Of a stretch of DNA of 64,000 nucleotides, positions 1 through 64,000 are shown piece after piece. The notes beneath the pieces are model-generated. The model did not search any database. It had not been told where the DNA came from and saw only the letters and a program-made list of their open reading frames with translations. The DNA lies in the NCBI RefSeq assembly GCF_000635915.2, contig NZ_CP015614.1, positions 851,501 to 915,500 of the forward strand, read 5' to 3'. Origin of the DNA: Brevundimonas naejangsanensis (lineage in GTDB: Bacteria > Pseudomonadota > Alphaproteobacteria > Caulobacterales > Caulobacteraceae). Made by a program: the position numbers and the translations under genes. Every line of letters starts with the position of its first letter. Within the stretch, counting starts at the first letter, position 1.

Positions 1-1631
1 GGCGTCGAGATGGAGCCGACCACGAACTCGGCCGCCGTCGGGCGATAGTCGCGCGGGGGCACGTCCGGCGACAGCAGGCCGGCGAAGAAGCTGTGCCGGT
101 CCCCCACCAGGGTGGCGACATTGGTCACGCCCTCGGCCTCGAGGAAGGTCAGCAGTTCGCGCCGCTCGGCCGGATAGCCGCACCAGTCGTCCGTGCCGTA
201 GAGGCCGTAGCTTGCAGACGGCCAATCGGCCTCGACGCCCTCGGGCAGGTTCTGCCAGTCGGTGCGCCGGTGCAGCATGCCGACCGAATTGCCCCACAGC
301 TTCCAGCGCGCGGTCGAGCCGGTCAGCCGCTCCTTCAGCCACGCCTTCTGGCGGGCGCCCAGCATGCTGCCGGGAGAGGCGTCGCGGCGTGGGTTGGGCA
401 GGGCCTGGCCGCCGAAACGGATCGTGTCGGGCGCGCCGCCGGGCAGGGCGCGGCCGGCGTCCAGAGCCTCGACCGCGTCCTGGGCCGCATACCAGGGGAA
501 GCCGCGCACGACGAAGGGGGCGGCGTCCGCCCGCTCGGCCGACGCCTGCGAGCGGAAGGAGCGGTTGTCGGTCAGGATCAGCTCGACATTGGCGCCCCAG
601 CGCAGGGCGCGGTTGATCAGCAGGCTGTTGATCGCCGCCTGATTGTCCGCCTGATGCGACAGGCCGTCGGCGTCGAAATCGGTCAGCGGCGCGTCCTTTA
701 CCGCCGGCGGCAGGAAGCGCCTCAACCCTTCAATGTCGCCGCGCACGCGGGCGGGGATGTATTCGAACCAGGCCTGGTTGGCCGCCGCCTTCAGGCTCTG
801 GGCCGGGCGCGAGCCGTCGTAGTTGATCTGGCTCTGCCAACAGCGGTTCGAGAACTCATGATTGTCCCAGACGCAGATGAAAGGCCACAGGGCGCGCGCG
901 TCCTGGATGTCGGGATCGGCCAGATAGGCCTGATAAACATGGCGATAGTCGGCCACGGTGGTGGGAACCTGGATGGTCCCGACGCGGTCGCCGGTCGGCA
1001 GGGGGCCGATCTCGCGCACCGCGCGCCCCTGCAGGGTCGGCTGGTCCTTGGGCGACCAGATCATCTCATAGATGAAGTCGCCCAGGTGCAGAACGAAGCG
1101 CAGCCGCTCGGCCTCGGGTTTGCCGGCGTCCTCGGCGATCATGCGCCGATAGGGCGTCGCGTAGCCCAGGTTGATGTTCTGGCAGCTGACGAAGGCGAAG
1201 CGGGCGGGCGCGATGTCGTCCTCGTTCGGGGCGGTGAAGGTGCGGCCCGTGCGGCTGGCCCCGCCGTCGGCGTCGATGAAGCGGTACCAGTAGGCTCGCC
1301 CCGGTTTCAGCCCGGCGACCAGCGCCCGGCAGGTCCAGTCGGCGGCGTCCAGCGGCGTGACCGAAGCCCGGGCGACCACGCGGCGGAAGCCCTCGTCCTC
1401 GGCCGCCTCGACGGTCAGGGCGCCGCCGTCCCGTCCCGCGACCGGCGGTCGGCGCGTCCACAGGATGACGCTGTCCGGCTGCGGATCGCCCGAGGCCACG
1501 CCCTGGGGGAAGCGCTCGGGCGCCGGACGCACAGCCCGCGATCCGGCGCGGACAGGACCGGCCAGGACCAGGGCGGCCCCGAAGGAGGCCGCGGCGGCGG
1601 CGAGCAATTCACGACGGTCGGCGGCAGGCAT
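1..1631 (-). CDS. phoD: PhoD-family alkaline phosphatase/phosphodiesterase (3' end outside window)
   Basis: Exported metallophosphatase that releases phosphate from phosphate esters outside the cytoplasm. The protein opens with a Tat-type leader (RRELLAAAA, then a hydrophobic run ending VRA). A PhoD N-terminal fibronectin-like domain follows (FPQGVASGDPQ, VILWTR), then the metallophosphatase core with HLGDFIYE, VWDNHEF and LVGDRHSFF. The frame is open for 543 codons to the window edge, so the C-terminus is missing. It starts 15 bp after the stop of the upstream trmB-like gene on the same strand, so the two are probably co-transcribed. The Shine-Dalgarno is weak, which also fits translation from the shared message. 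The family assignment is firm; the substrate is not known. Confidence 0.93.
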   Translation of the reverse strand, partial: MPAADRRELLAAAAASFGAALVLAGPVRAGSRAVRPAPERFPQGVASGDPQPDSVILWTRRPPVAGRDGGALTVEAAEDEGFRRVVARASVTPLDAADWTCRALVAGLKPGRAYWYRFIDADGGASRTGRTFTAPNEDDIAPARFAFVSCQNINLGYATPYRRMIAEDAGKPEAERLRFVLHLGDFIYEMIWSPKDQPTLQGRAVREIGPLPTGDRVGTIQVPTTVADYRHVYQAYLADPDIQDARALWPFICVWDNHEFSNRCWQSQINYDGSRPAQSLKAAANQAWFEYIPARVRGDIEGLRRFLPPAVKDAPLTDFDADGLSHQADNQAAINSLLINRALRWGANVELILTDNRSFRSQASAERADAAPFVVRGFPWYAAQDAVEALDAGRALPGGAPDTIRFGGQALPNPRRDASPGSMLGARQKAWLKERLTGSTARWKLWGNSVGMLHRRTDWQNLPEGVEADWPSASYGLYGTDDWCGYPAERRELLTFLEAEGVTNVATLVGDRHSFFAGLLSPDVPPRDYRPTAAEFVVGSIST

Positions 1632-1646
1632 TGTCAGGGAACCTGG

Positions 1647-2486
1647 TCATGAGTCCGCGCCGCTGCTGTCGGCGGTCATGCCCAGCAAGCGGCGCAGCCC
1701 CGGCGGATGAAGGCCGGCGATGGAGAGTTGAGGTGCGAATTTGGGTTCGGTGAGCGGCAGGGCGTGGAGACGAAGCTCGGCCGCCAAGGCGTAATGTTCG
1801 TGGACCGCCAGATAGATGCTGTCGCTCCACAGGGCGTTACGGACCTCAGACAGGTCGTGAGCGAGCAGGCAGAGGAGATGTTCGGAGGCGTCGCAGGCCA
1901 ATCGCAATGCAGCTCCCGGCCAGCGCGCCAGGACGCCTTCCGCCGTCCGCGAACGGATGACCTGATAGTCGCGGGCGCGGCTGTGCGCCTCGTCATAGAC
2001 AATGCCCATGACCGCGACGCCGCGCGCCGCCGCCCGGGCGAAGGCAGGCGCCAGACGCGCTTCGACTTGCGGGAAGCAATCGAACAGCACCGTCTCGGTC
2101 GCCGCATCGATCATGGCCTCGGCCTGGGTCCAGACCTGCTCCGGCGAGCGAAGCTGATAGTAGCGATCCTCGGGCTCGGGCGACTTGAGCCGGGCCAAGG
2201 CGTCAGCAGCGGCGTGGACCTGGTCGGTGAAACGCCCTCTCAGGGCGCTGATCAGCTGATCCGGAGCCACCGCCCGAAACGCGCGGGGCTCGCCGCCGTC
2301 ATCGATGACGGCGCCCTTCTGCACCAGCGTCGATAGCGCCTTGTAGGTATTGGCCTGCGCCTTACCGATGCCCTGAGCGATCCGATAGCCGGTCGACGGC
2401 CCGGCGCGCTGCAGCTCGCAATAGGCGAGCGCTTCGGTTTCGGTGAAGCCCAGGGGCATGAGGGTCTCTTCAGGCGACATGAACAT
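1647..2486 (-). CDS. TrmB-family transcriptional regulator
   Basis: Predicted DNA-binding regulator of 279 residues. Residues about 10-80 form a TrmB-type winged helix (LGFTETEALAYCELQ, then GPSTGYRIAQGIGKAQANTY and a wing). The rest resembles the phospholipase-D-like effector domain of TrmB proteins (EQVWTQAEAMIDAATETVLFD). The longest reading starts MFMSPEETLMPLGF. The internal ATG ten codons in has the better ribosome-binding site (GAAGAG), so the N-terminus is uncertain. It lies divergent to the peptidase operon across a 118-bp region with paired ACTAGT palindromes, and just upstream of phoD. By inference it controls the peptidase operon and itself. The ligand is unknown. Confidence 0.82.
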   Translation of the reverse strand: MFMSPEETLMPLGFTETEALAYCELQRAGPSTGYRIAQGIGKAQANTYKALSTLVQKGAVIDDGGEPRAFRAVAPDQLISALRGRFTDQVHAAADALARLKSPEPEDRYYQLRSPEQVWTQAEAMIDAATETVLFDCFPQVEARLAPAFARAAARGVAVMGIVYDEAHSRARDYQVIRSRTAEGVLARWPGAALRLACDASEHLLCLLAHDLSEVRNALWSDSIYLAVHEHYALAAELRLHALPLTEPKFAPQLSIAGLHPPGLRRLLGMTADSSGADS

Positions 2487-2567
2487 AAACCTAGTTGCGT
2501 TAGCTGCTATGGAAAGTGAAATCGGCGTAATGTCGCCGACACAATTTCATCATTACAGATTTCTCAT

Positions 2568-2604
2568 TTGACGACTAGTCGATGCTACTAGTCATTATCG
2601 TCGT
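2568..2604 (+). promoter_or_regulatory. Peptidase-operon promoter with two ACTAGT palindromes
   Basis: TTGACG (2568-2573) could be a -35 element and CATTAT (2593-2598) a -10 with 19-bp spacing. Between or overlapping them lie ACTAGT at 2574-2579 (inside the 10-bp palindrome CGACTAGTCG, 2572-2581) and ACTAGT at 2587-2592. Such a promoter would start transcription at or next to the ATG at 2605, and no Shine-Dalgarno is visible, so a leaderless message is plausible. The palindromes are the natural candidate operator for the divergent TrmB-like regulator. The promoter elements are inferred. Confidence 0.5.
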
Positions 2605-4410
2605 ATGAAGATTTCCGCTCTCCTCCTATCCGCCGCGGTCCTGGCGACCGCCGTCCCTGCGCTTGCGGAAGCGTCCCCGTCCGCCGAGGCCTTGCTGAAG
2701 CGCCATGCCGCCTGGCGCGGCGGCAGCGCCTTGGACGGCCTGACGGGGCTCAGCTTGTCTGGAACGGTGACCACCGCGGGCCTGCAGGGCGTAACGCGGG
2801 CTTGGCTCGCTGTCGGCCCGGATGACGTACGACGCTATCGGCAAGCGGATGAGCTGGGGCCGGTGCATGAAGAAACGGGCGCCGCCGAGCTCGGGGGCTG
2901 GAGCCGCACAATGAGCGGCCAGATCGAGACCCTGTCGCGCGAGCAGGCCGATGAGGCGTTGAACGCCGCCGCCCTGATGCTGGGCCGGCTGCCGCGCGGC
3001 GCGCGTCCCAGAGTAGGCGCGGCTGAAGATGTGGACGGGCGGGCCTGTGTGCCCGTAGCGGCTGATGCGGGGCGTCAGCTCTACGAGTTGCTCATCGATC
3101 GCATGGACGGCGCCCTGTGCGGCGTGCGCGTCAGTGCGCCGGGCGAGAGCCGAACCGTCCTCTATTCCGATTGGCGCTGGGTCGACGGCGTACGTATGCC
3201 CTTCCATCAGGCGGTGGACGACAGCGACGATAATAATGACGGCCACATTGCGATCGACAGATTGACGGTGAACCCGGCGCTGGACGACGCCGTCTTCGCC
3301 CGGCCTGCGGCTGTGCAGGTGGTCCGCTTCGATCCCGGCCGCACGGACAGCGGGTGGCTGGATTTCGAGTTGTTCTCGCAGCGCCGCCTTTTCATCCCCG
3401 TGACCATCCAGGGCCAGACGGTCGACGCCATGCTCGACAGCGGGGCGGAGGTCACCGTCGTCGACCGCGCCTTCGCCGAGAAGATCGGGCTGGTCGGTCA
3501 GGGCGGGGTCACCGCCATCGGCACCGGCGGCAGCGAGACAGTCTCTATCGCGCCCGGCTTTGACGTGCGTCTGGGCGGGGCGGAGTTGAAGGGCGTGACC
3601 GTGGCGGTCATGGACCTGTCGCCGATCACCCAGGCTCTGGGCCGCCCCGTCCCGGTTCTGCTGGGCAAGGAGATGATGAACCAGGCGATCACCGACATCG
3701 ACTTCGCCGCGCGGCGAATTCGTCTGGTGGCGCCCGACGCCTTCGCGCCGCCGCCGGGCACGATCGAACTGCCCTTGACGCCGGTCAACGGCCTGCGCGC
3801 CCTGCCTGTGGTCATCGAGGACGGCCCGACCGTCATGGCGATGTTCGACCTGGGCAACGGTACGCCGATCGCCCTGTTTCCGGGCTACGCCGCGCAGGCG
3901 CGGTTGACGGAGGGACGGCGGGTCTCGGCCGTCATGGCGGGCGGGGTTGGCGGCGCGGCGCCGGCGGTCCTGTTCAACCTGAACAGCCTCAGCATAGGCG
4001 GTCATGTGTTCGAGAGCGTGCCGGCGACCGTGCGCGGCGAAGGCGTGTGGGCGCGCGAAGACGCGGCGGCCAACGTCGGCATGCCGATCCTGTCGCGTTT
4101 TCGCCTGATGATCGACTTCGGCGGCGACCGGCTGTTCCTGCAGCCCGGGCCGGACATGGCCAGGCCGTTGGCGCGCGACCGCTCGGGCCTGAACACCATT
4201 GTGCGCGACGGCAAGCGCGTCGTCCGCTTCGTCGCGCCGGGCTCTCCGGCCGAGGCGGGCGGATGGAAGGCGGGCGACGTCATCGTCGACATCGACGGCG
4301 GCGGCATCGACCCCGAGAACCACTGGGGCGAGGCTGCGGCCGGGCGCACCGTGACCTTGACGCTGGAGGGCGGCGAGCGCCGCGCCCTGACCCTGGCCGA
4401 CTATTTCTGA
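2605..4410 (+). CDS. Exported retropepsin-like aspartyl protease with C-terminal PDZ domain
   Basis: Predicted periplasmic protease of 601 residues. A signal peptide (MKISALLLSAAVLATAVPALA) comes first. A domain of about 190 residues follows that resembles LolA-like lipoprotein-carrier folds. The retropepsin-like unit has the active-site motif MLDSGAE (Asp278). A second, degenerate half-site reads MFDLGNG (Asp415), with Leu where the family has Ser or Thr. A PDZ domain lies near residues 525-601 (VAPGSPAEAGGWKAGDVIVDI). It is the first gene of a four-gene peptidase operon; the next start is 48 bp downstream. No Shine-Dalgarno precedes the ATG, in keeping with a leaderless message. The substrate is unknown. 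Confidence 0.85.
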   Translation: MKISALLLSAAVLATAVPALAEASPSAEALLKRHAAWRGGSALDGLTGLSLSGTVTTAGLQGVTRAWLAVGPDDVRRYRQADELGPVHEETGAAELGGWSRTMSGQIETLSREQADEALNAAALMLGRLPRGARPRVGAAEDVDGRACVPVAADAGRQLYELLIDRMDGALCGVRVSAPGESRTVLYSDWRWVDGVRMPFHQAVDDSDDNNDGHIAIDRLTVNPALDDAVFARPAAVQVVRFDPGRTDSGWLDFELFSQRRLFIPVTIQGQTVDAMLDSGAEVTVVDRAFAEKIGLVGQGGVTAIGTGGSETVSIAPGFDVRLGGAELKGVTVAVMDLSPITQALGRPVPVLLGKEMMNQAITDIDFAARRIRLVAPDAFAPPPGTIELPLTPVNGLRALPVVIEDGPTVMAMFDLGNGTPIALFPGYAAQARLTEGRRVSAVMAGGVGGAAPAVLFNLNSLSIGGHVFESVPATVRGEGVWAREDAAANVGMPILSRFRLMIDFGGDRLFLQPGPDMARPLARDRSGLNTIVRDGKRVVRFVAPGSPAEAGGWKAGDVIVDIDGGGIDPENHWGEAAAGRTVTLTLEGGERRALTLADYF

Positions 4411-4458
4411 CGCTTCGGTGCCGCACCCGACAGAACCGGATCCAACCGGGAGGAAACC

Positions 4459-6534
4459 GTGAAGATGAACCTGCGCACCGTCCTTGCCGCCGCTTCGGCG
4501 CTCAGCCTGCTGGCCGCCTGCTCCAGCCCCGACGCGGGCCGGGCCGAGCGTAAGGCTCCCGTCTATGGGACCTTCGGCTTCGACGCCGCGGGCATGGATC
4601 GGGCGGTGCGGCCCGGCGACGACTTCTTCGCCTTCGCCAACGGCGGCTGGGTCAAGATGACCGAGATTCCAGCCGACCGCTCGGTGTGGAACACCTTCGG
4701 CGTCCTGGCCGAAAAGGCCGACGGCCGGGTGCTGGAGCTGATCACCCAGGCGCGGGCCGGCAAGGACAAGGACGCCGCAAAGGTGGCCGACTTCTACGCC
4801 AGCCTGATGGATGCGGCGGCAGCGGAGGCCAAGGGCGTCCAGCCGATCCAGGCCGAGCTGGCGCGCATCGCCGCCCTGAACGACCGCCGGGGCCTGTCGG
4901 CCTATCTGGGCGGGGTGATGCGGGCCGACGTCGATCCGCTGAACGCCACCAACTACTACACCGACCGGCCGCTGGGCCTGTGGGTGGCCCAGGACCTGGA
5001 CGAGCCCGAACGCTACGCCCCCTATCTGATGCAGGGCGGGCTGGGGATGCCGGACCGCGACTACTACCTGGACCCGGCCCCGCGCTTCGCCGATCTGCGC
5101 CGCCAGTATCAGGCCCATGTGGCCGCGACCCTGCGCCTGGCGGGCCTCGACAAGGCCGACGAGCGCGCCGCCCGCGTCATGGCGCTGGAGACCCGCATCG
5201 CCCGCAGCCACTGGAGCCAGCTGGACACCGGCGACGTGCAGAAGGCGAACAACACCTGGACCAAGGCCCAGTTCGCCCAGCGCGCGCCGGGCCTGGACTG
5301 GGACGCCTTCTTCGCCGCCGCTGGCCTGGCCCAGCCGCAGACGGTCAAGGTCTGGCAGACCGACGCGGTGACCGGCCTGTCGGCCCTGGCCGTCTCCGAA
5401 CCGATGGAGGCCTGGCGCGACTACCTGGCCTTCCACGCCGTGGACCGCGCCGCGCCCTGGCTGTCCAAGGCCTTCGTCGACCAGCATTTCGCCTTCCACG
5501 GCCAGGCCCTGTCGGGTACGCCGCAGCAGTCGCCGCGCTGGAAGAAGGCGGTGGCGGCCACCAACGGCGCGCTGGGCGACGCCGTGGGCCGCATGTACGT
5601 CGCCCGCTATTTCCCGCCCCAGGCCAAGGCCGAAGTCGAGGCCATGGTGACCAACATCAAGGCCGCCTTCGCCCGCCGCATCGAGGGGCTGGAGTGGATG
5701 TCGCCCGAAACCAAGGCCGAGGCCCAGGCCAAGCTGAAGTCCATGCGCGTCGGCGTCGGCTATCCTGACAAATGGCGCGACTATTCCAGCCTGACGGTGC
5801 GGGCCGACGACGCCTTCGGCAATCTCGAGCGGTCGAGCCTGCTCGAATACCGCCGCCAGCTGGCCAAGCTGGGCCAGCCGGTCGATCGCGGCGATTGGTT
5901 CATGGTCCCGCAGGAGGTGAACGCCCTGTTCGCCCCCTCGCAGAACTCCATCATCTTCCCGGCGGCCATCCTGGAGCCGACCTTCTTCGACCCGAACGCC
6001 GACCCGGCGGTCAACTACGGCGCCATCGGCGGGGTGATCGGCCATGAGATCACCCACGGCTTCGACAACCTGGGCTCTCAGTTCGACGCGCGCGGGCGGC
6101 TGCGCGACTGGTGGACGGCGTCGGATAAGGCGCGCTTCACCGCCGCCACCGACCTGCTGATCGCCCAGTACGACGCCTACAAGCCCTTCCCCGACGCCCA
6201 GGTGAACGGGCGGCTGACCCTGGGTGAGAACATCGCCGACGTGGCGGGCCTGTCGGCGGCCTACGACGCCTGGAAGCTGTCGCTGAAGGGCGCCGAGGCG
6301 CCGGTGCTGGACGGTTTCACCGGCGACCAGCGCTTCTTCCTGGGCTGGGCCCAGAACTACCGCAGCCGCTACCGTGACGCAGCCCTGCGCCGCCGTCTGC
6401 TGACCGACGTGCACGCGCCTGGCCCCTATCGCGCCGACGCCGCGCGCAATCTGGACGCCTGGTACGCCGCCTTTGACGTCCAGGCTGGCGAGGCGCTGTA
6501 CCTCGCGCCGGCCAAGCGCGTGCCGGTGTGGTGA
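4459..6534 (+). CDS. M13-family zinc metallopeptidase lipoprotein
   Basis: Neprilysin/PepO-type oligopeptidase of 691 residues, probably anchored to a membrane on the periplasmic side. The leader ends in the lipobox LLAAC (Cys21). The catalytic zinc motif is IGHEITHGFD (His529, Glu530, His533), with the third ligand in ENIADVAG (Glu590). The M13 C-terminal features NPSQFxxAF-like and RVxxW are represented by RRLLTDVHAPGPYRADAA and KRVPVW. It starts with GTG behind a strong GGGAGGAAA ribosome-binding site. It is the second gene of the peptidase operon and a paralogue of the fourth. The family likely degrades peptides of up to about 40 residues. Confidence 0.93.
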   Translation: MKMNLRTVLAAASALSLLAACSSPDAGRAERKAPVYGTFGFDAAGMDRAVRPGDDFFAFANGGWVKMTEIPADRSVWNTFGVLAEKADGRVLELITQARAGKDKDAAKVADFYASLMDAAAAEAKGVQPIQAELARIAALNDRRGLSAYLGGVMRADVDPLNATNYYTDRPLGLWVAQDLDEPERYAPYLMQGGLGMPDRDYYLDPAPRFADLRRQYQAHVAATLRLAGLDKADERAARVMALETRIARSHWSQLDTGDVQKANNTWTKAQFAQRAPGLDWDAFFAAAGLAQPQTVKVWQTDAVTGLSALAVSEPMEAWRDYLAFHAVDRAAPWLSKAFVDQHFAFHGQALSGTPQQSPRWKKAVAATNGALGDAVGRMYVARYFPPQAKAEVEAMVTNIKAAFARRIEGLEWMSPETKAEAQAKLKSMRVGVGYPDKWRDYSSLTVRADDAFGNLERSSLLEYRRQLAKLGQPVDRGDWFMVPQEVNALFAPSQNSIIFPAAILEPTFFDPNADPAVNYGAIGGVIGHEITHGFDNLGSQFDARGRLRDWWTASDKARFTAATDLLIAQYDAYKPFPDAQVNGRLTLGENIADVAGLSAAYDAWKLSLKGAEAPVLDGFTGDQRFFLGWAQNYRSRYRDAALRRRLLTDVHAPGPYRADAARNLDAWYAAFDVQAGEALYLAPAKRVPVW

Positions 6535-6570
6535 GCGGAAGCTGAAACGAGAAAGAGGGGGAGAGTACTC

Positions 6571-8388
6571 ATGATTGACGCAAGGCGCATGAACCGGCGC
6601 GGCGTGCTGGCGGCGGGCTCGGGCCTGGCGCTGGCGGCCGCCGCCGGCCCGGTCTGGGCGGGGGCGAAGGACGGGGACGCGCAGTTGGACGCCCTTTTGG
6701 ACGCCCAGCTTCAGGCCTGGCTGGACCGGGCTCCCGAACTGGTGACGGGCCTCGGCCTGGATGTCGGCGCGCGCGCGACCCAGCGCTTCAAGCTGGCCGA
6801 CCGATCGCAGGCCGCGGCCGTGGAGGGCCGTGACAAGGCGGCGGCCGACCTGGCCGCCGTGCGCGCGGTCGATCCGGCGTCCCTCTCCCCCGAGGCTCGC
6901 TTGAGCCGCGACATCGCCCTGTTCCAGCTGGAGTGCACGGCGGCCTATCGGGCCTTCCCCTTCCACAAGTCCGAAGGCTGGCGCGAAAGCCCCTACATCG
7001 TCAGCCAGATCGGCGGCGTCTATTCCATGACGCCGGACTTCCTGGACGCCCAGCATCCGGTGAAGACGGCCCAGGACGTCGACGCCGCCCTGTCGCGCAT
7101 GGCCGCCTTCGCCAAGGCCCTGGATCAGGACACCGAGCGGGCTGAGGCCAACGCCGCCGTTGGGATCGTGCCGCCCGACTTCCTGCTGGACGGCGCCTTG
7201 GCCCAGTTGAAGGCCCTGCGCGACGGCCAGGCTAAGGACAAGGCCATGATCCGCTCTCTCACGCGCCGCGCGCGCGAACAGGGGCTGGCCAATCCCGAGG
7301 CGGCGGCCGTCGCCCTGTTCGAGGGGCCGATCCGTCAGGCTCTGACGCGCCAGATCGCGGCCCTGGAGCGCCATCGCGCCCGCGCCGTCCACGACGCCGG
7401 GATCGGCACGCGCCTGCCGGACCCCGAGGCCTATTATGCGCTGAACCTGAAGACCTATACGACCACGGCCTATTCGGCGGACGAGATTCACCGCATCGGC
7501 CGCGATCAGGTGGCCGAGCTGACCGGCCGCCTCGACGGCCTGCTGAAGGCTCAGGGCTACACCAAGGGCACGGTGGGCGAGCGGGTCGCCGCCCTGAACC
7601 GCGAGCCGCGCTTCCTCTTCGCCAATACGGACGCCGGGCGCGCCGAGCTTCTGGCCTATCTGGAAACCGAGATGGCGCGGGTCCGGGCCCGCATGCCCGA
7701 AGTGTTCGCCACCGTACCGCGCGGCGGCTTTGAGATCCGCCGCATCCCCGTCGAGATCGAGGGCGGCGCGCCGGGCGGCTACGCCTCGGCGGGCAGCCTG
7801 GATGGGACGCGGCCGGGCATCTACTACATCAACCTGAAGGACACGGCGGACTGGCCGCGCTGGAGCCTGAGGACCCTCACCTATCACGAGGCGGCGCCCG
7901 GCCACCTGTTCCAGGGCGCCCTGGCGCGCGAGGCGGGGGATTTGCCGCTCTATCGCCGTCTGACCGGCTTCTCGGCCTATTCCGAGGGTTGGGGCCTCTA
8001 CGCCGAGCGGCTGGCCGACGAGATGGGCTTCTACGACGACGATCCCTTCGGCCGCATCGGCTATCTGCAGAGCTTCCTGTTCCGCGCCGCGCGCCTGGTG
8101 GTCGACACCGGCCTGCACGCCAAGGGCTGGAGCCGCGAGGAGGCGATCCGCTACATGACCGCCACGGCCGCCGAGCCCGAAAACCGCGCGGCGCGCGAGA
8201 TCGAACGTTACTGCGCCGCGCCTGGCCAGGCCTGCGCCTACAAGCTGGGCGAGATCGAGATCGCCCGCCTGCGGGCCGAGGCCGAGCGCCGTCGCGGCTT
8301 CTCGCTCAAGACCTTCCACGACCGCGTCGTGATGTCCGGACCGATGCCCATGACGGTGCTGGCGTCGCACCTCAACGCATCAACGTGA
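6571..8388 (+). CDS. DUF885-family protein, putative exported metallopeptidase
   Basis: 605-residue protein of the DUF885 family. A twin-arginine-like leader is present (MNRRGVLAAGSGLALAAAA, then GPVWA). The hallmark HEAAPGH motif lies at about residues 439-445 and suggests a zinc peptidase-like site. Further family sequences are FSAYSEGWGLYAERLADE and the C-terminal PGQACAYKLGE. The start has a long purine-rich ribosome-binding site (AGAGGGGGAGAG). It lies between the two M13 genes, 36 bp from each, so the operon encodes three unrelated metallopeptidase-like proteins plus an aspartyl protease. The enzymatic activity of DUF885 is inferred from the motif. Confidence 0.9.
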   Translation: MIDARRMNRRGVLAAGSGLALAAAAGPVWAGAKDGDAQLDALLDAQLQAWLDRAPELVTGLGLDVGARATQRFKLADRSQAAAVEGRDKAAADLAAVRAVDPASLSPEARLSRDIALFQLECTAAYRAFPFHKSEGWRESPYIVSQIGGVYSMTPDFLDAQHPVKTAQDVDAALSRMAAFAKALDQDTERAEANAAVGIVPPDFLLDGALAQLKALRDGQAKDKAMIRSLTRRAREQGLANPEAAAVALFEGPIRQALTRQIAALERHRARAVHDAGIGTRLPDPEAYYALNLKTYTTTAYSADEIHRIGRDQVAELTGRLDGLLKAQGYTKGTVGERVAALNREPRFLFANTDAGRAELLAYLETEMARVRARMPEVFATVPRGGFEIRRIPVEIEGGAPGGYASAGSLDGTRPGIYYINLKDTADWPRWSLRTLTYHEAAPGHLFQGALAREAGDLPLYRRLTGFSAYSEGWGLYAERLADEMGFYDDDPFGRIGYLQSFLFRAARLVVDTGLHAKGWSREEAIRYMTATAAEPENRAAREIERYCAAPGQACAYKLGEIEIARLRAEAERRRGFSLKTFHDRVVMSGPMPMTVLASHLNAST

Positions 8389-8423
8389 GCTGAAGAGCTC
8401 TACATTAGCAAAGGATCGACTTG

Positions 8424-10550
8424 ATGAGAGTACTGCTCGCAGGGGCGGCCGCCGCCGCGCTTCTGGCGCCGGCCGCCGCCTTGGCTCAGGATGGACATGA
8501 TCACGCCTGCATTGACCAGGCGTGCAGCGTCTTCGAATTGTTCCAGACGCCGGCGGCGCAAGGCGGCGCCTCGGGCTGGCAGGGCACGGAGGCGCCGAAA
8601 TACGGGACCTGGGGCTTCGACCTGTCGGGCCGCGACACCTCGGTCGATCCTGGCGACAACTTCTTCCGCTACGCTAATGGCGCGGCGGTTGATCAACTGA
8701 CCATCCCCTCGGACCGCACCTCTTACGGCTCGTTCGCCCTGCTGCGCGAACTGTCCGACAACCGCATGAAGAAGCTGGTCACGGATCTGGCCGCGCGCAC
8801 CGACCTGGCCCCCGGTTCGGACGAGCAGAAGATCGCCGACGCCTACCGCGCCTTCATCGACGAGGCCCGCATCGAGGCGTTGGGAGCCCAGCCGCTGGCC
8901 CCCTATCTGGCCGCTATCCGCGCCGCCGACACCCATGAGAAGATCGCCGCCTACATGGGCCAGACCCAGGGCCGCGTGGGCGGCTCCTTCTTTGGCACCG
9001 GCATCACCATCGACCAGAAGAATCCGACCCGCTACGCCGTGACGACGGGCCAGGGCGGCTTGGGGCTGCCCAACCGCGACTACTATCTGGACGCCCGGTT
9101 CGCCGACAAGAAGGAGAAGTATCAGGCCTATATCGAGCGGATGCTGACCCACATCGGCTGGGCCGACCCGGCCGGTTCGGCGGCCGCCGTCGTCGCCCTG
9201 GAAGATCGGATCGCCCAGGCCCACTGGACCCCGATCGAGAACCGCAATCGCGATAAGACCTATAATGAATACTCGATCCAGGCCCTGGCCGCCGATGCGC
9301 CGGGCTTTGACTGGAACGGCTATTTCAACGCCGCCGGCCTGGGCTCGATCGACCGCCTGATCGTGCGTCAGAACACGGCCATGCCCAAGATCGCCGCCGT
9401 CTTCGCCCAGACGCCGGTGGCCACCCTTCAGGCCTGGCAGGCGTTCCACACTGCGGACGCGGCCGCTCCCTATCTTTCGCAACGCTTTGCCGACGCTCAC
9501 TGGGAGTTTCGGTATAGAGATTTGGACGGGCAACCGGAGCAAAGCAGCCGCGAGAAGCGCGCCATCAGCTTCGCCGAAGGCGCCCTGGGCGAGGCGGCGG
9601 GTCGTCTGTACGTCGCCGAATACTTCCCGGCCGAATCCAAGGCCAAGATGGAAGAACTGGTCGCCAACCTGCGCACCGCCCTGTCGCACCGCATCGACAA
9701 CCTGACCTGGATGGGCGCCGAGACCAAGGCGGCGGCTCAGGAGAAGCTGCAGAAATTCACCGTCAAGATCGGCTACCCGAACAAGTGGCGAGACTATTCG
9801 GGCCTCGAGATCAAGGCCGACGACCTGTTCGGCAATGCTCAGAGGCTGGCGCGCTTCGAATGGCAAGACGACGTATCGAGGCTGGGCCGGCCCGTGGATA
9901 AGGAGGAATGGGGAATGACTCCCCAGACGGTGAACGCCTATTACAGCTCAGTGAACAACGAAATCGCCTTCCCCGCGGCCATCCTGCAGCCGCCCTTCTT
10001 CGATCCGGACGCGGACCCGGCCGTCAACTACGGCGGCATCGGCGGCGTCATCGGTCACGAGATCGGCCACGGCTTCGACGACCAGGGCTCCAAGTCTGAC
10101 GGCGACGGCGTTCTGCGCAACTGGTGGACGGACGAGGACAAGGCCAATTTCGATGGTCTGACCGCGCGCTTGGGCGCCCAGTATGACGAGTTCGAGCCTC
10201 TACCGGGTTTCCACATTCAGGGTAGCCTGACCATGGGCGAGAACATCGGCGACGCCGCCGGCACGGCGGTCGGGCTTGAGGCCTACCACCTGTCGTTGAA
10301 GGGCCAGCCGGCGCCGGTGATCGACGGCGTCACCGGCGACCAGCGCTTCTTCTACGGTTGGGCTCAGGTCTGGCAATCGAAGTATCGCGAGGATGCGCTG
10401 AAGAACCAGATCGCGCGGGGGCCGCATAGTCCGCCCGAGTACCGTGTCATCGGATCCGTTAGAAACGTCGACGCCTGGTATGATGCTTTCAAAATCAAAT
10501 CCGGCACGCGCTTTTACCTTAAACCGGCCGATCGCGTGAGGATTTGGTGA
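8424..10550 (+). CDS. M13-family zinc metallopeptidase
   Basis: Second M13 peptidase of the operon, 708 residues, with a cleavable signal peptide (MRVLLAGAAAAALLAPAAALA) rather than a lipobox. The zinc motif is IGHEIGHGFDDQG (His545, Glu546, His549), and the third ligand lies in MGENIGDAAG. The C-terminus ends DRVRIW, as in the family. I chose ATG 8424 over the TTG just before it because AAGGA sits at the right distance. A short Asp/His-rich stretch after the signal peptide (DGHDHACIDQACS) is not typical and could bind metal or form a disulfide. It is the last gene of the operon. Confidence 0.93.
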   Translation: MRVLLAGAAAAALLAPAAALAQDGHDHACIDQACSVFELFQTPAAQGGASGWQGTEAPKYGTWGFDLSGRDTSVDPGDNFFRYANGAAVDQLTIPSDRTSYGSFALLRELSDNRMKKLVTDLAARTDLAPGSDEQKIADAYRAFIDEARIEALGAQPLAPYLAAIRAADTHEKIAAYMGQTQGRVGGSFFGTGITIDQKNPTRYAVTTGQGGLGLPNRDYYLDARFADKKEKYQAYIERMLTHIGWADPAGSAAAVVALEDRIAQAHWTPIENRNRDKTYNEYSIQALAADAPGFDWNGYFNAAGLGSIDRLIVRQNTAMPKIAAVFAQTPVATLQAWQAFHTADAAAPYLSQRFADAHWEFRYRDLDGQPEQSSREKRAISFAEGALGEAAGRLYVAEYFPAESKAKMEELVANLRTALSHRIDNLTWMGAETKAAAQEKLQKFTVKIGYPNKWRDYSGLEIKADDLFGNAQRLARFEWQDDVSRLGRPVDKEEWGMTPQTVNAYYSSVNNEIAFPAAILQPPFFDPDADPAVNYGGIGGVIGHEIGHGFDDQGSKSDGDGVLRNWWTDEDKANFDGLTARLGAQYDEFEPLPGFHIQGSLTMGENIGDAAGTAVGLEAYHLSLKGQPAPVIDGVTGDQRFFYGWAQVWQSKYREDALKNQIARGPHSPPEYRVIGSVRNVDAWYDAFKIKSGTRFYLKPADRVRIW

Positions 10551-10562
10551 TTCCGTAGCTCG

Positions 10563-10635
10563 CTAGTCATTACGAGCAGACTAGCCGTGAGGGGCGCTTC
10601 GATCCGTCATCGGAACATGCCCTGCACGGCTAGTC
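10563..10635. repeat. Inverted repeat and CTAG-rich motif after the peptidase operon
   Basis: CTAGTCATTA at 10563-10572 repeats exactly the 10-mer at 2588-2597 in the operon promoter. Just after it, GACTAGCCGTG (10579-10589) and CACGGCTAGTC (10625-10635) form a perfect 11-bp inverted repeat with a 35-nt spacer. It could be a transcript end or another regulator site. No T-tract follows, so it is not a standard terminator. Confidence 0.5.
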
Positions 10636-10812
10636 AGGAACCTGATTTCCGTGATGTGAGGTCGCCAGTGGCGCCGCGTACTCTGGATGTGCGGCAGTTT
10701 CTTTGGGCGATTATGCTGCTGCACAGCCTATGAACCGCCGCCGCGGCCTCGCCCCAAGTAAACTCAGATGGGTAATTCGGGGGCAGGAAAAGTTCAATAA
10801 AAACAATGTGTG

Positions 10813-10826
10813 TGGCGGACAGGGTG
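10813..10826 (-). other. Candidate attachment site: tRNA-Ser 3'-end fragment
   Basis: On the minus strand this reads CACCCTGTCCGCCA, which matches the T-stem/acceptor/CCA end of a typical alphaproteobacterial tRNA-Ser. The rest of the tRNA is absent; the T-loop sequence GTTCGAAT does not follow. A short duplicated tRNA 3' end 145 bp before an integrase gene is the usual form of an att site left by integration. The intact tRNA would then be expected at the far end of the element. The surrounding 10551-10971 holds no gene I can support. The tRNA match is from memory of the consensus. Confidence 0.45.
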
Positions 10827-10971
10827 TCAGCGGGAGCGCTATTTCAAGCCATTTCAGCGGAATGCTCACGCCGCTCAAACCCAGCCGTAGCCTGTATTGA
10901 TTGGCCTCAGGACGTTTCATCGGTTATCACTCAGGCGCAGATTTTTTGATGGGTTGGTTGATGGGTGTAAA

Positions 10972-12168
10972 ATGCCCCGAAAGGCTCAAGAGCTTGGCCC
11001 TCTGTCCGTGTCGAGACTGCGCGAACCCGGCCTGCATTTTGTCGGCGGGGTCGCGGGACTAGCCTTGCAGGTGTTGCCGACCGGCGGCAGGACCTGGGTG
11101 CTACGGGTCACGATAGGCTCGAAGCGTAGGGAGATGGGGCTAGGCGGCTTTCCCGATGTGACGCTTGCGAAGGCGCGGGAAGCGGCGCGGGACGCCCGTG
11201 ATCAGATCCGCCGCGGCGTCGATCCCATTGAAACGGCGCGAGCAGCACGAAACGCTCTCAAGACTACTAGGACCGCGGGCATCACCTTCCGGGCTGCCGC
11301 TGAAGCCTACGTAGCAGCGCATGAGGCAAGCTGGAAAAACCCCAAACATCGAGCGCAATGGGCGGCGACGCTCGAAAAATATGTGTACGGGGTGATCGGA
11401 AATCTCGGCGTCGAGGAAGTCGCCCTGTCGCACGTGATGGAGATACTGGATCCCATTTGGACCACGAAGACGGAGACGGCCAGTCGGCTTAGAGGACGAT
11501 TGGAAATGGTGCTCGATTGGGCGACAGCCCGTGCATACCGCTCCGGACCAAACCCTGCGAGATGGCGCGGCCATCTGGACAAACTATTGGCCAAGCCTTC
11601 GAGGGTGAAGAAGGTCGTTCATCACAGAGCTTTGCCGATTGACGAGTTGCCGGAATTCATGACGAAGTTGCGCGGCGTGTCAGGGTCGGGCGCCCGGGCG
11701 TTGGAGTTTGCTATCCTCACTGCGGCACGATCCGGCGAGGTAAGAGGTGCGCTTTGGTCAGAGATCGATCTCGATCGGCGCCTCTGGACCATTGGAGCAG
11801 AGCGAATGAAGGCGGGGAGGGTGCACCGAGTTCCACTTTCTGGTTCAGCGCTCAGTCTTCTGAAGGCCACGCCCAAATGGGCTGGCATAGACCTGGTATT
11901 CCCAGGATCAAGCGGTCAACCGCTTTCAGATATGACGCTGTCTTCCGTGCTCAGGCGCATGAAAATACCGGCCGTACCTCATGGATTCCGATCCACTTTC
12001 CGTGACTGGGTGTCCGAACGTACTACGTACCCGCAGGAAGCAGCAGAAATGGCTCTGGCGCATACCGTAAATAACAAGGTCGAAGCTGCCTATCGTCGAG
12101 GCGATATGATGGCTAAGCGATATCAGTTGATGGAGGACTGGGCCGCTTTCTTCAACGGGACTCAGTGA
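10972..12168 (+). CDS. int: P4-type tyrosine integrase
   Basis: Site-specific recombinase of about 398 residues. The N-terminal DUF4102/arm-binding domain is visible (LREPGLHFVGGVAGLALQVL, IGSKRREMGLGGFPDVTLAK, AREAARDARDQIRRGVDPI). A SAM-like core-binding domain and the catalytic domain follow, with Arg in TAARSGEVRG, HGFRSTFRDW, LAHTVNNKVEAAY and the nucleophile Tyr. I start at ATG 10972 because P4 integrases begin shortly before the arm domain, and the upstream frame has no family sequence. It marks the left end of the element; the relaxase, ParB and SSB genes 40-50 kb away could belong to the same unit. Confidence 0.9.
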   Translation: MPRKAQELGPLSVSRLREPGLHFVGGVAGLALQVLPTGGRTWVLRVTIGSKRREMGLGGFPDVTLAKAREAARDARDQIRRGVDPIETARAARNALKTTRTAGITFRAAAEAYVAAHEASWKNPKHRAQWAATLEKYVYGVIGNLGVEEVALSHVMEILDPIWTTKTETASRLRGRLEMVLDWATARAYRSGPNPARWRGHLDKLLAKPSRVKKVVHHRALPIDELPEFMTKLRGVSGSGARALEFAILTAARSGEVRGALWSEIDLDRRLWTIGAERMKAGRVHRVPLSGSALSLLKATPKWAGIDLVFPGSSGQPLSDMTLSSVLRRMKIPAVPHGFRSTFRDWVSERTTYPQEAAEMALAHTVNNKVEAAYRRGDMMAKRYQLMEDWAAFFNGTQ

Positions 12169-12360
12169 TTTAAGTCATCGCCGAAAAGAATAGACGCATT
12201 TGAGAGGATTATCGTCTTAGCTGTGGCTATCGACGGCGCCAGGTTCAGGCAATGGACGTGAGAACATCGAGCTTTTGTGGGTAATGATCACGAGCCAATA
12301 TTTTCACGCAATGGCGGCTAGTATCGCAATGCGGCGCAGGTGTATTCCCGTCGACTGCTG

Positions 12361-12939
12361 TCACGCAAGTCTCCGGCGTCGTGGCCCCCCATGCGGGGCG
12401 ATGCTATCCCTGTCTGGCGGGTAGACGACCGTCCCGTCTATGACGCGCGCCCCGGTGGTAAGTCGAGCCGGTTCCAGACGGCCGCTTCCCATGATGTGCA
12501 GGACCGTCGCGCCGCGAGCGAGCAGGTTGTCGGCGATGAGCCTGCGATGGCACCGCCACCAGACCGCCTCGGCGCACATGACGGCGCAGCGTTGACGGCG
12601 GCCTGCCTCGATCAGGCTTTCCAGTCCTTCAACAAAGGCCTGTGAGAGGGCGTAGTCGGCGTAGTTATGAAAGCTCCTGTTGCGCCAGAGTCCGTTAACA
12701 TCTTCCGCCAGGCCGCCGACTTTTCCGCGCCTGCCGGCGAGAGAAACGCTATGCTCATAGGAAATCTGAAACGCTTCCAGCGCGGCAGAAAGGGTTCCTT
12801 GGTTGAACTGAGGATTGGCTCTGGACATGGGAATCTTGCGAACGTCCACCACCCGCCTGATCTGCGACTCCTGCAACAGCCCGACGAAATCCTCAAAGCT
12901 CCGGTTCGAATGTCCGATCGTGTAGAAGGTCTGCGTCAT
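12361..12939 (-). CDS. DUF488-family protein
   Basis: Conserved 192-residue protein of the DUF488 family. Family sequences include FYTIGHSNRSFEDFVGLL near the N-terminus, VVDVRKIPMSRANPQFN, and the Cys-rich block MCAEAVWWRCHRRLIADNLL. The biochemical role of the family is not established. Its ATG overlaps the stop of an upstream frameshifted DUF2945 reading frame (ATGA), so the two were translationally coupled. It lies downstream of Ku on the same strand in a stress/repair neighbourhood. The 192 bp between it and the integrase hold nothing I can name. Confidence 0.85.
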   Translation of the reverse strand: MTQTFYTIGHSNRSFEDFVGLLQESQIRRVVDVRKIPMSRANPQFNQGTLSAALEAFQISYEHSVSLAGRRGKVGGLAEDVNGLWRNRSFHNYADYALSQAFVEGLESLIEAGRRQRCAVMCAEAVWWRCHRRLIADNLLARGATVLHIMGSGRLEPARLTTGARVIDGTVVYPPDRDSIAPHGGPRRRRLA

Positions 12940-13156
12940 TCATCGTGTCGCGCGTGTTGCAGAAAGGCGCTCGTGTCGCCATCGATATCGTTCGTTTCGC
13001 CGGTCGTGATCTCACAGAAAAGCTTAGCGGCCGAACGGGGGTACGCCTGGCTCGTGAAAGCGTACTCTCCAGTGTGGAGTCTTCGGATCCTGCCTGTCAC
13101 TTGACCGTTTCCGGATCCCAGTTGACGTGATCGCCCCCGATTAGAGTTTTGGCCAT
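12936..13156 (-). pseudogene. DUF2945-like small protein, frameshifted
   Basis: A strong ribosome-binding site (AAGGAGAT) precedes ATG 13156. The frame reads MAKTLIGGDHVNWDPETVK and then stops. In the next frame the homology continues as QVTGRIRRLHTGEYAF and ends with a TGA that overlaps the DUF488 ATG. The DUF2945 consensus (GDHVxWNSExGxVxGxI) fits if one G is restored near 13100 (ACGGTCAAG from ACGGGTCAAG). The conserved coupling to DUF488 argues that the gene was intact recently, or that this is a sequencing error. DUF2945 proteins are small Tudor-like domains of unknown role. Confidence 0.6.
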
Positions 13157-13365
13157 TCCCTGATCTCCTTGAAGGACAATCAGGCTTCGCCGACTTCGTT
13201 CCCGCCGCTCCCCTAATCGCCCGGGCGATAGGCCTCGCTCAAATCGCGCAGGCGCCGCATTGGTCAACCCGCCCCGGTAGCGCCTGGCCCTTAGCATCGA
13301 AATCCGGGAGGCCGAGATGGGCGACGTGGACGGTTTCGAGGCTTTAACCTGCGGCGCAGCAGCCC

Positions 13366-14223
13366 CTAGCCGACCTTGCGGCGCGGCGTGGTCCGACGCG
13401 CTTTCGCCGGCGCCACGGAGCTCTTGGCGCCGGCCCGACGACGAGGCGAAGCGCCGCTGTCCAGGCTGGCGCGCAATGCGGCCATAAGGTCCGCCACGTC
13501 CGTATCTTCAGGCTCAGATGCGCGGATCGGCTTGTGGCCCTTCTGTTTCGCAGCGATGAGCGCCTTGAGCGCTTCCTCGTAGCGGTCGACGAACTGGTCG
13601 GGATCGAAGGGGCCGGCTTTCTGTTCGATGATCCGACGAGCGATATCGACCATGGCTGGGTCGGGCGCCTGATCTGCAATGGCTCCGAAAACGTCCCGCG
13701 ACGGCCTGACCTCGTCGCGCGTGCGCAGGGAATAGGCCAAGATTCCCTGGTCGCGCGGCTCCAGCGCCAGCAGGCGTTCCCGGGTGGAAAGAACCACGCG
13801 TCCGAGGGCGATCTTGCCTTCCGACCTCATGGCTTCCCGGATGACGCCGAACGCCTCTTCGGCCAAGGCCCCCGCCGGCGCCAGATAGTAGGGGTTGTCC
13901 CAATAAAGGCGGTCGATCTCTTCCTCGGGGACGAAGCGCTCGATGTCGATCGTTTTGGTGCTCTCCAGCTTGACCGACTTGATCTCCTCGTCGGTCAGCA
14001 GAATGTACTCGTCCTTGGCGACCGCGTAGCCCTTGACCAGAGACGAGCGCTCCACAGGTCCAGTGTCAGGGTCGGTCGTCACCATTCGAATGCGGTTATT
14101 GGTCTCGGGGTTGATCAGATTGAACCGCACATCGCCGCCGGAGCTTGTCGCCGTGTAAAGCGCCACCGGGCATGTCACGAGGGAAAGGCGCAGGTGTCCC
14201 TGCCAGGTGGGGCGATAAGCCAT
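13366..14223 (-). CDS. ku: Ku protein, non-homologous end joining
   Basis: Bacterial Ku homodimer subunit, 285 residues, which binds double-strand DNA ends and normally recruits LigD. The family start is clear (MAYRPTWQGHLRLSLVTCPV). The ring-domain sequences KGYAVAKDEYILLTDEEI, DRLYWDNPYYLAP and LGRVVLSTRERLLALEPRD follow. The C-terminal tail is basic and low in complexity (RRRAGAKSSVAPAKARRTTPRRK), as in many Ku proteins. No ligase D gene lies in the window, so joining would depend on a LigD elsewhere. No EcfG-like promoter is visible in the 69 bp upstream. Confidence 0.95.
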   Translation of the reverse strand: MAYRPTWQGHLRLSLVTCPVALYTATSSGGDVRFNLINPETNNRIRMVTTDPDTGPVERSSLVKGYAVAKDEYILLTDEEIKSVKLESTKTIDIERFVPEEEIDRLYWDNPYYLAPAGALAEEAFGVIREAMRSEGKIALGRVVLSTRERLLALEPRDQGILAYSLRTRDEVRPSRDVFGAIADQAPDPAMVDIARRIIEQKAGPFDPDQFVDRYEEALKALIAAKQKGHKPIRASEPEDTDVADLMAALRASLDSGASPRRRAGAKSSVAPAKARRTTPRRKVG

Positions 14224-14292
14224 GTCGGACCTCCGGGGGGCGCCGCATGCGCCGCCGACTCAACACCGGGCCCGGTGATTCGCTCCCTGAGC

Positions 14293-14529
14293 TCAGTTGC
14301 AGGGTTCGGCCTGGCCGTCTCCGAGATCGATGACGAAGCAGTGCTCCTGGCCGCCCTCAAGGTCGACCACGAAGACGCGAATCTCGTCATCTGCATCGAC
14401 CGGCGGCGAGTAGAGCTCGGTGTAGCCTACAGCTGCAGCCTCAAAACTGCCGGCTTCCAGAACGTGGCCGTGCGCTTGGCCGAGGCCCTCGGCGTAGGCG
14501 AAATAGCGATGCTGTTCGGGTTCGATCAT
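14293..14529 (-). CDS. Small acidic conserved protein (DUF5961-like)
   Basis: 78-residue acidic protein, MIEPEQHRYFAYAEGLGQ at the start and FVVDLEGGQEHCFVIDLGDG near the end. The pattern (short beta strands, FEAAAVGYTELYSPPVDADD in the middle) resembles a small family I recall as DUF5961 in Caulobacterales and Sphingomonads; I am not sure of the number. It stands alone 70 bp upstream of ku on the same strand. Its function is unknown. Confidence 0.6.
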   Translation of the reverse strand: MIEPEQHRYFAYAEGLGQAHGHVLEAGSFEAAAVGYTELYSPPVDADDEIRVFVVDLEGGQEHCFVIDLGDGQAEPCN

Positions 14530-14846
14530 TCCGGCTCCTGACTGTTTGAATGCAGGAAGATGGAAAAGGATTCCATGATTCGGCTTCGGCTGGCGGATCT
14601 GCGGCCTAGCGGAAGTTCAAGACCGGTCTGCCCGCCGGGCTCTTCCAAGCCCAGGGCGTCATACGCAATAGCATCGGCGCCCAGTGCGACGACAGGGGCG
14701 GCCGATCCGGTAATCCGCCGGCGCCAGGTTGGGCAGACCGCCCCGAAAACACGAGGGTCCGTCCTGCGTCGCGGAACGGCTCATCGAGTTGATTGGCGGG
14801 GACGTGCAGGCGGTAGTTGTGCACACGGGTCAATCCTCTCACGGCC
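14530..14846. other. Intergenic stretch without a supported gene
   Basis: No reading frame here has both a ribosome-binding site and recognisable sequence. Minus-strand frames contain protein-like runs (VVALGADAIAYDALGLEE), which may be relics. No promoter or repeat stands out. Confidence 0.4.
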
Positions 14847-15125
14847 TCAGCCAGTTGTGGAATCCGGCGGCCCTAGCACGCTCTTCGACCTCGCGATTGC
14901 GCGAGCCATCCCTTCGTAGGGATAGCTCCAGCTTGAGCCTGCGCCGCTGAGATCGGTCCAGGCCGCTTTCACAGTGGCGGAGGCGGCCATCAGCGGGAAG
15001 CGCTGACACGAAACCGGGTTCAGCTGGCCGTGCAGCCTTTGAAGCCGGCGGTAGATGTCATCCAGCTCCGCCAGATCGTTCGCGTCCAAAACCTGCTTGC
15101 TGGACATGCCCTTGTATCGCGTCAT
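14847..15125 (-). CDS. Hypothetical protein, third gene of a small operon
   Basis: 92-residue protein that I do not recognise. It opens MTRYKGMSSKQVLDANDLAE and has a helical, charged first half (LDDIYRRLQRLHGQLN). Its ATG overlaps the stop of the preceding gene by four bases (ATGA), which is the main evidence that it is real. The set of three overlapping small genes (14847-15510) is leftward, and its function is unknown. Confidence 0.55.
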   Translation of the reverse strand: MTRYKGMSSKQVLDANDLAELDDIYRRLQRLHGQLNPVSCQRFPLMAASATVKAAWTDLSGAGSSWSYPYEGMARAIARSKSVLGPPDSTTG

Positions 15126-15352
15126 CGGCGGCCTCCGGCAGCGGCGCTCAGCGAAACGCCACGGGCGCGCATGTCCTCAAAGGCGGCTTGCACTTTTTCG
15201 GCAGCGCCCGGAGCGATGCCGTTCAGGGTCGCTGCATGACGCGCCAGCATGTTAACCAGCACTGGGTCGTGCTTTGCCGCCTCACCTTGGCGCCAGACGG
15301 CGACCATTTGAGCGAGTTGCAGCTCGGCGGGGGTTGGGGAGAAGTCGCTCAC
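15122..15352 (-). CDS. Hypothetical helical protein, second gene of a small operon
   Basis: 76-residue protein beginning with GTG (VSDFSPTPAELQLAQMVAVW). It is predicted almost entirely helical, rich in Ala, and has no membrane segment. The GTG overlaps the stop of the 53-residue gene upstream (GTGA), and its own stop overlaps the next ATG. No family recognised. Confidence 0.6.
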   Translation of the reverse strand: MSDFSPTPAELQLAQMVAVWRQGEAAKHDPVLVNMLARHAATLNGIAPGAAEKVQAAFEDMRARGVSLSAAAGGRR

Positions 15353-15510
15353 TGAGAACGCCCCACGAGCCGCATACCCGCGACCAGGCCGACGATCAGA
15401 TCGACCGTCGGCGCCGGGATATCCGCGAGCTCGCGCTGTTCGAGATTGCGGTCCAACTTCTGCAGATCGCGAGCGAAGGCCTCATCGGGGCCAGGGGGTT
15501 TCGTTTCCAT
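15349..15510 (-). CDS. Hypothetical 53-residue protein, first gene of a small operon
   Basis: Short reading frame METKPPGPDEAFARDLQKLD, ending VAGMRLVGRSQ. It has an excellent ribosome-binding site (GAGGAG, eight bases before ATG 15510), and its stop overlaps the GTG of the following gene. The LQKLDRNLEQREL segment looks like an amphipathic helix. The function is unknown; translational coupling suggests that the three products act together. Confidence 0.6.
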   Translation of the reverse strand: METKPPGPDEAFARDLQKLDRNLEQRELADIPAPTVDLIVGLVAGMRLVGRSQ

Positions 15511-15727
15511 GTTCGTTCTCCTCAAGAGCCGACCCGGGCCGGAATCCTACACGAGAACAAAAAAGGAACAATGGGGCGGCGGGTGGCGGGGTTCACGAGC
15601 GGTGGATGAATGGGGCGTAAAGCGCGGTCCTCGGACGCCCACGGAGCGTAGAGCCGCCTTTCAACTGCAAACATGGCCTTGGGTGCGCCAGTATGATCCA
15701 GCGCCGAGCTCCGGTTCTGTTGTCGAA

Positions 15728-15750
15728 GCCCGCCCTCCCGGAGGGCGGGC
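15728..15750. terminator. GC-rich hairpin, probable terminator
   Basis: GCCCGCCCTCC (15728-15738) and GGAGGGCGGGC (15740-15750) form an 11-bp perfect inverted repeat. It lies just after the stop of the leftward gene at 15761. Only CTTCCTT follows on the plus strand and no clear T-tract on the minus, so termination is plausible but not certain. Confidence 0.5.
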
Positions 15751-15760
15751 CTTCCTTCAT

Positions 15761-16054
15761 CTAGGCTGGCACGTCCGCGCTACGTTTCAGCGACGCTCGC
15801 GCCAGCAAGCTGCCGCCGACCAAGAGCGGGCTGTCATCATCGGAGATCGGCGGAAGACACACGAAGCGCCCGGCCAGCTGTCCGTTGCGCAAGCTCAAAT
15901 GGAGCTCGACCTGATCCCCCGCTGCAGCCAGCCTCTCCGCGATCCCTTTTGCGGCGTTTTCAGCCTCCCGCCCTCGCGCGAATAGCTGGGGCTCGGTATC
16001 CTCCACGCGAACGGACCAGACATCTCCAAAGGGTTCCACTACGACAGTTCGCAT
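15761..16054 (-). CDS. DUF2188-like small protein
   Basis: 97-residue protein with a short beta-strand/helix pattern like DUF2188 (MRTVVVEPFGDVWSVRVED, then a helix AENAAKGIAERLAAAGDQVE). The ribosome-binding site GGAGA lies upstream of the ATG. It is followed by a GC-rich hairpin. The family has no defined role. It lies divergent to the hybrid histidine kinase. Confidence 0.6.
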   Translation of the reverse strand: MRTVVVEPFGDVWSVRVEDTEPQLFARGREAENAAKGIAERLAAAGDQVELHLSLRNGQLAGRFVCLPPISDDDSPLLVGGSLLARASLKRSADVPA

Positions 16055-16247
16055 CCACCATCTCCAGTGAAGGTTGAAGGCGAGCGCTATTTGGGACGCC
16101 CCAGTGTCGCGTCAAGGGGAACTGTGTCCCGGCGCTTAGGCTTGATCGCGGCCTGCTCGATGCTACGGGCGCCCCCCCGCCCCCCCGCCGCCCCGGCGAC
16201 CCGCGGGCAGGTCGTTCAGGATGGGCTTTGTCCGGCAGGCGACATAA

Positions 16248-16272
16248 GGAACCCCGGCGCGGCGACACCGTT
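16248..16272 (+). promoter_or_regulatory. EcfG-type general-stress promoter upstream of the histidine kinase
   Basis: GGAAC (16248-16252), 16 bp, CGTT (16269-16272): an exact match to the alphaproteobacterial EcfG consensus GGAAC-N16/17-CGTT. Transcription would start near 16279, giving a 5' leader of about 40 nt before ATG 16319. The motif lies inside an in-frame upstream extension of the gene and so supports the shorter protein. Confidence 0.75.
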
Positions 16273-16318
16273 CGCCAAAACTGTCGCGCGCGGGCGCTGG
16301 GGGAATTCGTCACATCAA

Positions 16319-18238
16319 ATGGAAGACAACGAGCGTTACCGGCTGCTGGTAGAAGCGATCACCGATTATGCCGTCTATATGCTGGACGAAGGGGGGCGGG
16401 TCGTGAGCTGGAACGCCGGCGCCGAGAGGTTCAAGGGATACACGGCGCATGAGATCCTTGGACAGCATTTCTCTGGTTTCTACACGCCAGAGGATCGGGC
16501 TGTCGACTTGCCTGCGCGGGCGTTGGCCATCGCCGCGAAAGAGGGGCGTTTCGAACAGGAGGGCTGGAGACTCCGCAAAGGGGGAGAGCGCTTCTGGGCT
16601 CATGTTGTCATCGATCCTATCCGAAACGGGGAGGGCGGCCTAATCGGCTACGCCAAGGTGACACGCGACCTCTCTGAACGCCGCAAGGCCGCCGAGGCGC
16701 TGCGGCGGACCCAGGAGCAGTTTCAGATCCTTGTAGACGGAGTGACCGACTACGCCATCTACATGCTGGATCCAGCGGGACGGATCAGTAGTTGGAACTC
16801 GGGAGCCGAACGCATCAAGGGCTATAAGCGCCAAGATGTGCTCGGCTCCCATTTTTCCCGCTTCTACACGCCGGAAGACCGAAGGGACGGCAGACCCGGG
16901 CAGGCGCTGGAGATCGCGGCGCGCGAAGGGCGGTTCGAGAAGGAGGGGTGGCGCCTGCGACAGGACGGAAGTCGCTTCTGGGCCCATGTAGTCATTGACG
17001 CGATCCGAAACGACGAGGGCGAGCTCTTCGGCTTCGCAAAGGTGACGCGCGACATCACGGAAAGGGTTGAGTATCAGAAAGCCCTGGAGAAAACGCGCGA
17101 GGCCCTCTTCCAATCCAGAAAGCTGGAGGCAATTGGCGAGCTGACAGGAGGAATCGCTCACGATTTCAATAATCTGCTCGCCGCCATCCTCGGCAGTCTG
17201 GATCTCTTGCGCAAACGTCTCCCGTCGGATCCTCGCATAACGCCGTTGTTGGACAATGCGATCCTCGGCGCTGAACGGGGAGCGCAACTGACTCAACGCC
17301 TGCTAGCCTTCGCGCGGAAGCAGGAGCTCAACATCGAAACCTTTGATCTCGCCGCGAGGCTAGGAGAACAAAGAGATTTTCTAGAGAGCCTTTTAAGGTC
17401 GGTTCACGAAATACGCTTCTCGCTCGCGCCCGAGCTCGACGCGGTACGAACCGACCCCGTGCAATTCGATCGGGCTGTCGTGAACCTCGTGGTCAACGCT
17501 CGCGACGCCATGCCTCGCGGCGGGCGGATTGAAATGTCGGCGACCTGCGAGGTTGTGGAGGCGAACGACCCTGTGCTGACGCCCGGGCCATATGTGCGCC
17601 TCAGCGTCGCTGACGAGGGGGAAGGCATGGACCGCGAGACCGCGGCCCGCGCCACTGAACCCTTCTTCACGACCAAGGGCGTAGGCAAGGGAACCGGCTT
17701 GGGTCTGTCCATGGTTCACGGCCTGATGCTCCAGTCGGGAGGGAAGCTGGAGATTATGAGCCGGAAGGGGAAGGGGACCACGGTCAGTCTGTGGCTGCCC
17801 CGAGCGGCCTATGACAGCAAAACCCTTCTATCGGCGCGAAAGGAGCCTCAAGTTCCCAATTCGCCTCCGCTGCGGGTCCTGGCGGTTGACGACGACCCTT
17901 TGGTCCTGACGAATACTGCGGCCATGCTTGAAGAGCTGGGGCACTCCGTGGCGACAACCGATTCCGGACGGCAGGCGTTGGAACTGCTGACGTCGGGCTG
18001 GCCGGTGGAGCTCGTCATTGCAGACCACGTCATGCCGGGCATGACCGGGACGGAGCTTTTGGACACCCTGCGCCAACAGCAGCCGGAGTTGCCGGGCATA
18101 CTAGCCACCGGCTACGCCGACAGCGAGGGTCGCGAGCCGGGATTGCGCACGCGATTAGCAAAACCTTTTACGCTTGATGACCTCAGAAACGCGATCCACC
18201 AAGCCATGGATCTTGGTCGGCGCGGTCTCAATACTTGA
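16319..18238 (+). CDS. PAS-PAS hybrid sensor histidine kinase with receiver domain
   Basis: Soluble 639-residue sensor kinase. Two PAS domains (about residues 5-115 and 135-245) are near-duplicates, each with DYAxYMLDxxGRxxSWNxG and HFSxFYTPEDR. Then come HisKA with phospho-acceptor His281 (GGIAHDFNNLL), HATPase_c (VVNLVVNARDAMPRGG; GKGTGLGLSMVHGL) and a C-terminal REC domain (VLAVDDDPLVL, Asp569 in VIADHVMPGMTG). No transmembrane segment is seen, so the signal is likely cytoplasmic. The start follows from the EcfG-like promoter at 16248. The partner is unknown; such kinases often feed general-stress or two-component phosphorelays. Confidence 0.92.
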   Translation: MEDNERYRLLVEAITDYAVYMLDEGGRVVSWNAGAERFKGYTAHEILGQHFSGFYTPEDRAVDLPARALAIAAKEGRFEQEGWRLRKGGERFWAHVVIDPIRNGEGGLIGYAKVTRDLSERRKAAEALRRTQEQFQILVDGVTDYAIYMLDPAGRISSWNSGAERIKGYKRQDVLGSHFSRFYTPEDRRDGRPGQALEIAAREGRFEKEGWRLRQDGSRFWAHVVIDAIRNDEGELFGFAKVTRDITERVEYQKALEKTREALFQSRKLEAIGELTGGIAHDFNNLLAAILGSLDLLRKRLPSDPRITPLLDNAILGAERGAQLTQRLLAFARKQELNIETFDLAARLGEQRDFLESLLRSVHEIRFSLAPELDAVRTDPVQFDRAVVNLVVNARDAMPRGGRIEMSATCEVVEANDPVLTPGPYVRLSVADEGEGMDRETAARATEPFFTTKGVGKGTGLGLSMVHGLMLQSGGKLEIMSRKGKGTTVSLWLPRAAYDSKTLLSARKEPQVPNSPPLRVLAVDDDPLVLTNTAAMLEELGHSVATTDSGRQALELLTSGWPVELVIADHVMPGMTGTELLDTLRQQQPELPGILATGYADSEGREPGLRTRLAKPFTLDDLRNAIHQAMDLGRRGLNT

Positions 18239-18568
18239 AAGCATGGAAGCCAGGATGACCGGTGGATGTAATCGCACACCGTTCAGCCTATCGATCAGGC
18301 GAGAGCCTGATTCCCGCTGACGACGCGTATGGGCCGATCCGACCAGAAACGATGTGCTGCGTCGTTGAGCTGTCGGCTTAACAATGAGGATCGAGATGAA
18401 CGAAAGAGCTACAGCAGACGAGGGCGGTCTGCCCGGCTTACCGCCTGTCGCACCAAACGCCGTGATTTTTCTGGGCGCTATCCTGGATCGAGCCGGAACT
18501 AAACCGCGAGGCCCAGAGGGACTGGACCAGCGAAACGCGGGGGGCGGACGGGCCGGCCTCATCGCGGG
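18239..18568. other. Intergenic stretch, possible truncated reading frame
   Basis: A rightward frame from about 18396 (MNERATADEGGLPGLPPVAP) has a GAGG ribosome-binding site. After some 30 residues it runs into low-complexity sequence that overlaps the opposite DUF378 gene. It could be the 5' remnant of a membrane-protein gene. Nothing else is evident. Confidence 0.35.
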
Positions 18569-18805
18569 TCAGCGGGCCAAGCGGCCGCCGGCTTCTGCGC
18601 GAGGTTCATCGATCTGCAAAGCCCGTACGAAGAGAGCCAACTGCCAGAGGCCCGAAAGCCCGACAAGAACGTAGACGCCGCGGGCGACCGCGGAGCCGTC
18701 GCCGAAGAGGGCGGAAACGAGGTTGAAATCAAAGGCGCCGACGAGGCCCCAGTTCACGGCGCCGATGATAACCAGCAGCAGGGTGACGAGATTGACGGCT
18801 TTCAT
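18569..18805 (-). CDS. DUF378-family membrane protein
   Basis: 78-residue inner-membrane protein with two hydrophobic segments, typical of DUF378: MKAVNLVTLLLVIIGAVNWG with the family GAVNWGLVG motif, then VYVLVGLSGLWQLALFVRAL. The start is fixed by a GGAGG ribosome-binding site and by the EcfG-like promoter ending 27 bp upstream; a longer in-frame reading would cross that promoter. The function of DUF378 proteins is unknown, and a general-stress role is inferred from the promoter. Confidence 0.85.
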   Translation of the reverse strand: MKAVNLVTLLLVIIGAVNWGLVGAFDFNLVSALFGDGSAVARGVYVLVGLSGLWQLALFVRALQIDEPRAEAGGRLAR

Positions 18806-18831
18806 TGTCTGTCCTCCATATGATGTCGACC

Positions 18832-18857
18832 AACCGGCTGGGCCCCGCTCGTGTTCC
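18832..18857 (-). promoter_or_regulatory. EcfG-like promoter for the DUF378 gene
   Basis: Read on the minus strand: GGAAC (18857-18853), 17 bp, GGTT (18835-18832). This matches the EcfG consensus except G for C in the first base of the -10. The predicted start lies about 20 nt before the ATG at 18805, leaving room for the GGAGG site. Confidence 0.62.
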
Positions 18858-18999
18858 GGTAAGACCGGTATCGGTCCAAGACGTTGCCTATGCACGCCTG
18901 GCCCTCGATTGGCGGCGCGTCTCGTCCGGCCCGTCTTCGAACCCTAGGGCGAGTTCCGAGTTGATGTATGAGGCCCGACTTCGCAGGAGGCGCAGACTA

Positions 19000-19275
19000 A
19001 TGAGCAGCAACCGATCGGCCGATGGGGCCGAAACCCGCAGCGAGGCGTCGAGAGCGGGGGAACAGCCCGTCCAGCGCGCGTCCGAGGCCGCTGGTCAGCA
19101 AGGCCAGGTCGAGACGCCCGAGGAACTGGGCGACGACGGTCCGGACGAACTGCTTATCGACGGTCAGGAGGAGGTGTTTTCCCGAACGGAGATCGAGAGC
19201 GGCCGGGTCGAACATCATGTCGGCGAAGAGCGCGCGGCCCCAGTGTCGTCTTCCCGAAAGACGGCTCCTGAATAG
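19000..19275 (+). CDS. Hydrophilic acidic low-complexity protein
   Basis: 91-residue, Glu/Ser/Gly-rich protein, likely disordered (MSSNRSADGAETRSEASRAG; later ELGDDGPDELLIDGQEEVFS). AGGAGG lies upstream of the ATG. Proteins of this type are common in stress regions of Sphingomonads and Caulobacterales, but I cannot name a family. Confidence 0.5.
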   Translation: MSSNRSADGAETRSEASRAGEQPVQRASEAAGQQGQVETPEELGDDGPDELLIDGQEEVFSRTEIESGRVEHHVGEERAAPVSSSRKTAPE

Positions 19276-19345
19276 AAGCCCCAGTTTGGGTCATGGCTTC
19301 ATATTCCGCCCATGGAGCCGCTTCTTACGAGCCTATCGGACGGGT

Positions 19346-19609
19346 TCATGGCGACAGTATTCGACCCGTTCGGGAGCCCGTAACGGGCGGGGCAGAAGCC
19401 TGGATATCCAAACGCAGGATTTCTCGGGCGTGTGGATCACGAACGACCAGGCCCAAGCTGATGGGTGTCTGCCCTGTTGAGGACTGTTCAGAGAGCATTT
19501 CGGCCGCGAAACGCACCCCTTCGCTATAGGCGACTGCGTCAGAAAGGGCTTCGTTCTCGAGCACCAGTTCCTTGTCCGGTTGGGTGACGATATATTTGTA
19601 AAGCGTCAT
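19346..19609 (-). CDS. DUF6894-like small protein
   Basis: About 87 residues, starting MTLYKYIVTQPDKELVLENE. It has the pattern of the DUF6894 type: an N-terminal strand, a helix rich in Glu and Ala (DAVAYSEGVRFAAEMLSE), then strands (ISLGLVVRDPHAREILRL). A second protein of similar shape is encoded at 23533. It lies divergent to the broken Crp/Fnr gene. No convincing ribosome-binding site, and the start could be three codons earlier. Confidence 0.5.
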   Translation of the reverse strand: MTLYKYIVTQPDKELVLENEALSDAVAYSEGVRFAAEMLSEQSSTGQTPISLGLVVRDPHAREILRLDIQASAPPVTGSRTGRILSP

Positions 19610-19643
19610 GATGGACATCTATACGCGGGAACGTGAACATCGG

Positions 19644-20323
19644 ATGATCTCGGGCCACACGCCGGCGCGGAGCCTGATCGCCAAGCTCGAGAAGCGGGAC
19701 AGGCTCAGCCCCGCCGAGCGGACGGCGCTTGAGCACGCGGTTGACGCCCCTGTGCTGCATCGCGCAGGAGAACTGATCCTCCTTGCGGGCGTTCGGCCGT
19801 CCGACTGTCGCCTCCTCGTTTCGGGGCTCGCCGCCGGATCAAGGCCTTTCAGAGCTGCGCGCGCTCCATCAACCAGCTGAGCGTAGCGGGAGATTTTCTG
19901 GACCTGCACAGCTTGGTGATGAAGCAGGTGGACCATGGCGTCCTGGCGCTTACCGACTGTATCACTGCGGCCCTGCCTCACCGCCTTATGGCGGACCTGA
20001 TCGAGACCCAGCCTCATCTTGGCCGGTTGTTCATGCTGGAGCTGGCGATCGACGGGGCGATCCAGCGTGAATGGTTTCACCGGCTAGGACGCCAGGACGC
20101 GCTCGGGCGGATGGCTCATCTCCTGTGCGAGCTCGACGTCCGGATCGCCATGGCGGGACTGGCAGACCAAGACGGGTTCAGCCTGACCATGACCCAGGAA
20201 GATTTCGCCGACTGCCTAGGGCTTTCGTCGGTGCACGTGAACCGCACGCTCGCTGAGTTGCGGGGCCGTGGTTTAGCGACCTGGCGCGCCGGCTGGGTCG
20301 AAATCCATGACCATGCGGCCTAG
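19644..20323 (+). pseudogene. Crp/Fnr-family regulator, frameshifted
   Basis: The first frame reads MISGHTPARSLIAKLEKRDR to DCRLLVSGLAA, the start of a Crp/Fnr cyclic-nucleotide-like domain. The continuation, ending QLSVAGDFLDLHSLVMKQVD and the HTH_Crp sequence QEDFADCLGLSSVHVNRTLA, is in another frame. Restoring one C near 19835 (GCCGCCCGGATC) joins them as GLAARIKAFQS, as expected for the family. So it is either a recent pseudogene or a base-calling error in a C run. Its closest relative in the window is the regulator at 25836. Confidence 0.75.
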
Positions 20324-20389
20324 TGGCCCTAGCGAGTTTTAATCCAGCCTACCTTCGTGCGGACGCCGCGCCGATCTAGGGACGGCCGA

Positions 20390-20902
20390 TCAGTCGGCCT
20401 CGGCTATCCGCAATCTGTCGCCCGGGGCGACGCCCCGCTGCAAATAGGTTGGGTCGAAATCGGCGAACCCGACCAACCGATCCCAGTCCAGAATGTGGAC
20501 GGACCGGCCGGCGAGGGTCGCCGCGGGTCGGAGAGCTTTCAGGGTCCGGTTGACGTGGACGGAGGTCATGCCCGTGGCGTCGGCAATCTGGTTCTGGGTC
20601 AGGGGAAACCCGAAACAGTTCGACCGGCTCTCGCGGACGCCCTGGCGGGTCGCAGTTTCGCAAAGGAGATGAGCAATCCGGCCGACGGCGTCCCGCCGCC
20701 CCATGCTCACGACCCATTGCGACAAGATGGCGGCGTCAACCATGCAGTCGCGCCAGAACGCTTCGCCCACGGCGGGATACCGGGCAGCCGCGGATCTGAG
20801 GGCGTGATGAGGAATCTTGAAGACTTGGAGCTTGACGGGGTTGTCTGCCGTCCGCGCCTTAGCGCTCTCGTCAGCGCCTCGCGCTCCAAGGCGGCTGCGA
20901 AA
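20390..20902 (-). pseudogene. Crp/Fnr-family regulator, N-terminally truncated
   Basis: Only the last part of a Crp/Fnr protein remains: VFKIPHHALRSAAARYPAV, EAFWRDCMVDAAILSQWV, then the HTH_Crp segment LTQNQIADATGMTSVHVNRT and a normal C-terminus (DWDRLVGFADFDPTYL). In the same frame a stop lies at 20903-20905 and no cyclic-nucleotide-binding beta roll is found upstream. A product from the GTG at 20770 would be a free helix-turn-helix domain and could still bind DNA. Confidence 0.6.
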
Positions 20903-20989
20903 TTATTCCTCTGCCACTCTCTATGGAGACCTTATGTCGCATAGGCGTCTCATCCGGATCGGTCGCGAGGGAAGGCGTCGGCCGGGACA

Positions 20990-21277
20990 TTAGGATTTCG
21001 CCACTCGGGGACCATTGTCCCTGAAGCGCCACTTCATGAACAGCACGCCCGACGCCATGGCCAGGGCGCAGGCGTTCGCGATCGTCACAGGCCAGGCTTC
21101 GGTCATGACGCCGTAGATCACCCAGAGGATGAAGCAGGTGACGGTCAGCCCATATGTCTTCAGGCTCACCGCCGAGGCGTCCTTCTCTTTCCAGATCTTG
21201 ACGCCCTGGGGCGCGAAACTGGTGATGGAGCAGACGGCGGCGGCCGAGCCGACGATATTGGCGACGAGTTCACTCAT
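20990..21277 (-). CDS. SemiSWEET-type sugar transporter
   Basis: 95-residue membrane protein with three hydrophobic segments and the PQ-loop motif (SITSFAPQGVKIWKEKDASA), as in bacterial SemiSWEETs, which dimerise to move sugars down a gradient. The family sequence continues VSLKTYGLTVTCFILWVIYG. A perfect EcfG-type promoter (21286-21310) ends only nine bases before the ATG, so the message would have almost no leader. The substrate is unknown. Confidence 0.88.
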   Translation of the reverse strand: MSELVANIVGSAAAVCSITSFAPQGVKIWKEKDASAVSLKTYGLTVTCFILWVIYGVMTEAWPVTIANACALAMASGVLFMKWRFRDNGPRVAKS

Positions 21278-21285
21278 AGAACCGC

Positions 21286-21310
21286 AACGTCAGGCGCCAT
21301 CTGCTGTTCC
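21286..21310 (-). promoter_or_regulatory. EcfG-type promoter for the SemiSWEET gene
   Basis: On the minus strand: GGAAC (21310-21306), 16 bp, CGTT (21289-21286), a perfect match. The expected start site at about 21279 is next to the ATG (21277), implying a leaderless or near-leaderless transcript. Confidence 0.75.
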
Positions 21311-21340
21311 TGGGTCGACGCACCTGCGGCGGCCTGGCCG

Positions 21341-22288
21341 CTAGGTCCGGCTCTGGAGCGTGGCCTGCTCCTGCTCGCGCAGCCAGTTGTGGGCCCTGGT
21401 GCCCGCTACGGCGCCGTGCCCCATGGCCACGCTGATCTGATCCAGGCCTTCGACAACATCTCCTGCGGCGAAGACGCCCGCCACCCGGCTTTCGAAGACA
21501 GCATCGGGGGTCACGCAGCCGGCCTCCGTGAGAACGAGCCCGAGCTGCTCCGCCAGGATTGAGCGCGGTCGACGCCCCAGGGCCGGGTAGATCACGTCGA
21601 ACGCCAGCGAGGCGCCTGTGTCGAGACGCACGGTGACGTCATCGGCGCCTGGCTCGAGAGCGCGCAGGGCGCCGGCTTCCAGCCGGATCCCCGCATCGGC
21701 CAGAACCCGGGCCTCGGCGGAGGACAGTTCGGGACGATCAAGCGGCATGAGAGTGACGTTCTGGGAATACCCTCGCAGGAAGAGGGCTTCAGCAGCGCCA
21801 TTGGTGTCGCATCCGATCACGCCTATGCGTTTGCCGAAGTGCTCATAGCCGTCGCAGATCGGGCAGTAGCGCAGCACCCCCGCGCGGATGGCCGCCTCAT
21901 GGACCCTCTCCGGCAGATCGACCTGGTTGAGATCCACGCCGGTCGCCAGGATAACGGCGCGGCTCACGAGCGTAGGCCCGTCCGTAAGATTAAGGCTGAA
22001 TCCGCCCGCCAAGGCCTTGACGGCGGCCACCTCCGCCTTCTGGATGGCGGCGCCGTACTGAACGGCGTGGCGCGTCATGCGGGCGATCAAATCCGGTCCC
22101 CGAACGCCTTCCGGGAATCCGGGAGCGTTATGGGTGAGAGGAATGCGTAGGGCCCGGCTCCTCCCGTCATGCAGCACGAGAACCTTCCGGCGATACCGCG
22201 CCAGATAGAGGGCCGCGGTCAGGCCTGCAGGCCCCGCGCCGATGACGACGACATCCAGTTCAGAGTTCGTTTCAGGATCTGCGGCCAT
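21341..22288 (-). CDS. Thioredoxin-reductase-like FAD/NAD(P) oxidoreductase
   Basis: Flavoprotein of about 315 residues in the TrxR-like class. Motifs: FAD-binding VVVIGAGPAGLTAALYLARY, the redox-active pair in LRYCPICDGYE, NAD(P)-binding IGVIGCDTNGAAEALFLRGY, and the C-terminal FAD motif VAGVFAAGDVVEGLDQISVA. Family members reduce thioredoxin or related small partners with NADPH; no partner gene is adjacent. I start at ATG 22288, just before the Rossmann fold. An in-frame start 23 codons upstream adds unrelated sequence. The upstream 262 bp to 22551 hold no supported gene. Confidence 0.88.
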   Translation of the reverse strand: MAADPETNSELDVVVIGAGPAGLTAALYLARYRRKVLVLHDGRSRALRIPLTHNAPGFPEGVRGPDLIARMTRHAVQYGAAIQKAEVAAVKALAGGFSLNLTDGPTLVSRAVILATGVDLNQVDLPERVHEAAIRAGVLRYCPICDGYEHFGKRIGVIGCDTNGAAEALFLRGYSQNVTLMPLDRPELSSAEARVLADAGIRLEAGALRALEPGADDVTVRLDTGASLAFDVIYPALGRRPRSILAEQLGLVLTEAGCVTPDAVFESRVAGVFAAGDVVEGLDQISVAMGHGAVAGTRAHNWLREQEQATLQSRT

Positions 22289-22550
22289 GGGTTCATTTCG
22301 CGGCGCGGTTTCATACCAACAGATGCGTGGCGTTCTGGTCAACGCCTGAGACCGCAAAGGGCGCTACTGCCTTGATCTCGAGATGAAGCGGAGATCATGC
22401 TCCAGCAGCGACCAACTTGGAGCCGCGTCGCTTCGCATTACGAAACCGGGCGCCAGCGGCGAGCTGCCTTGATCCGATGCGCTGTCTCCAGGTCGCATTC
22501 TGGTGAGGAAACGCAGGCCGTGGGTGGCTATGAGGATTTTGGGTTGGCGC

Positions 22551-22856
22551 TCAGGGTGTGAACTGGATTGTGCGGGCAAACTGGAAGTCTGCTGAACCGG
22601 GCTTGACGGTAGCATCCTTCATCAAGGCCAGGGCCGCCTCACTGAAACCGAGTCCCGGATGCGTCTCACCGAGTACGCGACAGTTGACCACCTTACCGCT
22701 TGCACGGGCCGTGCACTCCAGCGTGACGGCTACGCTCACAAGAGACGCAGCCTGGATGTCCTGCGCTGCGATCTCGCGGCGGACGAGCTTGGCGGCCGTC
22801 TCTGCATTTGGCGAAGCGTCCAGCACAAGTGCGACGGACAAGGCGATGATGATCAT
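22551..22856 (-). CDS. Small exported TonB-C-like protein
   Basis: 101-residue protein with an N-terminal hydrophobic leader (MIIIALSVALVLDASPNAET). The following domain resembles the TonB C-terminal fold seen in stand-alone proteins of Caulobacterales (TLECTARASGKVVNCRVLGE, GFSEAALALMKDATVKPG). The start is supported by a GGAGGG ribosome-binding site and by an EcfG-like promoter ending 22 bp upstream. Its role is unknown; it lacks the proline-rich spacer of a true TonB. Confidence 0.7.
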   Translation of the reverse strand: MIIIALSVALVLDASPNAETAAKLVRREIAAQDIQAASLVSVAVTLECTARASGKVVNCRVLGETHPGLGFSEAALALMKDATVKPGSADFQFARTIQFTP

Positions 22857-22877
22857 GCTGATACCCTCCGTCAGCTT

Positions 22878-22902
22878 AACTTCCGGTGGGAGACGACGTT
22901 CC
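22878..22902 (-). promoter_or_regulatory. EcfG-like promoter for the TonB-C-like gene
   Basis: On the minus strand: GGAAC (22902-22898), 16 bp, AGTT (22881-22878). One base differs from the CGTT consensus. The position relative to the ATG at 22856 is right for a leader of about 15 nt carrying GGAGGG. Confidence 0.5.
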
Positions 22903-23175
22903 TTCACAAGTGTCGGACGGCCATTGTTTCGGTGCGGGCGCGCGCGCTCCATCGTAGGTCATCTCGTCGGACTCACTGTGCGGGATCGGCGACTTTCACC
23001 GACGTCTGCGACCGTTACGGCTACACGAAGCAGACGCGCGGCCTCCAGATTTGATCCAGCCGTCTCGCCAATCTGAAACACTCTAGGATAGTGCGGTGAA
23101 CCTTGCCGGCCACGCTGGGATCAGGCGCGCGCCGCCTATATCGCACCCTCAATCATCGAAAGGGAGGGGACATTC

Positions 23176-23439
23176 ATGGCCGGCGGCTGGACCCGAGACG
23201 GCGCTGTGCTCGATCAGATTCACGACACCGTCGTCGACGGCGTCCTCAACGCTCGCGCGCGAATGCCCACGGGACCCGGCCGAGAATTCTGTCTTGAGTG
23301 CGGCGACGCCATCCCCGAAGCGCGCCGACGCGCCATGTCGGGGGCGGTGACCTGCGTATCCTGCCAATCCGGTCGGGATGCACGGATGGTGACCGGGGGC
23401 ATCAACCGGCGTGGAAGCAAGGACAGTCAACTGCGCTAG
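23176..23439 (+). CDS. TraR/DksA-type zinc-finger protein
   Basis: 87-residue protein with a four-cysteine zinc finger of the DksA/TraR family: FCLECGDAIPEARRRAM, then TCVSCQSGRDAR. The N-terminal helix is short (MAGGWTRDGAVLDQIHDTVV), so it lacks the long coiled coil of DksA and resembles plasmid TraR-like proteins that act through the RNA polymerase secondary channel. A strong AGGGAGGGG ribosome-binding site supports the start. Confidence 0.85.
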   Translation: MAGGWTRDGAVLDQIHDTVVDGVLNARARMPTGPGREFCLECGDAIPEARRRAMSGAVTCVSCQSGRDARMVTGGINRRGSKDSQLR

Positions 23440-23532
23440 GCTCGCTCGCGTCATCATGGCTGGTCACCATCGAGGCTATGTCCGGTATCCGCCATTTGCG
23501 CACCGGGCGGCCGCCCGGACGTAGATGTCATC

Positions 23533-23748
23533 ATGGCGACCTATGACTTCATTGTTAGCGGCGTTGATCCTGAGATGGCTCTCCAAAGCGTAGCGTCGTC
23601 GGATGCTGATGCCTGGCGGGAGGCGGTCCTCTTTCTTTCGGAAATCTTGCGCGAAAGGCCTGTCCGGGAGGGCGGCGCCTTCTTGCTTGAGATCATCGTC
23701 CGCAACGAGGGTCGCGAAGTCTGCCGGGTTTGCGCGTCTTCCGGCTGA
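23533..23748 (+). CDS. DUF6894-like small protein
   Basis: 71 residues, MATYDFIVSGVDPEMALQSV at the start, then a helix (DADAWREAVLFLSEILRE) and a C-terminal strand pair (FLLEIIVRNEGREVCRVCA). Same general shape as the protein at 19346. The role is unknown. No good ribosome-binding site is seen, but the sequence reads as real protein. Confidence 0.55.
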   Translation: MATYDFIVSGVDPEMALQSVASSDADAWREAVLFLSEILRERPVREGGAFLLEIIVRNEGREVCRVCASSG

Positions 23749-23981
23749 ATCAATAGCCGAAGACCGGCGGAAGACCGGCGATTACGCCTAAGGGGGAACC
23801 GCAGAGCCGACCGTCTGCCGATCTTACTGCCAAAGAAATCAGCGTTCAGTCAAAGTAGGCTCGGTGAGGCTGCGCCTTTGGCCGGGTTGCGGACTTGGCG
23901 GCGCGGATCAAGGATTTTGATAAGTCGGATGGAGCAGGGCGACCTGCGCGACGTTGCTTCGAAAGTGCAAGGAGCAGAACC

Positions 23982-24173
23982 ATGAGCGCGCGCGAGCAGA
24001 CTATCAGGACGCAGGAACTCCCGGCGCTTCCGGGAAAACTGGGCGAAATCGAGGCCCTTCTTCAGGCGGCGAGATCGCTTGGCGGGACGAGCGGCGAACA
24101 AGCCGTCCTGGATGAAATCTCCCGGATCATCGCCCGGTCATCCGGCGACATCTACCAGAAGCCGCTGGGCTGA
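23982..24173 (+). CDS. Hypothetical 63-residue helical protein
   Basis: MSAREQTIRTQELPALPGKL, then two helices (GEIEALLQAARSLG, EQAVLDEISRIIARSS). AAGGAG lies seven bases before the ATG, which fixes the start; an upstream in-frame start would add unrelated residues. No family recognised. Confidence 0.55.
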   Translation: MSAREQTIRTQELPALPGKLGEIEALLQAARSLGGTSGEQAVLDEISRIIARSSGDIYQKPLG

Positions 24174-24421
24174 AGCTGATTCACGCCTGCTCGGGATCAT
24201 GCGTGCCGTGGCGGTCCGGTTGCGGCGACGTCTGCGGTCGGGCTGCGCGGTCGGACGCGCCGACCCCGGTGCGTGTCCAGACCGGGTCTGCGGCCTTCTC
24301 TTCGGGAAGGCGTCGCGCGCCTCCTGGCGACCTTCCTTCGCCTGCCATCCCCAGTGTCGTCAAGACGACATTCTCGTCCAGAACGCCGCTCCTCGCGTTA
24401 TGGCGCCGAAAGGCTGGAGAC

Positions 24422-24628
24422 ATGGGCGTCGTCGTTTCTTTTCCCACCAAAGCTCGCGCATTTCGCAAGCGCCGCGCCTGGTCCCTGCTGGCGGCTGCGG
24501 CAGGCGCCGTGGTTGTGGTCGCGGTCGGCATTTTGCTCGCGGGCCAGGACCTTCTTCGCGGAGCCCAGGCGGACCCATCGACCCAGGCGGCGGGACTCCT
24601 GTCGCAATCCCTCGCCGACGTCCCCTGA
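24422..24628 (+). CDS. Small single-pass membrane protein
   Basis: 68 residues. A basic N-terminus (FPTKARAFRKRRAW) is followed by one strong transmembrane segment (SLLAAAAGAVVVVAVGILLA) and a short periplasmic tail. GGAG precedes the ATG. It is convergent with the Crp/Fnr gene, ending one base before that gene's stop. The function is unknown. Confidence 0.5.
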   Translation: MGVVVSFPTKARAFRKRRAWSLLAAAAGAVVVVAVGILLAGQDLLRGAQADPSTQAAGLLSQSLADVP

Positions 24629-25414
24629 TCAGGCCGTGTCGTGCACGCGGACATCGCGGGAGACCCAGCTGGCGGCTTCCGGCGGACGGAGCGACGCGGT
24701 TGTCGCGGCCGCTGCGGAAACTCCGCGATCGCCGCAACCGCAAGAAACGGCCCGTAGGCCTGCCAGATTCAGGATTTGGACCTTCCCACGACCGAAACGC
24801 ACGAGTCCTTGGGCCTGGAGGCGTCCAGCGGCCGCGTTGACGCTGGTTCTCTGCACGCCGAGCATGGCGCCGAAATCGGCCTGGGTCAGGCGCAGGGGAG
24901 CGCCGTTGGCCCCGCAATGCAGCCGGACCAGCCATTTGGCCAGCCGCTCCTGAACGAGATGGGAGGCGTTGCAGACCGCTTCGGCGGCCAGACCGCTCAG
25001 GCGACCAGATGACTGGCGGGCTACCAGACGAGTCAGCCAGTCGCGGCCGAGGTGCTCGACGACGCAGTCCGCGGGTACGCGGCAAAGAGTGGTGTCGATC
25101 AGCGCCCGAGCCGGAGGGCGGTCGCCGTCGGGTTCCAGGGCTTGATCCCAACCGTGGACAGACCCCGCGACGATGGTCGCAACGCAGACGCCGTCGCTTT
25201 TAGGGAAGAGGCCCAGGACCCCCGCCAGAACAAAGGAGAGGAAACCGTCTTCCTCCAAGGCTTGGCCGGCAGGCAAGGACGTCAGCCGGCGGCGGGCCAG
25301 AGCGGTCGATTGAAAGCGGTGGGGAAGCGCTTGGAAGACAGGGTGGTCGTCCAGATCCAGGTGCGGACGATGAAGGCCGCAGCCTGGATTGGCGAGGCTG
25401 ATCATAGGTTGCAT
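24629..25414 (-). CDS. Crp/Fnr-family regulator (divergent)
   Basis: 261-residue regulator. The N-terminal sensory half is a divergent cyclic-nucleotide-like beta roll (AGVLGLFPKSDGVCVATIVA). The helix-turn-helix is recognisable (LRLTQADFGAMLGVQRTSVN) followed by a wing (QAQGLVRFGRGKVQILNLAG). No Fnr-type cysteine cluster is visible. ATG 25414 has a CAGGAG ribosome-binding site. One of five Crp/Fnr-like loci between 19.6 and 33.7 kb. Confidence 0.8.
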   Translation of the reverse strand: MQPMISLANPGCGLHRPHLDLDDHPVFQALPHRFQSTALARRRLTSLPAGQALEEDGFLSFVLAGVLGLFPKSDGVCVATIVAGSVHGWDQALEPDGDRPPARALIDTTLCRVPADCVVEHLGRDWLTRLVARQSSGRLSGLAAEAVCNASHLVQERLAKWLVRLHCGANGAPLRLTQADFGAMLGVQRTSVNAAAGRLQAQGLVRFGRGKVQILNLAGLRAVSCGCGDRGVSAAAATTASLRPPEAASWVSRDVRVHDTA

Positions 25415-25592
25415 GTCGGACTCCTGAGCCCAGAGTGACGCCCTGGGCGCGAACCGCACTTACATAGGTTAGGAAAAGAGCGGGACGGCCGCTAGCCGCT
25501 AGGCGCGCGCCGCGTGTTTGATGAGAGTCCGGCTTCGTACAGAAGGAACGAGGGTCCTGATGCCGGATTCAGCTTCCGGAACAGGAGGCGAT

Positions 25593-25814
25593 ATGGCTCT
25601 CTACACTATCCGCTACAGCGCACGCGGGACCGGCGTGCTGAGAACCGAGATCGTCGTCGCCGACGAGCCGCAGGGGACGATCGCCCAGGTGAAGCGCCGT
25701 CTGGGCGGCAGCCGGACCTTCCAGGAGGCCAGCGTTTTCGAGGACGGCGAGTTGCGCTTCAACATCTCTTCCGACGTCAAGGGCGTGGCGACGGCGGGGG
25801 AGAGATCAACCTGA
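25593..25814 (+). CDS. Hypothetical small protein upstream of a Crp/Fnr gene
   Basis: 73 residues, MALYTIRYSARGTGVLRTEI, alternating strands, ending in a charged tail. AGGAGG lies nine bases before the ATG. It ends 21 bp before the Crp/Fnr gene at 25836 and probably shares its transcript. Similar in shape to the other small DUF6894-like proteins, but I cannot assign a family. Confidence 0.6.
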   Translation: MALYTIRYSARGTGVLRTEIVVADEPQGTIAQVKRRLGGSRTFQEASVFEDGELRFNISSDVKGVATAGERST

Positions 25815-25835
25815 GAACCTGAGCGAGAGCGGAGC

Positions 25836-26618
25836 GTGACGGAACGCGTCCCGCGCCCGGGGATTATCCAAGGCACACCCTGGCTCGAGGAGACCGTCCT
25901 GATCAGCCCCCTGATCCAGAAGCTGTCGCGTCGGGACGAACTCACGGCAGCCGAGACGCGGGTTCTGGAAGAACTGCTGCAACCCCCGATCGTCATACCG
26001 GCGGGGACGGATATCGTCAGTCAGCATTCAACCCCCGGGTTCAGCACCTTGGTCCTCGACGGGTTCGCCGGACGTTATGTCATGCTGACGAACGGCTCTA
26101 GGCAAATCACGCAATTGAACGCGCCAGGCGACTTCGTCGATCTTCACAGTCTGATGATGAGCCCGATGGATCACGGGGTGGTCGCGCTGACCCGCTGTAC
26201 AGTCGCGCGATCTCCCCATGAGGGCCTGCGCCGCTTGACGGAGTCTGAACCCCATCTCACCCGGCTGCTCTGGCTGGATACCCTGATCGACGCCGCCGTG
26301 CATCGGCAATGGATCGCAGGTCTTGGGCGTCGGACAGCGGTGGCGCGGCTCGCCCATCTCCTGTGCGAACTCTATCTCCGGCTGGAGATCGTCCATCGCG
26401 CGGGAAGCTGCAAGATGGAGCTTCCTGTCAGCCAGGCCGTGCTTGCAGACATCCTCGGCCTGTCGGAGGTTCACGTTAATCGTTCCATAGCCCAGCTCCG
26501 GACAGCGGAACTGGTCAAATGGAAAGGACGCGCCATTGAGATTTGCGACTGGGACGGTCTGGTCAGGCAGGCGGAGTTCGAAGCAACCTATCTGAGGCTG
26601 ACAAGAGCGCCGGTCTAG
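25836..26618 (+). CDS. Crp/Fnr-family regulator
   Basis: 260-residue regulator with a complete architecture: a cyclic-nucleotide-like domain (GFAGRYVMLTNGSRQITQLN, APGDFVDLHSLMMSPMDHGV), a long dimerisation helix and HTH_Crp (VSQAVLADILGLSEVHVNRS) with a C-terminal DWDGLVRQAEFEATYL. No cysteine cluster for an iron-sulfur centre. GTG start, which could lie slightly further in. Close in sequence to the frameshifted copy at 19644, which suggests duplication within the element. Confidence 0.88.
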   Translation: MTERVPRPGIIQGTPWLEETVLISPLIQKLSRRDELTAAETRVLEELLQPPIVIPAGTDIVSQHSTPGFSTLVLDGFAGRYVMLTNGSRQITQLNAPGDFVDLHSLMMSPMDHGVVALTRCTVARSPHEGLRRLTESEPHLTRLLWLDTLIDAAVHRQWIAGLGRRTAVARLAHLLCELYLRLEIVHRAGSCKMELPVSQAVLADILGLSEVHVNRSIAQLRTAELVKWKGRAIEICDWDGLVRQAEFEATYLRLTRAPV

Positions 26619-26865
26619 GATTGGTTCAGCTCGAGGCCGTGATCACAAGAGCTGGGCGGACCCAGTCCGGTCTTGTCGGAACGTCATTCTTTATGGAACG
26701 GGAACAAGATGAATAATAGCCCGCCGGCCAAGCTTTGCCGGCTGGAGTCCGCTTTTGGTCACTGGCGCTGGGACGGCCTCGACAAACCCATTCGATCAGG
26801 TGGACAGGCGAGGCTCCGGATGTTTCGCAACCACTGCAGGACGCGGGGATTGTTTCCGGACGCAC

Positions 26866-27240
26866 AACCAGATCGTAATCGGGGGCGGCGGGGCAGCGGA
26901 CTTGAGCTCGCCGCCCGTCTCGGGCGCCGGCTGGACCCCTGCGACGGGCCTCGCCAGGTGCTTCTCATAGATCGCGCGGTCTTCAATTTGCGAAAGCCCT
27001 CCTTCACGAGGTCGCGGCCGGCTCGCCGGATTCGAGACAGGAAGGTGTCGACTATCTCATGCTCGCGCGCCGCAATCATTTCAGGTTAGTGCTGGGCGAG
27101 GTCGAAGGGCTCGACCCCGACGCGCGCCGCCTTCGCCTGGGCTAAACCTATGATGCCGATGGCGGCCTGCTAATCGTGGCGCGGTCGCTTGGCTTCGAGC
27201 GCCTGGTCCGGCCTGAAGCCGGCTCCACCGTCGGGTCTCA
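26866..27240 (+). pseudogene. Relic of a type II NADH dehydrogenase
   Basis: Pieces of an NDH-2 flavoprotein run in order across three frames: NQIVIGGGGAA, then GLELAARLGRRLDP with QVLLIDRA, then HEVAAGSPDSRQEGVDYLML and LVLGEVEGLDPDARRLRLG, a stop, and TYDADGGLL. The expected order in NDH-2 is the same. The frame changes are each explained by one lost base in a G or C run, plus a stop codon at about 27143-27145 (TAA). The C-terminal two thirds are gone. The flanking 26619-26865 holds no supported gene. Confidence 0.6.
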
Positions 27241-27544
27241 GGAAGGCTCAAGCTTCACTGACGACAGAACGCCCAGATCATCGGACGCCCGCGCTCAGGC
27301 GCGCGGCGTCGGCGCGGGCGGCGGGGGCGCGCCCCGGCTTCGGAGGCCGCCAGAGCGGCGCATCAGCGGCGGCCGGCCGAAGAGGAGCGCCAACAACCGG
27401 CCAAGAAGGCCGTCCGGTTTTGTCGATCTGGATCCCGCTCTGGACATCACGCCATCCTGACCCTGCCCGCAGGGGCGCCCAATAACATGGGTTAGGAAGG
27501 CGGATCTCCGTCAGAGCAAACGATGGGTTCGGCGGCGCCCGGCG
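27241..27544. other. Intergenic stretch, likely decayed sequence
   Basis: Follows the NDH-2 relic. Reading frames here are low-complexity and Arg-rich. No promoter, hairpin or ribosome-binding site that I can support. Confidence 0.4.
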
Positions 27545-29970
<2,426 letters not shown>

Positions 29971-29974
<4 letters not shown>

Positions 29975-31524
29975 AGCCTGCGGCCGCCGCCCGTATCCCT
30001 GTGTCGGGTCGAGGGCACAGGGCCGCCGCAGAGGCGTCGGTCGATCAGCAGATCCAGGGCGCGCCGCAGCGGGGTTTCCGAAACCGTGAAGGGCCAGGCC
30101 CCGGTTCCCGCATCGCCGTCGGCCGCCAGGCGCAATCCGCGCCGTTCACACTCCGCCATGAGCTCGGGGTCCAGGTCGATGCAGGAGATGGCCTGCGCCG
30201 GGGCGGCGTCGCCCGGTCGACGGGAAGCGCGCGTAGACGCCGCCGGCGTGTAGAGCAGGCGCTGGGCGCGCCGCCACCAGCCGGTCTCGGTCGCAAGCGC
30301 CATGCCCGTGTCCCCGTCCAGCGCCAGATCTCGCACCAAAGCGGCGAGGGCAGTCGCGCGAGGCGCGCCCTCCGAAAGGTCGAAGACGCCGGTTTCATAG
30401 CGCCCGTCCGCGCGGGTCAGGAGACTGTCCCAATCGAAGCTGCCCAGGAGATTCCAGACGGTCACCGCCTCCACCTTGACCCCCGAACGGCGAACCTCGA
30501 GAGCCGCCGACCAGCATTCGTGGAGCCAGCGCAACTGCTCCTCGCGGGTGCAGCCAAGGTGGCATTCGGTGACGATGAGGGGGATACGGTAGCGGTCCCA
30601 GAGCGCTTGCATGTGGGCTTTCCAGCCGGGCGGCGGGGGGTCGAGGACGCGCACCGCCTCGACATCGGCGTAGGCGAGACGCCCGTTTCCGCCATGCAGG
30701 GCCGCGGGGTAGCGATCCAGCCGGTGATCCAGAAAGCGATCGCTGGTGAGGTAGTGATTGAGGCCGATCACCGGCGGGCAGGGATCGGCCGAAACGGCGT
30801 CCAGCCGAGCGGCGAAACCCATGCGGGCCAAATGAGAATAGAGGTCGTGATCAGGCGTCACCCGTCCGCAGAGGAGGTCCCAGGTCATCAGCCTTCGGCG
30901 GTTCTCGTGATCGGCCTGCTCCTGACAAGGCGGGGTGGCGTAGGTCCGGCCGAAATCCTCGGTCTGGATCAGGCGGGCCTCCGGTATGATCCGGCGGATC
31001 TCGCGCATGGCGCCGCGCACGGCGTCGACCTGGTTCAGCAGGGCGAGCCAGAAAGACCATTCATCGCGAAGATGGGGATGCCACAGGCCATAGAGGGCGC
31101 TGAAGCGCGCTGTCGTCAGGGGTTCGTTCACCGGGGTCCAGTCCCGGATCCACGGATAACGTCGCGCGGCCGCGCCGGCAAAACGCGCCAGACCGGGCGC
31201 GAACTCCGGATCGAGAAGGCCGGTCCACGCCGGACCGGACCCGTGATGCACCAGGCCGGCGGTCACCCCCATGCCCAGGGCCCTGATCCGGCCCATCCTC
31301 CGGTCGGCCCAGGTCCAGTCTAGTACGCCCGGGGAAGTCTCCGTTCTTTCCCACAGGAGCGGGTAGCGCAGCGCCCGCAGGCCGAGCGCCGCGAACCGGT
31401 CCAGGTCCTCCTCCCTGTCCTCATGTCCGCTGAGGACGGTCTGGTCGCGAAAGGTTTCGCCGACGCGGTTCAGCGAGCACTCGTGACCGCCCCAGATTTC
31501 AAGAGGCGGCTGTTCAGGCGACAT
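29971..31524 (-). CDS. GH1-like glycoside hydrolase family protein
   Basis: 517 residues. The first 400 look like a (beta/alpha)8 glycosidase of the family 1 type found in exopolysaccharide loci. The acid/base motif is DWTPVNEPLTTARF and the nucleophile region is LIVTECHLGC. Other family sequence is ALRYPLLWERTETSPGVLDW. Relatives often carry a C-terminal sugar-nucleotide reductase domain; here only about 110 unclear residues follow, so that domain seems lost or replaced. The gene overlaps galE upstream by 11 bp and the fusion gene downstream by four. Confidence 0.75.
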
Positions 31525-32521
31525 GGGCGTGGGCGGCGGCCGGGCCGAAGCGGGGCGCCAGGCGCCAGGCGAGGGCGGTCCCGATGATGGCGTCGATGTC
31601 CGTGAAGGTCGGCGACCAGTCCAGACGACGACGCGCGAGGCCCGGATCCGCTACGAGCACGGGCGGATCTCCGGCGCGCCGCGGCGCGGCCTCCCAAGGC
31701 ACGGGGCGGCCCGTCGTCCGCTCGACCGCGGCGATGATCTCAAGCACGGACAGGCCTCGGCCCAGTCCGAGATTCATCGCCAGGAAGCCGGCTTCCCCCG
31801 TCGGAACCGTCAGGGCTGCGACATGGGCCTGCGCAAGGTCGGCCACATGGATGAAGTCCCGCACGCAGGCGCCGTCGGGCGTCGGGAAGTCCAGGCCGAA
31901 GAGCTTGAGGGGAGGTCCGAATCCCAGTGCGGCTTCAAGGGCGAGGGGAATAAGATGGCTTTCGGGCTGATGGGCCTCGCCGAGTTCTCCCTCCGGGTCA
32001 GCGCCCGAGGCGTTGAAGTAGCGCAAGGCTACGCCTTCCACGCCATGGGCGCGGGCATGGGCGGCGATCAGGCGTTCTGCGGCCAGTTTGCTGTCGCCAT
32101 AGGGATTGACGGGACACGCCGCCGCCGTTTCGTCCAGAAGCCCGGATCCGGCCTGGCCGTAGACGGCCGCGGTGGAGGAGAAAACGATCCGCCGCACGCC
32201 CTGGGCGCGCATGGCGGCCAGCACCGAGGCGACGCCATTGAGGTTGACGTCCCAGAACGCCGCCGGGTCCTGGACGGATCGACCCACCTCGATCAGGCCG
32301 GCGAAGTGGATCACGCCCTGCACGGCGTGCCGCTGCATGCAGGCGCCGAGGGCGGCGCTGTCGCGCACGTCTCCTGTCACCAGAGGACCGTATCTGACGG
32401 CGTCGCGATGGCCGTTGCTCAGGTCGTCGAACACCACGGGTTCGAATCCGGCGGCGGCGAGCGCCTTGCAGGCGTGGGAGCCGATATAGCCGGCGCCGCC
32501 CGTCACCAGTATGGTTTTCAT
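31514..32521 (-). CDS. galE: UDP-glucose 4-epimerase
   Basis: Short-chain dehydrogenase-type epimerase of 335 residues that interconverts UDP-glucose and UDP-galactose. Motifs: NAD-binding LVTGGAGYIGSHACKALAAA, the catalytic pair in STAAVYG and NPYGDSKLAAERLI (YxxxK), and LRYFNASGADPEGELGE. GGAGG before ATG 32521 sets the start. It supplies UDP-Gal to the mutase two genes downstream, which makes the operon a UDP-galactofuranose pathway. Confidence 0.95.
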   Translation of the reverse strand: MKTILVTGGAGYIGSHACKALAAAGFEPVVFDDLSNGHRDAVRYGPLVTGDVRDSAALGACMQRHAVQGVIHFAGLIEVGRSVQDPAAFWDVNLNGVASVLAAMRAQGVRRIVFSSTAAVYGQAGSGLLDETAAACPVNPYGDSKLAAERLIAAHARAHGVEGVALRYFNASGADPEGELGEAHQPESHLIPLALEAALGFGPPLKLFGLDFPTPDGACVRDFIHVADLAQAHVAALTVPTGEAGFLAMNLGLGRGLSVLEIIAAVERTTGRPVPWEAAPRRAGDPPVLVADPGLARRRLDWSPTFTDIDAIIGTALAWRLAPRFGPAAAHAHVA

Positions 32522-32658
32522 TAGAGACCTCCGTCGCCGGAGGGGAAGGGGCGAGCCGCCTCGAGGTTGCCAGTGTCCGATCCACGACTTGGGTCCGGCC
32601 TCGCCCGAGCGCACAGGCGCGGCGCCGACAAACTGGTTGAGAACGCTGGCGGCGCGAC

Positions 32659-32847
32659 CTAGGTCCGGGTCGAGGCCGCCGTGGAACGGGTGTCGCCGCC
32701 CGCGTTCTGTCCGGCGCGGGAGATCTTGATGGGCTTCTTTTGCTCCAGACCGTCGGTGCGTCCGTCGGTCCGGGCCGGCGCTGTCACCGTGGGGTCGGTG
32801 TTCTCCTGGGGGTCGGGTCGGGGCGGCGTGTCAGGGTTTCGAGTCAT
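32659..32847 (-). CDS. Small hydrophilic protein with EcfG-like promoter
   Basis: 62 residues, Pro/Thr/Asp-rich and likely disordered (MTRNPDTPPRPDPQENTDPT; then GLEQKKPIKISRAGQNAGGD). GAGGA precedes the ATG. Belief in the gene rests partly on the EcfG-like promoter 28 bp upstream. It overlaps no other gene and could lead into galE. Confidence 0.5.
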   Translation of the reverse strand: MTRNPDTPPRPDPQENTDPTVTAPARTDGRTDGLEQKKPIKISRAGQNAGGDTRSTAASTRT

Positions 32848-32874
32848 GGCGTCCTCGCGAGCGGGCATGAGGTC

Positions 32875-32899
32875 AACCCGTCCCCGGCCGGCGGGTTCC
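32875..32899 (-). promoter_or_regulatory. EcfG-like promoter for the small gene at 32659
   Basis: On the minus strand: GGAAC (32899-32895), 16 bp, GGTT (32878-32875). Same -10 variant (GGTT) as the DUF378 and cphA-leading promoters. It lies just upstream of the stop of the neighbouring Crp/Fnr gene. Readthrough could include galE and the galactofuranose operon. Confidence 0.58.
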
Positions 32900-32914
32900 G
32901 GCCGCGCGGTCCGT

Positions 32915-33667
32915 CTACGGCGGTGGAATGAGCGGCCCGCAGACGGCGCTGAGATTGGCCGCCTGAACAAGACCGGGCAGATCCTGCAGCAGAGTGCGTC
33001 CCGTCCGGTAGTCGACGAGGACGTTGCGTCGGAGCTGCTGCAGCGTGCGGTTCATGTGGACCGCGCTCAGGCCGAGGATATCGGCGAGCACGTCCTGGGT
33101 CAGGGGAAGGTGCAGGGCGCCGCCGCGCGCCGTTCCCAGACGCACCTGCCGTTCGTGCAGTTCCAGCAGCAGATGGGCCGTGCGTTCGTAGGCGTTGAGC
33201 CGGCCGAGCCGGACGACCTGGCGCGCCATGCGCAGCCGCTCGGCCGTCCGGCAGCGCCGCCAGGCCTCGCTCAGGGGAGAGGCCTGGGCGCCGGGTTCGG
33301 AAAGCGTGGTCCAGAAGGCGGTGGCGTCCACCGTGACGACATCGGTGAGGGCCCAGACCAGGAGGTCGGCGTCTACCGATCCGGAGGCGACGATCACGTC
33401 GCCGGGGAGGCTGAGACCGATGATCTGGCGTCGCCCGTCGTTCAGCATGGCGCCGCGCGCGATCCAGCCGCTCGCCACCAGCCGGGCCTGGTTGCGTTCG
33501 GGATCCATCGGAATGGCGGCGCCGGACGGCTGGTGCTGCGGCGCTCCGCTGAAGCTGCGACGGACCAGGTCTCTTCCTTCGATACCTATCGGGGCGAAGC
33601 TGGCCAACATAATCTCCAGAGGGGCGGTGAGCCGCGCTTCAAGACCTGCATCCGACTGATTCTTCAT
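32915..33667 (-). CDS. Crp/Fnr-family regulator
   Basis: 250 residues. A sensory domain (VASGWIARGAMLNDGRRQII, LSLPGDVIVASGSVDADLLV) and an HTH_Crp domain (LTQDVLADILGLSAVHMNRT, then LQQLRRNVLVDYRTGRTLL) are complete. No iron-sulfur cysteines. I start at ATG 33667 (MKNQSDAGLEARLTAPLEI), where family sequence begins; the frame extends upstream without it. Weak ribosome-binding site. It may control the nearby galactofuranose or cyanophycin genes. Confidence 0.82.
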   Translation of the reverse strand: MKNQSDAGLEARLTAPLEIMLASFAPIGIEGRDLVRRSFSGAPQHQPSGAAIPMDPERNQARLVASGWIARGAMLNDGRRQIIGLSLPGDVIVASGSVDADLLVWALTDVVTVDATAFWTTLSEPGAQASPLSEAWRRCRTAERLRMARQVVRLGRLNAYERTAHLLLELHERQVRLGTARGGALHLPLTQDVLADILGLSAVHMNRTLQQLRRNVLVDYRTGRTLLQDLPGLVQAANLSAVCGPLIPPP

Positions 33668-33948
33668 GGTCTTCGACCAACAGCACGGCTTCGGCGTCCA
33701 GTTCTTCACATAGGTTGGTTTTTGCGCATTTCGCCTGAGCCAGCGGGCGAAGTTCGGCGTCTCGAGCGGCCCTGCCGGTCCAGCAGGCGGCGCCGAGGCC
33801 GTTGCGCGGCAGGTGTCGGCTCTCAAACCCTCGGAGCGGATGTTTAGCGCAGGCGCCAGCCGCCAGGGCGAGAGGGCGCGGGGGCGTCGCGCGGCGTCCA
33901 GAGCATTTGGGCGTCGGCTGCCGCACAGGGGGGCCGCAGCTGGACTCT

Positions 33949-34875
33949 TCAGACGGTGACGACGGCGCCGACGGCGGCGATGCGCTCGACCTCGGCGTAG
34001 GAAGGCCGCGCGAGGCTGGCCCCGAAAACATCAGGATCGATCTCTTCATAGACCAGCCGCGCCCCCGCCTGGCCCGCCAGGGCGGCGAGGGCGGCGCGCA
34101 CCAGGTCCTGGCCGGCCACGACCGGGGCGCCGGTGTAGAGCACGAAGGCTCCGCCAGGCGCGAGACGGGAGAGGGCTTCGCTCGCCCATCCCAGAGCGAC
34201 CTCCGCCCCGTATTGACCGCCTCCGTCGCGATACAACCGCCCGTTGCGGCCAGCCATATAGGGCGGATTGGCGGCGATCAGGTCCCAGACGCCCTCGGCT
34301 GGAAAGCCGCCCGGGCGGAGGTCGATCGCGAGCCCGGCATGTCGGGCGTTGAGGCGGCTTAGGCGAAGGGCCTGGGGATTGATGTCGGTCGCGGCGACAG
34401 CGGCGGCCGGATCGAGGGCGGCGATCGCCAGGGCTCCGGCTCCCGCCCCGACGCCGATCTCCAGCGCCTGTCGCCAGGCGCAGCCGGACAGGGCCTGGCG
34501 CAGGAAACGCACGTAACGATAGCTGTCCGGTCCCAGAAAGACGGCTTGCTCGTCCGCGGACGAGGCGGAATGCAGGTGCAGGCGTCCGTCCAGACGGCTC
34601 ACGCGCAGTCGGGCGCGCAAGCCATCGGGGTCTTCGGCGAGGGCGTCGGCCGCCGTCAGGACGTCCATAAGCCACGCGGGCGCGATTTCGGGACAGAAGG
34701 CCCGGCCCCAACCAAGGATATCGCGAAGAAGGTCGGCCTCGGCCGCCCGGCGCCGCCGCGCGACCAGGCGATGGACCGCCGGGGTCGGCGAGACGAAGTC
34801 ATAACCGACGCTCTCCAGTCGGGAAAGCAGCTCAAGCAGCGCGGCGTCGCCGGGCGCAAAGGCCTGCGTCGTCAC
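33949..34875 (-). CDS. Class I SAM methyltransferase, PrmC/HemK-like
   Basis: 308 residues. The C-terminal half is a Rossmann methyltransferase: ALEIGVGAGAGALAIAALDP (SAM motif I), AATDINPQALRLS, and DLIAANPPYMAGR. The NPPY motif is typical of enzymes that methylate planar nitrogens (Gln or bases). Its GTG start overlaps the stop of the iron-enzyme gene upstream (GTGA), so the two are translationally coupled. True PrmC acts on release factors. The pairing here with a heme-oxygenase-like iron enzyme suggests a small-molecule or peptide substrate instead, by inference. Confidence 0.8.
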   Translation of the reverse strand: MTTQAFAPGDAALLELLSRLESVGYDFVSPTPAVHRLVARRRRAAEADLLRDILGWGRAFCPEIAPAWLMDVLTAADALAEDPDGLRARLRVSRLDGRLHLHSASSADEQAVFLGPDSYRYVRFLRQALSGCAWRQALEIGVGAGAGALAIAALDPAAAVAATDINPQALRLSRLNARHAGLAIDLRPGGFPAEGVWDLIAANPPYMAGRNGRLYRDGGGQYGAEVALGWASEALSRLAPGGAFVLYTGAPVVAGQDLVRAALAALAGQAGARLVYEEIDPDVFGASLARPSYAEVERIAAVGAVVTV

Positions 34876-35786
34876 GCCGAGCGACGCAGGGGAGCCTGAC
34901 CCCAAAGATGCGCCCGGTAGGCGTCGAAACAGCGGGCGCCGGCCATCAGCCGCATGATCGCGCCTTCAGCAAGGGCGCGGACGCACTCCGGCCGCTCCTG
35001 CGCTAGGGGGCGAAGCACTTCCTCGTTCCAGGCTTCGGAATGGGCGATGTCCAGGGTCGCGTGGAGGGCGAAATACTTGCGCTCCACGCCGACGCCCAGC
35101 CGTTTCAGGCCTTCGGCCACATGGGCGGCTCGCCATGGGGCCGTGAGCTCCACCGCCCCCAAGGCCCCGAGGGCGTGGTAGGCGTAGCGTCTCTGGGTGG
35201 AGAAGGCGACAAGGGTATTGCCCAGGGCGAGGGACGGCCACGCCGTTTCCTCGATCCGGGGATGCAGGTCGAGCGCCGTCGCTAGACGGTCCAGCATGGG
35301 ACCATGCATGCCAGCCTCCGATCCGCGACCCATTTCGTCCCAGTAGTTGCGCGCCAGCTCGAGCTTGGGCCGGGTCGGCATCTTGACCTGGGCCATCGCC
35401 ACGAGGTCCTCGAACCCCGCTTCGCCGGCCACCTCCTGCAGCAGGAACCAGCGCATCTCCTCCATCGAGGCCGTCTCGGCCAGCCAGGGGAAGAGCGGGT
35501 CCGCCTCGCCGGGACCGGATCCCTTGAGCGCCTCGAACCAGGCGACGAAGCCGTCCGCCGTGGCGGGGAGATCGGCGAGCCAGGGGGCGGCCTCGACCCG
35601 GGCCCGTTCGATGAAGTCGCCCTCGACCAGCATCATCTCCGCATCATGACGGACATCATCGCGCCAATCACGGCGCGGCGTGGCCGGGGCGAGGCGGCGG
35701 TGGTTCCAGTGCGCCAACCGGCGATGAAAGCCCGCCGGGTCCGAGGGTTCGGAGGCGAGAAGCGAGGCCGGACCTTCTGAGGACAT
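34872..35786 (-). CDS. Heme-oxygenase-like iron-containing redox enzyme
   Basis: 304-residue all-helical protein of the iron-containing redox enzyme type (heme-oxygenase-like di-iron fold). Candidate iron ligands lie in EEMRWFLLQEVAGEAGFED, NYWDEMGRGSEAGMHGPM and FALHATLDIAHSEAWNEEVL, which supply spaced Glu, His and Asp residues. Such enzymes oxidise or cleave amino-acid-like or fatty-acid substrates. ATG 35786 has AGGAG upstream. Coupled to the PrmC-like methyltransferase by a GTGA overlap; divergent to the cyanophycin genes. The substrate is unknown. Confidence 0.8.
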   Translation of the reverse strand: MSSEGPASLLASEPSDPAGFHRRLAHWNHRRLAPATPRRDWRDDVRHDAEMMLVEGDFIERARVEAAPWLADLPATADGFVAWFEALKGSGPGEADPLFPWLAETASMEEMRWFLLQEVAGEAGFEDLVAMAQVKMPTRPKLELARNYWDEMGRGSEAGMHGPMLDRLATALDLHPRIEETAWPSLALGNTLVAFSTQRRYAYHALGALGAVELTAPWRAAHVAEGLKRLGVGVERKYFALHATLDIAHSEAWNEEVLRPLAQERPECVRALAEGAIMRLMAGARCFDAYRAHLWGQAPLRRSA

Positions 35787-35893
35787 GAAAGGCTCCTGTG
35801 AGTGGGGATTGCCATACGCCTTGCCGCGGCCCCGGGTTCCCGAAGGGACAGGAGGCGGCGAAATCCCGCTCTCGGTGTCCGGTTTCGGACAGT

Positions 35894-35918
35894 GGAACTG
35901 GGTTCGGGAAAGTCGGTT
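35894..35918 (+). promoter_or_regulatory. EcfG-like promoter leading into cphA-cphB
   Basis: GGAAC (35894-35898), 16 bp, GGTT (35915-35918). Predicted start near 35925, about 20 nt before GTG 35945, with AGGGAGG in between. No other promoter is evident before cphA, so the cyanophycin genes would be read from here. Confidence 0.62.
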
Positions 35919-35944
35919 CAACCAATCCTTCAGGGAGGTGTCGA

Positions 35945-36136
35945 GTGGAACAGAATGGATTTGCATGGACGATCCGCCAGGTCGGGGAGACCTGGACCTG
36001 GGCTGTGACAGCCCCGGGAGGCGGGACCGTCCTTGTCTCCGGCCAAGCTCCGTCAAGGGCCGCAGCCGCCGCCATGGTGGTCCGCGCCCTAGCGCGAGGG
36101 ATGACCGAGGCGGCGCCTCGGGAATTGGCCGCATAG
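35945..36136 (+). CDS. Small protein preceding cyanophycin synthetase
   Basis: 63 residues from GTG (VEQNGFAWTIRQVGETWTWA), with strands then a helix (APSRAAAAAMVVRALARGMT). AGGGAGG lies eight bases upstream. It is the first gene behind the EcfG-like promoter and ends 29 bp before the cphA start. Not recognised. Confidence 0.62.
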   Translation: MEQNGFAWTIRQVGETWTWAVTAPGGGTVLVSGQAPSRAAAAAMVVRALARGMTEAAPRELAA

Positions 36137-36165
36137 GCATGACGGCGACGAGCGGAGAGCGGGTG

Positions 36166-38913
36166 ATGCAGGTCCTGGAGCGAAGCGTCTATCGCGGCCC
36201 CCACCTGTACAGCGCCAGGCCCATGGTGCGGATCCGCCTGGATCTGGGGCGGATGGAGGACTGGCCGACGGATCGGCTGGGCGATTTTTCGACTCGCCTG
36301 CTGGAGGCGCTTCCCGGCCTGGATCGACACGGATGCTGCTACGGGGAACCGGGCGGATTTGTCCGTCGTCTTCGGGACGGAACCTGGTTCGGCCACGTGG
36401 CGGAGCACGTCGCCCTTGAACTGCAGACGCGCGCGGGAACCCCTGTCACCCGGGGTAAGACGCGTTCGGTGCGCGGGCAGCCGGGCGTCTACGACATTCT
36501 CTTCACCTATCGGGACGAAACGACGGCCCTTCTGGCCGGACGGCTGGCCCTGCAGGTCTGCAACGCCCTGCTGCCGGAAGCGCTCGCTGGGATCAGCGGC
36601 CTGGACCGGGTCTGCGCAGACAGTCTGGATCCGCGCCTCCCGGACGCCGTCCAGGCCGACGAGGCGGCGGCCATTCTCCGCGACGCGGTGCGCCGGACGG
36701 CGTTCGGCCCCTCTACCCAGGCTCTGGTCGACGCCGCGCGACGCCGAGGGATTCCCGTCGAACGTCTCAACACCGGGAGTCTCCTGCGCCTGGGATGGGG
36801 CGCCCGGCAGAGACGCCTGCGCGCCAGCGTGACGGACCGCACGGGCCTGATCGCGGCGGAGCTGGCAGGCGACAAGGCCCAGGCCAAGGCCTTGCTCGAA
36901 GCCGCAGGCTGTCCAACCGCGCGCGGGAAGGTGGTGCGCACCGCGGACGAGGCCGTGGACGCGGCCGCACGCCTCGGCGGCAGGGTCGTGGTCAAGCCGC
37001 TCGACGGCAACCACGGACGGGGCGTGACCACAGGCCTGGACACGCCCGAGGCCGTCAGGAAGGCTTTCGCTCTGGCCGCGTCCCACGCAAGACGCGTCAT
37101 TGTCGAACAGGAGCTTCCTGGCCGGGATTATCGGGTCCTGGTGGTCGACGGCAGGGTCGTCGCCGTCGCCGAGCGTCGGCCGCCGTGCGTCGAGGGCGAC
37201 GGGCGCCGGTCGGTGTCTGAACTGGTGGAGGAGGTCAACGCCGATCCGCGTCGGGGCGTCGGCCATGAGAACAGCCTGAGCGTGATCCGTCTTGACGAGG
37301 AGGCGCTGACGCTACTGGCCCGCCAGGGCCTGTCCCCCGAAAGCGTTCCGGGGCCCGGCGTCAGGGTCCTGCTGCGAACCGCGGCCAACCTTTCCTCGGG
37401 CGGGACGGCGACCGACCGGACCGACGAAATCCATCCGGCCAACGCCGCCATCGCCCGGCGGGCCGCCCTGGCCCTCGGCCTGGACGTGGCCGGGGTGGAT
37501 CTTCTGGCGCCGGACATCCGCCGCTCGGTGCGCGACACCGGCGGGGGCGTGGCCGAGGTCAATGCGGCGCCGGGATTGCGGATGCATCTGTCGCCTTCGG
37601 AGGGCGAGGCGAGGGACGTCGCCCGGCCGATTGTGGACATGTTGTTTCCGCGCGGCGTCCGGTCCCGGATCCCAGTGATCGCGGTGACGGGCACCAACGG
37701 GAAATCGACGGTGGGCCGGATGATCGCCCATGTGCTGCAGACGGAAGGACGCGTCGTGGGTCTGACCAACACCAGCGGCGTCTATGTCGACGGGGAGAGG
37801 ATCCGCGCCGGCGACGCCAGCGGTCCGCGCAGCGCCCGCATGGTGCTCAATGATCCTGTCGTCGATGTCGCGGTGCTGGAGTGCGCCCGAGGCGGCATCC
37901 TGCGCGAGGGGCTAGCCTTCGACCGCTGTGACGTCGGCTGCGTCCTCAACGTCCAACCGGACCACCTGGGGCTCAAAGGGGTGGACACGCTGGAGGACCT
38001 GGCGAAGGTCAAGTCGGTGGTGGCCGAGGCCGTGTCCCGGCGGGGGCTGAGCGTCCTCAACGCCGATGATCCCCTGACCCTGCGTATGGCGCGCCATGCC
38101 GGAGGCCGTGTCTGCTGGTTCTCCATGCGCGGCGGCGCCGAGACGCCGGGCTTCCTGCTCAAGCATGTGGCCGAAGGCGGCGCGGCGGTCCTCTATGACG
38201 CCGCGAGCGGCGTGATCGAGCTTCATGACCTTGGCGAGCGCCGCCGGTTGGGCCATGCGGCGGACCTGCCTTCGACCCTGGGCGGGGCGGCCGCCTTCAA
38301 TGTGGCCAACATCCTGGCGGCTTCGGCAGCCTGCTACGGCGTGGGCGTGCCGCCGGAGCGGATCGGGGCGGCCCTGGGAAGCTTCACATCCAGCTACGAG
38401 CAGAATCCCGGCCGCCTCAACATCTGCGACCAGCACGGCTTCCGAGTCGTCATGGACTACGCCCACAATCCGGACGGCCTTCGGGCGCTCTGCGGCCTTG
38501 TGGCCGCGATCCGGCCCGCCGGCGGTCGGACCATCGCCATGATCAGCATCCCCGGCGACCGGCGGACGCAGGAGATCGTCGCCATGGGCGAGATCAGCGC
38601 CGGCTTTTTCGACGAGGTCGTCTTCAGGGAGACGCCTGACAACCGGGGTCGTCCCGCCGGTGAAGTGATCCGCCTTCTCGCCGAAGGCGCGCTGCGAAGC
38701 GGTGCGGACGGCTCGCGTTTCCGCGGCGTGCAGAAGGAAGAGGACGCCGTGGCCGCATGTCTTGAAGCAGCGCGACCCGGGGACCTCGTCATCCTGACGC
38801 CGACCCGTATCGAAGCAGTTTGGGCGCAGATCCTGGCCTTTCGTCCCGCCTTCCCGTCCTCGGCCCTGGGCTTGAATGCGCCCGGCGTCATCCTGGAGCC
38901 TCCCCATGGGTAA
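36166..38913 (+). CDS. cphA: Cyanophycin synthetase
   Basis: 915-residue enzyme that polymerises aspartate and arginine into cyanophycin granules with ATP. The N-terminal domain starts MQVLERSVYRGPHLYSARPM, as in CphA. An ATP-grasp domain follows (VVVKPLDGNHGRGVTTGL at about residue 273; HPANAAIARRAALALGLDVA) and then a Mur-ligase-like domain (VIAVTGTNGKSTVGRMIAHV at about 504; MDYAHNPDGLRALCGLV). Length is normal for CphA1. I chose ATG 36166, which has GGAGAG upstream; an in-frame ATG nine codons earlier is possible. The stop overlaps the cyanophycinase start by eight bases. Confidence 0.95.
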   Translation: MQVLERSVYRGPHLYSARPMVRIRLDLGRMEDWPTDRLGDFSTRLLEALPGLDRHGCCYGEPGGFVRRLRDGTWFGHVAEHVALELQTRAGTPVTRGKTRSVRGQPGVYDILFTYRDETTALLAGRLALQVCNALLPEALAGISGLDRVCADSLDPRLPDAVQADEAAAILRDAVRRTAFGPSTQALVDAARRRGIPVERLNTGSLLRLGWGARQRRLRASVTDRTGLIAAELAGDKAQAKALLEAAGCPTARGKVVRTADEAVDAAARLGGRVVVKPLDGNHGRGVTTGLDTPEAVRKAFALAASHARRVIVEQELPGRDYRVLVVDGRVVAVAERRPPCVEGDGRRSVSELVEEVNADPRRGVGHENSLSVIRLDEEALTLLARQGLSPESVPGPGVRVLLRTAANLSSGGTATDRTDEIHPANAAIARRAALALGLDVAGVDLLAPDIRRSVRDTGGGVAEVNAAPGLRMHLSPSEGEARDVARPIVDMLFPRGVRSRIPVIAVTGTNGKSTVGRMIAHVLQTEGRVVGLTNTSGVYVDGERIRAGDASGPRSARMVLNDPVVDVAVLECARGGILREGLAFDRCDVGCVLNVQPDHLGLKGVDTLEDLAKVKSVVAEAVSRRGLSVLNADDPLTLRMARHAGGRVCWFSMRGGAETPGFLLKHVAEGGAAVLYDAASGVIELHDLGERRRLGHAADLPSTLGGAAAFNVANILAASAACYGVGVPPERIGAALGSFTSSYEQNPGRLNICDQHGFRVVMDYAHNPDGLRALCGLVAAIRPAGGRTIAMISIPGDRRTQEIVAMGEISAGFFDEVVFRETPDNRGRPAGEVIRLLAEGALRSGADGSRFRGVQKEEDAVAACLEAARPGDLVILTPTRIEAVWAQILAFRPAFPSSALGLNAPGVILEPPHG

Positions 38914-39730
38914 GGGACCCCTGATCATCATCGGCGGACATGAGGACAAGACCGGCGAGCGGGTCATCCTCAAGGAGGTCGCCCGGCGCCTCGACGGCGG
39001 CAAGCTGGTGATCGCGACCATCGCCTCCCATAAACCCGAGGGCTATTTCGACAGCTATCGGGAAGGCTTCAAGGGCCTCGGCGTCGGGGAACTGATCGAG
39101 CTCTATGTCGAGGACCGAGCCGAGAGCCATGAGCAGGACCTTCTCGACAGGCTCGAGGGAGCCGCCGGCGTCTTCTTCAGCGGCGGCGACCAGCTCAGGC
39201 TGGCCAGCCAGATCGGCGACACGCCGATCGAACGACGCATTCGCGATCTCCATGCGCGCGGGGGCCTGATCGCAGGCACATCGGCGGGGGCTTCGGTGAT
39301 GAGCGAGACCATGTTGGTCAAGGGGCCGAACGCGGAATCCTATCGGATCGGCGAGGTGCACATGGCCCCCGGACTGGGCTTGCTCCCCAATGTCATTATC
39401 GATCAACATTTCGCTGAAAGGGGCCGGTTCGGCCGGCTGTTGGGCGCCGTGGCCCACAATCCGCGACTTATGGGGCTGGGAATCGACGAAAACACCGCGG
39501 TGGTGGTCGAGCAAGGGGCGCTGCGGGTGCTCGGAGACGGCGCCGTATACGTCGTAGACGGGGCGGACGCGACCCATTCCAATATCTCGGAAGGCGGCGC
39601 CGAGGACGCCCTGTCCATGTTCGACGTGCGCCTCCACGTCATGTCGCAAAGCGATGTGTTTGACCTGGACCGCCGTCGCCCCCAACGCGCCGGTTCGGAG
39701 GGAAAGGGTGAGAGCGGCGATCCGCTGTGA
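38906..39730 (+). CDS. cphB: Cyanophycinase
   Basis: Serine exopeptidase of the S51 family, 274 residues, which releases beta-Asp-Arg dipeptides from cyanophycin. The nucleophile is Ser126 in IAGTSAGASVM, and FFSGGDQLRL and GLLPNVIIDQHFAERGRFGR are family sequences. ATG 38906 lies inside the end of cphA (eight-base overlap), with GGAG before it, so synthesis and breakdown enzymes are made from one message. Isoaspartyl dipeptidase, needed to finish breakdown, is not in the window. Confidence 0.95.
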   Translation: MGKGPLIIIGGHEDKTGERVILKEVARRLDGGKLVIATIASHKPEGYFDSYREGFKGLGVGELIELYVEDRAESHEQDLLDRLEGAAGVFFSGGDQLRLASQIGDTPIERRIRDLHARGGLIAGTSAGASVMSETMLVKGPNAESYRIGEVHMAPGLGLLPNVIIDQHFAERGRFGRLLGAVAHNPRLMGLGIDENTAVVVEQGALRVLGDGAVYVVDGADATHSNISEGGAEDALSMFDVRLHVMSQSDVFDLDRRRPQRAGSEGKGESGDPL

Positions 39731-39807
39731 CCTGAATCCGACACGCCGACCCGGGCGCCGGTTGGACGGGTTAGCCTCCTGTATCGATTGCAGGAAGGAC
39801 AGCCGAC

Positions 39808-40326
39808 ATGACCAATGCAGACGACATCTGGCGTGATGTCTTCGTGACGGGCCTCAAGAACGCCCACGCCGTGGAAAACCAAGCCCTGGCCCTGATGGAT
39901 CGCCAGATCGATCGGGCGCTGAACTTCACCGAGGTCGCCGACCGGTTGAAGGCCCACCGTCTTGAAACCGAGGGACAGATCCTGCGACTGGAGACCCTGC
40001 TGGAGGGCTTCGACGAGAAGCCGTCCGGCCTTAAGGACGCTGCGCTCTCGCTCGGCGGCAACCTGGCGGCCATCGGCCACAGCTTCGCCGAGGACGAGAT
40101 CCTGAAGAACGCCTTCGCCAACTACGCCTTCGAGAACTTCGAGGCGGCCTCCTATCGGGCCCTGATCATTCTGGCTGAGAGCGGCGGCTATGCGGCGGCC
40201 TACGACCCCCTCGCGGCCACCTTGGAGGAGGAGGTGCGCATGGCGCGGTGGGTCGACGAAAGCCTGCCCATGCTGGTGGAGAAGCATCTCGAGCTGAGGC
40301 GCGCCGGCGAGAACTCCAGCCGCTGA
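39808..40326 (+). CDS. YciE/YciF-type ferritin-like protein (DUF892)
   Basis: 172-residue four-helix protein. Helices carry the Glu and His ligands expected for a di-iron centre (GLKNAHAVENQALALMDRQI, AHRLETEGQILRLETLLEGF, NYAFENFEAASYRALIILAE). The family is induced by osmotic or oxidative stress in many bacteria; its chemistry is unclear. GGAAGGA precedes the ATG. Probably read together with the manganese catalase 46 bp downstream. Confidence 0.85.
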   Translation: MTNADDIWRDVFVTGLKNAHAVENQALALMDRQIDRALNFTEVADRLKAHRLETEGQILRLETLLEGFDEKPSGLKDAALSLGGNLAAIGHSFAEDEILKNAFANYAFENFEAASYRALIILAESGGYAAAYDPLAATLEEEVRMARWVDESLPMLVEKHLELRRAGENSSR

Positions 40327-40372
40327 CTCAGCGGGAACCTATTTTCTTTATTATCATCTGGATAACTAGATC

Positions 40373-41278
40373 ATGTTCATGCACAACAAGAAGCTGATGT
40401 ACACGGTTAGGGTCGCCGAACCCAATCCCGCTCTCGCCACCCTGATGCTCGAACAGTTCGGCGGTCCCCAAGGTGAGCTCGCCGCCGCCATGCGCTACTT
40501 CACCCAAGGGCTCGCCGACGAGGACAGCGGCCGTCGCGATATGTTGATGGACATCGCCACGGAGGAGCTGAGTCACCTGGAAATCATCGGTTCGATCGTC
40601 GCCATGCTCAATCGCGGGGCTAAGGGCAAACTCGCGGAAGCCGCCGAGGAAGAAGCGGATCTCTACGCCAGCATGACCTCGGGCGGAGAAAGCCACACCA
40701 TGTCCATCCTTTATGGCGGCGGCACGGCCCTGATCAATTCCGCCGGCGTGCCGTGGACGGCGGCCTATATCGACTCCATTGGTGATCCGGCCTGCGATCT
40801 GCGCTCCAATATCGCGGCCGAATCCCGGGCCAAGATCGTTTATGAGCGGCTGATCAACGTCACCGATGACGCGGGGATCAAGGACGCCCTGACCTTCCTC
40901 ATGACGCGGGAGGTGGCCCACCAGAAGGCCTTCGAGAAGGCGCTTTACGCCATCCCCGCCAACTTCCCGCCCGGCAAGCTTCCCGGTCATCCGGACTTTG
41001 CCGACAAATATTACAACATGTCCCAAGGAGAGGGGGATGCGAGCGGGCCCTGGAACCAGGGCGAGCAGTGGGAGGTCGTGGACGACCGCGAAGCCCAGGC
41101 GGCGGTGGACGGCGGCGCGGGCGACGCCTCGGTCAAGCTGTCGGCGGCTGACAAGAAGTCAGTGCAGGCTTTTGCGGCCCGCACCCAGTCCGACCCTTCA
41201 GCCGATCCGATCACTGGAGCCGATCTCGGCGCCGGGCCTGGGGCCGGTCGCACCACGCCTCTGGCGGCTCCGGACTGA
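40373..41278 (+). CDS. Manganese catalase
   Basis: 301-residue non-heme di-manganese catalase that dismutates hydrogen peroxide. Ligand-bearing sequences are visible: GGPQGELAAAMRYFTQGLAD, MDIATEELSHLEIIG and REVAHQKAFEKAL. The start MFMHNKKLMYTVRV is that of the family. A disordered C-terminal tail (about residues 215-301) is longer than the core needs. GGAAC lies 33 bp upstream but without a matching -10, so an EcfG promoter is not claimed. Confidence 0.95.
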   Translation: MFMHNKKLMYTVRVAEPNPALATLMLEQFGGPQGELAAAMRYFTQGLADEDSGRRDMLMDIATEELSHLEIIGSIVAMLNRGAKGKLAEAAEEEADLYASMTSGGESHTMSILYGGGTALINSAGVPWTAAYIDSIGDPACDLRSNIAAESRAKIVYERLINVTDDAGIKDALTFLMTREVAHQKAFEKALYAIPANFPPGKLPGHPDFADKYYNMSQGEGDASGPWNQGEQWEVVDDREAQAAVDGGAGDASVKLSAADKKSVQAFAARTQSDPSADPITGADLGAGPGAGRTTPLAAPD

Positions 41279-41374
41279 AGCGCCGCCAGACCGACGGCGC
41301 GGGCGGCCGGCGCCGGCCCGGGCATTGGTTATGAATGGGCCGGCTTGCTTGCGAAGGACGGCGATCACCTGATC

Positions 41375-41596
41375 CTATCCGCTGACCAGGAATTGTCCGA
41401 CGCTCAGGCAAGCCGGGGCCTCGCCGGCGTGATCAGAACCTGGCCGAACTCCCACATGGGTCAGTATTACGGGGACGCTGCCTGGCCCTCTTGCAGCCGC
41501 CGCCTGGCAAGGCGAGGTGAAAACATAGAAGCCGCGGTCGGCCACGGCGGCGAAAAAGTCCTCATCGTAGACGCGATCCGCGCACATCGGACTCAC
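41375..41596 (-). CDS. Hypothetical 73-residue protein
   Basis: GTG start (VSPMCADRVYDEDFFAAVAD) with GGAAGGGAGA five bases upstream. The sequence reads like real protein up to YVFTSPCQAAAA and then becomes Gly/Pro-rich. No family recognised. It stands alone between catalase and 42069. Confidence 0.4.
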   Translation of the reverse strand: MSPMCADRVYDEDFFAAVADRGFYVFTSPCQAAAARGPGSVPVILTHVGVRPGSDHAGEAPACLSVGQFLVSG

Positions 41597-42068
41597 GGTC
41601 TCCCTTCCGGTTATCAGGAGGGCGCAACGAGATCCTTGCGGCGGCGATCCAATGGGTCCGACTCCCGACCCTTTGATCGGGGCGTGGCGCAGGGCTCTCA
41701 GTCGTCAATCCCTCGGCGCCGGTCATCCGCGGGTTCGGCTGCTTTTCCTGATTTCCCAGAAATCCCGTCCATGCCGCGCCGACGCAGATAAGAGACGCCA
41801 GTAGATGGAGGAGGCTCCCGAACTGCAGGAGCCGCCGGGGTTGCGCAGACCGGCGGCCTGTCGGCGGATTTCACAGGAGCGTTTTCCTTCCCGTTGGGTT
41901 TTCGGGTGTCCGGAGCCGCCGCCTGTTCCCGGGCGGGATATGTCCCCGATCCGCCTTTTGGAGGCGATGCGTCCGGAACGCGTCGGTCGCCGAAGCGCTA
42001 CCGGGAGCGGCCGGCCGCCGGACCCGCGTCCTTTGCGGTCGAAGAGACAACCCCTGGTCAGGTGAGGA
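41597..42068. other. Intergenic stretch without a supported gene
   Basis: Frames are short and Arg/Pro-rich. A GGAAC-N16-CGCT at 41975-41999 is a poor EcfG match and lies 70 bp before the gene at 42069. Nothing else stands out. Confidence 0.4.
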
Positions 42069-42323
42069 ATGGACGTGAAATTCTACGAGATCGTCGTCGC
42101 CGACGCCCACGGCGCCGAGCGCAGGTTGAGGGTTCCTTCTCCGACGGATGTCCAGGCGGCGGACGCCGCCGCCCCCCTGTTGAAAAGCGGCGATTCCATC
42201 CTTTCCATCCGCGAGACGCCCGACGACGGTCTTCAAAGAACCGATGGGCCGCCCTCCAAGACACAGGCCGAGGAACTGGCGCCGACCACGCCCGGCATGG
42301 CGGCCCGTCGCGATGCTTCGTGA
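42069..42323 (+). CDS. Small protein coupled to DUF72 gene
   Basis: 84 residues, MDVKFYEIVVADAHGAERRL, beta-rich first half, disordered tail. GTGAGGA lies directly upstream of the ATG. The stop overlaps the GTG of the DUF72 gene (GTGA). It resembles in size and shape the other small beta-alpha proteins of the element. Not recognised. Confidence 0.6.
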   Translation: MDVKFYEIVVADAHGAERRLRVPSPTDVQAADAAAPLLKSGDSILSIRETPDDGLQRTDGPPSKTQAEELAPTTPGMAARRDAS

Positions 42324-43108
42324 GCCCTGAAGGCCTTGCCGGCAGCGCGGCCCCCGGCGAGATCACGCTCCGCATCGGGACGGCGGGCTGGGCCATTCCC
42401 GCAGGGGTTAGAGACCGGTTTCCGGTCGCGGGCGGCGGACTCGAACGCTACGCCAGCCGTCTCGGCGCCGTGGAGATCAACTCCACCTTCTACCGCCGTC
42501 ACCGGGTCTCGACTTTTGAGCGCTGGGCCGCCGCCACGCCTGCGGACTTTCGTTTCGCGGTCAAGGCGCCGCGTGAAATCACGCACCGCCGCAAGCTGGA
42601 GAACTGCGAAGATCTGCTCGCGGACCTGGCCGTCGATCTCCGCGGGCTGGGAGACCGCCTCGGACCGGTCCTGATCCAGACGCCGCCGGGCCTGGCCTTT
42701 GACAAGACCCGGACAGGCGCTTTTCTGGACGCTTGTAAGGCCCAGATCGACGCGTCGATCGTGCTGGAGCCACGGCACGATTCCTGGTTCACGGCCGCTG
42801 CGGATCATTGGCTCGCCTCTCGGCGGGTCGCGCGTGTTGCGGCCGATCCGGAGCCGGCCCCGGGTGCAGGCCTTCCCGGCGGCTCCGAGGGCCAGGTCTA
42901 TTTTCGCCTGCACGGCAGTCCGCACATGTATCGCTCGGCCTATGGAACCGATCGGCTCAAGACCATCCTTCAGCGGGTGGCGGCGGCGGGCGAAGTCGGG
43001 GCCGAGCGCTGGGTCATTTTCGACAACACCGCTTCGGGCGCGGCGGCAGCGGACGCGCTCGCGCTCGCTGGGTTGGCACGGTCCGCCCCGCCTGCGGTCT
43101 GGTCGTGA
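42320..43108 (+). CDS. DUF72-family protein
   Basis: 262-residue TIM-barrel-like protein of the DUF72 (YecE) family: LRIGTAGWAIPAGVRDRFPV, LGAVEINSTFYRRHRVSTFE, DFRFAVKAPREITHRRKLEN, and the C-terminal IFDNTASGAAAADALAL. The function of the family is unknown; it is often found near DNA repair or catalase genes, as here. It starts with a GTG that overlaps the previous stop. Confidence 0.9.
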   Translation: MSPEGLAGSAAPGEITLRIGTAGWAIPAGVRDRFPVAGGGLERYASRLGAVEINSTFYRRHRVSTFERWAAATPADFRFAVKAPREITHRRKLENCEDLLADLAVDLRGLGDRLGPVLIQTPPGLAFDKTRTGAFLDACKAQIDASIVLEPRHDSWFTAAADHWLASRRVARVAADPEPAPGAGLPGGSEGQVYFRLHGSPHMYRSAYGTDRLKTILQRVAAAGEVGAERWVIFDNTASGAAAADALALAGLARSAPPAVWS

Positions 43109-43495
43109 GGTTGCGACGACCGGCGTGTATTCGCGAGAGCCGAGCTGCCGCAGGAAGATCGCCAGGACCGCCAGGAAAGCCGTCGACAGACGCTCGCTCC
43201 GCCAGTCTGGACGATTCGAATCTGAGCCGGGGGGGCGGCGAGATAAGCGACGGTCCACTGGGCCGCTGCGCCATGCTCCAGCGCCTTCTAGGCGGCCGCT
43301 CGCGCGCTTTAAGTCCAGCGGAGCATGAAGGAGGCGAGGAAACGAACCAAGAGCGCCAGAGCGGCGACGAGGATTGCTCTATATCGCCGGAAGGACACCG
43401 CCCATGAACCCCCAGCAGTCCGGAGCGCTTTCGCTCGCCTCGACCGCCGCCTTTCAACCGACCCAGATCGACGCCTGGGTGGCTGCCTGAGCAGG

Positions 43496-43514
43496 AGGAG
43501 GCGGGGAGCCTCCT
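43496..43514. terminator. Hairpin, possible transcript end
   Basis: AGGAGGC (43496-43502), GGGGA loop, GCCTCCT (43508-43514). It directly follows a leftward stop codon (43513-43515) and lies about 200 bp after the orphan EcfG-type promoter. No T-tract. Confidence 0.35.
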
Positions 43515-43713
43515 ACTCTGCGCGGACGCCAAGTTTGGAGAGAGCGCGGCGAGGGATGTCGCCAGCGTATTTCTCACCGATCTTCGTCGGGACCTGGGGC
43601 TCATCGACGATCAGGGGCCCCGCCGCCGCGCGACGGGGCGACGGGGCGAGCGCAGGCTTCGCCTTGGCGCTCTCGGCTGACCGAGACCCCCAGCGCTCGG
43701 CCGGCGGTTCCCG

Positions 43714-43738
43714 AACGGAGAGCCAACGCTGGGGTTCC
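43714..43738 (-). promoter_or_regulatory. Orphan EcfG-type promoter facing left
   Basis: On the minus strand: GGAAC (43738-43734), 16 bp, CGTT (43717-43714), a perfect consensus. No start codon with family sequence or ribosome-binding site follows in the next 200 bp, so the product may be a small RNA or an unrecognised short peptide. Confidence 0.55.
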
Positions 43739-43896
43739 GCCAAGGCGAACAGGCGTTCGGGCTTGTGTCGTGTTCCCGACAAAGGCTCGCGGCCCCGCTG
43801 CTGCGGGCTCGCCCGGCTCTCGACGCCGCCCCAAGTCGCCAGGGGGAAACCCGTGGACGCGCGGCGCGCTTGTTTAGTCACACCCAAGAGGAGCTC

Positions 43897-44331
43897 ATGA
43901 CCTTGCGCCATGCCCCAATCATCGTCGCTTCCGTCGCCGGGCTTCTCCCCGCCCGCAATCCACAAGGGGACGACGGGGGCGTCGACAAGGCCCAGGACGC
44001 TATCTCAGCTCCAGTCGATCAAACCTTCGCCGCCATGGGGAACACTATAATCGGCTATGCGCCTGGCGCAGCCATGAGCGAGATCCGGTCCGGCGATGTC
44101 GCTCCTGAGCGGGCCAGGGGCCTGCTGGATCATCTGAGGTCGGCGGGCGTTGCGTATTTCAACCGGCTCTATAGCGACCGGCAGGCCTCCGCCCGCCAGG
44201 AGGTCGTGGTCCTGAATCGCGGCTTCACGGACAATAAGGATGCGCCGCCGCTTGCGGCTGATGCCCCGACAGTACCTGCGAAGGTCGTGCGTCACCTGCG
44301 GAGGGCGCGGGAAATCCAGGCGGCGATCTGA
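43897..44331 (+). CDS. Hypothetical protein with possible signal peptide
   Basis: 144 residues starting MTLRHAPIIVASVAGLLPAR, a weak export signal. The rest is helical and hydrophilic (SAGVAYFNRLYSDRQASARQ). AGAGGAGC precedes ATG 43897. First gene of a rightward run with 44337, 44840 and 45407. Not recognised. Confidence 0.6.
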   Translation: MTLRHAPIIVASVAGLLPARNPQGDDGGVDKAQDAISAPVDQTFAAMGNTIIGYAPGAAMSEIRSGDVAPERARGLLDHLRSAGVAYFNRLYSDRQASARQEVVVLNRGFTDNKDAPPLAADAPTVPAKVVRHLRRAREIQAAI

Positions 44332-44336
44332 TCGAC

Positions 44337-44795
44337 ATGGCTCCTAGGCTGAAGCTCTTTGAATGGTCGGACGGCTTCCATCGCTTCACGGTGGCTGCCT
44401 CCTCCAGGCCCAAGGCTCTGGCGGCCTGGGGCATCCGGCAGGATATCTTCGCTTCAGGCCTCGCCAGGGAGGCGCCCGATGCAGAGGACGCCGAGGCGGC
44501 AAAAGCGCGACCTGGAGAGGTGATCGAGCGTGGCTTGACCGTCGACATCGGCAAGGCCGGCCGCCGTGGGGCGCCACCCAGGGCGCGCAAGGGAGCGACC
44601 CCGGCCCAGCAGCATCGGGCCCAGCGCCTCGCTGAGGAGCTGAAGGCGCTCGATCAGGCGCATGCTGACAGCGCGGCTGCTGTCCGCGCCGAGATGAAAG
44701 GCCTTGAAGCGCGGGCCGCCGAAGAGAAGGCGCGGTTTGATAAGACGCGCGCCAGACTTGTTCGAGACCTCGCCAGAGCGCGCGAGAAACTATGA
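44337..44795 (+). CDS. Hypothetical protein with C-terminal coiled coil
   Basis: 152 residues. The first 45 form a small beta/alpha unit (LKLFEWSDGFHRFTVAASSR, PKALAAWGIRQDIFASGLAR). A basic linker follows, then a coiled coil from about residue 90 (QRLAEELKALDQAHADSAAA to the end). It starts five bases after the previous stop, and its end overlaps an alternative start of the SRPBCC gene. No family I can name. Confidence 0.65.
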   Translation: MAPRLKLFEWSDGFHRFTVAASSRPKALAAWGIRQDIFASGLAREAPDAEDAEAAKARPGEVIERGLTVDIGKAGRRGAPPRARKGATPAQQHRAQRLAEELKALDQAHADSAAAVRAEMKGLEARAAEEKARFDKTRARLVRDLARAREKL

Positions 44796-44839
44796 TCGGA
44801 GGAGGCGTCGACGCCTCGCCGGAATCCGGAGAGAACCCC

Positions 44840-45388
44840 ATGCCGACTGAGCCCAGAAGTACTGACGCGGACATGGCGTCGACAGGATTTCTGAACGAAG
44901 ACGTCCACGATGGTGATCATGACGCCTCGTCTATTCAGGCCGTCATGATCAACCGGCCCCGATCCGAACTCTACGCCTTCTGGCGGGAGTTCCGGAACCT
45001 TCCTCTGTTCATGGCCAATGTGCGGTCGGTCAGCAGCGACGGACGCGACTGGGTCATAGCCGGGCCCGGCGGCATGGATGTCGAACTGGAAACCGAGATC
45101 GTAGAAGACCGGCCCGGCGAGAAGATCGCCTGGCGCTCCACGGAAGCGGCGGACGTCGATCACGAGGGTTGGGTCGAGTTCCGCGACAACGCTTTAGGGC
45201 GGGGAACCGAGGTCCGCGTCATGATCAGCTATGATCCGCCCGCCGGCGCTGTGGGCAAGCTCGTGGCCAAGGTGATGCAGCGTGAACCGCGCATCCAAGC
45301 CCGACGCGAACTTCGCCGCTTCAAACAACTGATGGAGACGGGGGAGGTTTCCACCTCCCAGGCTCCCGGCGCCGCGCCCCGCGGCTGA
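44840..45388 (+). CDS. SRPBCC-family (cyclase/dehydrase-like) protein
   Basis: 182 residues with a Bet v1/START-like fold: VMINRPRSELYAFWREFRNL, PLFMANVRSVSSDGRDW, and AWRSTEAADVDHEGWVEFRD. The C-terminus has basic helices (MQREPRIQARRELRRFKQLM) typical of this group, in which members are often induced by stress and found beside alcohol dehydrogenases. I use ATG 44840, which has GGAGAG; the ATG at 44792 overlaps the previous stop and remains possible. Ligand unknown. Confidence 0.82.
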   Translation: MPTEPRSTDADMASTGFLNEDVHDGDHDASSIQAVMINRPRSELYAFWREFRNLPLFMANVRSVSSDGRDWVIAGPGGMDVELETEIVEDRPGEKIAWRSTEAADVDHEGWVEFRDNALGRGTEVRVMISYDPPAGAVGKLVAKVMQREPRIQARRELRRFKQLMETGEVSTSQAPGAAPRG

Positions 45389-45406
45389 TCATCAAGGACG
45401 AATTTC

Positions 45407-46579
45407 ATGCGCGCACTGACCTGGCACGGCAAACACGATGTCCGGGTGGACACGGTTCCCGATCCCGAGATCGTCAATCCCCGCGACGCCATCATCAGGA
45501 TCACCGCCACCGCCATCTGCGGCTCGGATCTCCACCTCTATGACAGCGTCATCCCCGGCATGCACCGCGGCGACATCCTCGGCCACGAGTTCATGGGCGA
45601 GGTGGTCGAGGTGGGGCGCGGAAACACCAGCCTGCGGGTCGGGCAGAAGGTAGTGGTCCCTTTCGTGATCGCCTGCGGCCAGTGCTTCTTCTGCGGCAAG
45701 GAGCAGTATTCGGCCTGCGACAACTCCAATCCAGCCGACAAGTCCGACGCCTCCGAGATCGCCTACGGCTATCCCGCCGCCGGGCTGTTCGGCTATTCGC
45801 ACCTGACCGGCGGCTATGCGGGCGGGCAGGCCGAGTACGCGCGCATTCCCTATTCGGACTTCGGACCTATCGTCGTGCCTCACGGCGTCGAGGACGAGAG
45901 GGTGCTCTTCCTGTCTGACATCTTCCCGACCGGCTGGATGGCGGCGGAAAACGCCGGGATCGAGCCGGGCGACACCGTGGTGGTCTGGGGTTGCGGCCCG
46001 GTCGGCCTGTTCACCATCAAGAGCGCCATCCACATGGGCGCGGCGCGGGTGATCGCCATCGACCACCATCCGCGTCGTCTCGCCCTGGCGAAACAGAACG
46101 GGGCCGAGGTGCTCAACTATCACGAGGTCAAGGTGCTGGAGGCGCTCAAGGAGATGACGGCGGGCATCGGACCCGACGCCTGCATCGACGCAGTGGGCAT
46201 GGAGGCGCACGGTTTCGCGCCGGACAACATCATCGACGCCGTCAAGCAGGAGACGAAACTGGGCACGGACCGTCAGCACGTCCTGCGCGAGGCGATCATG
46301 GCCTGCCGCAAGGGAGGGCGCATCTCCATGCCGGGTGTCTATGGCGGGATCGGCGACAAGCTGCCGATCGGGGCCTTCATGCAGAAGGGGCTGACCTTGA
46401 AGACGGGGCAGACCCATGTGCAGAAATACCTGCCCAAGCTGCTGGAGCTGGTGATGGACGGTCAGATCGACACCACGGACCTCATCAGCCATCGCCTTCC
46501 CCTTGAGGAGGCCGCAACGGCATACAAGAACTTCCACGACAATCCCAACGAGTGGACCAAGGTTGTCCTCAAACCTTGA
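45407..46579 (+). CDS. Zinc-dependent alcohol dehydrogenase (formaldehyde-dehydrogenase-like)
   Basis: 390-residue medium-chain dehydrogenase. Zinc and catalytic motifs: [29 protein letters not shown], and the structural-zinc cluster [18 protein letters not shown]. The Rossmann motif is [20 protein letters not shown] followed by [10 protein letters not shown], so NAD is the likely cofactor. The nearest relatives by eye are glutathione-independent formaldehyde dehydrogenases. It follows the SRPBCC gene by 18 bp. Confidence 0.92.
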
Positions 46580-46676
46580 ACGCGCCTCCCGGCCCTCGGG
46601 CTTCTGCGGGCAGGACAAGGGACGTCTGCATTGGCGACGGGCATTCATGGCGGAGCCTGTTGGGAGGAGAAAATAT

Positions 46677-46691
46677 GTTCCGGCTTTGTTC
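46677..46691 (+). promoter_or_regulatory. LexA box upstream of dinB-alkB
   Basis: GTTC (46677-46680), seven bases, GTTC (46688-46691): an exact alphaproteobacterial LexA operator, ending 21 bp before the dinB ATG at 46713. It predicts SOS control of dinB and the overlapping alkB-like gene. Confidence 0.75.
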
Positions 46692-46712
46692 TCTTTCTGC
46701 TAGGCGTGGCTT

Positions 46713-47801
46713 ATGGACGTCGCTCCGCCTCGCAAGATCATCCATGTGGACATGGACGCCTTCTTCGCCTCGGTGGAGCAGAGGGACGATCCCGCCCTGC
46801 GCGGTCGTCCCGTCGCCGTAGGCCACGCCGCTTCGCGCGGCGTGGTCGCCGCCGCCAGCTATGAGGCGCGCAAGTTCGGCGTGCGGTCGGCCATGCCCTC
46901 GAGCACGGCCTTGCGGAAGTGCCCGGAACTGATCTTCACGCCGCCCCGATTCGAGGTCTATCGCGCCGTCTCGGCGCAGATCCACGCCATCTTCGCCGAC
47001 TATACGAACCTGATCGAACCCCTGTCCCTGGACGAGGCTTACCTCGACGTGACCGCGAACATCCGGGGCTTGCCGACGGCGTCGGCGACGGCGGAGGAGA
47101 TCCGCGCGCGCATCCTCGAGGAGACTGGTCTGACGGCCTCGGCCGGGATTTCCTACAACAAGTTCCTGGCCAAGCTGGCCTCTGACCAGCGCAAACCCAA
47201 TGGCCAGTTCGTGGTCCCGCCGGGGCGAGGAGAGGCCTTTGTCGAGGCCCTGCCGGTGAAGCGTTTCTACGGCGTCGGGCCGGTGACGGCGGAGAAGATG
47301 AACCGCCTGGGCATCGAGACCGGCGCGGACCTGCGACGCCAGTCCCTAGCCTTTCTTCAGCATCACTTCGGCAAGTCCGGCGCCTGGTACCATGGCGTGG
47401 CCCGGGGAGAGGATCATCGCCCGGTCAATCCGGATCGCGAGCGCAAGTCGAGCGGCTCGGAGACCACCTTCGCCAGCGATCTGGTCGATCCGGCGGCGAT
47501 CGAAGCCGGGCTGGACGAGATGGCGGACGATGTCTGGGCCTGGTGCGAAAAGGCCGGATCGCTGGGCCGGACCGTGACGGTGAAGGTCAAATGGGCGGAC
47601 TTCCAGCAATCGACCAGGAGCCGGTCCTTCAATGAGCCGGTCGCCTCGAAGGAACGGTTGCGCGAGATCGCCCGGCTGCTGGTGCGATCCCTCTATCCGC
47701 CGACCAGGGGCGTGCGGCTTGTCGGCGTGACCCTGTCCAATCTGGAGAAGGCGTCGCCGGGAGCGCCGTCTAGGGCTTCTGTGGGCGAGCTGGCGCTGTG
47801 A
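46713..47801 (+). CDS. dinB: DNA polymerase IV
   Basis: Y-family translesion polymerase of 362 residues. Motifs: KIIHVDMDAFFASVEQRDDP (first metal-binding Asp residues), PLSLDEAYLDVTANIRG (SxDE catalytic pair) and the helix-hairpin-helix RFYGVGPVTAEKMNRLGI. The little-finger domain follows, and a terminal beta-clamp peptide is not obvious. ATG 46713 has no good ribosome-binding site; the LexA box is right upstream. The stop overlaps the alkB-like GTG. Confidence 0.95.
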   Translation: MDVAPPRKIIHVDMDAFFASVEQRDDPALRGRPVAVGHAASRGVVAAASYEARKFGVRSAMPSSTALRKCPELIFTPPRFEVYRAVSAQIHAIFADYTNLIEPLSLDEAYLDVTANIRGLPTASATAEEIRARILEETGLTASAGISYNKFLAKLASDQRKPNGQFVVPPGRGEAFVEALPVKRFYGVGPVTAEKMNRLGIETGADLRRQSLAFLQHHFGKSGAWYHGVARGEDHRPVNPDRERKSSGSETTFASDLVDPAAIEAGLDEMADDVWAWCEKAGSLGRTVTVKVKWADFQQSTRSRSFNEPVASKERLREIARLLVRSLYPPTRGVRLVGVTLSNLEKASPGAPSRASVGELAL

Positions 47802-48388
47802 CAGCCATGCTCCAGGCGGACCTGTTCGGGCACGCCCCCCAGCCTGCCGTGCCTCCGGGCTTCGACTATTGGCCGGATGTCCTGTCGGCGTTCGAGCAGG
47901 CAGCGGTGGTCGAGGAACTACAGCGGCTGGATTTCAGGCCTTATGAGCACATGGGCTACCAGGGCTTCCGACAGATCGCCGCCTTCGGACGCCGCTATGA
48001 TCTGGAGCGGCGTCGACTGGAGACGGCCGCGCCGTGGCCGGACTTTCTGAAGGCGCTCCTGGGGCGTCTGACCGGACGGCTCGACCTTGATGAAGGGGCC
48101 TTCGTCCAGGCTCTGGTCAATGAATACGCCCCCGGAGCCGGTATCGGCTGGCACCGCGACAGGCCGGTTTACGGGGAGATCCTCGGCGTCTCCTTTCTCG
48201 CGCCTTGCGTGATGCGTCTGCGCCGGAAGGACGGGACGGGATGGCGTCGGTCAGCCGCGCCGCTGGCGCCCGGATCGGCCTATCGGCTGTCAGGCGCGGC
48301 GCGCAGCGACTGGGAGCATTCGATCTCGCCGATGACGGCGCTGCGCTATTCCATCACCTTCAGGACCCTGGCTGGCCAGAGCGTCTAG
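47798..48388 (+). CDS. AlkB-like 2-oxoglutarate/Fe(II) dioxygenase
   Basis: 196-residue dioxygenase that probably removes alkyl groups from nucleic-acid bases. The HxD pair lies in GIGWHRDRP, the second His in SDWEHSISP, and the 2-oxoglutarate-binding arginines in RYSITFR. VNEYAPGAGIGWH is typical of the family. It starts with a GTG that overlaps the dinB stop (GTGA); an ATG three codons in is an alternative. SOS-linked alkylation repair is inferred from the LexA box and coupling. Confidence 0.9.
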   Translation: MTAMLQADLFGHAPQPAVPPGFDYWPDVLSAFEQAAVVEELQRLDFRPYEHMGYQGFRQIAAFGRRYDLERRRLETAAPWPDFLKALLGRLTGRLDLDEGAFVQALVNEYAPGAGIGWHRDRPVYGEILGVSFLAPCVMRLRRKDGTGWRRSAAPLAPGSAYRLSGAARSDWEHSISPMTALRYSITFRTLAGQSV

Positions 48389-48817
48389 CTCGCCGGGATG
48401 TCGGCGGCTTCGGGAGGGCGATAAGCAGGCTGAACCTGATTTGCGTGCGCCACTCCTCTGCGTCCGCCGCCCAAGGCCTCTTCAACCCACCGTCGCTCCG
48501 TAGGGGCAGGCGATCTCTCTTGACGGCGGCGATGGGGGGACGGTCTTCGTCAACAAAACGCGAGATCTGCGGGAAGCGGAACATAGCATTGCTCTCGATC
48601 ATTGGCGTTATGGACCCGCGATGGGCTCCGTCCCTTCGGCGGACGGGTGGGCGTCGCAGTCGAAGGGGCGCGACGTCCGCCATTCGCGGTGGATAATCCC
48701 GCCGCTCCCGGCTAGGCGCCACGCCCGAATTCCGGACCCGGGCCTGTGCCGGGCCTTAGACACAGGGAGATGGCGGCGGGGACGCGCGACTAAGGAGGCG
48801 AGAACCGGGAGCGATCA
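48389..48817. other. Intergenic stretch without a supported gene
   Basis: A leftward frame starting MIESNAMFRFPQISRFVDED is possible but lacks a ribosome-binding site and any family sequence. No consensus promoter or strong hairpin seen. Confidence 0.4.
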
Positions 48818-49039
48818 ATGCCCTATCTGGTCACCTATGAAGCCGACGAGAAGGAACTCGCCACCTGCGTGTCCGACGAACGCGCCGCCCGGCGCCTGGC
48901 GGCTTCGTTCGAGGCTCAGGGCCTGACAGGCGTGGCCATTCAGGACCCGGGAACTGGAGAAGTGTATTCGCTCCTGGCCTTCGATCTGGGCAGGACGCAG
49001 GGGAGAACACAGCCCTTGGCTAGAAAGGTCTTGCAATGA
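48818..49039 (+). CDS. Small hypothetical protein
   Basis: 73 residues, MPYLVTYEADEKELATCVSD, with a helix (ERAARRLAASFEAQG) and strands. GGGAGC lies upstream of the ATG. The shape again resembles the small beta-alpha proteins scattered through the element. It is convergent with the GH65 gene. Not recognised. Confidence 0.6.
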   Translation: MPYLVTYEADEKELATCVSDERAARRLAASFEAQGLTGVAIQDPGTGEVYSLLAFDLGRTQGRTQPLARKVLQ

Positions 49040-49066
49040 GCGGCTAGCCGACGACGGCGCCTGACG

Positions 49067-51142
49067 TCAGGAAAAGGACAGCTCAGCGCGCTCGGCGCCG
49101 TGCCGCGCGACAAGGCGCGCCGAGCGGCCTCTCACCTGGAGGCGGTCGATTCTGACAGCCTCCCAGCCCGCTGGCAGGGTGATGGGGCGGCGGGCCCAGG
49201 TGTCCGGCTCCCCGTCGTTCACCACCAGTCCTGTCAGTCCGTAGCAGAGACCGAGCAGCATGCCGCCGAGGTTAGCGAAGAAGGGTCCGGCCGCGGGTCC
49301 GTCGGCGTGATCCAACCGGTATTCGAGGCATTGGTGAAACCGAGGCTGATCGTAGGCGGCGAAACCCTCCTCAAATAGCTTGAGCGCTAGCTCCCGGTCG
49401 CCGACCATGGCCGCCCAGACGCAGTAGAGCGCGGGCAGCATGGGCGATCCGACATAGTCGGGCCAGAGCTTGAGATAGAAGCCCAGCGTCTTGCGGCTTA
49501 CCGCGGGCGAGGCTGGATAGTCATAGGGAAACAGTCCGGCCAGGGGAGAAGGCGTGGCGCCTTTTTCCTCGCGGCGGTCATAGTCGTCATGGGCGGCGAT
49601 GACCCCGTCGGAGCGCACCGGTAGGTAGAGGTCGTCGAGAACCGCCTTCCAAGCGTCGGGCGCGGTCTTTCGCAGGCGCTCGGCGACCCGTAGGGCGCGC
49701 CGGAGAACGTCGGCGCCAGCCATGAGACTGAAGGCGTCGTTATCCGGAGGCGAAGGGACCTCGGCCGGACCCATAGACCGCAGGAGCTCGAATCCCCGAC
49801 CGGTCCGGCTCACGCGACTCACGAACCAGTCGGCCACCCCGCTGATGATCGGCCAGGCCTCTTCCTCCAGAAATCTCTCGTCGCCCGTGGCGTCGGCGAA
49901 GAGAGAGAAGGCCCGGGCCACATGCAAAGAGACATGGTCCTCGTGATGAGCGGCGTCGCCGGCGCCGGGCGCCGCCTCCTGGCCAGTGCCGGGCGCGGCT
50001 TCCCACGGATACTGCAGCCCCTGACGATCGGAGAGGCGTGCATTGGCCGCCGCAGCAGGCCGTCCTCGACTCCGGAAGCCCAGCATGGCGCGCGCCGCGT
50101 CCGGCTGCATGAGAATCAGGGGCGGGAGGCAGAAAGCGTCCACATCCCACATCACGTGCCCGTAGTAGTAGTGATAGTCCCACCATGTCGCGAGGCCGAA
50201 GATCGAGGTGGACGCCGGCGAAGCGGGGTGGGCGGAAGCATTCAAGTAGTAGAAGGCGGCGTCGACCAGCGCCTGATGCCGCGAGCTTGCGCCGACAATG
50301 ACGATCCGACCCTCCCATATTTCCGCCCAGGCTGCGCGGTTGCAGCGTCTCAGGACGTCGAAACCGTCCCGGGACGCTCGCGCCACGCGCCTGACGGCCT
50401 CCTCGTCCGGCCGCGCGTGGAGGGCGGAGGGGACCAGCGCCGCCAGTTGCCGGAAACGCGCAGGTCTTCCGGAAGTCAGCCGGATTCCATATTCTGTGCA
50501 GAGGGGCCCTGCTTCACACCAGGTCAAGACCTGACGACGGGCGGCCGCGGGGGCTTCGGTCACAAGGGCCAGGCCGCATTGGCCGAGCGCTTCGGCCGTT
50601 TCCCACAGGAGGCTGCCGTCGCAGGCAGGCTCGGGTTCGCCGGGCGTCTCGGTGCGCCGTCGGGCGACTCGTCCCGTCAGCCCGGCGATCGACACGACAG
50701 CCCGGAACTTCAGGTCGCAGGGGCCGTCGGCGGTGATCCGAACTTCCTGGGCGACGATCGAAGGGGCGGTGCGGCTGGCGAAGGCGATGACCTCCACCGA
50801 GAGGGTTCGGGTCCCGACCTGGTAGGTGAAGGCTGAGTGAAGCTCGGCGGTCGCGAAGTCGTAGGACTGCCTAAGCTCCCCGACGGCCCAGGGCTGCTCG
50901 CTCATCCAGACCCCGTCGATCGCCAGGTCCCCCGACAGGGGATAGGGCGCCGCTGCGGCGGCCTCGATCCCGCGCTCCGGGTGAGCGCCGGCCAGGCCGC
51001 TGACGAGAACCATGCCGGCGAAAAGGGGAACCTCGCGAACCCTCACGCCGATCAAGCCGTTGCCGAGATAGGCCGGCAGGTCGCCGTTGCGCGGTCCGGA
51101 AACGGGTTCGGGGCTCAGGGGCGGCGCGGGACGGTCATCCAT
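49067..51142 (-). CDS. Glycoside hydrolase family 65 protein
   Basis: 691-residue GH65-type protein (trehalose/kojibiose phosphorylase superfamily). The N-terminal beta-sandwich (GNGLIGVRVREVPLFAGMVL) leads to an (alpha/alpha)6 barrel with GHVMWDVDAFCLPPLILM, which has WDVD where phosphorylases have WDTE. The acid region is LLRSMGPAEVPSPPDNDAFS, so the Glu of GPxE is kept. These features recall the hydrolase branch (collagen glucosylgalactose glucosidase type) more than phosphorylases. It overlaps the small gene upstream by eight bases. Confidence 0.85.
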   Translation of the reverse strand: MDDRPAPPLSPEPVSGPRNGDLPAYLGNGLIGVRVREVPLFAGMVLVSGLAGAHPERGIEAAAAAPYPLSGDLAIDGVWMSEQPWAVGELRQSYDFATAELHSAFTYQVGTRTLSVEVIAFASRTAPSIVAQEVRITADGPCDLKFRAVVSIAGLTGRVARRRTETPGEPEPACDGSLLWETAEALGQCGLALVTEAPAAARRQVLTWCEAGPLCTEYGIRLTSGRPARFRQLAALVPSALHARPDEEAVRRVARASRDGFDVLRRCNRAAWAEIWEGRIVIVGASSRHQALVDAAFYYLNASAHPASPASTSIFGLATWWDYHYYYGHVMWDVDAFCLPPLILMQPDAARAMLGFRSRGRPAAAANARLSDRQGLQYPWEAAPGTGQEAAPGAGDAAHHEDHVSLHVARAFSLFADATGDERFLEEEAWPIISGVADWFVSRVSRTGRGFELLRSMGPAEVPSPPDNDAFSLMAGADVLRRALRVAERLRKTAPDAWKAVLDDLYLPVRSDGVIAAHDDYDRREEKGATPSPLAGLFPYDYPASPAVSRKTLGFYLKLWPDYVGSPMLPALYCVWAAMVGDRELALKLFEEGFAAYDQPRFHQCLEYRLDHADGPAAGPFFANLGGMLLGLCYGLTGLVVNDGEPDTWARRPITLPAGWEAVRIDRLQVRGRSARLVARHGAERAELSFS

Positions 51143-51371
51143 TCGGCGGACGCTCCGCCGGCGTCCTGGGGCGGGTCTCTTTCGACCGCCGTCGATCAGG
51201 CGGCCTCTTGAAGAGGTCGCCGACCACCGTCGCGTCCGGGCCGTCCGGACCGGCGCGCTGGCGGGACTCCCGGCCCACGCGCACCACGGCCTCGTCGTGT
51301 TCGTCAGGCTTGGGCTTGCCGCCTGGCGTCGCGGCGTTGCGCGCCCGTCCTCGGGATTGCTGAGATGTCAT
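51135..51371 (-). CDS. Small basic hydrophilic protein coupled to GH65
   Basis: 78 residues, Arg/Pro/Gly-rich (MTSQQSRGRARNAATPGGKP), likely disordered. AGGAG precedes the ATG, and its end overlaps the GH65 start by eight bases. A weak EcfG-like motif (GGAAC-N17-CGTC, 51402-51427) lies upstream; the same pattern also occurs inside a gene by chance, so I do not list it as a promoter. Confidence 0.5.
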   Translation of the reverse strand: MTSQQSRGRARNAATPGGKPKPDEHDEAVVRVGRESRQRAGPDGPDATVVGDLFKRPPDRRRSKETRPRTPAERPPNG

Positions 51372-51913
51372 GGTCGTGCTCCTGGCCGCCCCCGCTGTAC
51401 AGACGACCTCCCGACGGGAATTGTTCCTCTCCACGCGCCAGAGCCCCCCTTGTGTCGGGCGCCGGTCTTTGGACTCTTGCCTGTTAGGAAGGGGGCGGAA
51501 GCGTCGCTTTCATCGTCGTCCTCCGTCGAGACCTGGTCGAGGCTGTCCTCTTGTTTATGGCGTCGGCGGCGAAGGGCCTTGGACCGGGAGCCTCGTCGGA
51601 TGACGAGCGGCGACGCTCCGTCCCGCCTTAGATTTGCAGCCCGTGCACGGCGGGAATTCTTGCCGTGGAGAGCGGCCACAGGGTCATGCCATCGAGCTTC
51701 CGCACGGGCGGCTCCAAGTGATCCATGGAGCAGCGTGTGCGTCTCGCTCCTTGCCGCATGAATCGTGCTTCGCCGCTTGAGGGGCGGCGTTCGGCGTTGC
51801 GCCAACGGGGCGCTGGAGCCGGTTCTGTGTATCGCTCTGGCGAGGCGCGTAGGAAGTGGATGCGGCTCTACGTTTAGCCTAACCTCTTCAAAGCCTTGGG
51901 GTGGCAGGCGAAA
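51372..51913. other. Intergenic stretch without a supported gene
   Basis: Frames are Arg-rich with no ribosome-binding sites. CACGGC and GCCGTG around 51647-51668 can pair. Nothing else seen. Confidence 0.4.
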
Positions 51914-52802
51914 CTAACCCATAAGTAATTCGGCGGCTTCCGGATAACGCTGGGCTAGGCGGGTCGCCCAGTCCGCCGACATAGGGCGAGGGAGCCGCGC
52001 CTCGCTAGGTCGGGCCAGGACGAGGGCGGCCGCTTCCCGGTGGGCCGGCCAATCCATGAGGAGCTGCATGGCCACGTCGAAGTCCGGATGGCGCGCCGCG
52101 TGGTCGAAGGCCCGATCCAGGGCCGCGACGTCGTCGAAGTCGGGCAGGCGCGAGAGTTAGTTCCGAAGAACGGTCGGCTCGAACAGGCTCCAGCGCAGGT
52201 CCTGGGCCTCCTGGCGGTGTCCTTCTGCGTCCAGCACGTCGATGGAGGCGGCCTCCCAGGCCGGGGTCAGTCGCGGCGCGCCGTCGGTCGGGTTGCGGCG
52301 GTAGGTCCAGGGGCGGTTGAGCGGTGAAGGCGCCAGGGCGCCTTCCAGGGCGACGCGGGCCTCGGCGACGCGGCCAGCGTTAAGGAGACGGCGGGCCACG
52401 TCGGCGGCGACGTCAGGCGATCCAGCCTGCTCCGGCGTGACGAGCGACAGCCAGAGGTCGAGGTCGTCGGCCCGATCAGCGAGGCGGCGCAGCAGATTGA
52501 GGCGCCACGGGCGCCAGGCGTTCGAGGATCATCCGACGATGCGTGTTCAGATCATCAATCAGTTCGCCGCGTTTGCGCCAGGACACGCGGGTGCGGGCAG
52601 CGGAGATGGCGGTGATGCGCTTGTCGATTTCCAGGGCCAGCGTCTCCGGGCCCATTTCGGCCGCCAATTCGAGCCGAAGCCGGCGCTTCAGATTGGCGTT
52701 CCCCGCGGTCGCCTCGACCAGCAACTCCGCCAGGCGGGGCGCTCCGAGACGAACGAGGCTGGCGGCCGACAGCCGGGTCGAGATCCGTGGTTTTCGCGCC
52801 AT
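51914..52802 (-). pseudogene. DUF6880-like protein, decayed
   Basis: Starts MARKPRISTRLSAASLVRLG and runs in frame to HRRMILERLAPVAPQSA, then stops. The protein then picks up in another frame (LLRRLADRADDLDLWLSLVT, DVARRLLNAGRVAEARVALE). It meets a TAA at 52157-52159 where the family has Tyr (FEPTVLRN stop LSRLPDFDD), and continues in the same frame to a last stop at 51914. The middle of the family, roughly 150 residues or more, is missing, probably lost between short GGCGCC repeats near 52510. So one deletion with frameshift and one nonsense change. Confidence 0.65.
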
Positions 52803-53005
52803 GACGTCTTTGAATGGAGGCGCCGCTTCGCCGTATGCGCCGTCTCTACCACGTCCACGCCGGCGCCGCTTCTCAGGAAAGAAGATCGTCGTGTTTGCCC
52901 AAGAACGCACGACGCTTCCTTAAGCTAAACTCTACCAGCGGTGACTTTCTCAGACGCCTAGGGCGGCAAGAAGCCGCGGACCTATCGCGGAGCGCTTTTT
53001 CTTAG

Positions 53006-53045
53006 CGCCAAGGCTCCGGCGGGTATGTTCGGCGGAGCCTTGGCG
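53006..53045. repeat. Perfect 13-bp inverted repeat before radC
   Basis: CGCCAAGGCTCCG (53006-53018) and CGGAGCCTTGGCG (53033-53045) with a 14-nt spacer. A smaller GCGCT/AGCGC pair (52993-53008) abuts it. It lies in the 314-bp gap between the DUF6880 relic and the radC-Toprim-parB operon. No T-tract, so a protein-binding site (partition, transfer or operator) is as likely as a terminator. Confidence 0.6.
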
Positions 53046-53116
53046 AGACGGCGAAGGGAAAAAGGAAGGGCGGGCCGGGGCGCTCCGACTCGGAGCGAGC
53101 AGCCCTGGAGCCCGTC

Positions 53117-53797
53117 GTGTCGCAATCTGTCTCCGCTCTCCGCCCGTCCCCTTCTGCTTCCCCGTCCCCATACCCGTCGCCGAATTCATCGACCGACGCC
53201 GATATCGATCTCTTGGTCGCGGTCTTGTCCGGAGGCCCGTCCTCGCCAGCCGGCCGGACGACGGCCGCCGGCCTGGTCGACGCCTTCGGGGGGCTTGCCG
53301 GGATCGCGGCCGCCGATGAGGCCGCCTTGCGCCGCGAAGGGCTGTCGGAAGCCGAAATCACGATATTGACCCGTGTCCGGGCCCTGGCGGTCGCCATGGC
53401 GCGGGCTGAAGCCTGTCGGCGGCCGGTCCTGTCGTCCTGGAAAGCCTTGACCTCTTATCTGCGCACCGCCCTGGCCCATGCGCCAAGGGAACAGTTTCGC
53501 GCTCTGTATCTCGATAAGCGCAACATCCTCATCCGCGAGGAGTGGCGGGCCGATGGAACCGTGGATCACGCTCCCGTCTATCCTCGGGAGGTCGTGCGAC
53601 GGGCGCTTGAGCTCTCGGCCTCGGCCGTGATCCTGGTCCACAACCATCCCTCTGGCGATCCAACCCCGTCGCGGGCGGATATCGAGATGACGCGCCGGAT
53701 CATCGACGCCGCCCAGGTCTTCAACATCCAGGTCCACGACCATGTGATCGTCGGTCGAGAGGGCACGCAGAGCTTTCGCGCGCTCGGCCTGATGTGA
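53117..53797 (+). CDS. radC: RadC-family JAMM protein
   Basis: 226 residues. The C-terminal JAMM metalloprotease-like domain carries VILVHNHPSGDPTPSRADIE, and the N-terminal region has a helix-hairpin-helix-like segment (GLVDAFGGLAGIAAADEAAL). RadC proteins are common on plasmids and integrative elements; their role is not settled and involvement in repair is doubtful. It starts with GTG, and its stop overlaps the next gene's GTG. Confidence 0.9.
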   Translation: MSQSVSALRPSPSASPSPYPSPNSSTDADIDLLVAVLSGGPSSPAGRTTAAGLVDAFGGLAGIAAADEAALRREGLSEAEITILTRVRALAVAMARAEACRRPVLSSWKALTSYLRTALAHAPREQFRALYLDKRNILIREEWRADGTVDHAPVYPREVVRRALELSASAVILVHNHPSGDPTPSRADIEMTRRIIDAAQVFNIQVHDHVIVGREGTQSFRALGLM

Positions 53798-54765
53798 GCC
53801 GGCCCATGACTCGCGCCCTCCATTGCATCCTGAGTCTCCGCGAGATCGTCGCTGCGCTGGGCGGCGACCTCCATCATGGCGGTCAGAGCGCTAACGTGCC
53901 GGCGCCGGGCCACAGCCAGGCGGACCGGTCCGTCTCCCTGTTGCTCGATGGGGACCGGTTGGTGATTCACGGCTTCGGTTCGGCGGACTGGCGCGCCGTC
54001 CGCGCCCATCTTCTCAGGCTGGGGCTGATCGATGCCAGGGGCCGCCTGACGGGCGCTGGGGCGGCCGCCGTGCAACTGCCGACGGGGCCCACAAGGCCGC
54101 CGCCTCATGTCCGGATCGCCGTGGCCCAGACGATCTGGGCGAACGCCCTGCCGCTGGCGGATGGCGACCTCTGCCGCCGCTACTTTCGTCATCGCGGCGT
54201 CCGCCTTTTGACGACGCCTGCGGATCTGCGTCGCCATCCGGCCGCCCCCGTGTCGGCGTTTCGTCCAGCCGGTCAGACCTGTCCGGCCTTGATCGCGGCG
54301 ATCCGCGCGCCTGACGGCGCGATCTGCGCCGTGGAGATCGCCTATCTCGATCTCGACGGGCGAGCCGCGCGTCGTCTTCGGCTGCCCCGCAAGATGGTCG
54401 GGTCGGCGCCGACCGGCGTGGCGGTGCGCCTTTGCCCGCTCGACGCCGAGCTGCTTGTGGGCGAGGGGGTGGTGACGACGCTCTCCGCCATGGCTCGCTT
54501 CGAACGTCCCGGCTGGGCCCTGCTGACGGCTGGAAATCTGGCGCGCTGGTCGCCGCCCCCCGGCGTTCGCCGCGTGCTGATCGCGGGCGATCGCGGCAAG
54601 GCCGGGGAGGCGGCGGCTGCGAGTCTCCGCTCGCGCCTCCGGGCCATGGGCACGGGGGCCGAGATCCGTTTTCCGCCGGCGCCGTTCGGCGACTGGAACG
54701 AGGTCGAGGCCGTCGCCCGGGAGGAGAAGGAAGGGCCGGGTGGGGCGCCGGCAAGGCGGGGATAG
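53794..54765 (+). CDS. Toprim-domain protein (mobile-element primase-like)
   Basis: 323 residues with the layout of the zinc-finger/Toprim primase-helicase family of mobile elements. An N-terminal unit binds or copies DNA (MTRALHCILSLREIVAALGG, NVPAPGHSQADRSVSLLL). The Toprim domain has LLVGEGVVTTLSAM (metal-binding Glu) and VLIAGDRGKAGEAAAASLRS (Asp). A DnaG-like catalytic core is not seen. The GTG start overlaps the radC stop; ATG at 53806 is an alternative. Function in element replication is inferred from neighbours. Confidence 0.82.
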   Translation: MSRPMTRALHCILSLREIVAALGGDLHHGGQSANVPAPGHSQADRSVSLLLDGDRLVIHGFGSADWRAVRAHLLRLGLIDARGRLTGAGAAAVQLPTGPTRPPPHVRIAVAQTIWANALPLADGDLCRRYFRHRGVRLLTTPADLRRHPAAPVSAFRPAGQTCPALIAAIRAPDGAICAVEIAYLDLDGRAARRLRLPRKMVGSAPTGVAVRLCPLDAELLVGEGVVTTLSAMARFERPGWALLTAGNLARWSPPPGVRRVLIAGDRGKAGEAAAASLRSRLRAMGTGAEIRFPPAPFGDWNEVEAVAREEKEGPGGAPARRG

Positions 54766-54791
54766 GCTCCGCGGTCGGCGGGAGAAGACTC

Positions 54792-56960
54792 ATGACCCGT
54801 TCCGTTTCAACCGCGCCGGCCGCCATCGCACCTACGCCGGCGCTTTGCGTGTCGACGCGCAGCCAGGCCGTCGTTCGTCTCGGCGACCTCGACGTCGCCC
54901 CGGAGAACCTCCGCCACGGGGAGGCTCCGGACGACGACATTTCCCAACTGGCTGACACCATCGCCGCCGCCGGCCTCCTGCAGTTGCCGACCGTCCGGCC
55001 GGGCCGTCGCGGCGAGGCCGCCTACATGGTCCTGGACGGCCGCCGGCGCCTTCTGGCTCTCCGGCGCTTGCGCGACGGCGGCTTCGTCGACGACGATCAT
55101 CTGGTGGAGGTCTTCGTCGAGACCGACCGGGCGCGGCAGGCCGCGGCGACCGTCCTGACCAACACCGCCGTGCCTGTCCACGTCGCCGACGTCGTCGCCG
55201 CCATCGGTCGGATGCTGAGGGCGCGCCTCGGCGTGAAGGCCATCGCCCGCGCCCTGGGGTATGGCGAGATCGAGATTCGCCGCCTGGCGGCCCTGTCGAA
55301 GCTGCCGGCAGTCGCCCTGGAGGCGCTGAAGACCGGGCGGATCACCCTGCGTCAGGCCAGGCTCCTGGCCAGGCTTAAGGACGCCGAAGCCCAGGCGGAA
55401 CTGGCCCAGGCGGCGTTTGACGGCCACGGCCTGCCGGAGTGGCGCATCCAGGAGCAATTGGGCGAGGGCCGCATCACCAACCGCGATCCCCGGTGCGGCC
55501 TGGTGACGCCCGAGCGCTATGCGGCGGAGGGCGGCCGAACGGAGGCTGACCTGTTCGGAGAGCTGCCGTCGGTCATGCTAGATCCCGAGGCCCTGACGCG
55601 CGCCTGGCTCAAACGCGCGGCCGAGGTCGCGGCGCCGCTGGAGGCGGAGGGGCTGACCGTGCATCTCAGCCCTGGCGACGACGGCCCGGACCTGCCCGAG
55701 GACCTTGAGCAACTCTATTACGCCTACGGCGGTCTGTCTGATGAGGCGACCCTTGCCTACCGCGAGGCCCGTGAACGGGCTCAGGCGACGGCCGAGGTCC
55801 TGGCGGCTGTTGAACCCGAGGCGTCGGACGAGGACAAGGCCGGAGGTCTTTTGACCTTTGTTCGGGCGCGCATCGCCCAGGATCAGGCCGGCGCCGGGCA
55901 GAAGCTGGCCACGGTCCTGGTGCTGCGTCCGTCGCTGCGGACGGGCCTGGAGGTCGACTGCTACGGAGCGGCGGAGGCGCCGGCCGAACCGATCTGGTTA
56001 GCGGACGATCAATCCCATGAGGTCGAGAACGCCGTGGAAGGACGGGGACGGCCGGCCGCCGGCGCCGCCCATGCGCCGCCCCGGGCCGAGGCCCCCGCGG
56101 CCGAGGTCGAGGGAATCAGCCACGTCCTGCACGCCACTCGCACGGATACGGCGACGCGGGGGCTGATCCGCGCCCTGGCGGAAGCGCCGGAGATCGCTCT
56201 CACGACCCTGGTGGCGCGCCTGTTCGGGGCCATGGCGATCTGGCCGCCGGTTGGACGGTCAGAGGCGGCCCTGGCGATCAGCGCCTCGGCCTTCAGCCCG
56301 TCGGGCGGGTGCATCGTCGACGTTCTCGACGGAGTGGTCCGAGAACGGCTCGATGAGCGCCGTCGCGCCTGGGAGGCCTCGGGCCTGACCATGCTCGCCT
56401 GGGTCCACGCCATGGAGCCGGCCGAGCGCATGGCCCTCCTGGCGGAGTTGACCGCCCTCAGCCTCGACCTTCGCGAGGATCGGACCAGCTTGGTGCGCAA
56501 AGCGGCGCGGAGCGAGGCCGCCGAGATCGCCGACCTCTGCCACGCCGATATAGCCCGCTGGTGGACGCCGGACGGGGCCTATCTGCGCCCGCATTCCCGA
56601 GAGCAGCTCCTGACCATGCTGGAGGCCATGGGGGCTGAGACCGAGGCGCCTGCCCGCATGAGGAAGGGGGAGCTTATCGTCTGGACGGAAGATCAGGCGA
56701 GGACCCGTAGCTGGGCTCCCGCCTGCCTGTCGTGGGGCCTGGCCCCCAATGACGCCTCCGACAGTGCTGACGTCCGTGATGCACCGGATGCCGATGTCGG
56801 CGGACGGCCCGATGTGGGCGAGGCCGAGGGCGATGACCGGACGGCCGACCTGGGCGTCGGCGTCTTCGTGGTTACGCCGGCCGGGGAGGCGGCCCTGGCG
56901 GGCGCGGCCCCGGTTGATGCGGCTCCCTTCGAGGCGGTTCCGAACGACGCGGCCGTCTGA
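54792..56960 (+). CDS. ParB/RepB-family partition protein
   Basis: 722-residue ParB-like protein, long for the family. The ParB N-terminal domain is clear (VVRLGDLDVAPENLRHGEAP; AAYMVLDGRRRLLALRRL), followed by a helix-turn-helix region (ARLGVKAIARALGYGEIEIR; TGRITLRQARLLARL). The remaining 450 residues are helical and acidic, as in ParB proteins of large plasmids and ICEs. GGGAGAAG precedes ATG 54792. No parA lies in the window. It may bind the inverted repeat at 53006 or sites elsewhere. Confidence 0.88.
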   Translation: MTRSVSTAPAAIAPTPALCVSTRSQAVVRLGDLDVAPENLRHGEAPDDDISQLADTIAAAGLLQLPTVRPGRRGEAAYMVLDGRRRLLALRRLRDGGFVDDDHLVEVFVETDRARQAAATVLTNTAVPVHVADVVAAIGRMLRARLGVKAIARALGYGEIEIRRLAALSKLPAVALEALKTGRITLRQARLLARLKDAEAQAELAQAAFDGHGLPEWRIQEQLGEGRITNRDPRCGLVTPERYAAEGGRTEADLFGELPSVMLDPEALTRAWLKRAAEVAAPLEAEGLTVHLSPGDDGPDLPEDLEQLYYAYGGLSDEATLAYREARERAQATAEVLAAVEPEASDEDKAGGLLTFVRARIAQDQAGAGQKLATVLVLRPSLRTGLEVDCYGAAEAPAEPIWLADDQSHEVENAVEGRGRPAAGAAHAPPRAEAPAAEVEGISHVLHATRTDTATRGLIRALAEAPEIALTTLVARLFGAMAIWPPVGRSEAALAISASAFSPSGGCIVDVLDGVVRERLDERRRAWEASGLTMLAWVHAMEPAERMALLAELTALSLDLREDRTSLVRKAARSEAAEIADLCHADIARWWTPDGAYLRPHSREQLLTMLEAMGAETEAPARMRKGELIVWTEDQARTRSWAPACLSWGLAPNDASDSADVRDAPDADVGGRPDVGEAEGDDRTADLGVGVFVVTPAGEAALAGAAPVDAAPFEAVPNDAAV

Positions 56961-57082
56961 CCGAAAGGCCGGTTTCGTCGGGGTGCGCCCGGCGGAACCG
57001 GTCCCGGAGGGAGGAAGGGTTGGGGGAGGCGAGGCGAAACGGGGAGAAGGTCTTCCCGGCCTCGGATCGCAAGGAGACTGAC

Positions 57083-57493
57083 ATGCAGACCATGGTGTTC
57101 ACCGGCCGGCTCGCGGCCGACCCCCAGATCAGCCCGGACTTCGCCAAGGCGGTGTTCCGGCTGCTCGAGAAGCGCGGCGTGGATGCGGGCGGCAAGGACC
57201 GCATCGTCGGCGTCAACTGCGTCAGCTGGGCCAGAGGGCTCAATGAGAAAGTCATCGCCCGCGCTCTGGCCAGGGGCTGCGAGGCTCTGGTCGTCGGCGT
57301 CTTCGTCGACACCGCCTACACGGCCCGCGACGGGACCGAACGCGCCGCCAAGGAACTGGTGGTGAACCGACTGACCGTCCTTGACTGGGCCGAAAACCGG
57401 TCCGCCGATCCCGACTTGGAGGGAGCGTCGAACACGGCCGACAAAGCCGTCGCGACCGCCCGCCCTCGCAAAGACCGCCGCGCGGCGGCCTGA
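57083..57493 (+). CDS. SSB-like OB-fold protein
   Basis: 136 residues. MQTMVFTGRLAADPQISPDF matches the start of the true SSB gene downstream, and the OB-fold layout continues (DRIVGVNCVSWARGLNEKVI; ELVVNRLTVLDWAENRSADP), but no acidic DDIPF tail is present. The ribosome-binding leader AAGGAGACTGACATGCAGAC is almost identical to that of the next gene, so the two are likely tandem duplicates that diverged. Confidence 0.75.
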   Translation: MQTMVFTGRLAADPQISPDFAKAVFRLLEKRGVDAGGKDRIVGVNCVSWARGLNEKVIARALARGCEALVVGVFVDTAYTARDGTERAAKELVVNRLTVLDWAENRSADPDLEGASNTADKAVATARPRKDRRAAA

Positions 57494-57522
57494 TCCTCGC
57501 CTCTATTTCAAGGAGACTGACC

Positions 57523-57939
57523 ATGCAGACCCTCGTCATCGAAGGCTATCTAGCCGCCGACCCTTCCATCCTTTCGGCCCAAAGCTCGGGCCGCAAGCGC
57601 GCAAGCTTCCGCGTCCTCGAGACCACCCGCTATCGCCGCGCCGACGGCGAGCAGGGCGAACGGACGACCGGGTTCAACTGCGTCTGCTTCAACGAGGCGA
57701 CGACGGAGAACTACATCGCTCCCTACGCCCGCAAGGGCAGCCGGGTGATCATCCAGGGCCATGTGGAGAATGACAGTTGGACCGGCAAGGACGGTGCAGA
57801 ACACTACGACGTGCGGGTCGTGGTGGAAGACATGCGACTAAAGAACAGGCGCTCGCTCGTGTCGACCGAGGCCGATGCAGGCGACGCCTATGTGTCGGAG
57901 GCGGACTCGACCGCTCTGAACGACGACATCCCGTTTTGA
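57523..57939 (+). CDS. ssb: Single-stranded DNA-binding protein
   Basis: 138-residue SSB. The OB fold (MQTLVIEGYLAADPSILSAQ, FNCVCFNEATTENYIAPYAR, GSRVIIQGHVENDSWTGKDG) is followed by a short linker and the C-terminal tail ALNDDIPF, which binds replication and repair partners. AAGGAG lies ten bases before the ATG. Closes the parB-SSB run and is followed by a terminator-like hairpin at 57967. Confidence 0.9.
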   Translation: MQTLVIEGYLAADPSILSAQSSGRKRASFRVLETTRYRRADGEQGERTTGFNCVCFNEATTENYIAPYARKGSRVIIQGHVENDSWTGKDGAEHYDVRVVVEDMRLKNRRSLVSTEADAGDAYVSEADSTALNDDIPF

Positions 57940-57966
57940 GGCGATAGACAACGAACATCGATTTCG

Positions 57967-57995
57967 GGCCTGGCGCATCAGCGCCGGGCCTTCTT
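57967..57995 (+). terminator. Terminator after ssb
   Basis: GGCCTGGCGC, ATCA loop, GCGCCGGGCC (with one G-T pair), then TTCTTC. The hairpin starts 28 bp after the ssb stop. Good factor-independent terminator shape with a short T-rich tail. Confidence 0.65.
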
Positions 57996-58065
57996 CATGA
58001 CTCGGGAGGGAAGGAAGGGCGGGCGGGGGGTGAGCCGATTGGGCTTGCTGATGGAGAGAGCCGCA

Positions 58066-58572
58066 ATGACATCCCCAATCTGGACACCTGAGAGAACCCG
58101 GCAACTGATGACCCTGTGGAAGGAAGGTCGGACGGCGGCCTGGATCGCCCGCGCCCTGGGACCGGGCGTTTCCCGCTGCGCGGTCCTCGGCAAGGTCTAT
58201 CGGCTGGGCTTGGCGCGGGGACCGGAGGCGCGGCGCGTTCGCACGGTTTTGACGTCGCTGCAAACAAAGCCGCCCCGCAAGGCCGTTTCGATTGACCGCC
58301 TGGCCTCTCGCCCCTGTGCGGCATCGAAGAGCAAGGCGGGGGTCGCGCCTTCGGCGGCGGCGACCGAGACGCCGTCCGGTCCGACGGCCACCGTCCTGTC
58401 GGTCGGCTTCGGCCAGTGTCGCTGGCCCTATGGCGTCCCTGGCGAGGCGGGTTTCGGCCTGTGCGGACGTTCGGTCGCGCGCGGCGCCTTCTGCGCGGCC
58501 CATGCCGCCGTCGGCTACCAGAAGCGGCCCATTTCGGCCGAGAGCCTGTTGAGAATGGCGGGCCTCGGCTGA
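58066..58572 (+). CDS. gcrA: GcrA-family cell-cycle regulator
   Basis: 168 residues with the two ends of GcrA. The N-terminal DNA-binding helix-turn-helix is WTPERTRQLMTLWKEGRTAA then CAVLGKVYRLGL. The C-terminal Cys/His motif that contacts RNA polymerase sigma-70 is CRWPYGVPGEAGFGLCGRSV and FCAAHAAVGYQ. The linker is longer and more basic than I expect for chromosomal GcrA. GGAGAG precedes ATG 58066. In Caulobacter GcrA works with CcrM methylation; a copy on a mobile element could alter host cell-cycle genes or serve the element. Confidence 0.85.
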   Translation: MTSPIWTPERTRQLMTLWKEGRTAAWIARALGPGVSRCAVLGKVYRLGLARGPEARRVRTVLTSLQTKPPRKAVSIDRLASRPCAASKSKAGVAPSAAATETPSGPTATVLSVGFGQCRWPYGVPGEAGFGLCGRSVARGAFCAAHAAVGYQKRPISAESLLRMAGLG

Positions 58573-58614
58573 GGCAGGGCGGCGTAAAACACGATTGCCG
58601 CCGAGAGCCAGACA

Positions 58615-58811
58615 ACGACGGCTCGGGCCGTCGTCGTGGCCTGCGGCGCCGGTCTGTCTAGCGTCGCTATCGGCGCGATGGCGCCGAAAGGCGTCCTCGT
58701 CCGAAGAGGGACGAGGACATGCCCCCACACAACGCCCTCCGATCCTGTCACGTCACCCCGGCCGTCAACGGCTTCGCCGTTTCCCTCCACGGCCCGCGAG
58801 AGGCGGGCCGT
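58615..58811. repeat. Three successive perfect hairpins between gcrA and the DUF2493 gene
   Basis: ACGACGGC/GCCGTCGT (58615-58634, TCGG loop), GTCCTCGTCC/GGACGAGGAC (58693-58718, GAAGAG loop) and ACGGCCCGC/GCGGGCCGT (58789-58811, GAGAG loop). All lie in the 324-bp gap 58573-58896, which holds no gene. None has a strong T-tract. They may be RNA structures in the leader of the following gene or tandem terminators. Confidence 0.6.
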
Positions 58812-58896
58812 TCCGGTGACCGCCGGGGACCCCGACGTGGCCAGGAGCGGGGTCGTTGCGCATGGGGCGCTTCGACATTTCAGAAGGAATGATCCG

Positions 58897-59844
58897 ATGC
58901 ACAGCTCCAACACCGCCTTAACCTCGCCCTTCGCCCAGAAGTCCGACTCCGCCTTCAACGACCTCACCGCCTCGCTCGGCGATCGACGCCCGCACCCGAC
59001 CGAGGAAGCCCTGGTTCAGCTCGGGCGGGCCCTCATGACCGAGTTGCTGGACGTGATCTCTGACACGGCCCTAGAGGATTTTCAGACCCTGCTCGGCGAA
59101 GCCCTGATCGGCGCCTTCCATTCAGCAGCAGGTCGGATCGAAAGGGAGGCCGACCGGGCGCGCGACGTGATGCGCCGGCTGGATCGCGACTTCGACGGAT
59201 CGGAAGCGGCGGACGTCGAGCTGCAGGAGGCCACGGCCCGGGGGCGGGCCGGCGATGCAGCGACCCGGGCGGCCGAAACGATCCGCGACGCCGCGGCCGA
59301 GACCTGGACGGTCGCTACCGGCGAGGTCTGGACCGCCTGGCGCAGAAGCCGGCGCGGCGCCCATCTGACCGCCGCCCAGCTGGAGGCCAAGCAGGCGATC
59401 CGGGCGATCCGCAATCGGCGGGCGGGAGAGGCGGATCCGGGCGGACCGGTCGTCGCCTTCCGGGGGGCGCCGACGGCGGACAGCCGCAGCGATGCGGCGA
59501 GGATTTTCGACGCCCTCAACTGGGCCCTGGCGGAGTGGCCGGACATGGCGCTCGCGACCACGGGGGCGAAGGGCGCCGAGAAGCTCGCGATCCAGTGGGC
59601 CAGTCAGAAGGGGGTGAAGCTGATCCTAGCGCGGGCCGATTTCGACGCTCACGGTAAGGCGGCTCCCTTCAGGGCGAATGACGACCTGATCGCGCTCGAG
59701 CCGACCTGCTGCCTTACCCTGGCCCGGTCTCTGGACGAGGCGAGGGCGGCGGGCGGCCGACCGTTCGGCCCCGCGCTCAATCTCGGACAGAAGGCGATGG
59801 AGCAGGGCGTCCAGCATCTGGCAGTGAAGCTGCGGATGCACTGA
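58897..59844 (+). CDS. DUF2493/SLOG-domain protein
   Basis: 315 residues. A helical N-terminal two thirds (MHSSNTALTSPFAQKSDSAF, IEREADRARDVMRRLDRDF) is followed by a Rossmann-like DUF2493 domain of the SLOG superfamily (MALATTGAKGAEKLAIQWAS, KGVKLILARADFDAHGKAAP). SLOG proteins bind nucleotides or their derivatives; DUF2493 proteins are frequent on plasmids next to relaxase and ParB genes. AAGGA precedes ATG 58897, and a terminator follows. Confidence 0.82.
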   Translation: MHSSNTALTSPFAQKSDSAFNDLTASLGDRRPHPTEEALVQLGRALMTELLDVISDTALEDFQTLLGEALIGAFHSAAGRIEREADRARDVMRRLDRDFDGSEAADVELQEATARGRAGDAATRAAETIRDAAAETWTVATGEVWTAWRRSRRGAHLTAAQLEAKQAIRAIRNRRAGEADPGGPVVAFRGAPTADSRSDAARIFDALNWALAEWPDMALATTGAKGAEKLAIQWASQKGVKLILARADFDAHGKAAPFRANDDLIALEPTCCLTLARSLDEARAAGGRPFGPALNLGQKAMEQGVQHLAVKLRMH

Positions 59845-59873
59845 GAGACGTCACGCATTGGCGACAGGCTTGA

Positions 59874-59905
59874 CCCGCTCGGTTTCGGCCGGGCGGGTTT
59901 CTTCG
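59874..59905 (+). terminator. Terminator after the DUF2493 gene
   Basis: CCCGCTCGG, TTTCGG loop, CCGGGCGGG (one G-T pair), then TTTCTT. It begins 29 bp after the stop codon. Typical factor-independent terminator. Confidence 0.7.
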
Positions 59906-60171
59906 TGTCGTCTGATCGCCGCAGTGGATGGTGGCGCGCAGGCTGGCGGCGAGGCGAGCGTCGTTTGCAGCGGTTTGATCAGATGTGCGCAGTGCTGAGG
60001 GCGATGTCTGGAAATCTGCGGAAAGCGGCTTAGGGCAAGATAAAAGGAGGTGTTTGCGGTCTGATCTTTCTTCTATTCTTTCGTATGGTTAGCCGATGAA
60101 CGTTTGGCACCGGATGACTTGCGGAAAGTTGTCTGGCCTGGTTAGTCGGCGGCTCGTCCAGGAGGCGCGAC
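59906..60171. other. Relaxase upstream region, candidate transfer origin
   Basis: Comparatively AT-rich gap before the relaxase gene. TCTGATC occurs at 59911-59917 and 60060-60066, and inverted (GATCAGA) at 59977-59983. TGCGGAAAG occurs twice as a direct repeat (60017-60025 and 60119-60127). Origins of transfer commonly lie next to their relaxase gene with such repeats, but no known nick site is recognised. Confidence 0.35.
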
Positions 60172-61413
60172 ATGCTCATTCGCGAGGCGATCGAGACCCG
60201 GTTGTCAATCGGCGCCGCGCCGGACGCCGAGGGTGTCCAGGTGCGCCTTCCTCGGTCCCTGAAGACCGACCGGGCGCCGGTGCGCGTGGGCATGTACCAG
60301 CGGCTGTCGGCCTCGCGGCAGTTCGCTCTCGGCGATCGTTCGGGCGTGCTCAGGACGGCGCTGGGCCGGTCAGGTCGCGCCTTCCGAATGGATGTCCGCC
60401 AGCGCGTCATCGTGAAGGCCCTGGTGTCGCGGCATGTGGGAAAGGGTGCCGTGCGGGCAGGGGCGTTGGCGTCGCACGTCGCTTATCTCGGCCGGCCGGG
60501 CGCGGGCGCGGATGGCGCGCGCCCGGGCTTCTTTGGCCGCACCAACGACGACGTGGAAGCGTCTCTCGTGACGCGAGGCTGGAGCGGGGACCGTCATCAT
60601 TTCCGCTTCATCGTTTCGCCCGAGCACGGCGACCGGATCGCCGACCTGAGGGGGTATGTGCGGGAGGTGATGGCGCGCGTATCGGCCGATCTGGGCGAGT
60701 CGGATCTGCGCTGGGTCGCGACCTGTCACTACGATACGGATCAGCCACACGCCCATGTCCTCGTACGGGGGCGAAGGGCGGATGGACGCGATCTGGTTAT
60801 TCCCCGGGCCTATATGGGCTACGGCTTCCGGGCGCGGGCGCAGGAGGTTGCGCAGGAACGGTTGGGCGACCTGTCGCGCGTGGAGGCGGAGCGGCGCGTC
60901 TGGAAGGAAACCCATGCGGATCGGTTCACCACGTTTGATCGGCGCCTGTTGGCGGCGGCGGATGAAGGGTGGACGGTCGATGACGGGGTAGGCGCCAATG
61001 ACGCCTGGGCGGCGCTGACCCGCGGGCGCCTACGGTATCTGGAGGGACTTGGGCTCGCCACGCGGACAGGGCGGCGATACCGACTCGATCCGGAGATCGA
61101 GACGAAGTTACGCAAGCTTCAGGCGCGCCGAGACGTAATCAGAACGATGAACCAGCGTCGCCTGGAAGGGGCGCGAGAGGTGCGGCAGTTCGGGGAGGGG
61201 CGGGTGAAGGGCGTGGTGATGAAGGCCGGGTTTCACGATGAAGTCGGTGCGACGCCATTCATGGTTGTGAAGGATGGTGACGGGATTGAGCACTATGCCC
61301 GGTTAAAGGCGGGTTCTCGGCCATTGGCCATGGGGGAGACGGTGATGCTGACCCCCGGTTCAAACGGATTGGCGATGGCGGCGGCGCTAAAAGTGCGGGG
61401 CGTGGAGTTATGA
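60172..61413 (+). CDS. DUF3363-type (VirD2-like) relaxase
   Basis: 413-residue mobilisation relaxase. The family core is clear: GDRHHFRFIVSPEHGDRIAD, the metal-binding three-His motif CHYDTDQPHAHVLVRGR, and GYGFRARAQEVAQERLG. The C-terminal DUF3363 region (GRVKGVVMKAGFHDEVGATP) is shorter than in typical family members of about 600 residues. AGGAGG precedes the ATG. It would nick the element's transfer origin and lead the strand into a recipient. No type IV secretion genes are in the window, so it may be mobilisable rather than self-transmissible, or they lie outside. Confidence 0.88.
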   Translation: MLIREAIETRLSIGAAPDAEGVQVRLPRSLKTDRAPVRVGMYQRLSASRQFALGDRSGVLRTALGRSGRAFRMDVRQRVIVKALVSRHVGKGAVRAGALASHVAYLGRPGAGADGARPGFFGRTNDDVEASLVTRGWSGDRHHFRFIVSPEHGDRIADLRGYVREVMARVSADLGESDLRWVATCHYDTDQPHAHVLVRGRRADGRDLVIPRAYMGYGFRARAQEVAQERLGDLSRVEAERRVWKETHADRFTTFDRRLLAAADEGWTVDDGVGANDAWAALTRGRLRYLEGLGLATRTGRRYRLDPEIETKLRKLQARRDVIRTMNQRRLEGAREVRQFGEGRVKGVVMKAGFHDEVGATPFMVVKDGDGIEHYARLKAGSRPLAMGETVMLTPGSNGLAMAAALKVRGVEL

Positions 61414-61623
61414 CAAGCTTAGCTGCCGCCGTCCTGGGGCCGGTTCTGACTCAACGCGGACGTTGAAAAGGTCCGGTTCTAGGCCTGCTGCAAAATACAT
61501 TAAGGCGGACGGCAAAACAGAAACCCGTCTTTCTTCATCCACGATGAGCCAAGCTTGGGAAGGCCCCTGTGGCGTCTCGACGGTCAACCAAAAGCCGCGC
61601 GTATCCACGATAACGAAGACCAA
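61408..61623 (-). CDS. Hypothetical protein, uncertain start
   Basis: 71 residues from a TTG start; no ATG or GTG is available in frame after the upstream stop. The sequence reads like real beta-rich protein (VFVIVDTRGFWLTVETPQGP, then SQAWLIVDEERRVSV). It overlaps the relaxase end by six bases. It may be a fragment of a larger gene. Confidence 0.35.
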   Translation of the reverse strand: MVFVIVDTRGFWLTVETPQGPSQAWLIVDEERRVSVLPSALMYFAAGLEPDLFNVRVESEPAPGRRQLSLS

Positions 61624-61705
61624 AGGTCGTCCGTGGGTTTCCGTCCCGGCGCGTTAGCCGCATGGCGACCTCTAAAAGTGATATGGGCGCGCCCGCCCGC
61701 CCATA

Positions 61706-63085
61706 TCATTCAATTGGCACGATGGGCTGCTGGCGCTTCTCGGTCATCACACGAGCGGCATTCCTGGCCACAAAGGCGTGCAGGGTCGCTGGCCCTCCGT
61801 CCAGATAGGCCCTGACGACCGGGCCGTTGATCAGCAGAAACTGTAGATGCGTGGAGGCCGTAATTTCGCGTGCGTAGTTGATGGCTTCGCGTGAAAAGTC
61901 GGAAGTCGTGACGACGGCGACAACATGCGACTTGCCGTAGATCGCCAGTCCGACCTCCTTGGCGACATCCCCCAGGCTCACGTTGGACTTCACGCACTTG
62001 CACTGGATGTTCCAGCGCGAGAACAGCAGTTGCGTACCCTCAGCGGTGAGGTCGACCTCGGCGTAGGCCGTATCCTTGCTGCGTTGACGGAAGGACCGCG
62101 GCTGAAGGCCAAGGTCGATCATCATCCGTAAGGCGAGCAGTTCCAGTCCAAGACCGCGATCGAAAGTCGCTTCGCTTAGCAACAGCCGCTGGATATCCGA
62201 GCGCGGCATGTCGATCTTGTCGCGCAGATCCGCCGGCACGACCTCATCGAAATCAGGCACAACGGCACTAAAAGGCACTTCCAGGAGTTTGGATGTCGCG
62301 GTCACCATCCCGCTCTTGGCGCCACGACCACCCGTTCGTGCTGTCAACTCGACCCAGCCCGCCGCCTCAAGCGGGCGCAGCACCTTCTTACTGAGTTGAT
62401 CCTCGTGGAACTGGGTCGGATAGTCGCGCAAACACTCGTCGGTGACGAGTTTGGATGGAACGGTGTGGGCCGCCTCCGCCTCGGCGAGGCGGCGCAGGAT
62501 TTTCAAGAAGATCTGCTGCTCGAGAGGAAGGGATGCGATCTCTGCACGCTCCTCCGAAGTCACGCCCAAGACGCGCTTTAGAGCGGCGTCGACAGGAAGA
62601 TAGTTCGCGGACTTATCTAGCAGACCGGCCGCGGCCATCCAGTTCATGAGCGTCGTGTGATCGGTCGTCGCCGCAGAGAGCCCCTCCACTCCGAGAAGCT
62701 GAAGCTCGCGTTTCAGGCTGACTTTGCTGACCGGCTCGGCCCGCCGGTTCAGTGCCCGCACGGCCTCGATGATCATCATGCCGTTGCGGGTCTCAACAAC
62801 ATGTGCGCTAAGCGCCTCAGCGCCGGCGAGCGGCGTCGCTGCGGCCGCGATGACCTCGCCTTTCGGCGTCAGAGCGCAGGTCTTGCGGTCAAACAAACCT
62901 AAGCTGGTCAAGGTCGCGGGAATGTTGGTGCTGGCACGCTTATTGTCAGCACCTTTGAAATAGTCGTTCGCCCAGGCTGACACGACGGCGGAGAAATCCG
63001 GCGCGAGCCTTTGCAACGTCAGGAGAGGCTGACGCACATCGCCAATGATCCCCGGGGAGAAGTCGTTGAACGATGGCAACCTCAC
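61706..63085 (-). CDS. Restriction endonuclease with Mrr-like nuclease domain
   Basis: 459 residues. The N-terminal 300 are helical with winged-helix-like segments (LPLEQQIFLKILRRLAEAEA; SKKVLRPLEAAGWVELTART). The C-terminal nuclease fold has ELLALRMMIDLGLQPRSFRQ, AEVDLTAEGTQ and IQCKCVKSNVSLGD, i.e. the Asp ... Gln-x-Lys pattern of Mrr-type PD-(D/E)xK nucleases. The GTG start overlaps the methyltransferase stop (GTGA), so the two form a coupled restriction-modification pair. The recognition site is unknown. Confidence 0.82.
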   Translation of the reverse strand: MRLPSFNDFSPGIIGDVRQPLLTLQRLAPDFSAVVSAWANDYFKGADNKRASTNIPATLTSLGLFDRKTCALTPKGEVIAAAATPLAGAEALSAHVVETRNGMMIIEAVRALNRRAEPVSKVSLKRELQLLGVEGLSAATTDHTTLMNWMAAAGLLDKSANYLPVDAALKRVLGVTSEERAEIASLPLEQQIFLKILRRLAEAEAAHTVPSKLVTDECLRDYPTQFHEDQLSKKVLRPLEAAGWVELTARTGGRGAKSGMVTATSKLLEVPFSAVVPDFDEVVPADLRDKIDMPRSDIQRLLLSEATFDRGLGLELLALRMMIDLGLQPRSFRQRSKDTAYAEVDLTAEGTQLLFSRWNIQCKCVKSNVSLGDVAKEVGLAIYGKSHVVAVVTTSDFSREAINYAREITASTHLQFLLINGPVVRAYLDGGPATLHAFVARNAARVMTEKRQQPIVPIE

Positions 63086-64000
63086 GCCGCCGCCTCCAAC
63101 CGTCCCAGAAGATGGGCCGACAGTTGCCCGCCGACGGCTTCGGCTAGGCGCGGCGGAACCGCATTGCCGATCTGGCGCCATTGCTGCTCGATCGTGCCGG
63201 CGAGGTCGAAATCGTCGGGGAAGGTTTGCAAGCGTTTGATCTCCTCGATCCGGAGAATGCGGCTGCGCCAGTGGAAGGGCCCCATATTATTTGAGCGTCG
63301 CGCCTGGATGGTCCAAGACGGCATGTCCGGGCTTAGCTTCAAGAGGAAAGACCAATAGCGACCGCGCCATTTGAACCGGGGCTCGGGGTGACCGCGCTTC
63401 TCTGTGAAGAAGAGATAGTTGTCGCCGGGCGGCACCAACTTCAGCAGATCGTTATGTTGACCGCCGGCGTAATGGCCCTTGTCGCTCGCCGCTTCCTCCG
63501 TATCGAGATCGGCTAGGACTGCGCCAGCCGTCACCCAAGGCTTGAGATCTTCCAACGGCTCTTTCGAGTGGGTCGGTGAAGGAAGGGTGAGGGCGCCATC
63601 TAGCGAGCCCAGGACAAAGCACCGTTCTCGGATCTGAGGCACGCCAAAGTCCGCAGCGTTCAAGACACCCCAGGTGACCTTGTAACCCAGGCCTTCAGCC
63701 CGGCCGATAATGGTGTCGAGCGCCTCGCGGTGGACGTTGTAGGCTAGGCCTTTGACGTTTTCCATCAGGAAGGTCCGGGGGCGGAACCATTCTAAGGTCT
63801 TCAAGAAACCATCGACGGTTTCCCAGCCGTTCGGGTCGTCAAGGGCCCTAGGCATGTCCTGGCGATAGAAGCGGCTCTTCGAGAATGGCGGGCAGGGGGG
63901 GCCGCCGGCGATCAGATCAATGTCGCCGATCTTGCCGCCCATGGCGTCCACGAAATCCTGTCGGGAAAACCGTCCGATCCGGCCGGTGAGGAACGGCGTC
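63082..64000 (-). CDS. DNA (cytosine-5) methyltransferase (5' end outside window)
   Basis: C5-cytosine methyltransferase, 306 codons visible. Motif IV is GGPPCPPFSKSRFYRQDM (catalytic Cys), motif VI FLMENVKGLAYN, motif VIII RSNN near TIQARRSNNMGPFHWRSR, and motifs IX-X are RRLQTF-like IKRLQTFPDDFDL and QIGNAVPPRLAEAV. The SAM-binding motif I lies beyond the window. It is followed with a GTGA overlap by the nuclease gene and would protect host DNA from it. Confidence 0.93.
   Translation of the reverse strand, partial: TPFLTGRIGRFSRQDFVDAMGGKIGDIDLIAGGPPCPPFSKSRFYRQDMPRALDDPNGWETVDGFLKTLEWFRPRTFLMENVKGLAYNVHREALDTIIGRAEGLGYKVTWGVLNAADFGVPQIRERCFVLGSLDGALTLPSPTHSKEPLEDLKPWVTAGAVLADLDTEEAASDKGHYAGGQHNDLLKLVPPGDNYLFFTEKRGHPEPRFKWRGRYWSFLLKLSPDMPSWTIQARRSNNMGPFHWRSRILRIEEIKRLQTFPDDFDLAGTIEQQWRQIGNAVPPRLAEAVGGQLSAHLLGRLEAAA

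Follow-up and report, generated by a model that had tools for sequence, protein, structure and literature searches.

A mobile cyanophycin operon of Brevundimonas with a conserved EcfG-type promoter as a candidate member of the general stress response

The window analyzed here, a stretch of 64,000 nucleotides (G000:C1:851501-915500), belongs to a Brevundimonas naejangsanensis genome of 2.97 Mb assembled as a single contig. Within it, a small gene, the cyanophycin synthetase gene cphA and the cyanophycinase gene cphB form an operon that is probably induced by general stress, presumably transcribed by the sigma factor EcfG, and carried as cargo of an integrative conjugative element (ICE). From the comparison of this locus with its relatives, we place the probability of this reading at roughly 75%.

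In alphaproteobacteria, PhyR that has been activated by stress frees EcfG from NepR. In the mechanism that we propose for the operon, stress would activate PhyR, EcfG would be released from NepR, and RNA polymerase with EcfG would transcribe the small gene, cphA and cphB as one message. CphA would then make cyanophycin from Asp, Arg and ATP, and CphB from the same message would cut it to beta-Asp-Arg, with the 8-bp overlap of the two genes presumably coupling their translation. Breakdown would be completed by a chromosomal isoaspartyl peptidase of the IaaA type. The accumulation of the polymer would thus be timed by stress, and the operon would travel alongside further stress genes (Mn catalase, DUF892, Ku, LigD) on an ICE of approximately 117 kb in a tRNA-Ser gene.

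The reasons for which heterotrophic bacteria make cyanophycin are poorly understood. If the clade described below is part of the general stress regulon, cyanophycin would be a survival trait alongside catalases and Ku/LigD, the timing of the polymer could be predicted (stress, stationary phase), and the operon would exemplify mobile cargo that plugs into the stress response of its recipient via a conserved promoter. This is directly testable in culturable Brevundimonas.

Features of the operon, its promoters, its neighbors and the mobile element, in window coordinates
Feature	Position	Strand	Details
attL, 17-bp repeat	10810-10826	n/a	GTGTGGCGGACAGGGTG; second copy at window-equivalent 128203-128219
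Tyrosine integrase of ICE	10897-12168	+	PF00589, PF22022, PF13356
Methyltransferase	33949-34905	-	PF05175; conserved neighbor
Haem-oxygenase-like iron-containing redox enzyme	34872-35786	-	PF14518, 138 bits; divergent neighbor
Putative divergent ECF-type promoter, haem-oxygenase-like gene	35815-35840	-	GGAAC-N17-CGTA
Putative EcfG-type promoter	35894-35918	+	-35 GGAAC 35894-35898; spacer N16; -10 GGTT 35915-35918
63-aa gene, first gene of the operon	35945-36136	+	GTG 35945 to TAG 36136
cphA, cyanophycin synthetase, 915 aa	36166-38913	+	ATG 36166 to TAA 38913; TIGR02068, alignment with 7wac
cphB, cyanophycinase	38906-39730	+	ATG 38906 to TGA 39730; TIGR02069, homologue 7uqv
DUF892 ferritin-like protein	39808-40326	+	PF05974, 123 bits
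Manganese catalase	40373-41278	+	PF05067, 296 bits
Relaxase-like gene of ICE	60172-61413	+	DUF3363, 45 bits, above cut-off; Relaxase, 21.4 bits, below cut-off of 24.6

The operon genes and the final step of breakdown

The cphA product matched the TIGR02068 equivalog model over residues 3-890 with a score of 1059 bits (cut-off 850), and Pfam recognized the N-terminal, ATP-grasp and Mur-ligase domains (PF18921, PF08443, PF08245, PF02875). It aligned over its length with the solved CphA 7wac, and the nucleotide-binding motifs KPLDGNHGRG and GTNGKST were kept. By family model and motifs, the protein is cyanophycin synthetase 1 (CphA1) and is predicted to synthesize the polymer. The cphB product scored 281 bits against TIGR02069 (cut-off 126.6) and, when compared with the solved homologue 7uqv, retained GTSAGAS, the nucleophile-serine motif of family S51. 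Both enzymes look intact.

The 8 bases shared by cphA and cphB (38906-38913) read ATGGGTAA, and an overlap of the same length, either ATGGSTRA or ATGGTTGA, was present in all 13 Brevundimonas loci inspected. The original prediction had drawn attention to this overlap and had proposed that the enzymes of synthesis and breakdown are made together; the first was seen again, and the second stands at the sequence level, given adjacent and overlapping genes. Co-production of CphA and CphB would suggest either a store under turnover or control at the protein level, the latter perhaps, and speculatively, via the 63-aa protein. The gene for this protein occupied the same position in relatives, close pairs of sequences differed mostly at third codon positions, and 12 residues were invariant among nine sequences. 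A Pfam search with the protein returned no family match. The 63-codon reading frame is very probably a real coding sequence.

In the CphA tree, the Brevundimonas sequences grouped at 100/100 and were nested in a well-supported clade (100/99) that joins alphaproteobacterial sequences with those of Deinococcus plasmids and in which plasmid-borne copies are numerous; loci L056, L063 and L093, which did not form part of the tree, were assigned to the clade by identity. Most other clade members had the order cphA-iaaA-cphB, with an isoaspartyl peptidase of the Asparaginase_2 type in the middle. In Brevundimonas, iaaA was missing from between cphA and cphB, two species (L151 and L152) having an IaaA homologue directly after cphB, and its absence from the operon is probably a derived loss. 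It had been noted previously that isoaspartyl dipeptidase is not nearby, and the window genes examined included no isoaspartyl peptidase. Two Asparaginase_2 (IaaA-family) genes were, however, located elsewhere in the chromosome, where a search for IadA gave nothing above the cut-off. The final step of breakdown is therefore missing from the operon and not from the cell, as the chromosomal IaaA homologues could in principle still complete it.

The promoter and its conservation

The putative promoter ends, with its -10 box, 26 bp before the start of the 63-aa gene. It shows a single mismatch to GGAAC-N16-CGTT and matches the published form GGAAC-N17-20-GTT exactly. The -10 box in the window is GGTT, CGTT being the commonest form. 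Across the whole genome, the strict motif GGAAC-N16/17-CGTT occurred at 41 sites, compared with 34 for a reversed-motif control, and promoter counts from this single genome were set aside as support given such scarce enrichment. A lone match in one genome is weak evidence and is not significant. Because the strict motif is hardly enriched, we make no strong claim from one genome, and the promoter call rests on footprinting across divergent lineages, in which the conservation of the motif between loci is significant.

By footprinting, all 14 Brevundimonas cph loci had GGAAC-N16/17-[CGT][AG]TT in the equivalent position, as against 0.26 loci expected from Markov-simulated upstream regions. Owing to their common ancestry these loci do not count as independent samples; matches in other genera supply independent support. 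Identity of CphA among the 14 loci fell as low as 64%, and spacer and flanks varied around the kept motif. Since the -10 box had been widened to [CGT][AG]TT after the data were seen, a second test was performed with the published EcfG motif of S. melonis, GGAAC-N17-20-GTT (PMC6599016). This motif was present in nine of the 14 Brevundimonas loci and in 9/16 other sampled loci of the same CphA clade, but in none of 20 distant alphaproteobacterial and none of 15 non-alphaproteobacterial cphA genes (0/35 together), with 0.2-0.3 matches expected per group. Every promoter match fell within the CphA clade that holds Brevundimonas, as defined by tree and identity grouping; about half of the clade members outside Brevundimonas had no site within 450 bp. 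The EcfG-like promoter ahead of the small gene, as put forward in the original prediction, has its motif in all 14 Brevundimonas loci, and as far as the DNA can tell, its reading as an EcfG-type stress promoter holds, given the footprint, the literature motif and the empty controls. What did not hold is its standing as a peculiarity of this island, as the stress promoter looks like a common property of the alphaproteobacterial cph clade.

The host genome carries nepR with an adjacent ECF sigma gene (ecfG), a divergent phyR and an HWE-type kinase gene, and canonical GGAAC-N16-CGTT sites precede both nepR and phyR. It is nonetheless conceivable, if unlikely, that the promoter is real and of the ECF type but recognized by a different ECF sigma factor, with a signal narrower than general stress, since GGAAC -35 boxes are common to several ECF groups. 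The divergent promoter, with CGTA as its -10 box, points in this direction; its GGAAC-N16/17-CGTA motif ahead of the haem-oxygenase-like gene was kept in 13 Brevundimonas loci. EcfG itself is favored by the exact GGAAC-N16/17-CGTT found before cphA in several unrelated alphaproteobacteria and by the lack of the motif in non-alphaproteobacterial cphA genes, EcfG not being known outside the alphaproteobacteria. Furthermore, GGTT, CATT and CGTT are all -10 boxes of published EcfG promoters, the first two occurring among those of PMC6599016, and the flexibility of the EcfG -10 box is documented (PMC7083833).

The stress promoter might also serve the small gene only, and perhaps the divergent gene, leaving cphA-cphB to a promoter of their own. 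The motif does directly precede the small gene, and that gene is conserved in its own right. We regard this arrangement as very improbable, as the end of the small gene and cphA are only 29 bp apart on the same strand, and as the motif in other genera lies 106-254 bp upstream of cphA, in cph loci where no homologue of the small gene was detected, one locus excepted.

Control by nitrogen is the usual expectation for cyanophycin. Sigma-54/NtrC or another regulator could accordingly tie the operon to nitrogen status, with the EcfG-like motif incidental or secondary. Upstream of the window cphA, however, there was no good match to sigma-54, NtrC or FNR sites, the best sigma-54 site having three mismatches and the best NtrC site five, and the EcfG-like motif was kept in every one of the 14 loci while its surroundings changed, which makes such control highly doubtful. 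Given that the promoter is conserved in all examined Brevundimonas relatives, stress, and not nitrogen supply, is the probable cue for cyanophycin synthesis.

The mobile element and its cargo

The mobile element that had been proposed to carry the operon is, judging by its integrase, an att repeat in a tRNA-Ser gene, type IV secretion genes and a relative whose site is empty, an ICE of ~117 kb between two repeats, and its ends have now been located; it is presumably still transferable. Within the region searched, the 17-mer at 10810 had one further copy, at window-equivalent 128203, which falls in the 3' end of a gene for tRNA-Ser(UGA) (window-equivalent 128206-128295). Between the repeats are the relaxase-like gene, a coupling protein (T4SS-DNA_transf, 277 bits) and a Trb/VirB-type secretion cluster with T2SSE-type ATPase, TrbE, TrbL, VirB8, CagX and an S26 peptidase.

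Nothing interrupts the tRNA-Ser site in the relative G015: across the tRNA, the homologue of 128206-130784 continues into that of window-equivalent -9966 to -8532, the left side thus joining at -8532 and not at 10810. The genome studied here therefore carries an insertion made up of the ~117-kb ICE and, on its left, ~19 kb of additional, unassigned DNA. No third att copy was found near the outer left boundary (-8532). An M13 peptidase gene left of the integrase was rejected as an empty-site flank, as it is one of several paralogues and uninformative. A plasmid origin was likewise not supported by DNA similarity, with no plasmid record containing the window stretch and relatives at the protein level only.

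A recognizable cphA was present in about 16 of 131 Brevundimonas genomes, i.e., in a patchy distribution; this count leaves out many matches limited to residues 181-497, which are other ATP-grasp proteins. The operon and its neighbors form a 7.3-kb block with 88-89% identity to its counterparts in three further Brevundimonas species, in which other segments of the island were rearranged or missing. The haem-oxygenase-like gene was the same neighbor in 13 loci, and genes similar to it and to the methyltransferase gene also adjoin the operon on S. yanoikuyae pKN1. On R. leguminosarum pR132503, a DUF892 gene adjoins cphA and a Mn catalase gene lies near it. Stress-gene neighbors are in this way shared with unrelated plasmids. 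The ICE also bears Ku and LigD genes, and their presence on one element with Mn catalase and DUF892 fits a cargo for stress survival.

We lean, by a modest degree, toward a broader interpretation, in which a distinct alphaproteobacterial cph-operon lineage, in company with stress genes, has spread among genera by way of plasmids and ICEs and has been wired into the EcfG response of its recipients. Cyanophycin would then be a store for stress survival, with synthesis and turnover running together, and would not be set by nitrogen status.

Comparison with known systems

Our literature search found nothing that links cyanophycin with EcfG; subscription papers lay mostly beyond its reach, and an earlier description is possible. 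Among papers with both cyanophycin and "general stress response", none concerned such a link according to title and abstract. Synthetase and cyanophycinase genes are adjacent in 81% of genomes with both (Sharon et al., 2023, PMC10206079), and the window operon resembles these cphA1-cyanophycinase clusters in that adjacency. It differs from them in its cphA/cphB overlap, in the absence of the isoaspartyl peptidase gene from the operon and in being ICE cargo; a search of that paper revealed no description of a general-stress promoter for them.

Close counterparts are the cphA-iaaA-cphB operons of alphaproteobacterial plasmids such as pKN1 and pR132503, which belong to the same CphA clade as the window gene (100/99). 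Some share stress neighbors with the window and most plasmid copies have the promoter motif; unlike the window operon, they retain iaaA as the middle gene, and no 63-aa leader gene was detected in them.

Comparable EcfG regulons are those of S. melonis Fr1 (PMC6599016) and S. granuli TFA (PMC7083833); the paper on the former makes no mention of cyanophycin. Their promoter motif is like that of the window operon, Ku, LigD, catalase and ferritin-like proteins are among their members, and ku-ligD belongs to the general stress response in S. granuli (PMC7083833). Taken together, the enzymes and the promoter class of the operon are each known, but their combination, which is conserved across the clade, is apparently undescribed.

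The cph block and its neighbours

The cargo region of the ICE contains four Crp/FNR-type regulator genes, and the one at 32915 lies close to the cph block in relatives too. A sugar-gene cluster adjoins the block and includes a gene in which UDP-galactopyranose mutase is fused with a glycosyltransferase-like part.

The cph locus of a Deinococcus plasmid (L206) has the gene order cphA-iaaA-cphB. Its CphA shares 59% identity with the window CphA and was placed within the alphaproteobacterial clade of the CphA tree, and transfer of the locus between phyla is possible. No EcfG-type site was found at this locus.

A second EcfG-type site and the DNA left of the ICE

The strict GGAAC-N16-CGTT motif before the PQ-loop gene is kept in two other species and is likely a second EcfG-type promoter on the island.

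Some 19 kb of extra DNA, located in L007 (the stretch adjoining the window start) and the window start, separates the outer empty-site boundary of G015, a relative with an uninterrupted tRNA-Ser site, from the left repeat of the ICE. No third att copy was found for this DNA, which may be an older insertion or else have been lost in G015.

Repair, restriction and toxin-antitoxin-like genes

Coordinates of the features (L009, a further stretch of the ICE, has its own numbering)
Feature	Position	Strand
Crp/FNR-type regulator genes	19913-20320; 24632-25459; 25836-26615; 32915-33826	
UDP-galactopyranose mutase fusion	27545-29974	-
PQ-loop gene	20990-21277	
GGAAC-N16-CGTT, upstream of PQ-loop gene	21286-21310	-
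Extra DNA (window-equivalent)	-8532 to 10810	
Ku	13366-14223	-
LigD	L009:1025-2860	-
Mrr-type endonuclease and methylase	61706-64000 and beyond	
Nucleotidyltransferase-HEPN ORF	L009:11036-11959	

Ku and LigD, the two components of bacterial end-joining, are encoded ~70 kb apart within one ICE. An Mrr-type endonuclease gene adjoins that of a C5-cytosine DNA methylase, probably forming a restriction-modification pair on the ICE. Finally, a single ORF combines nucleotidyltransferase and HEPN domains, of the kind known from toxin-antitoxin pairs.
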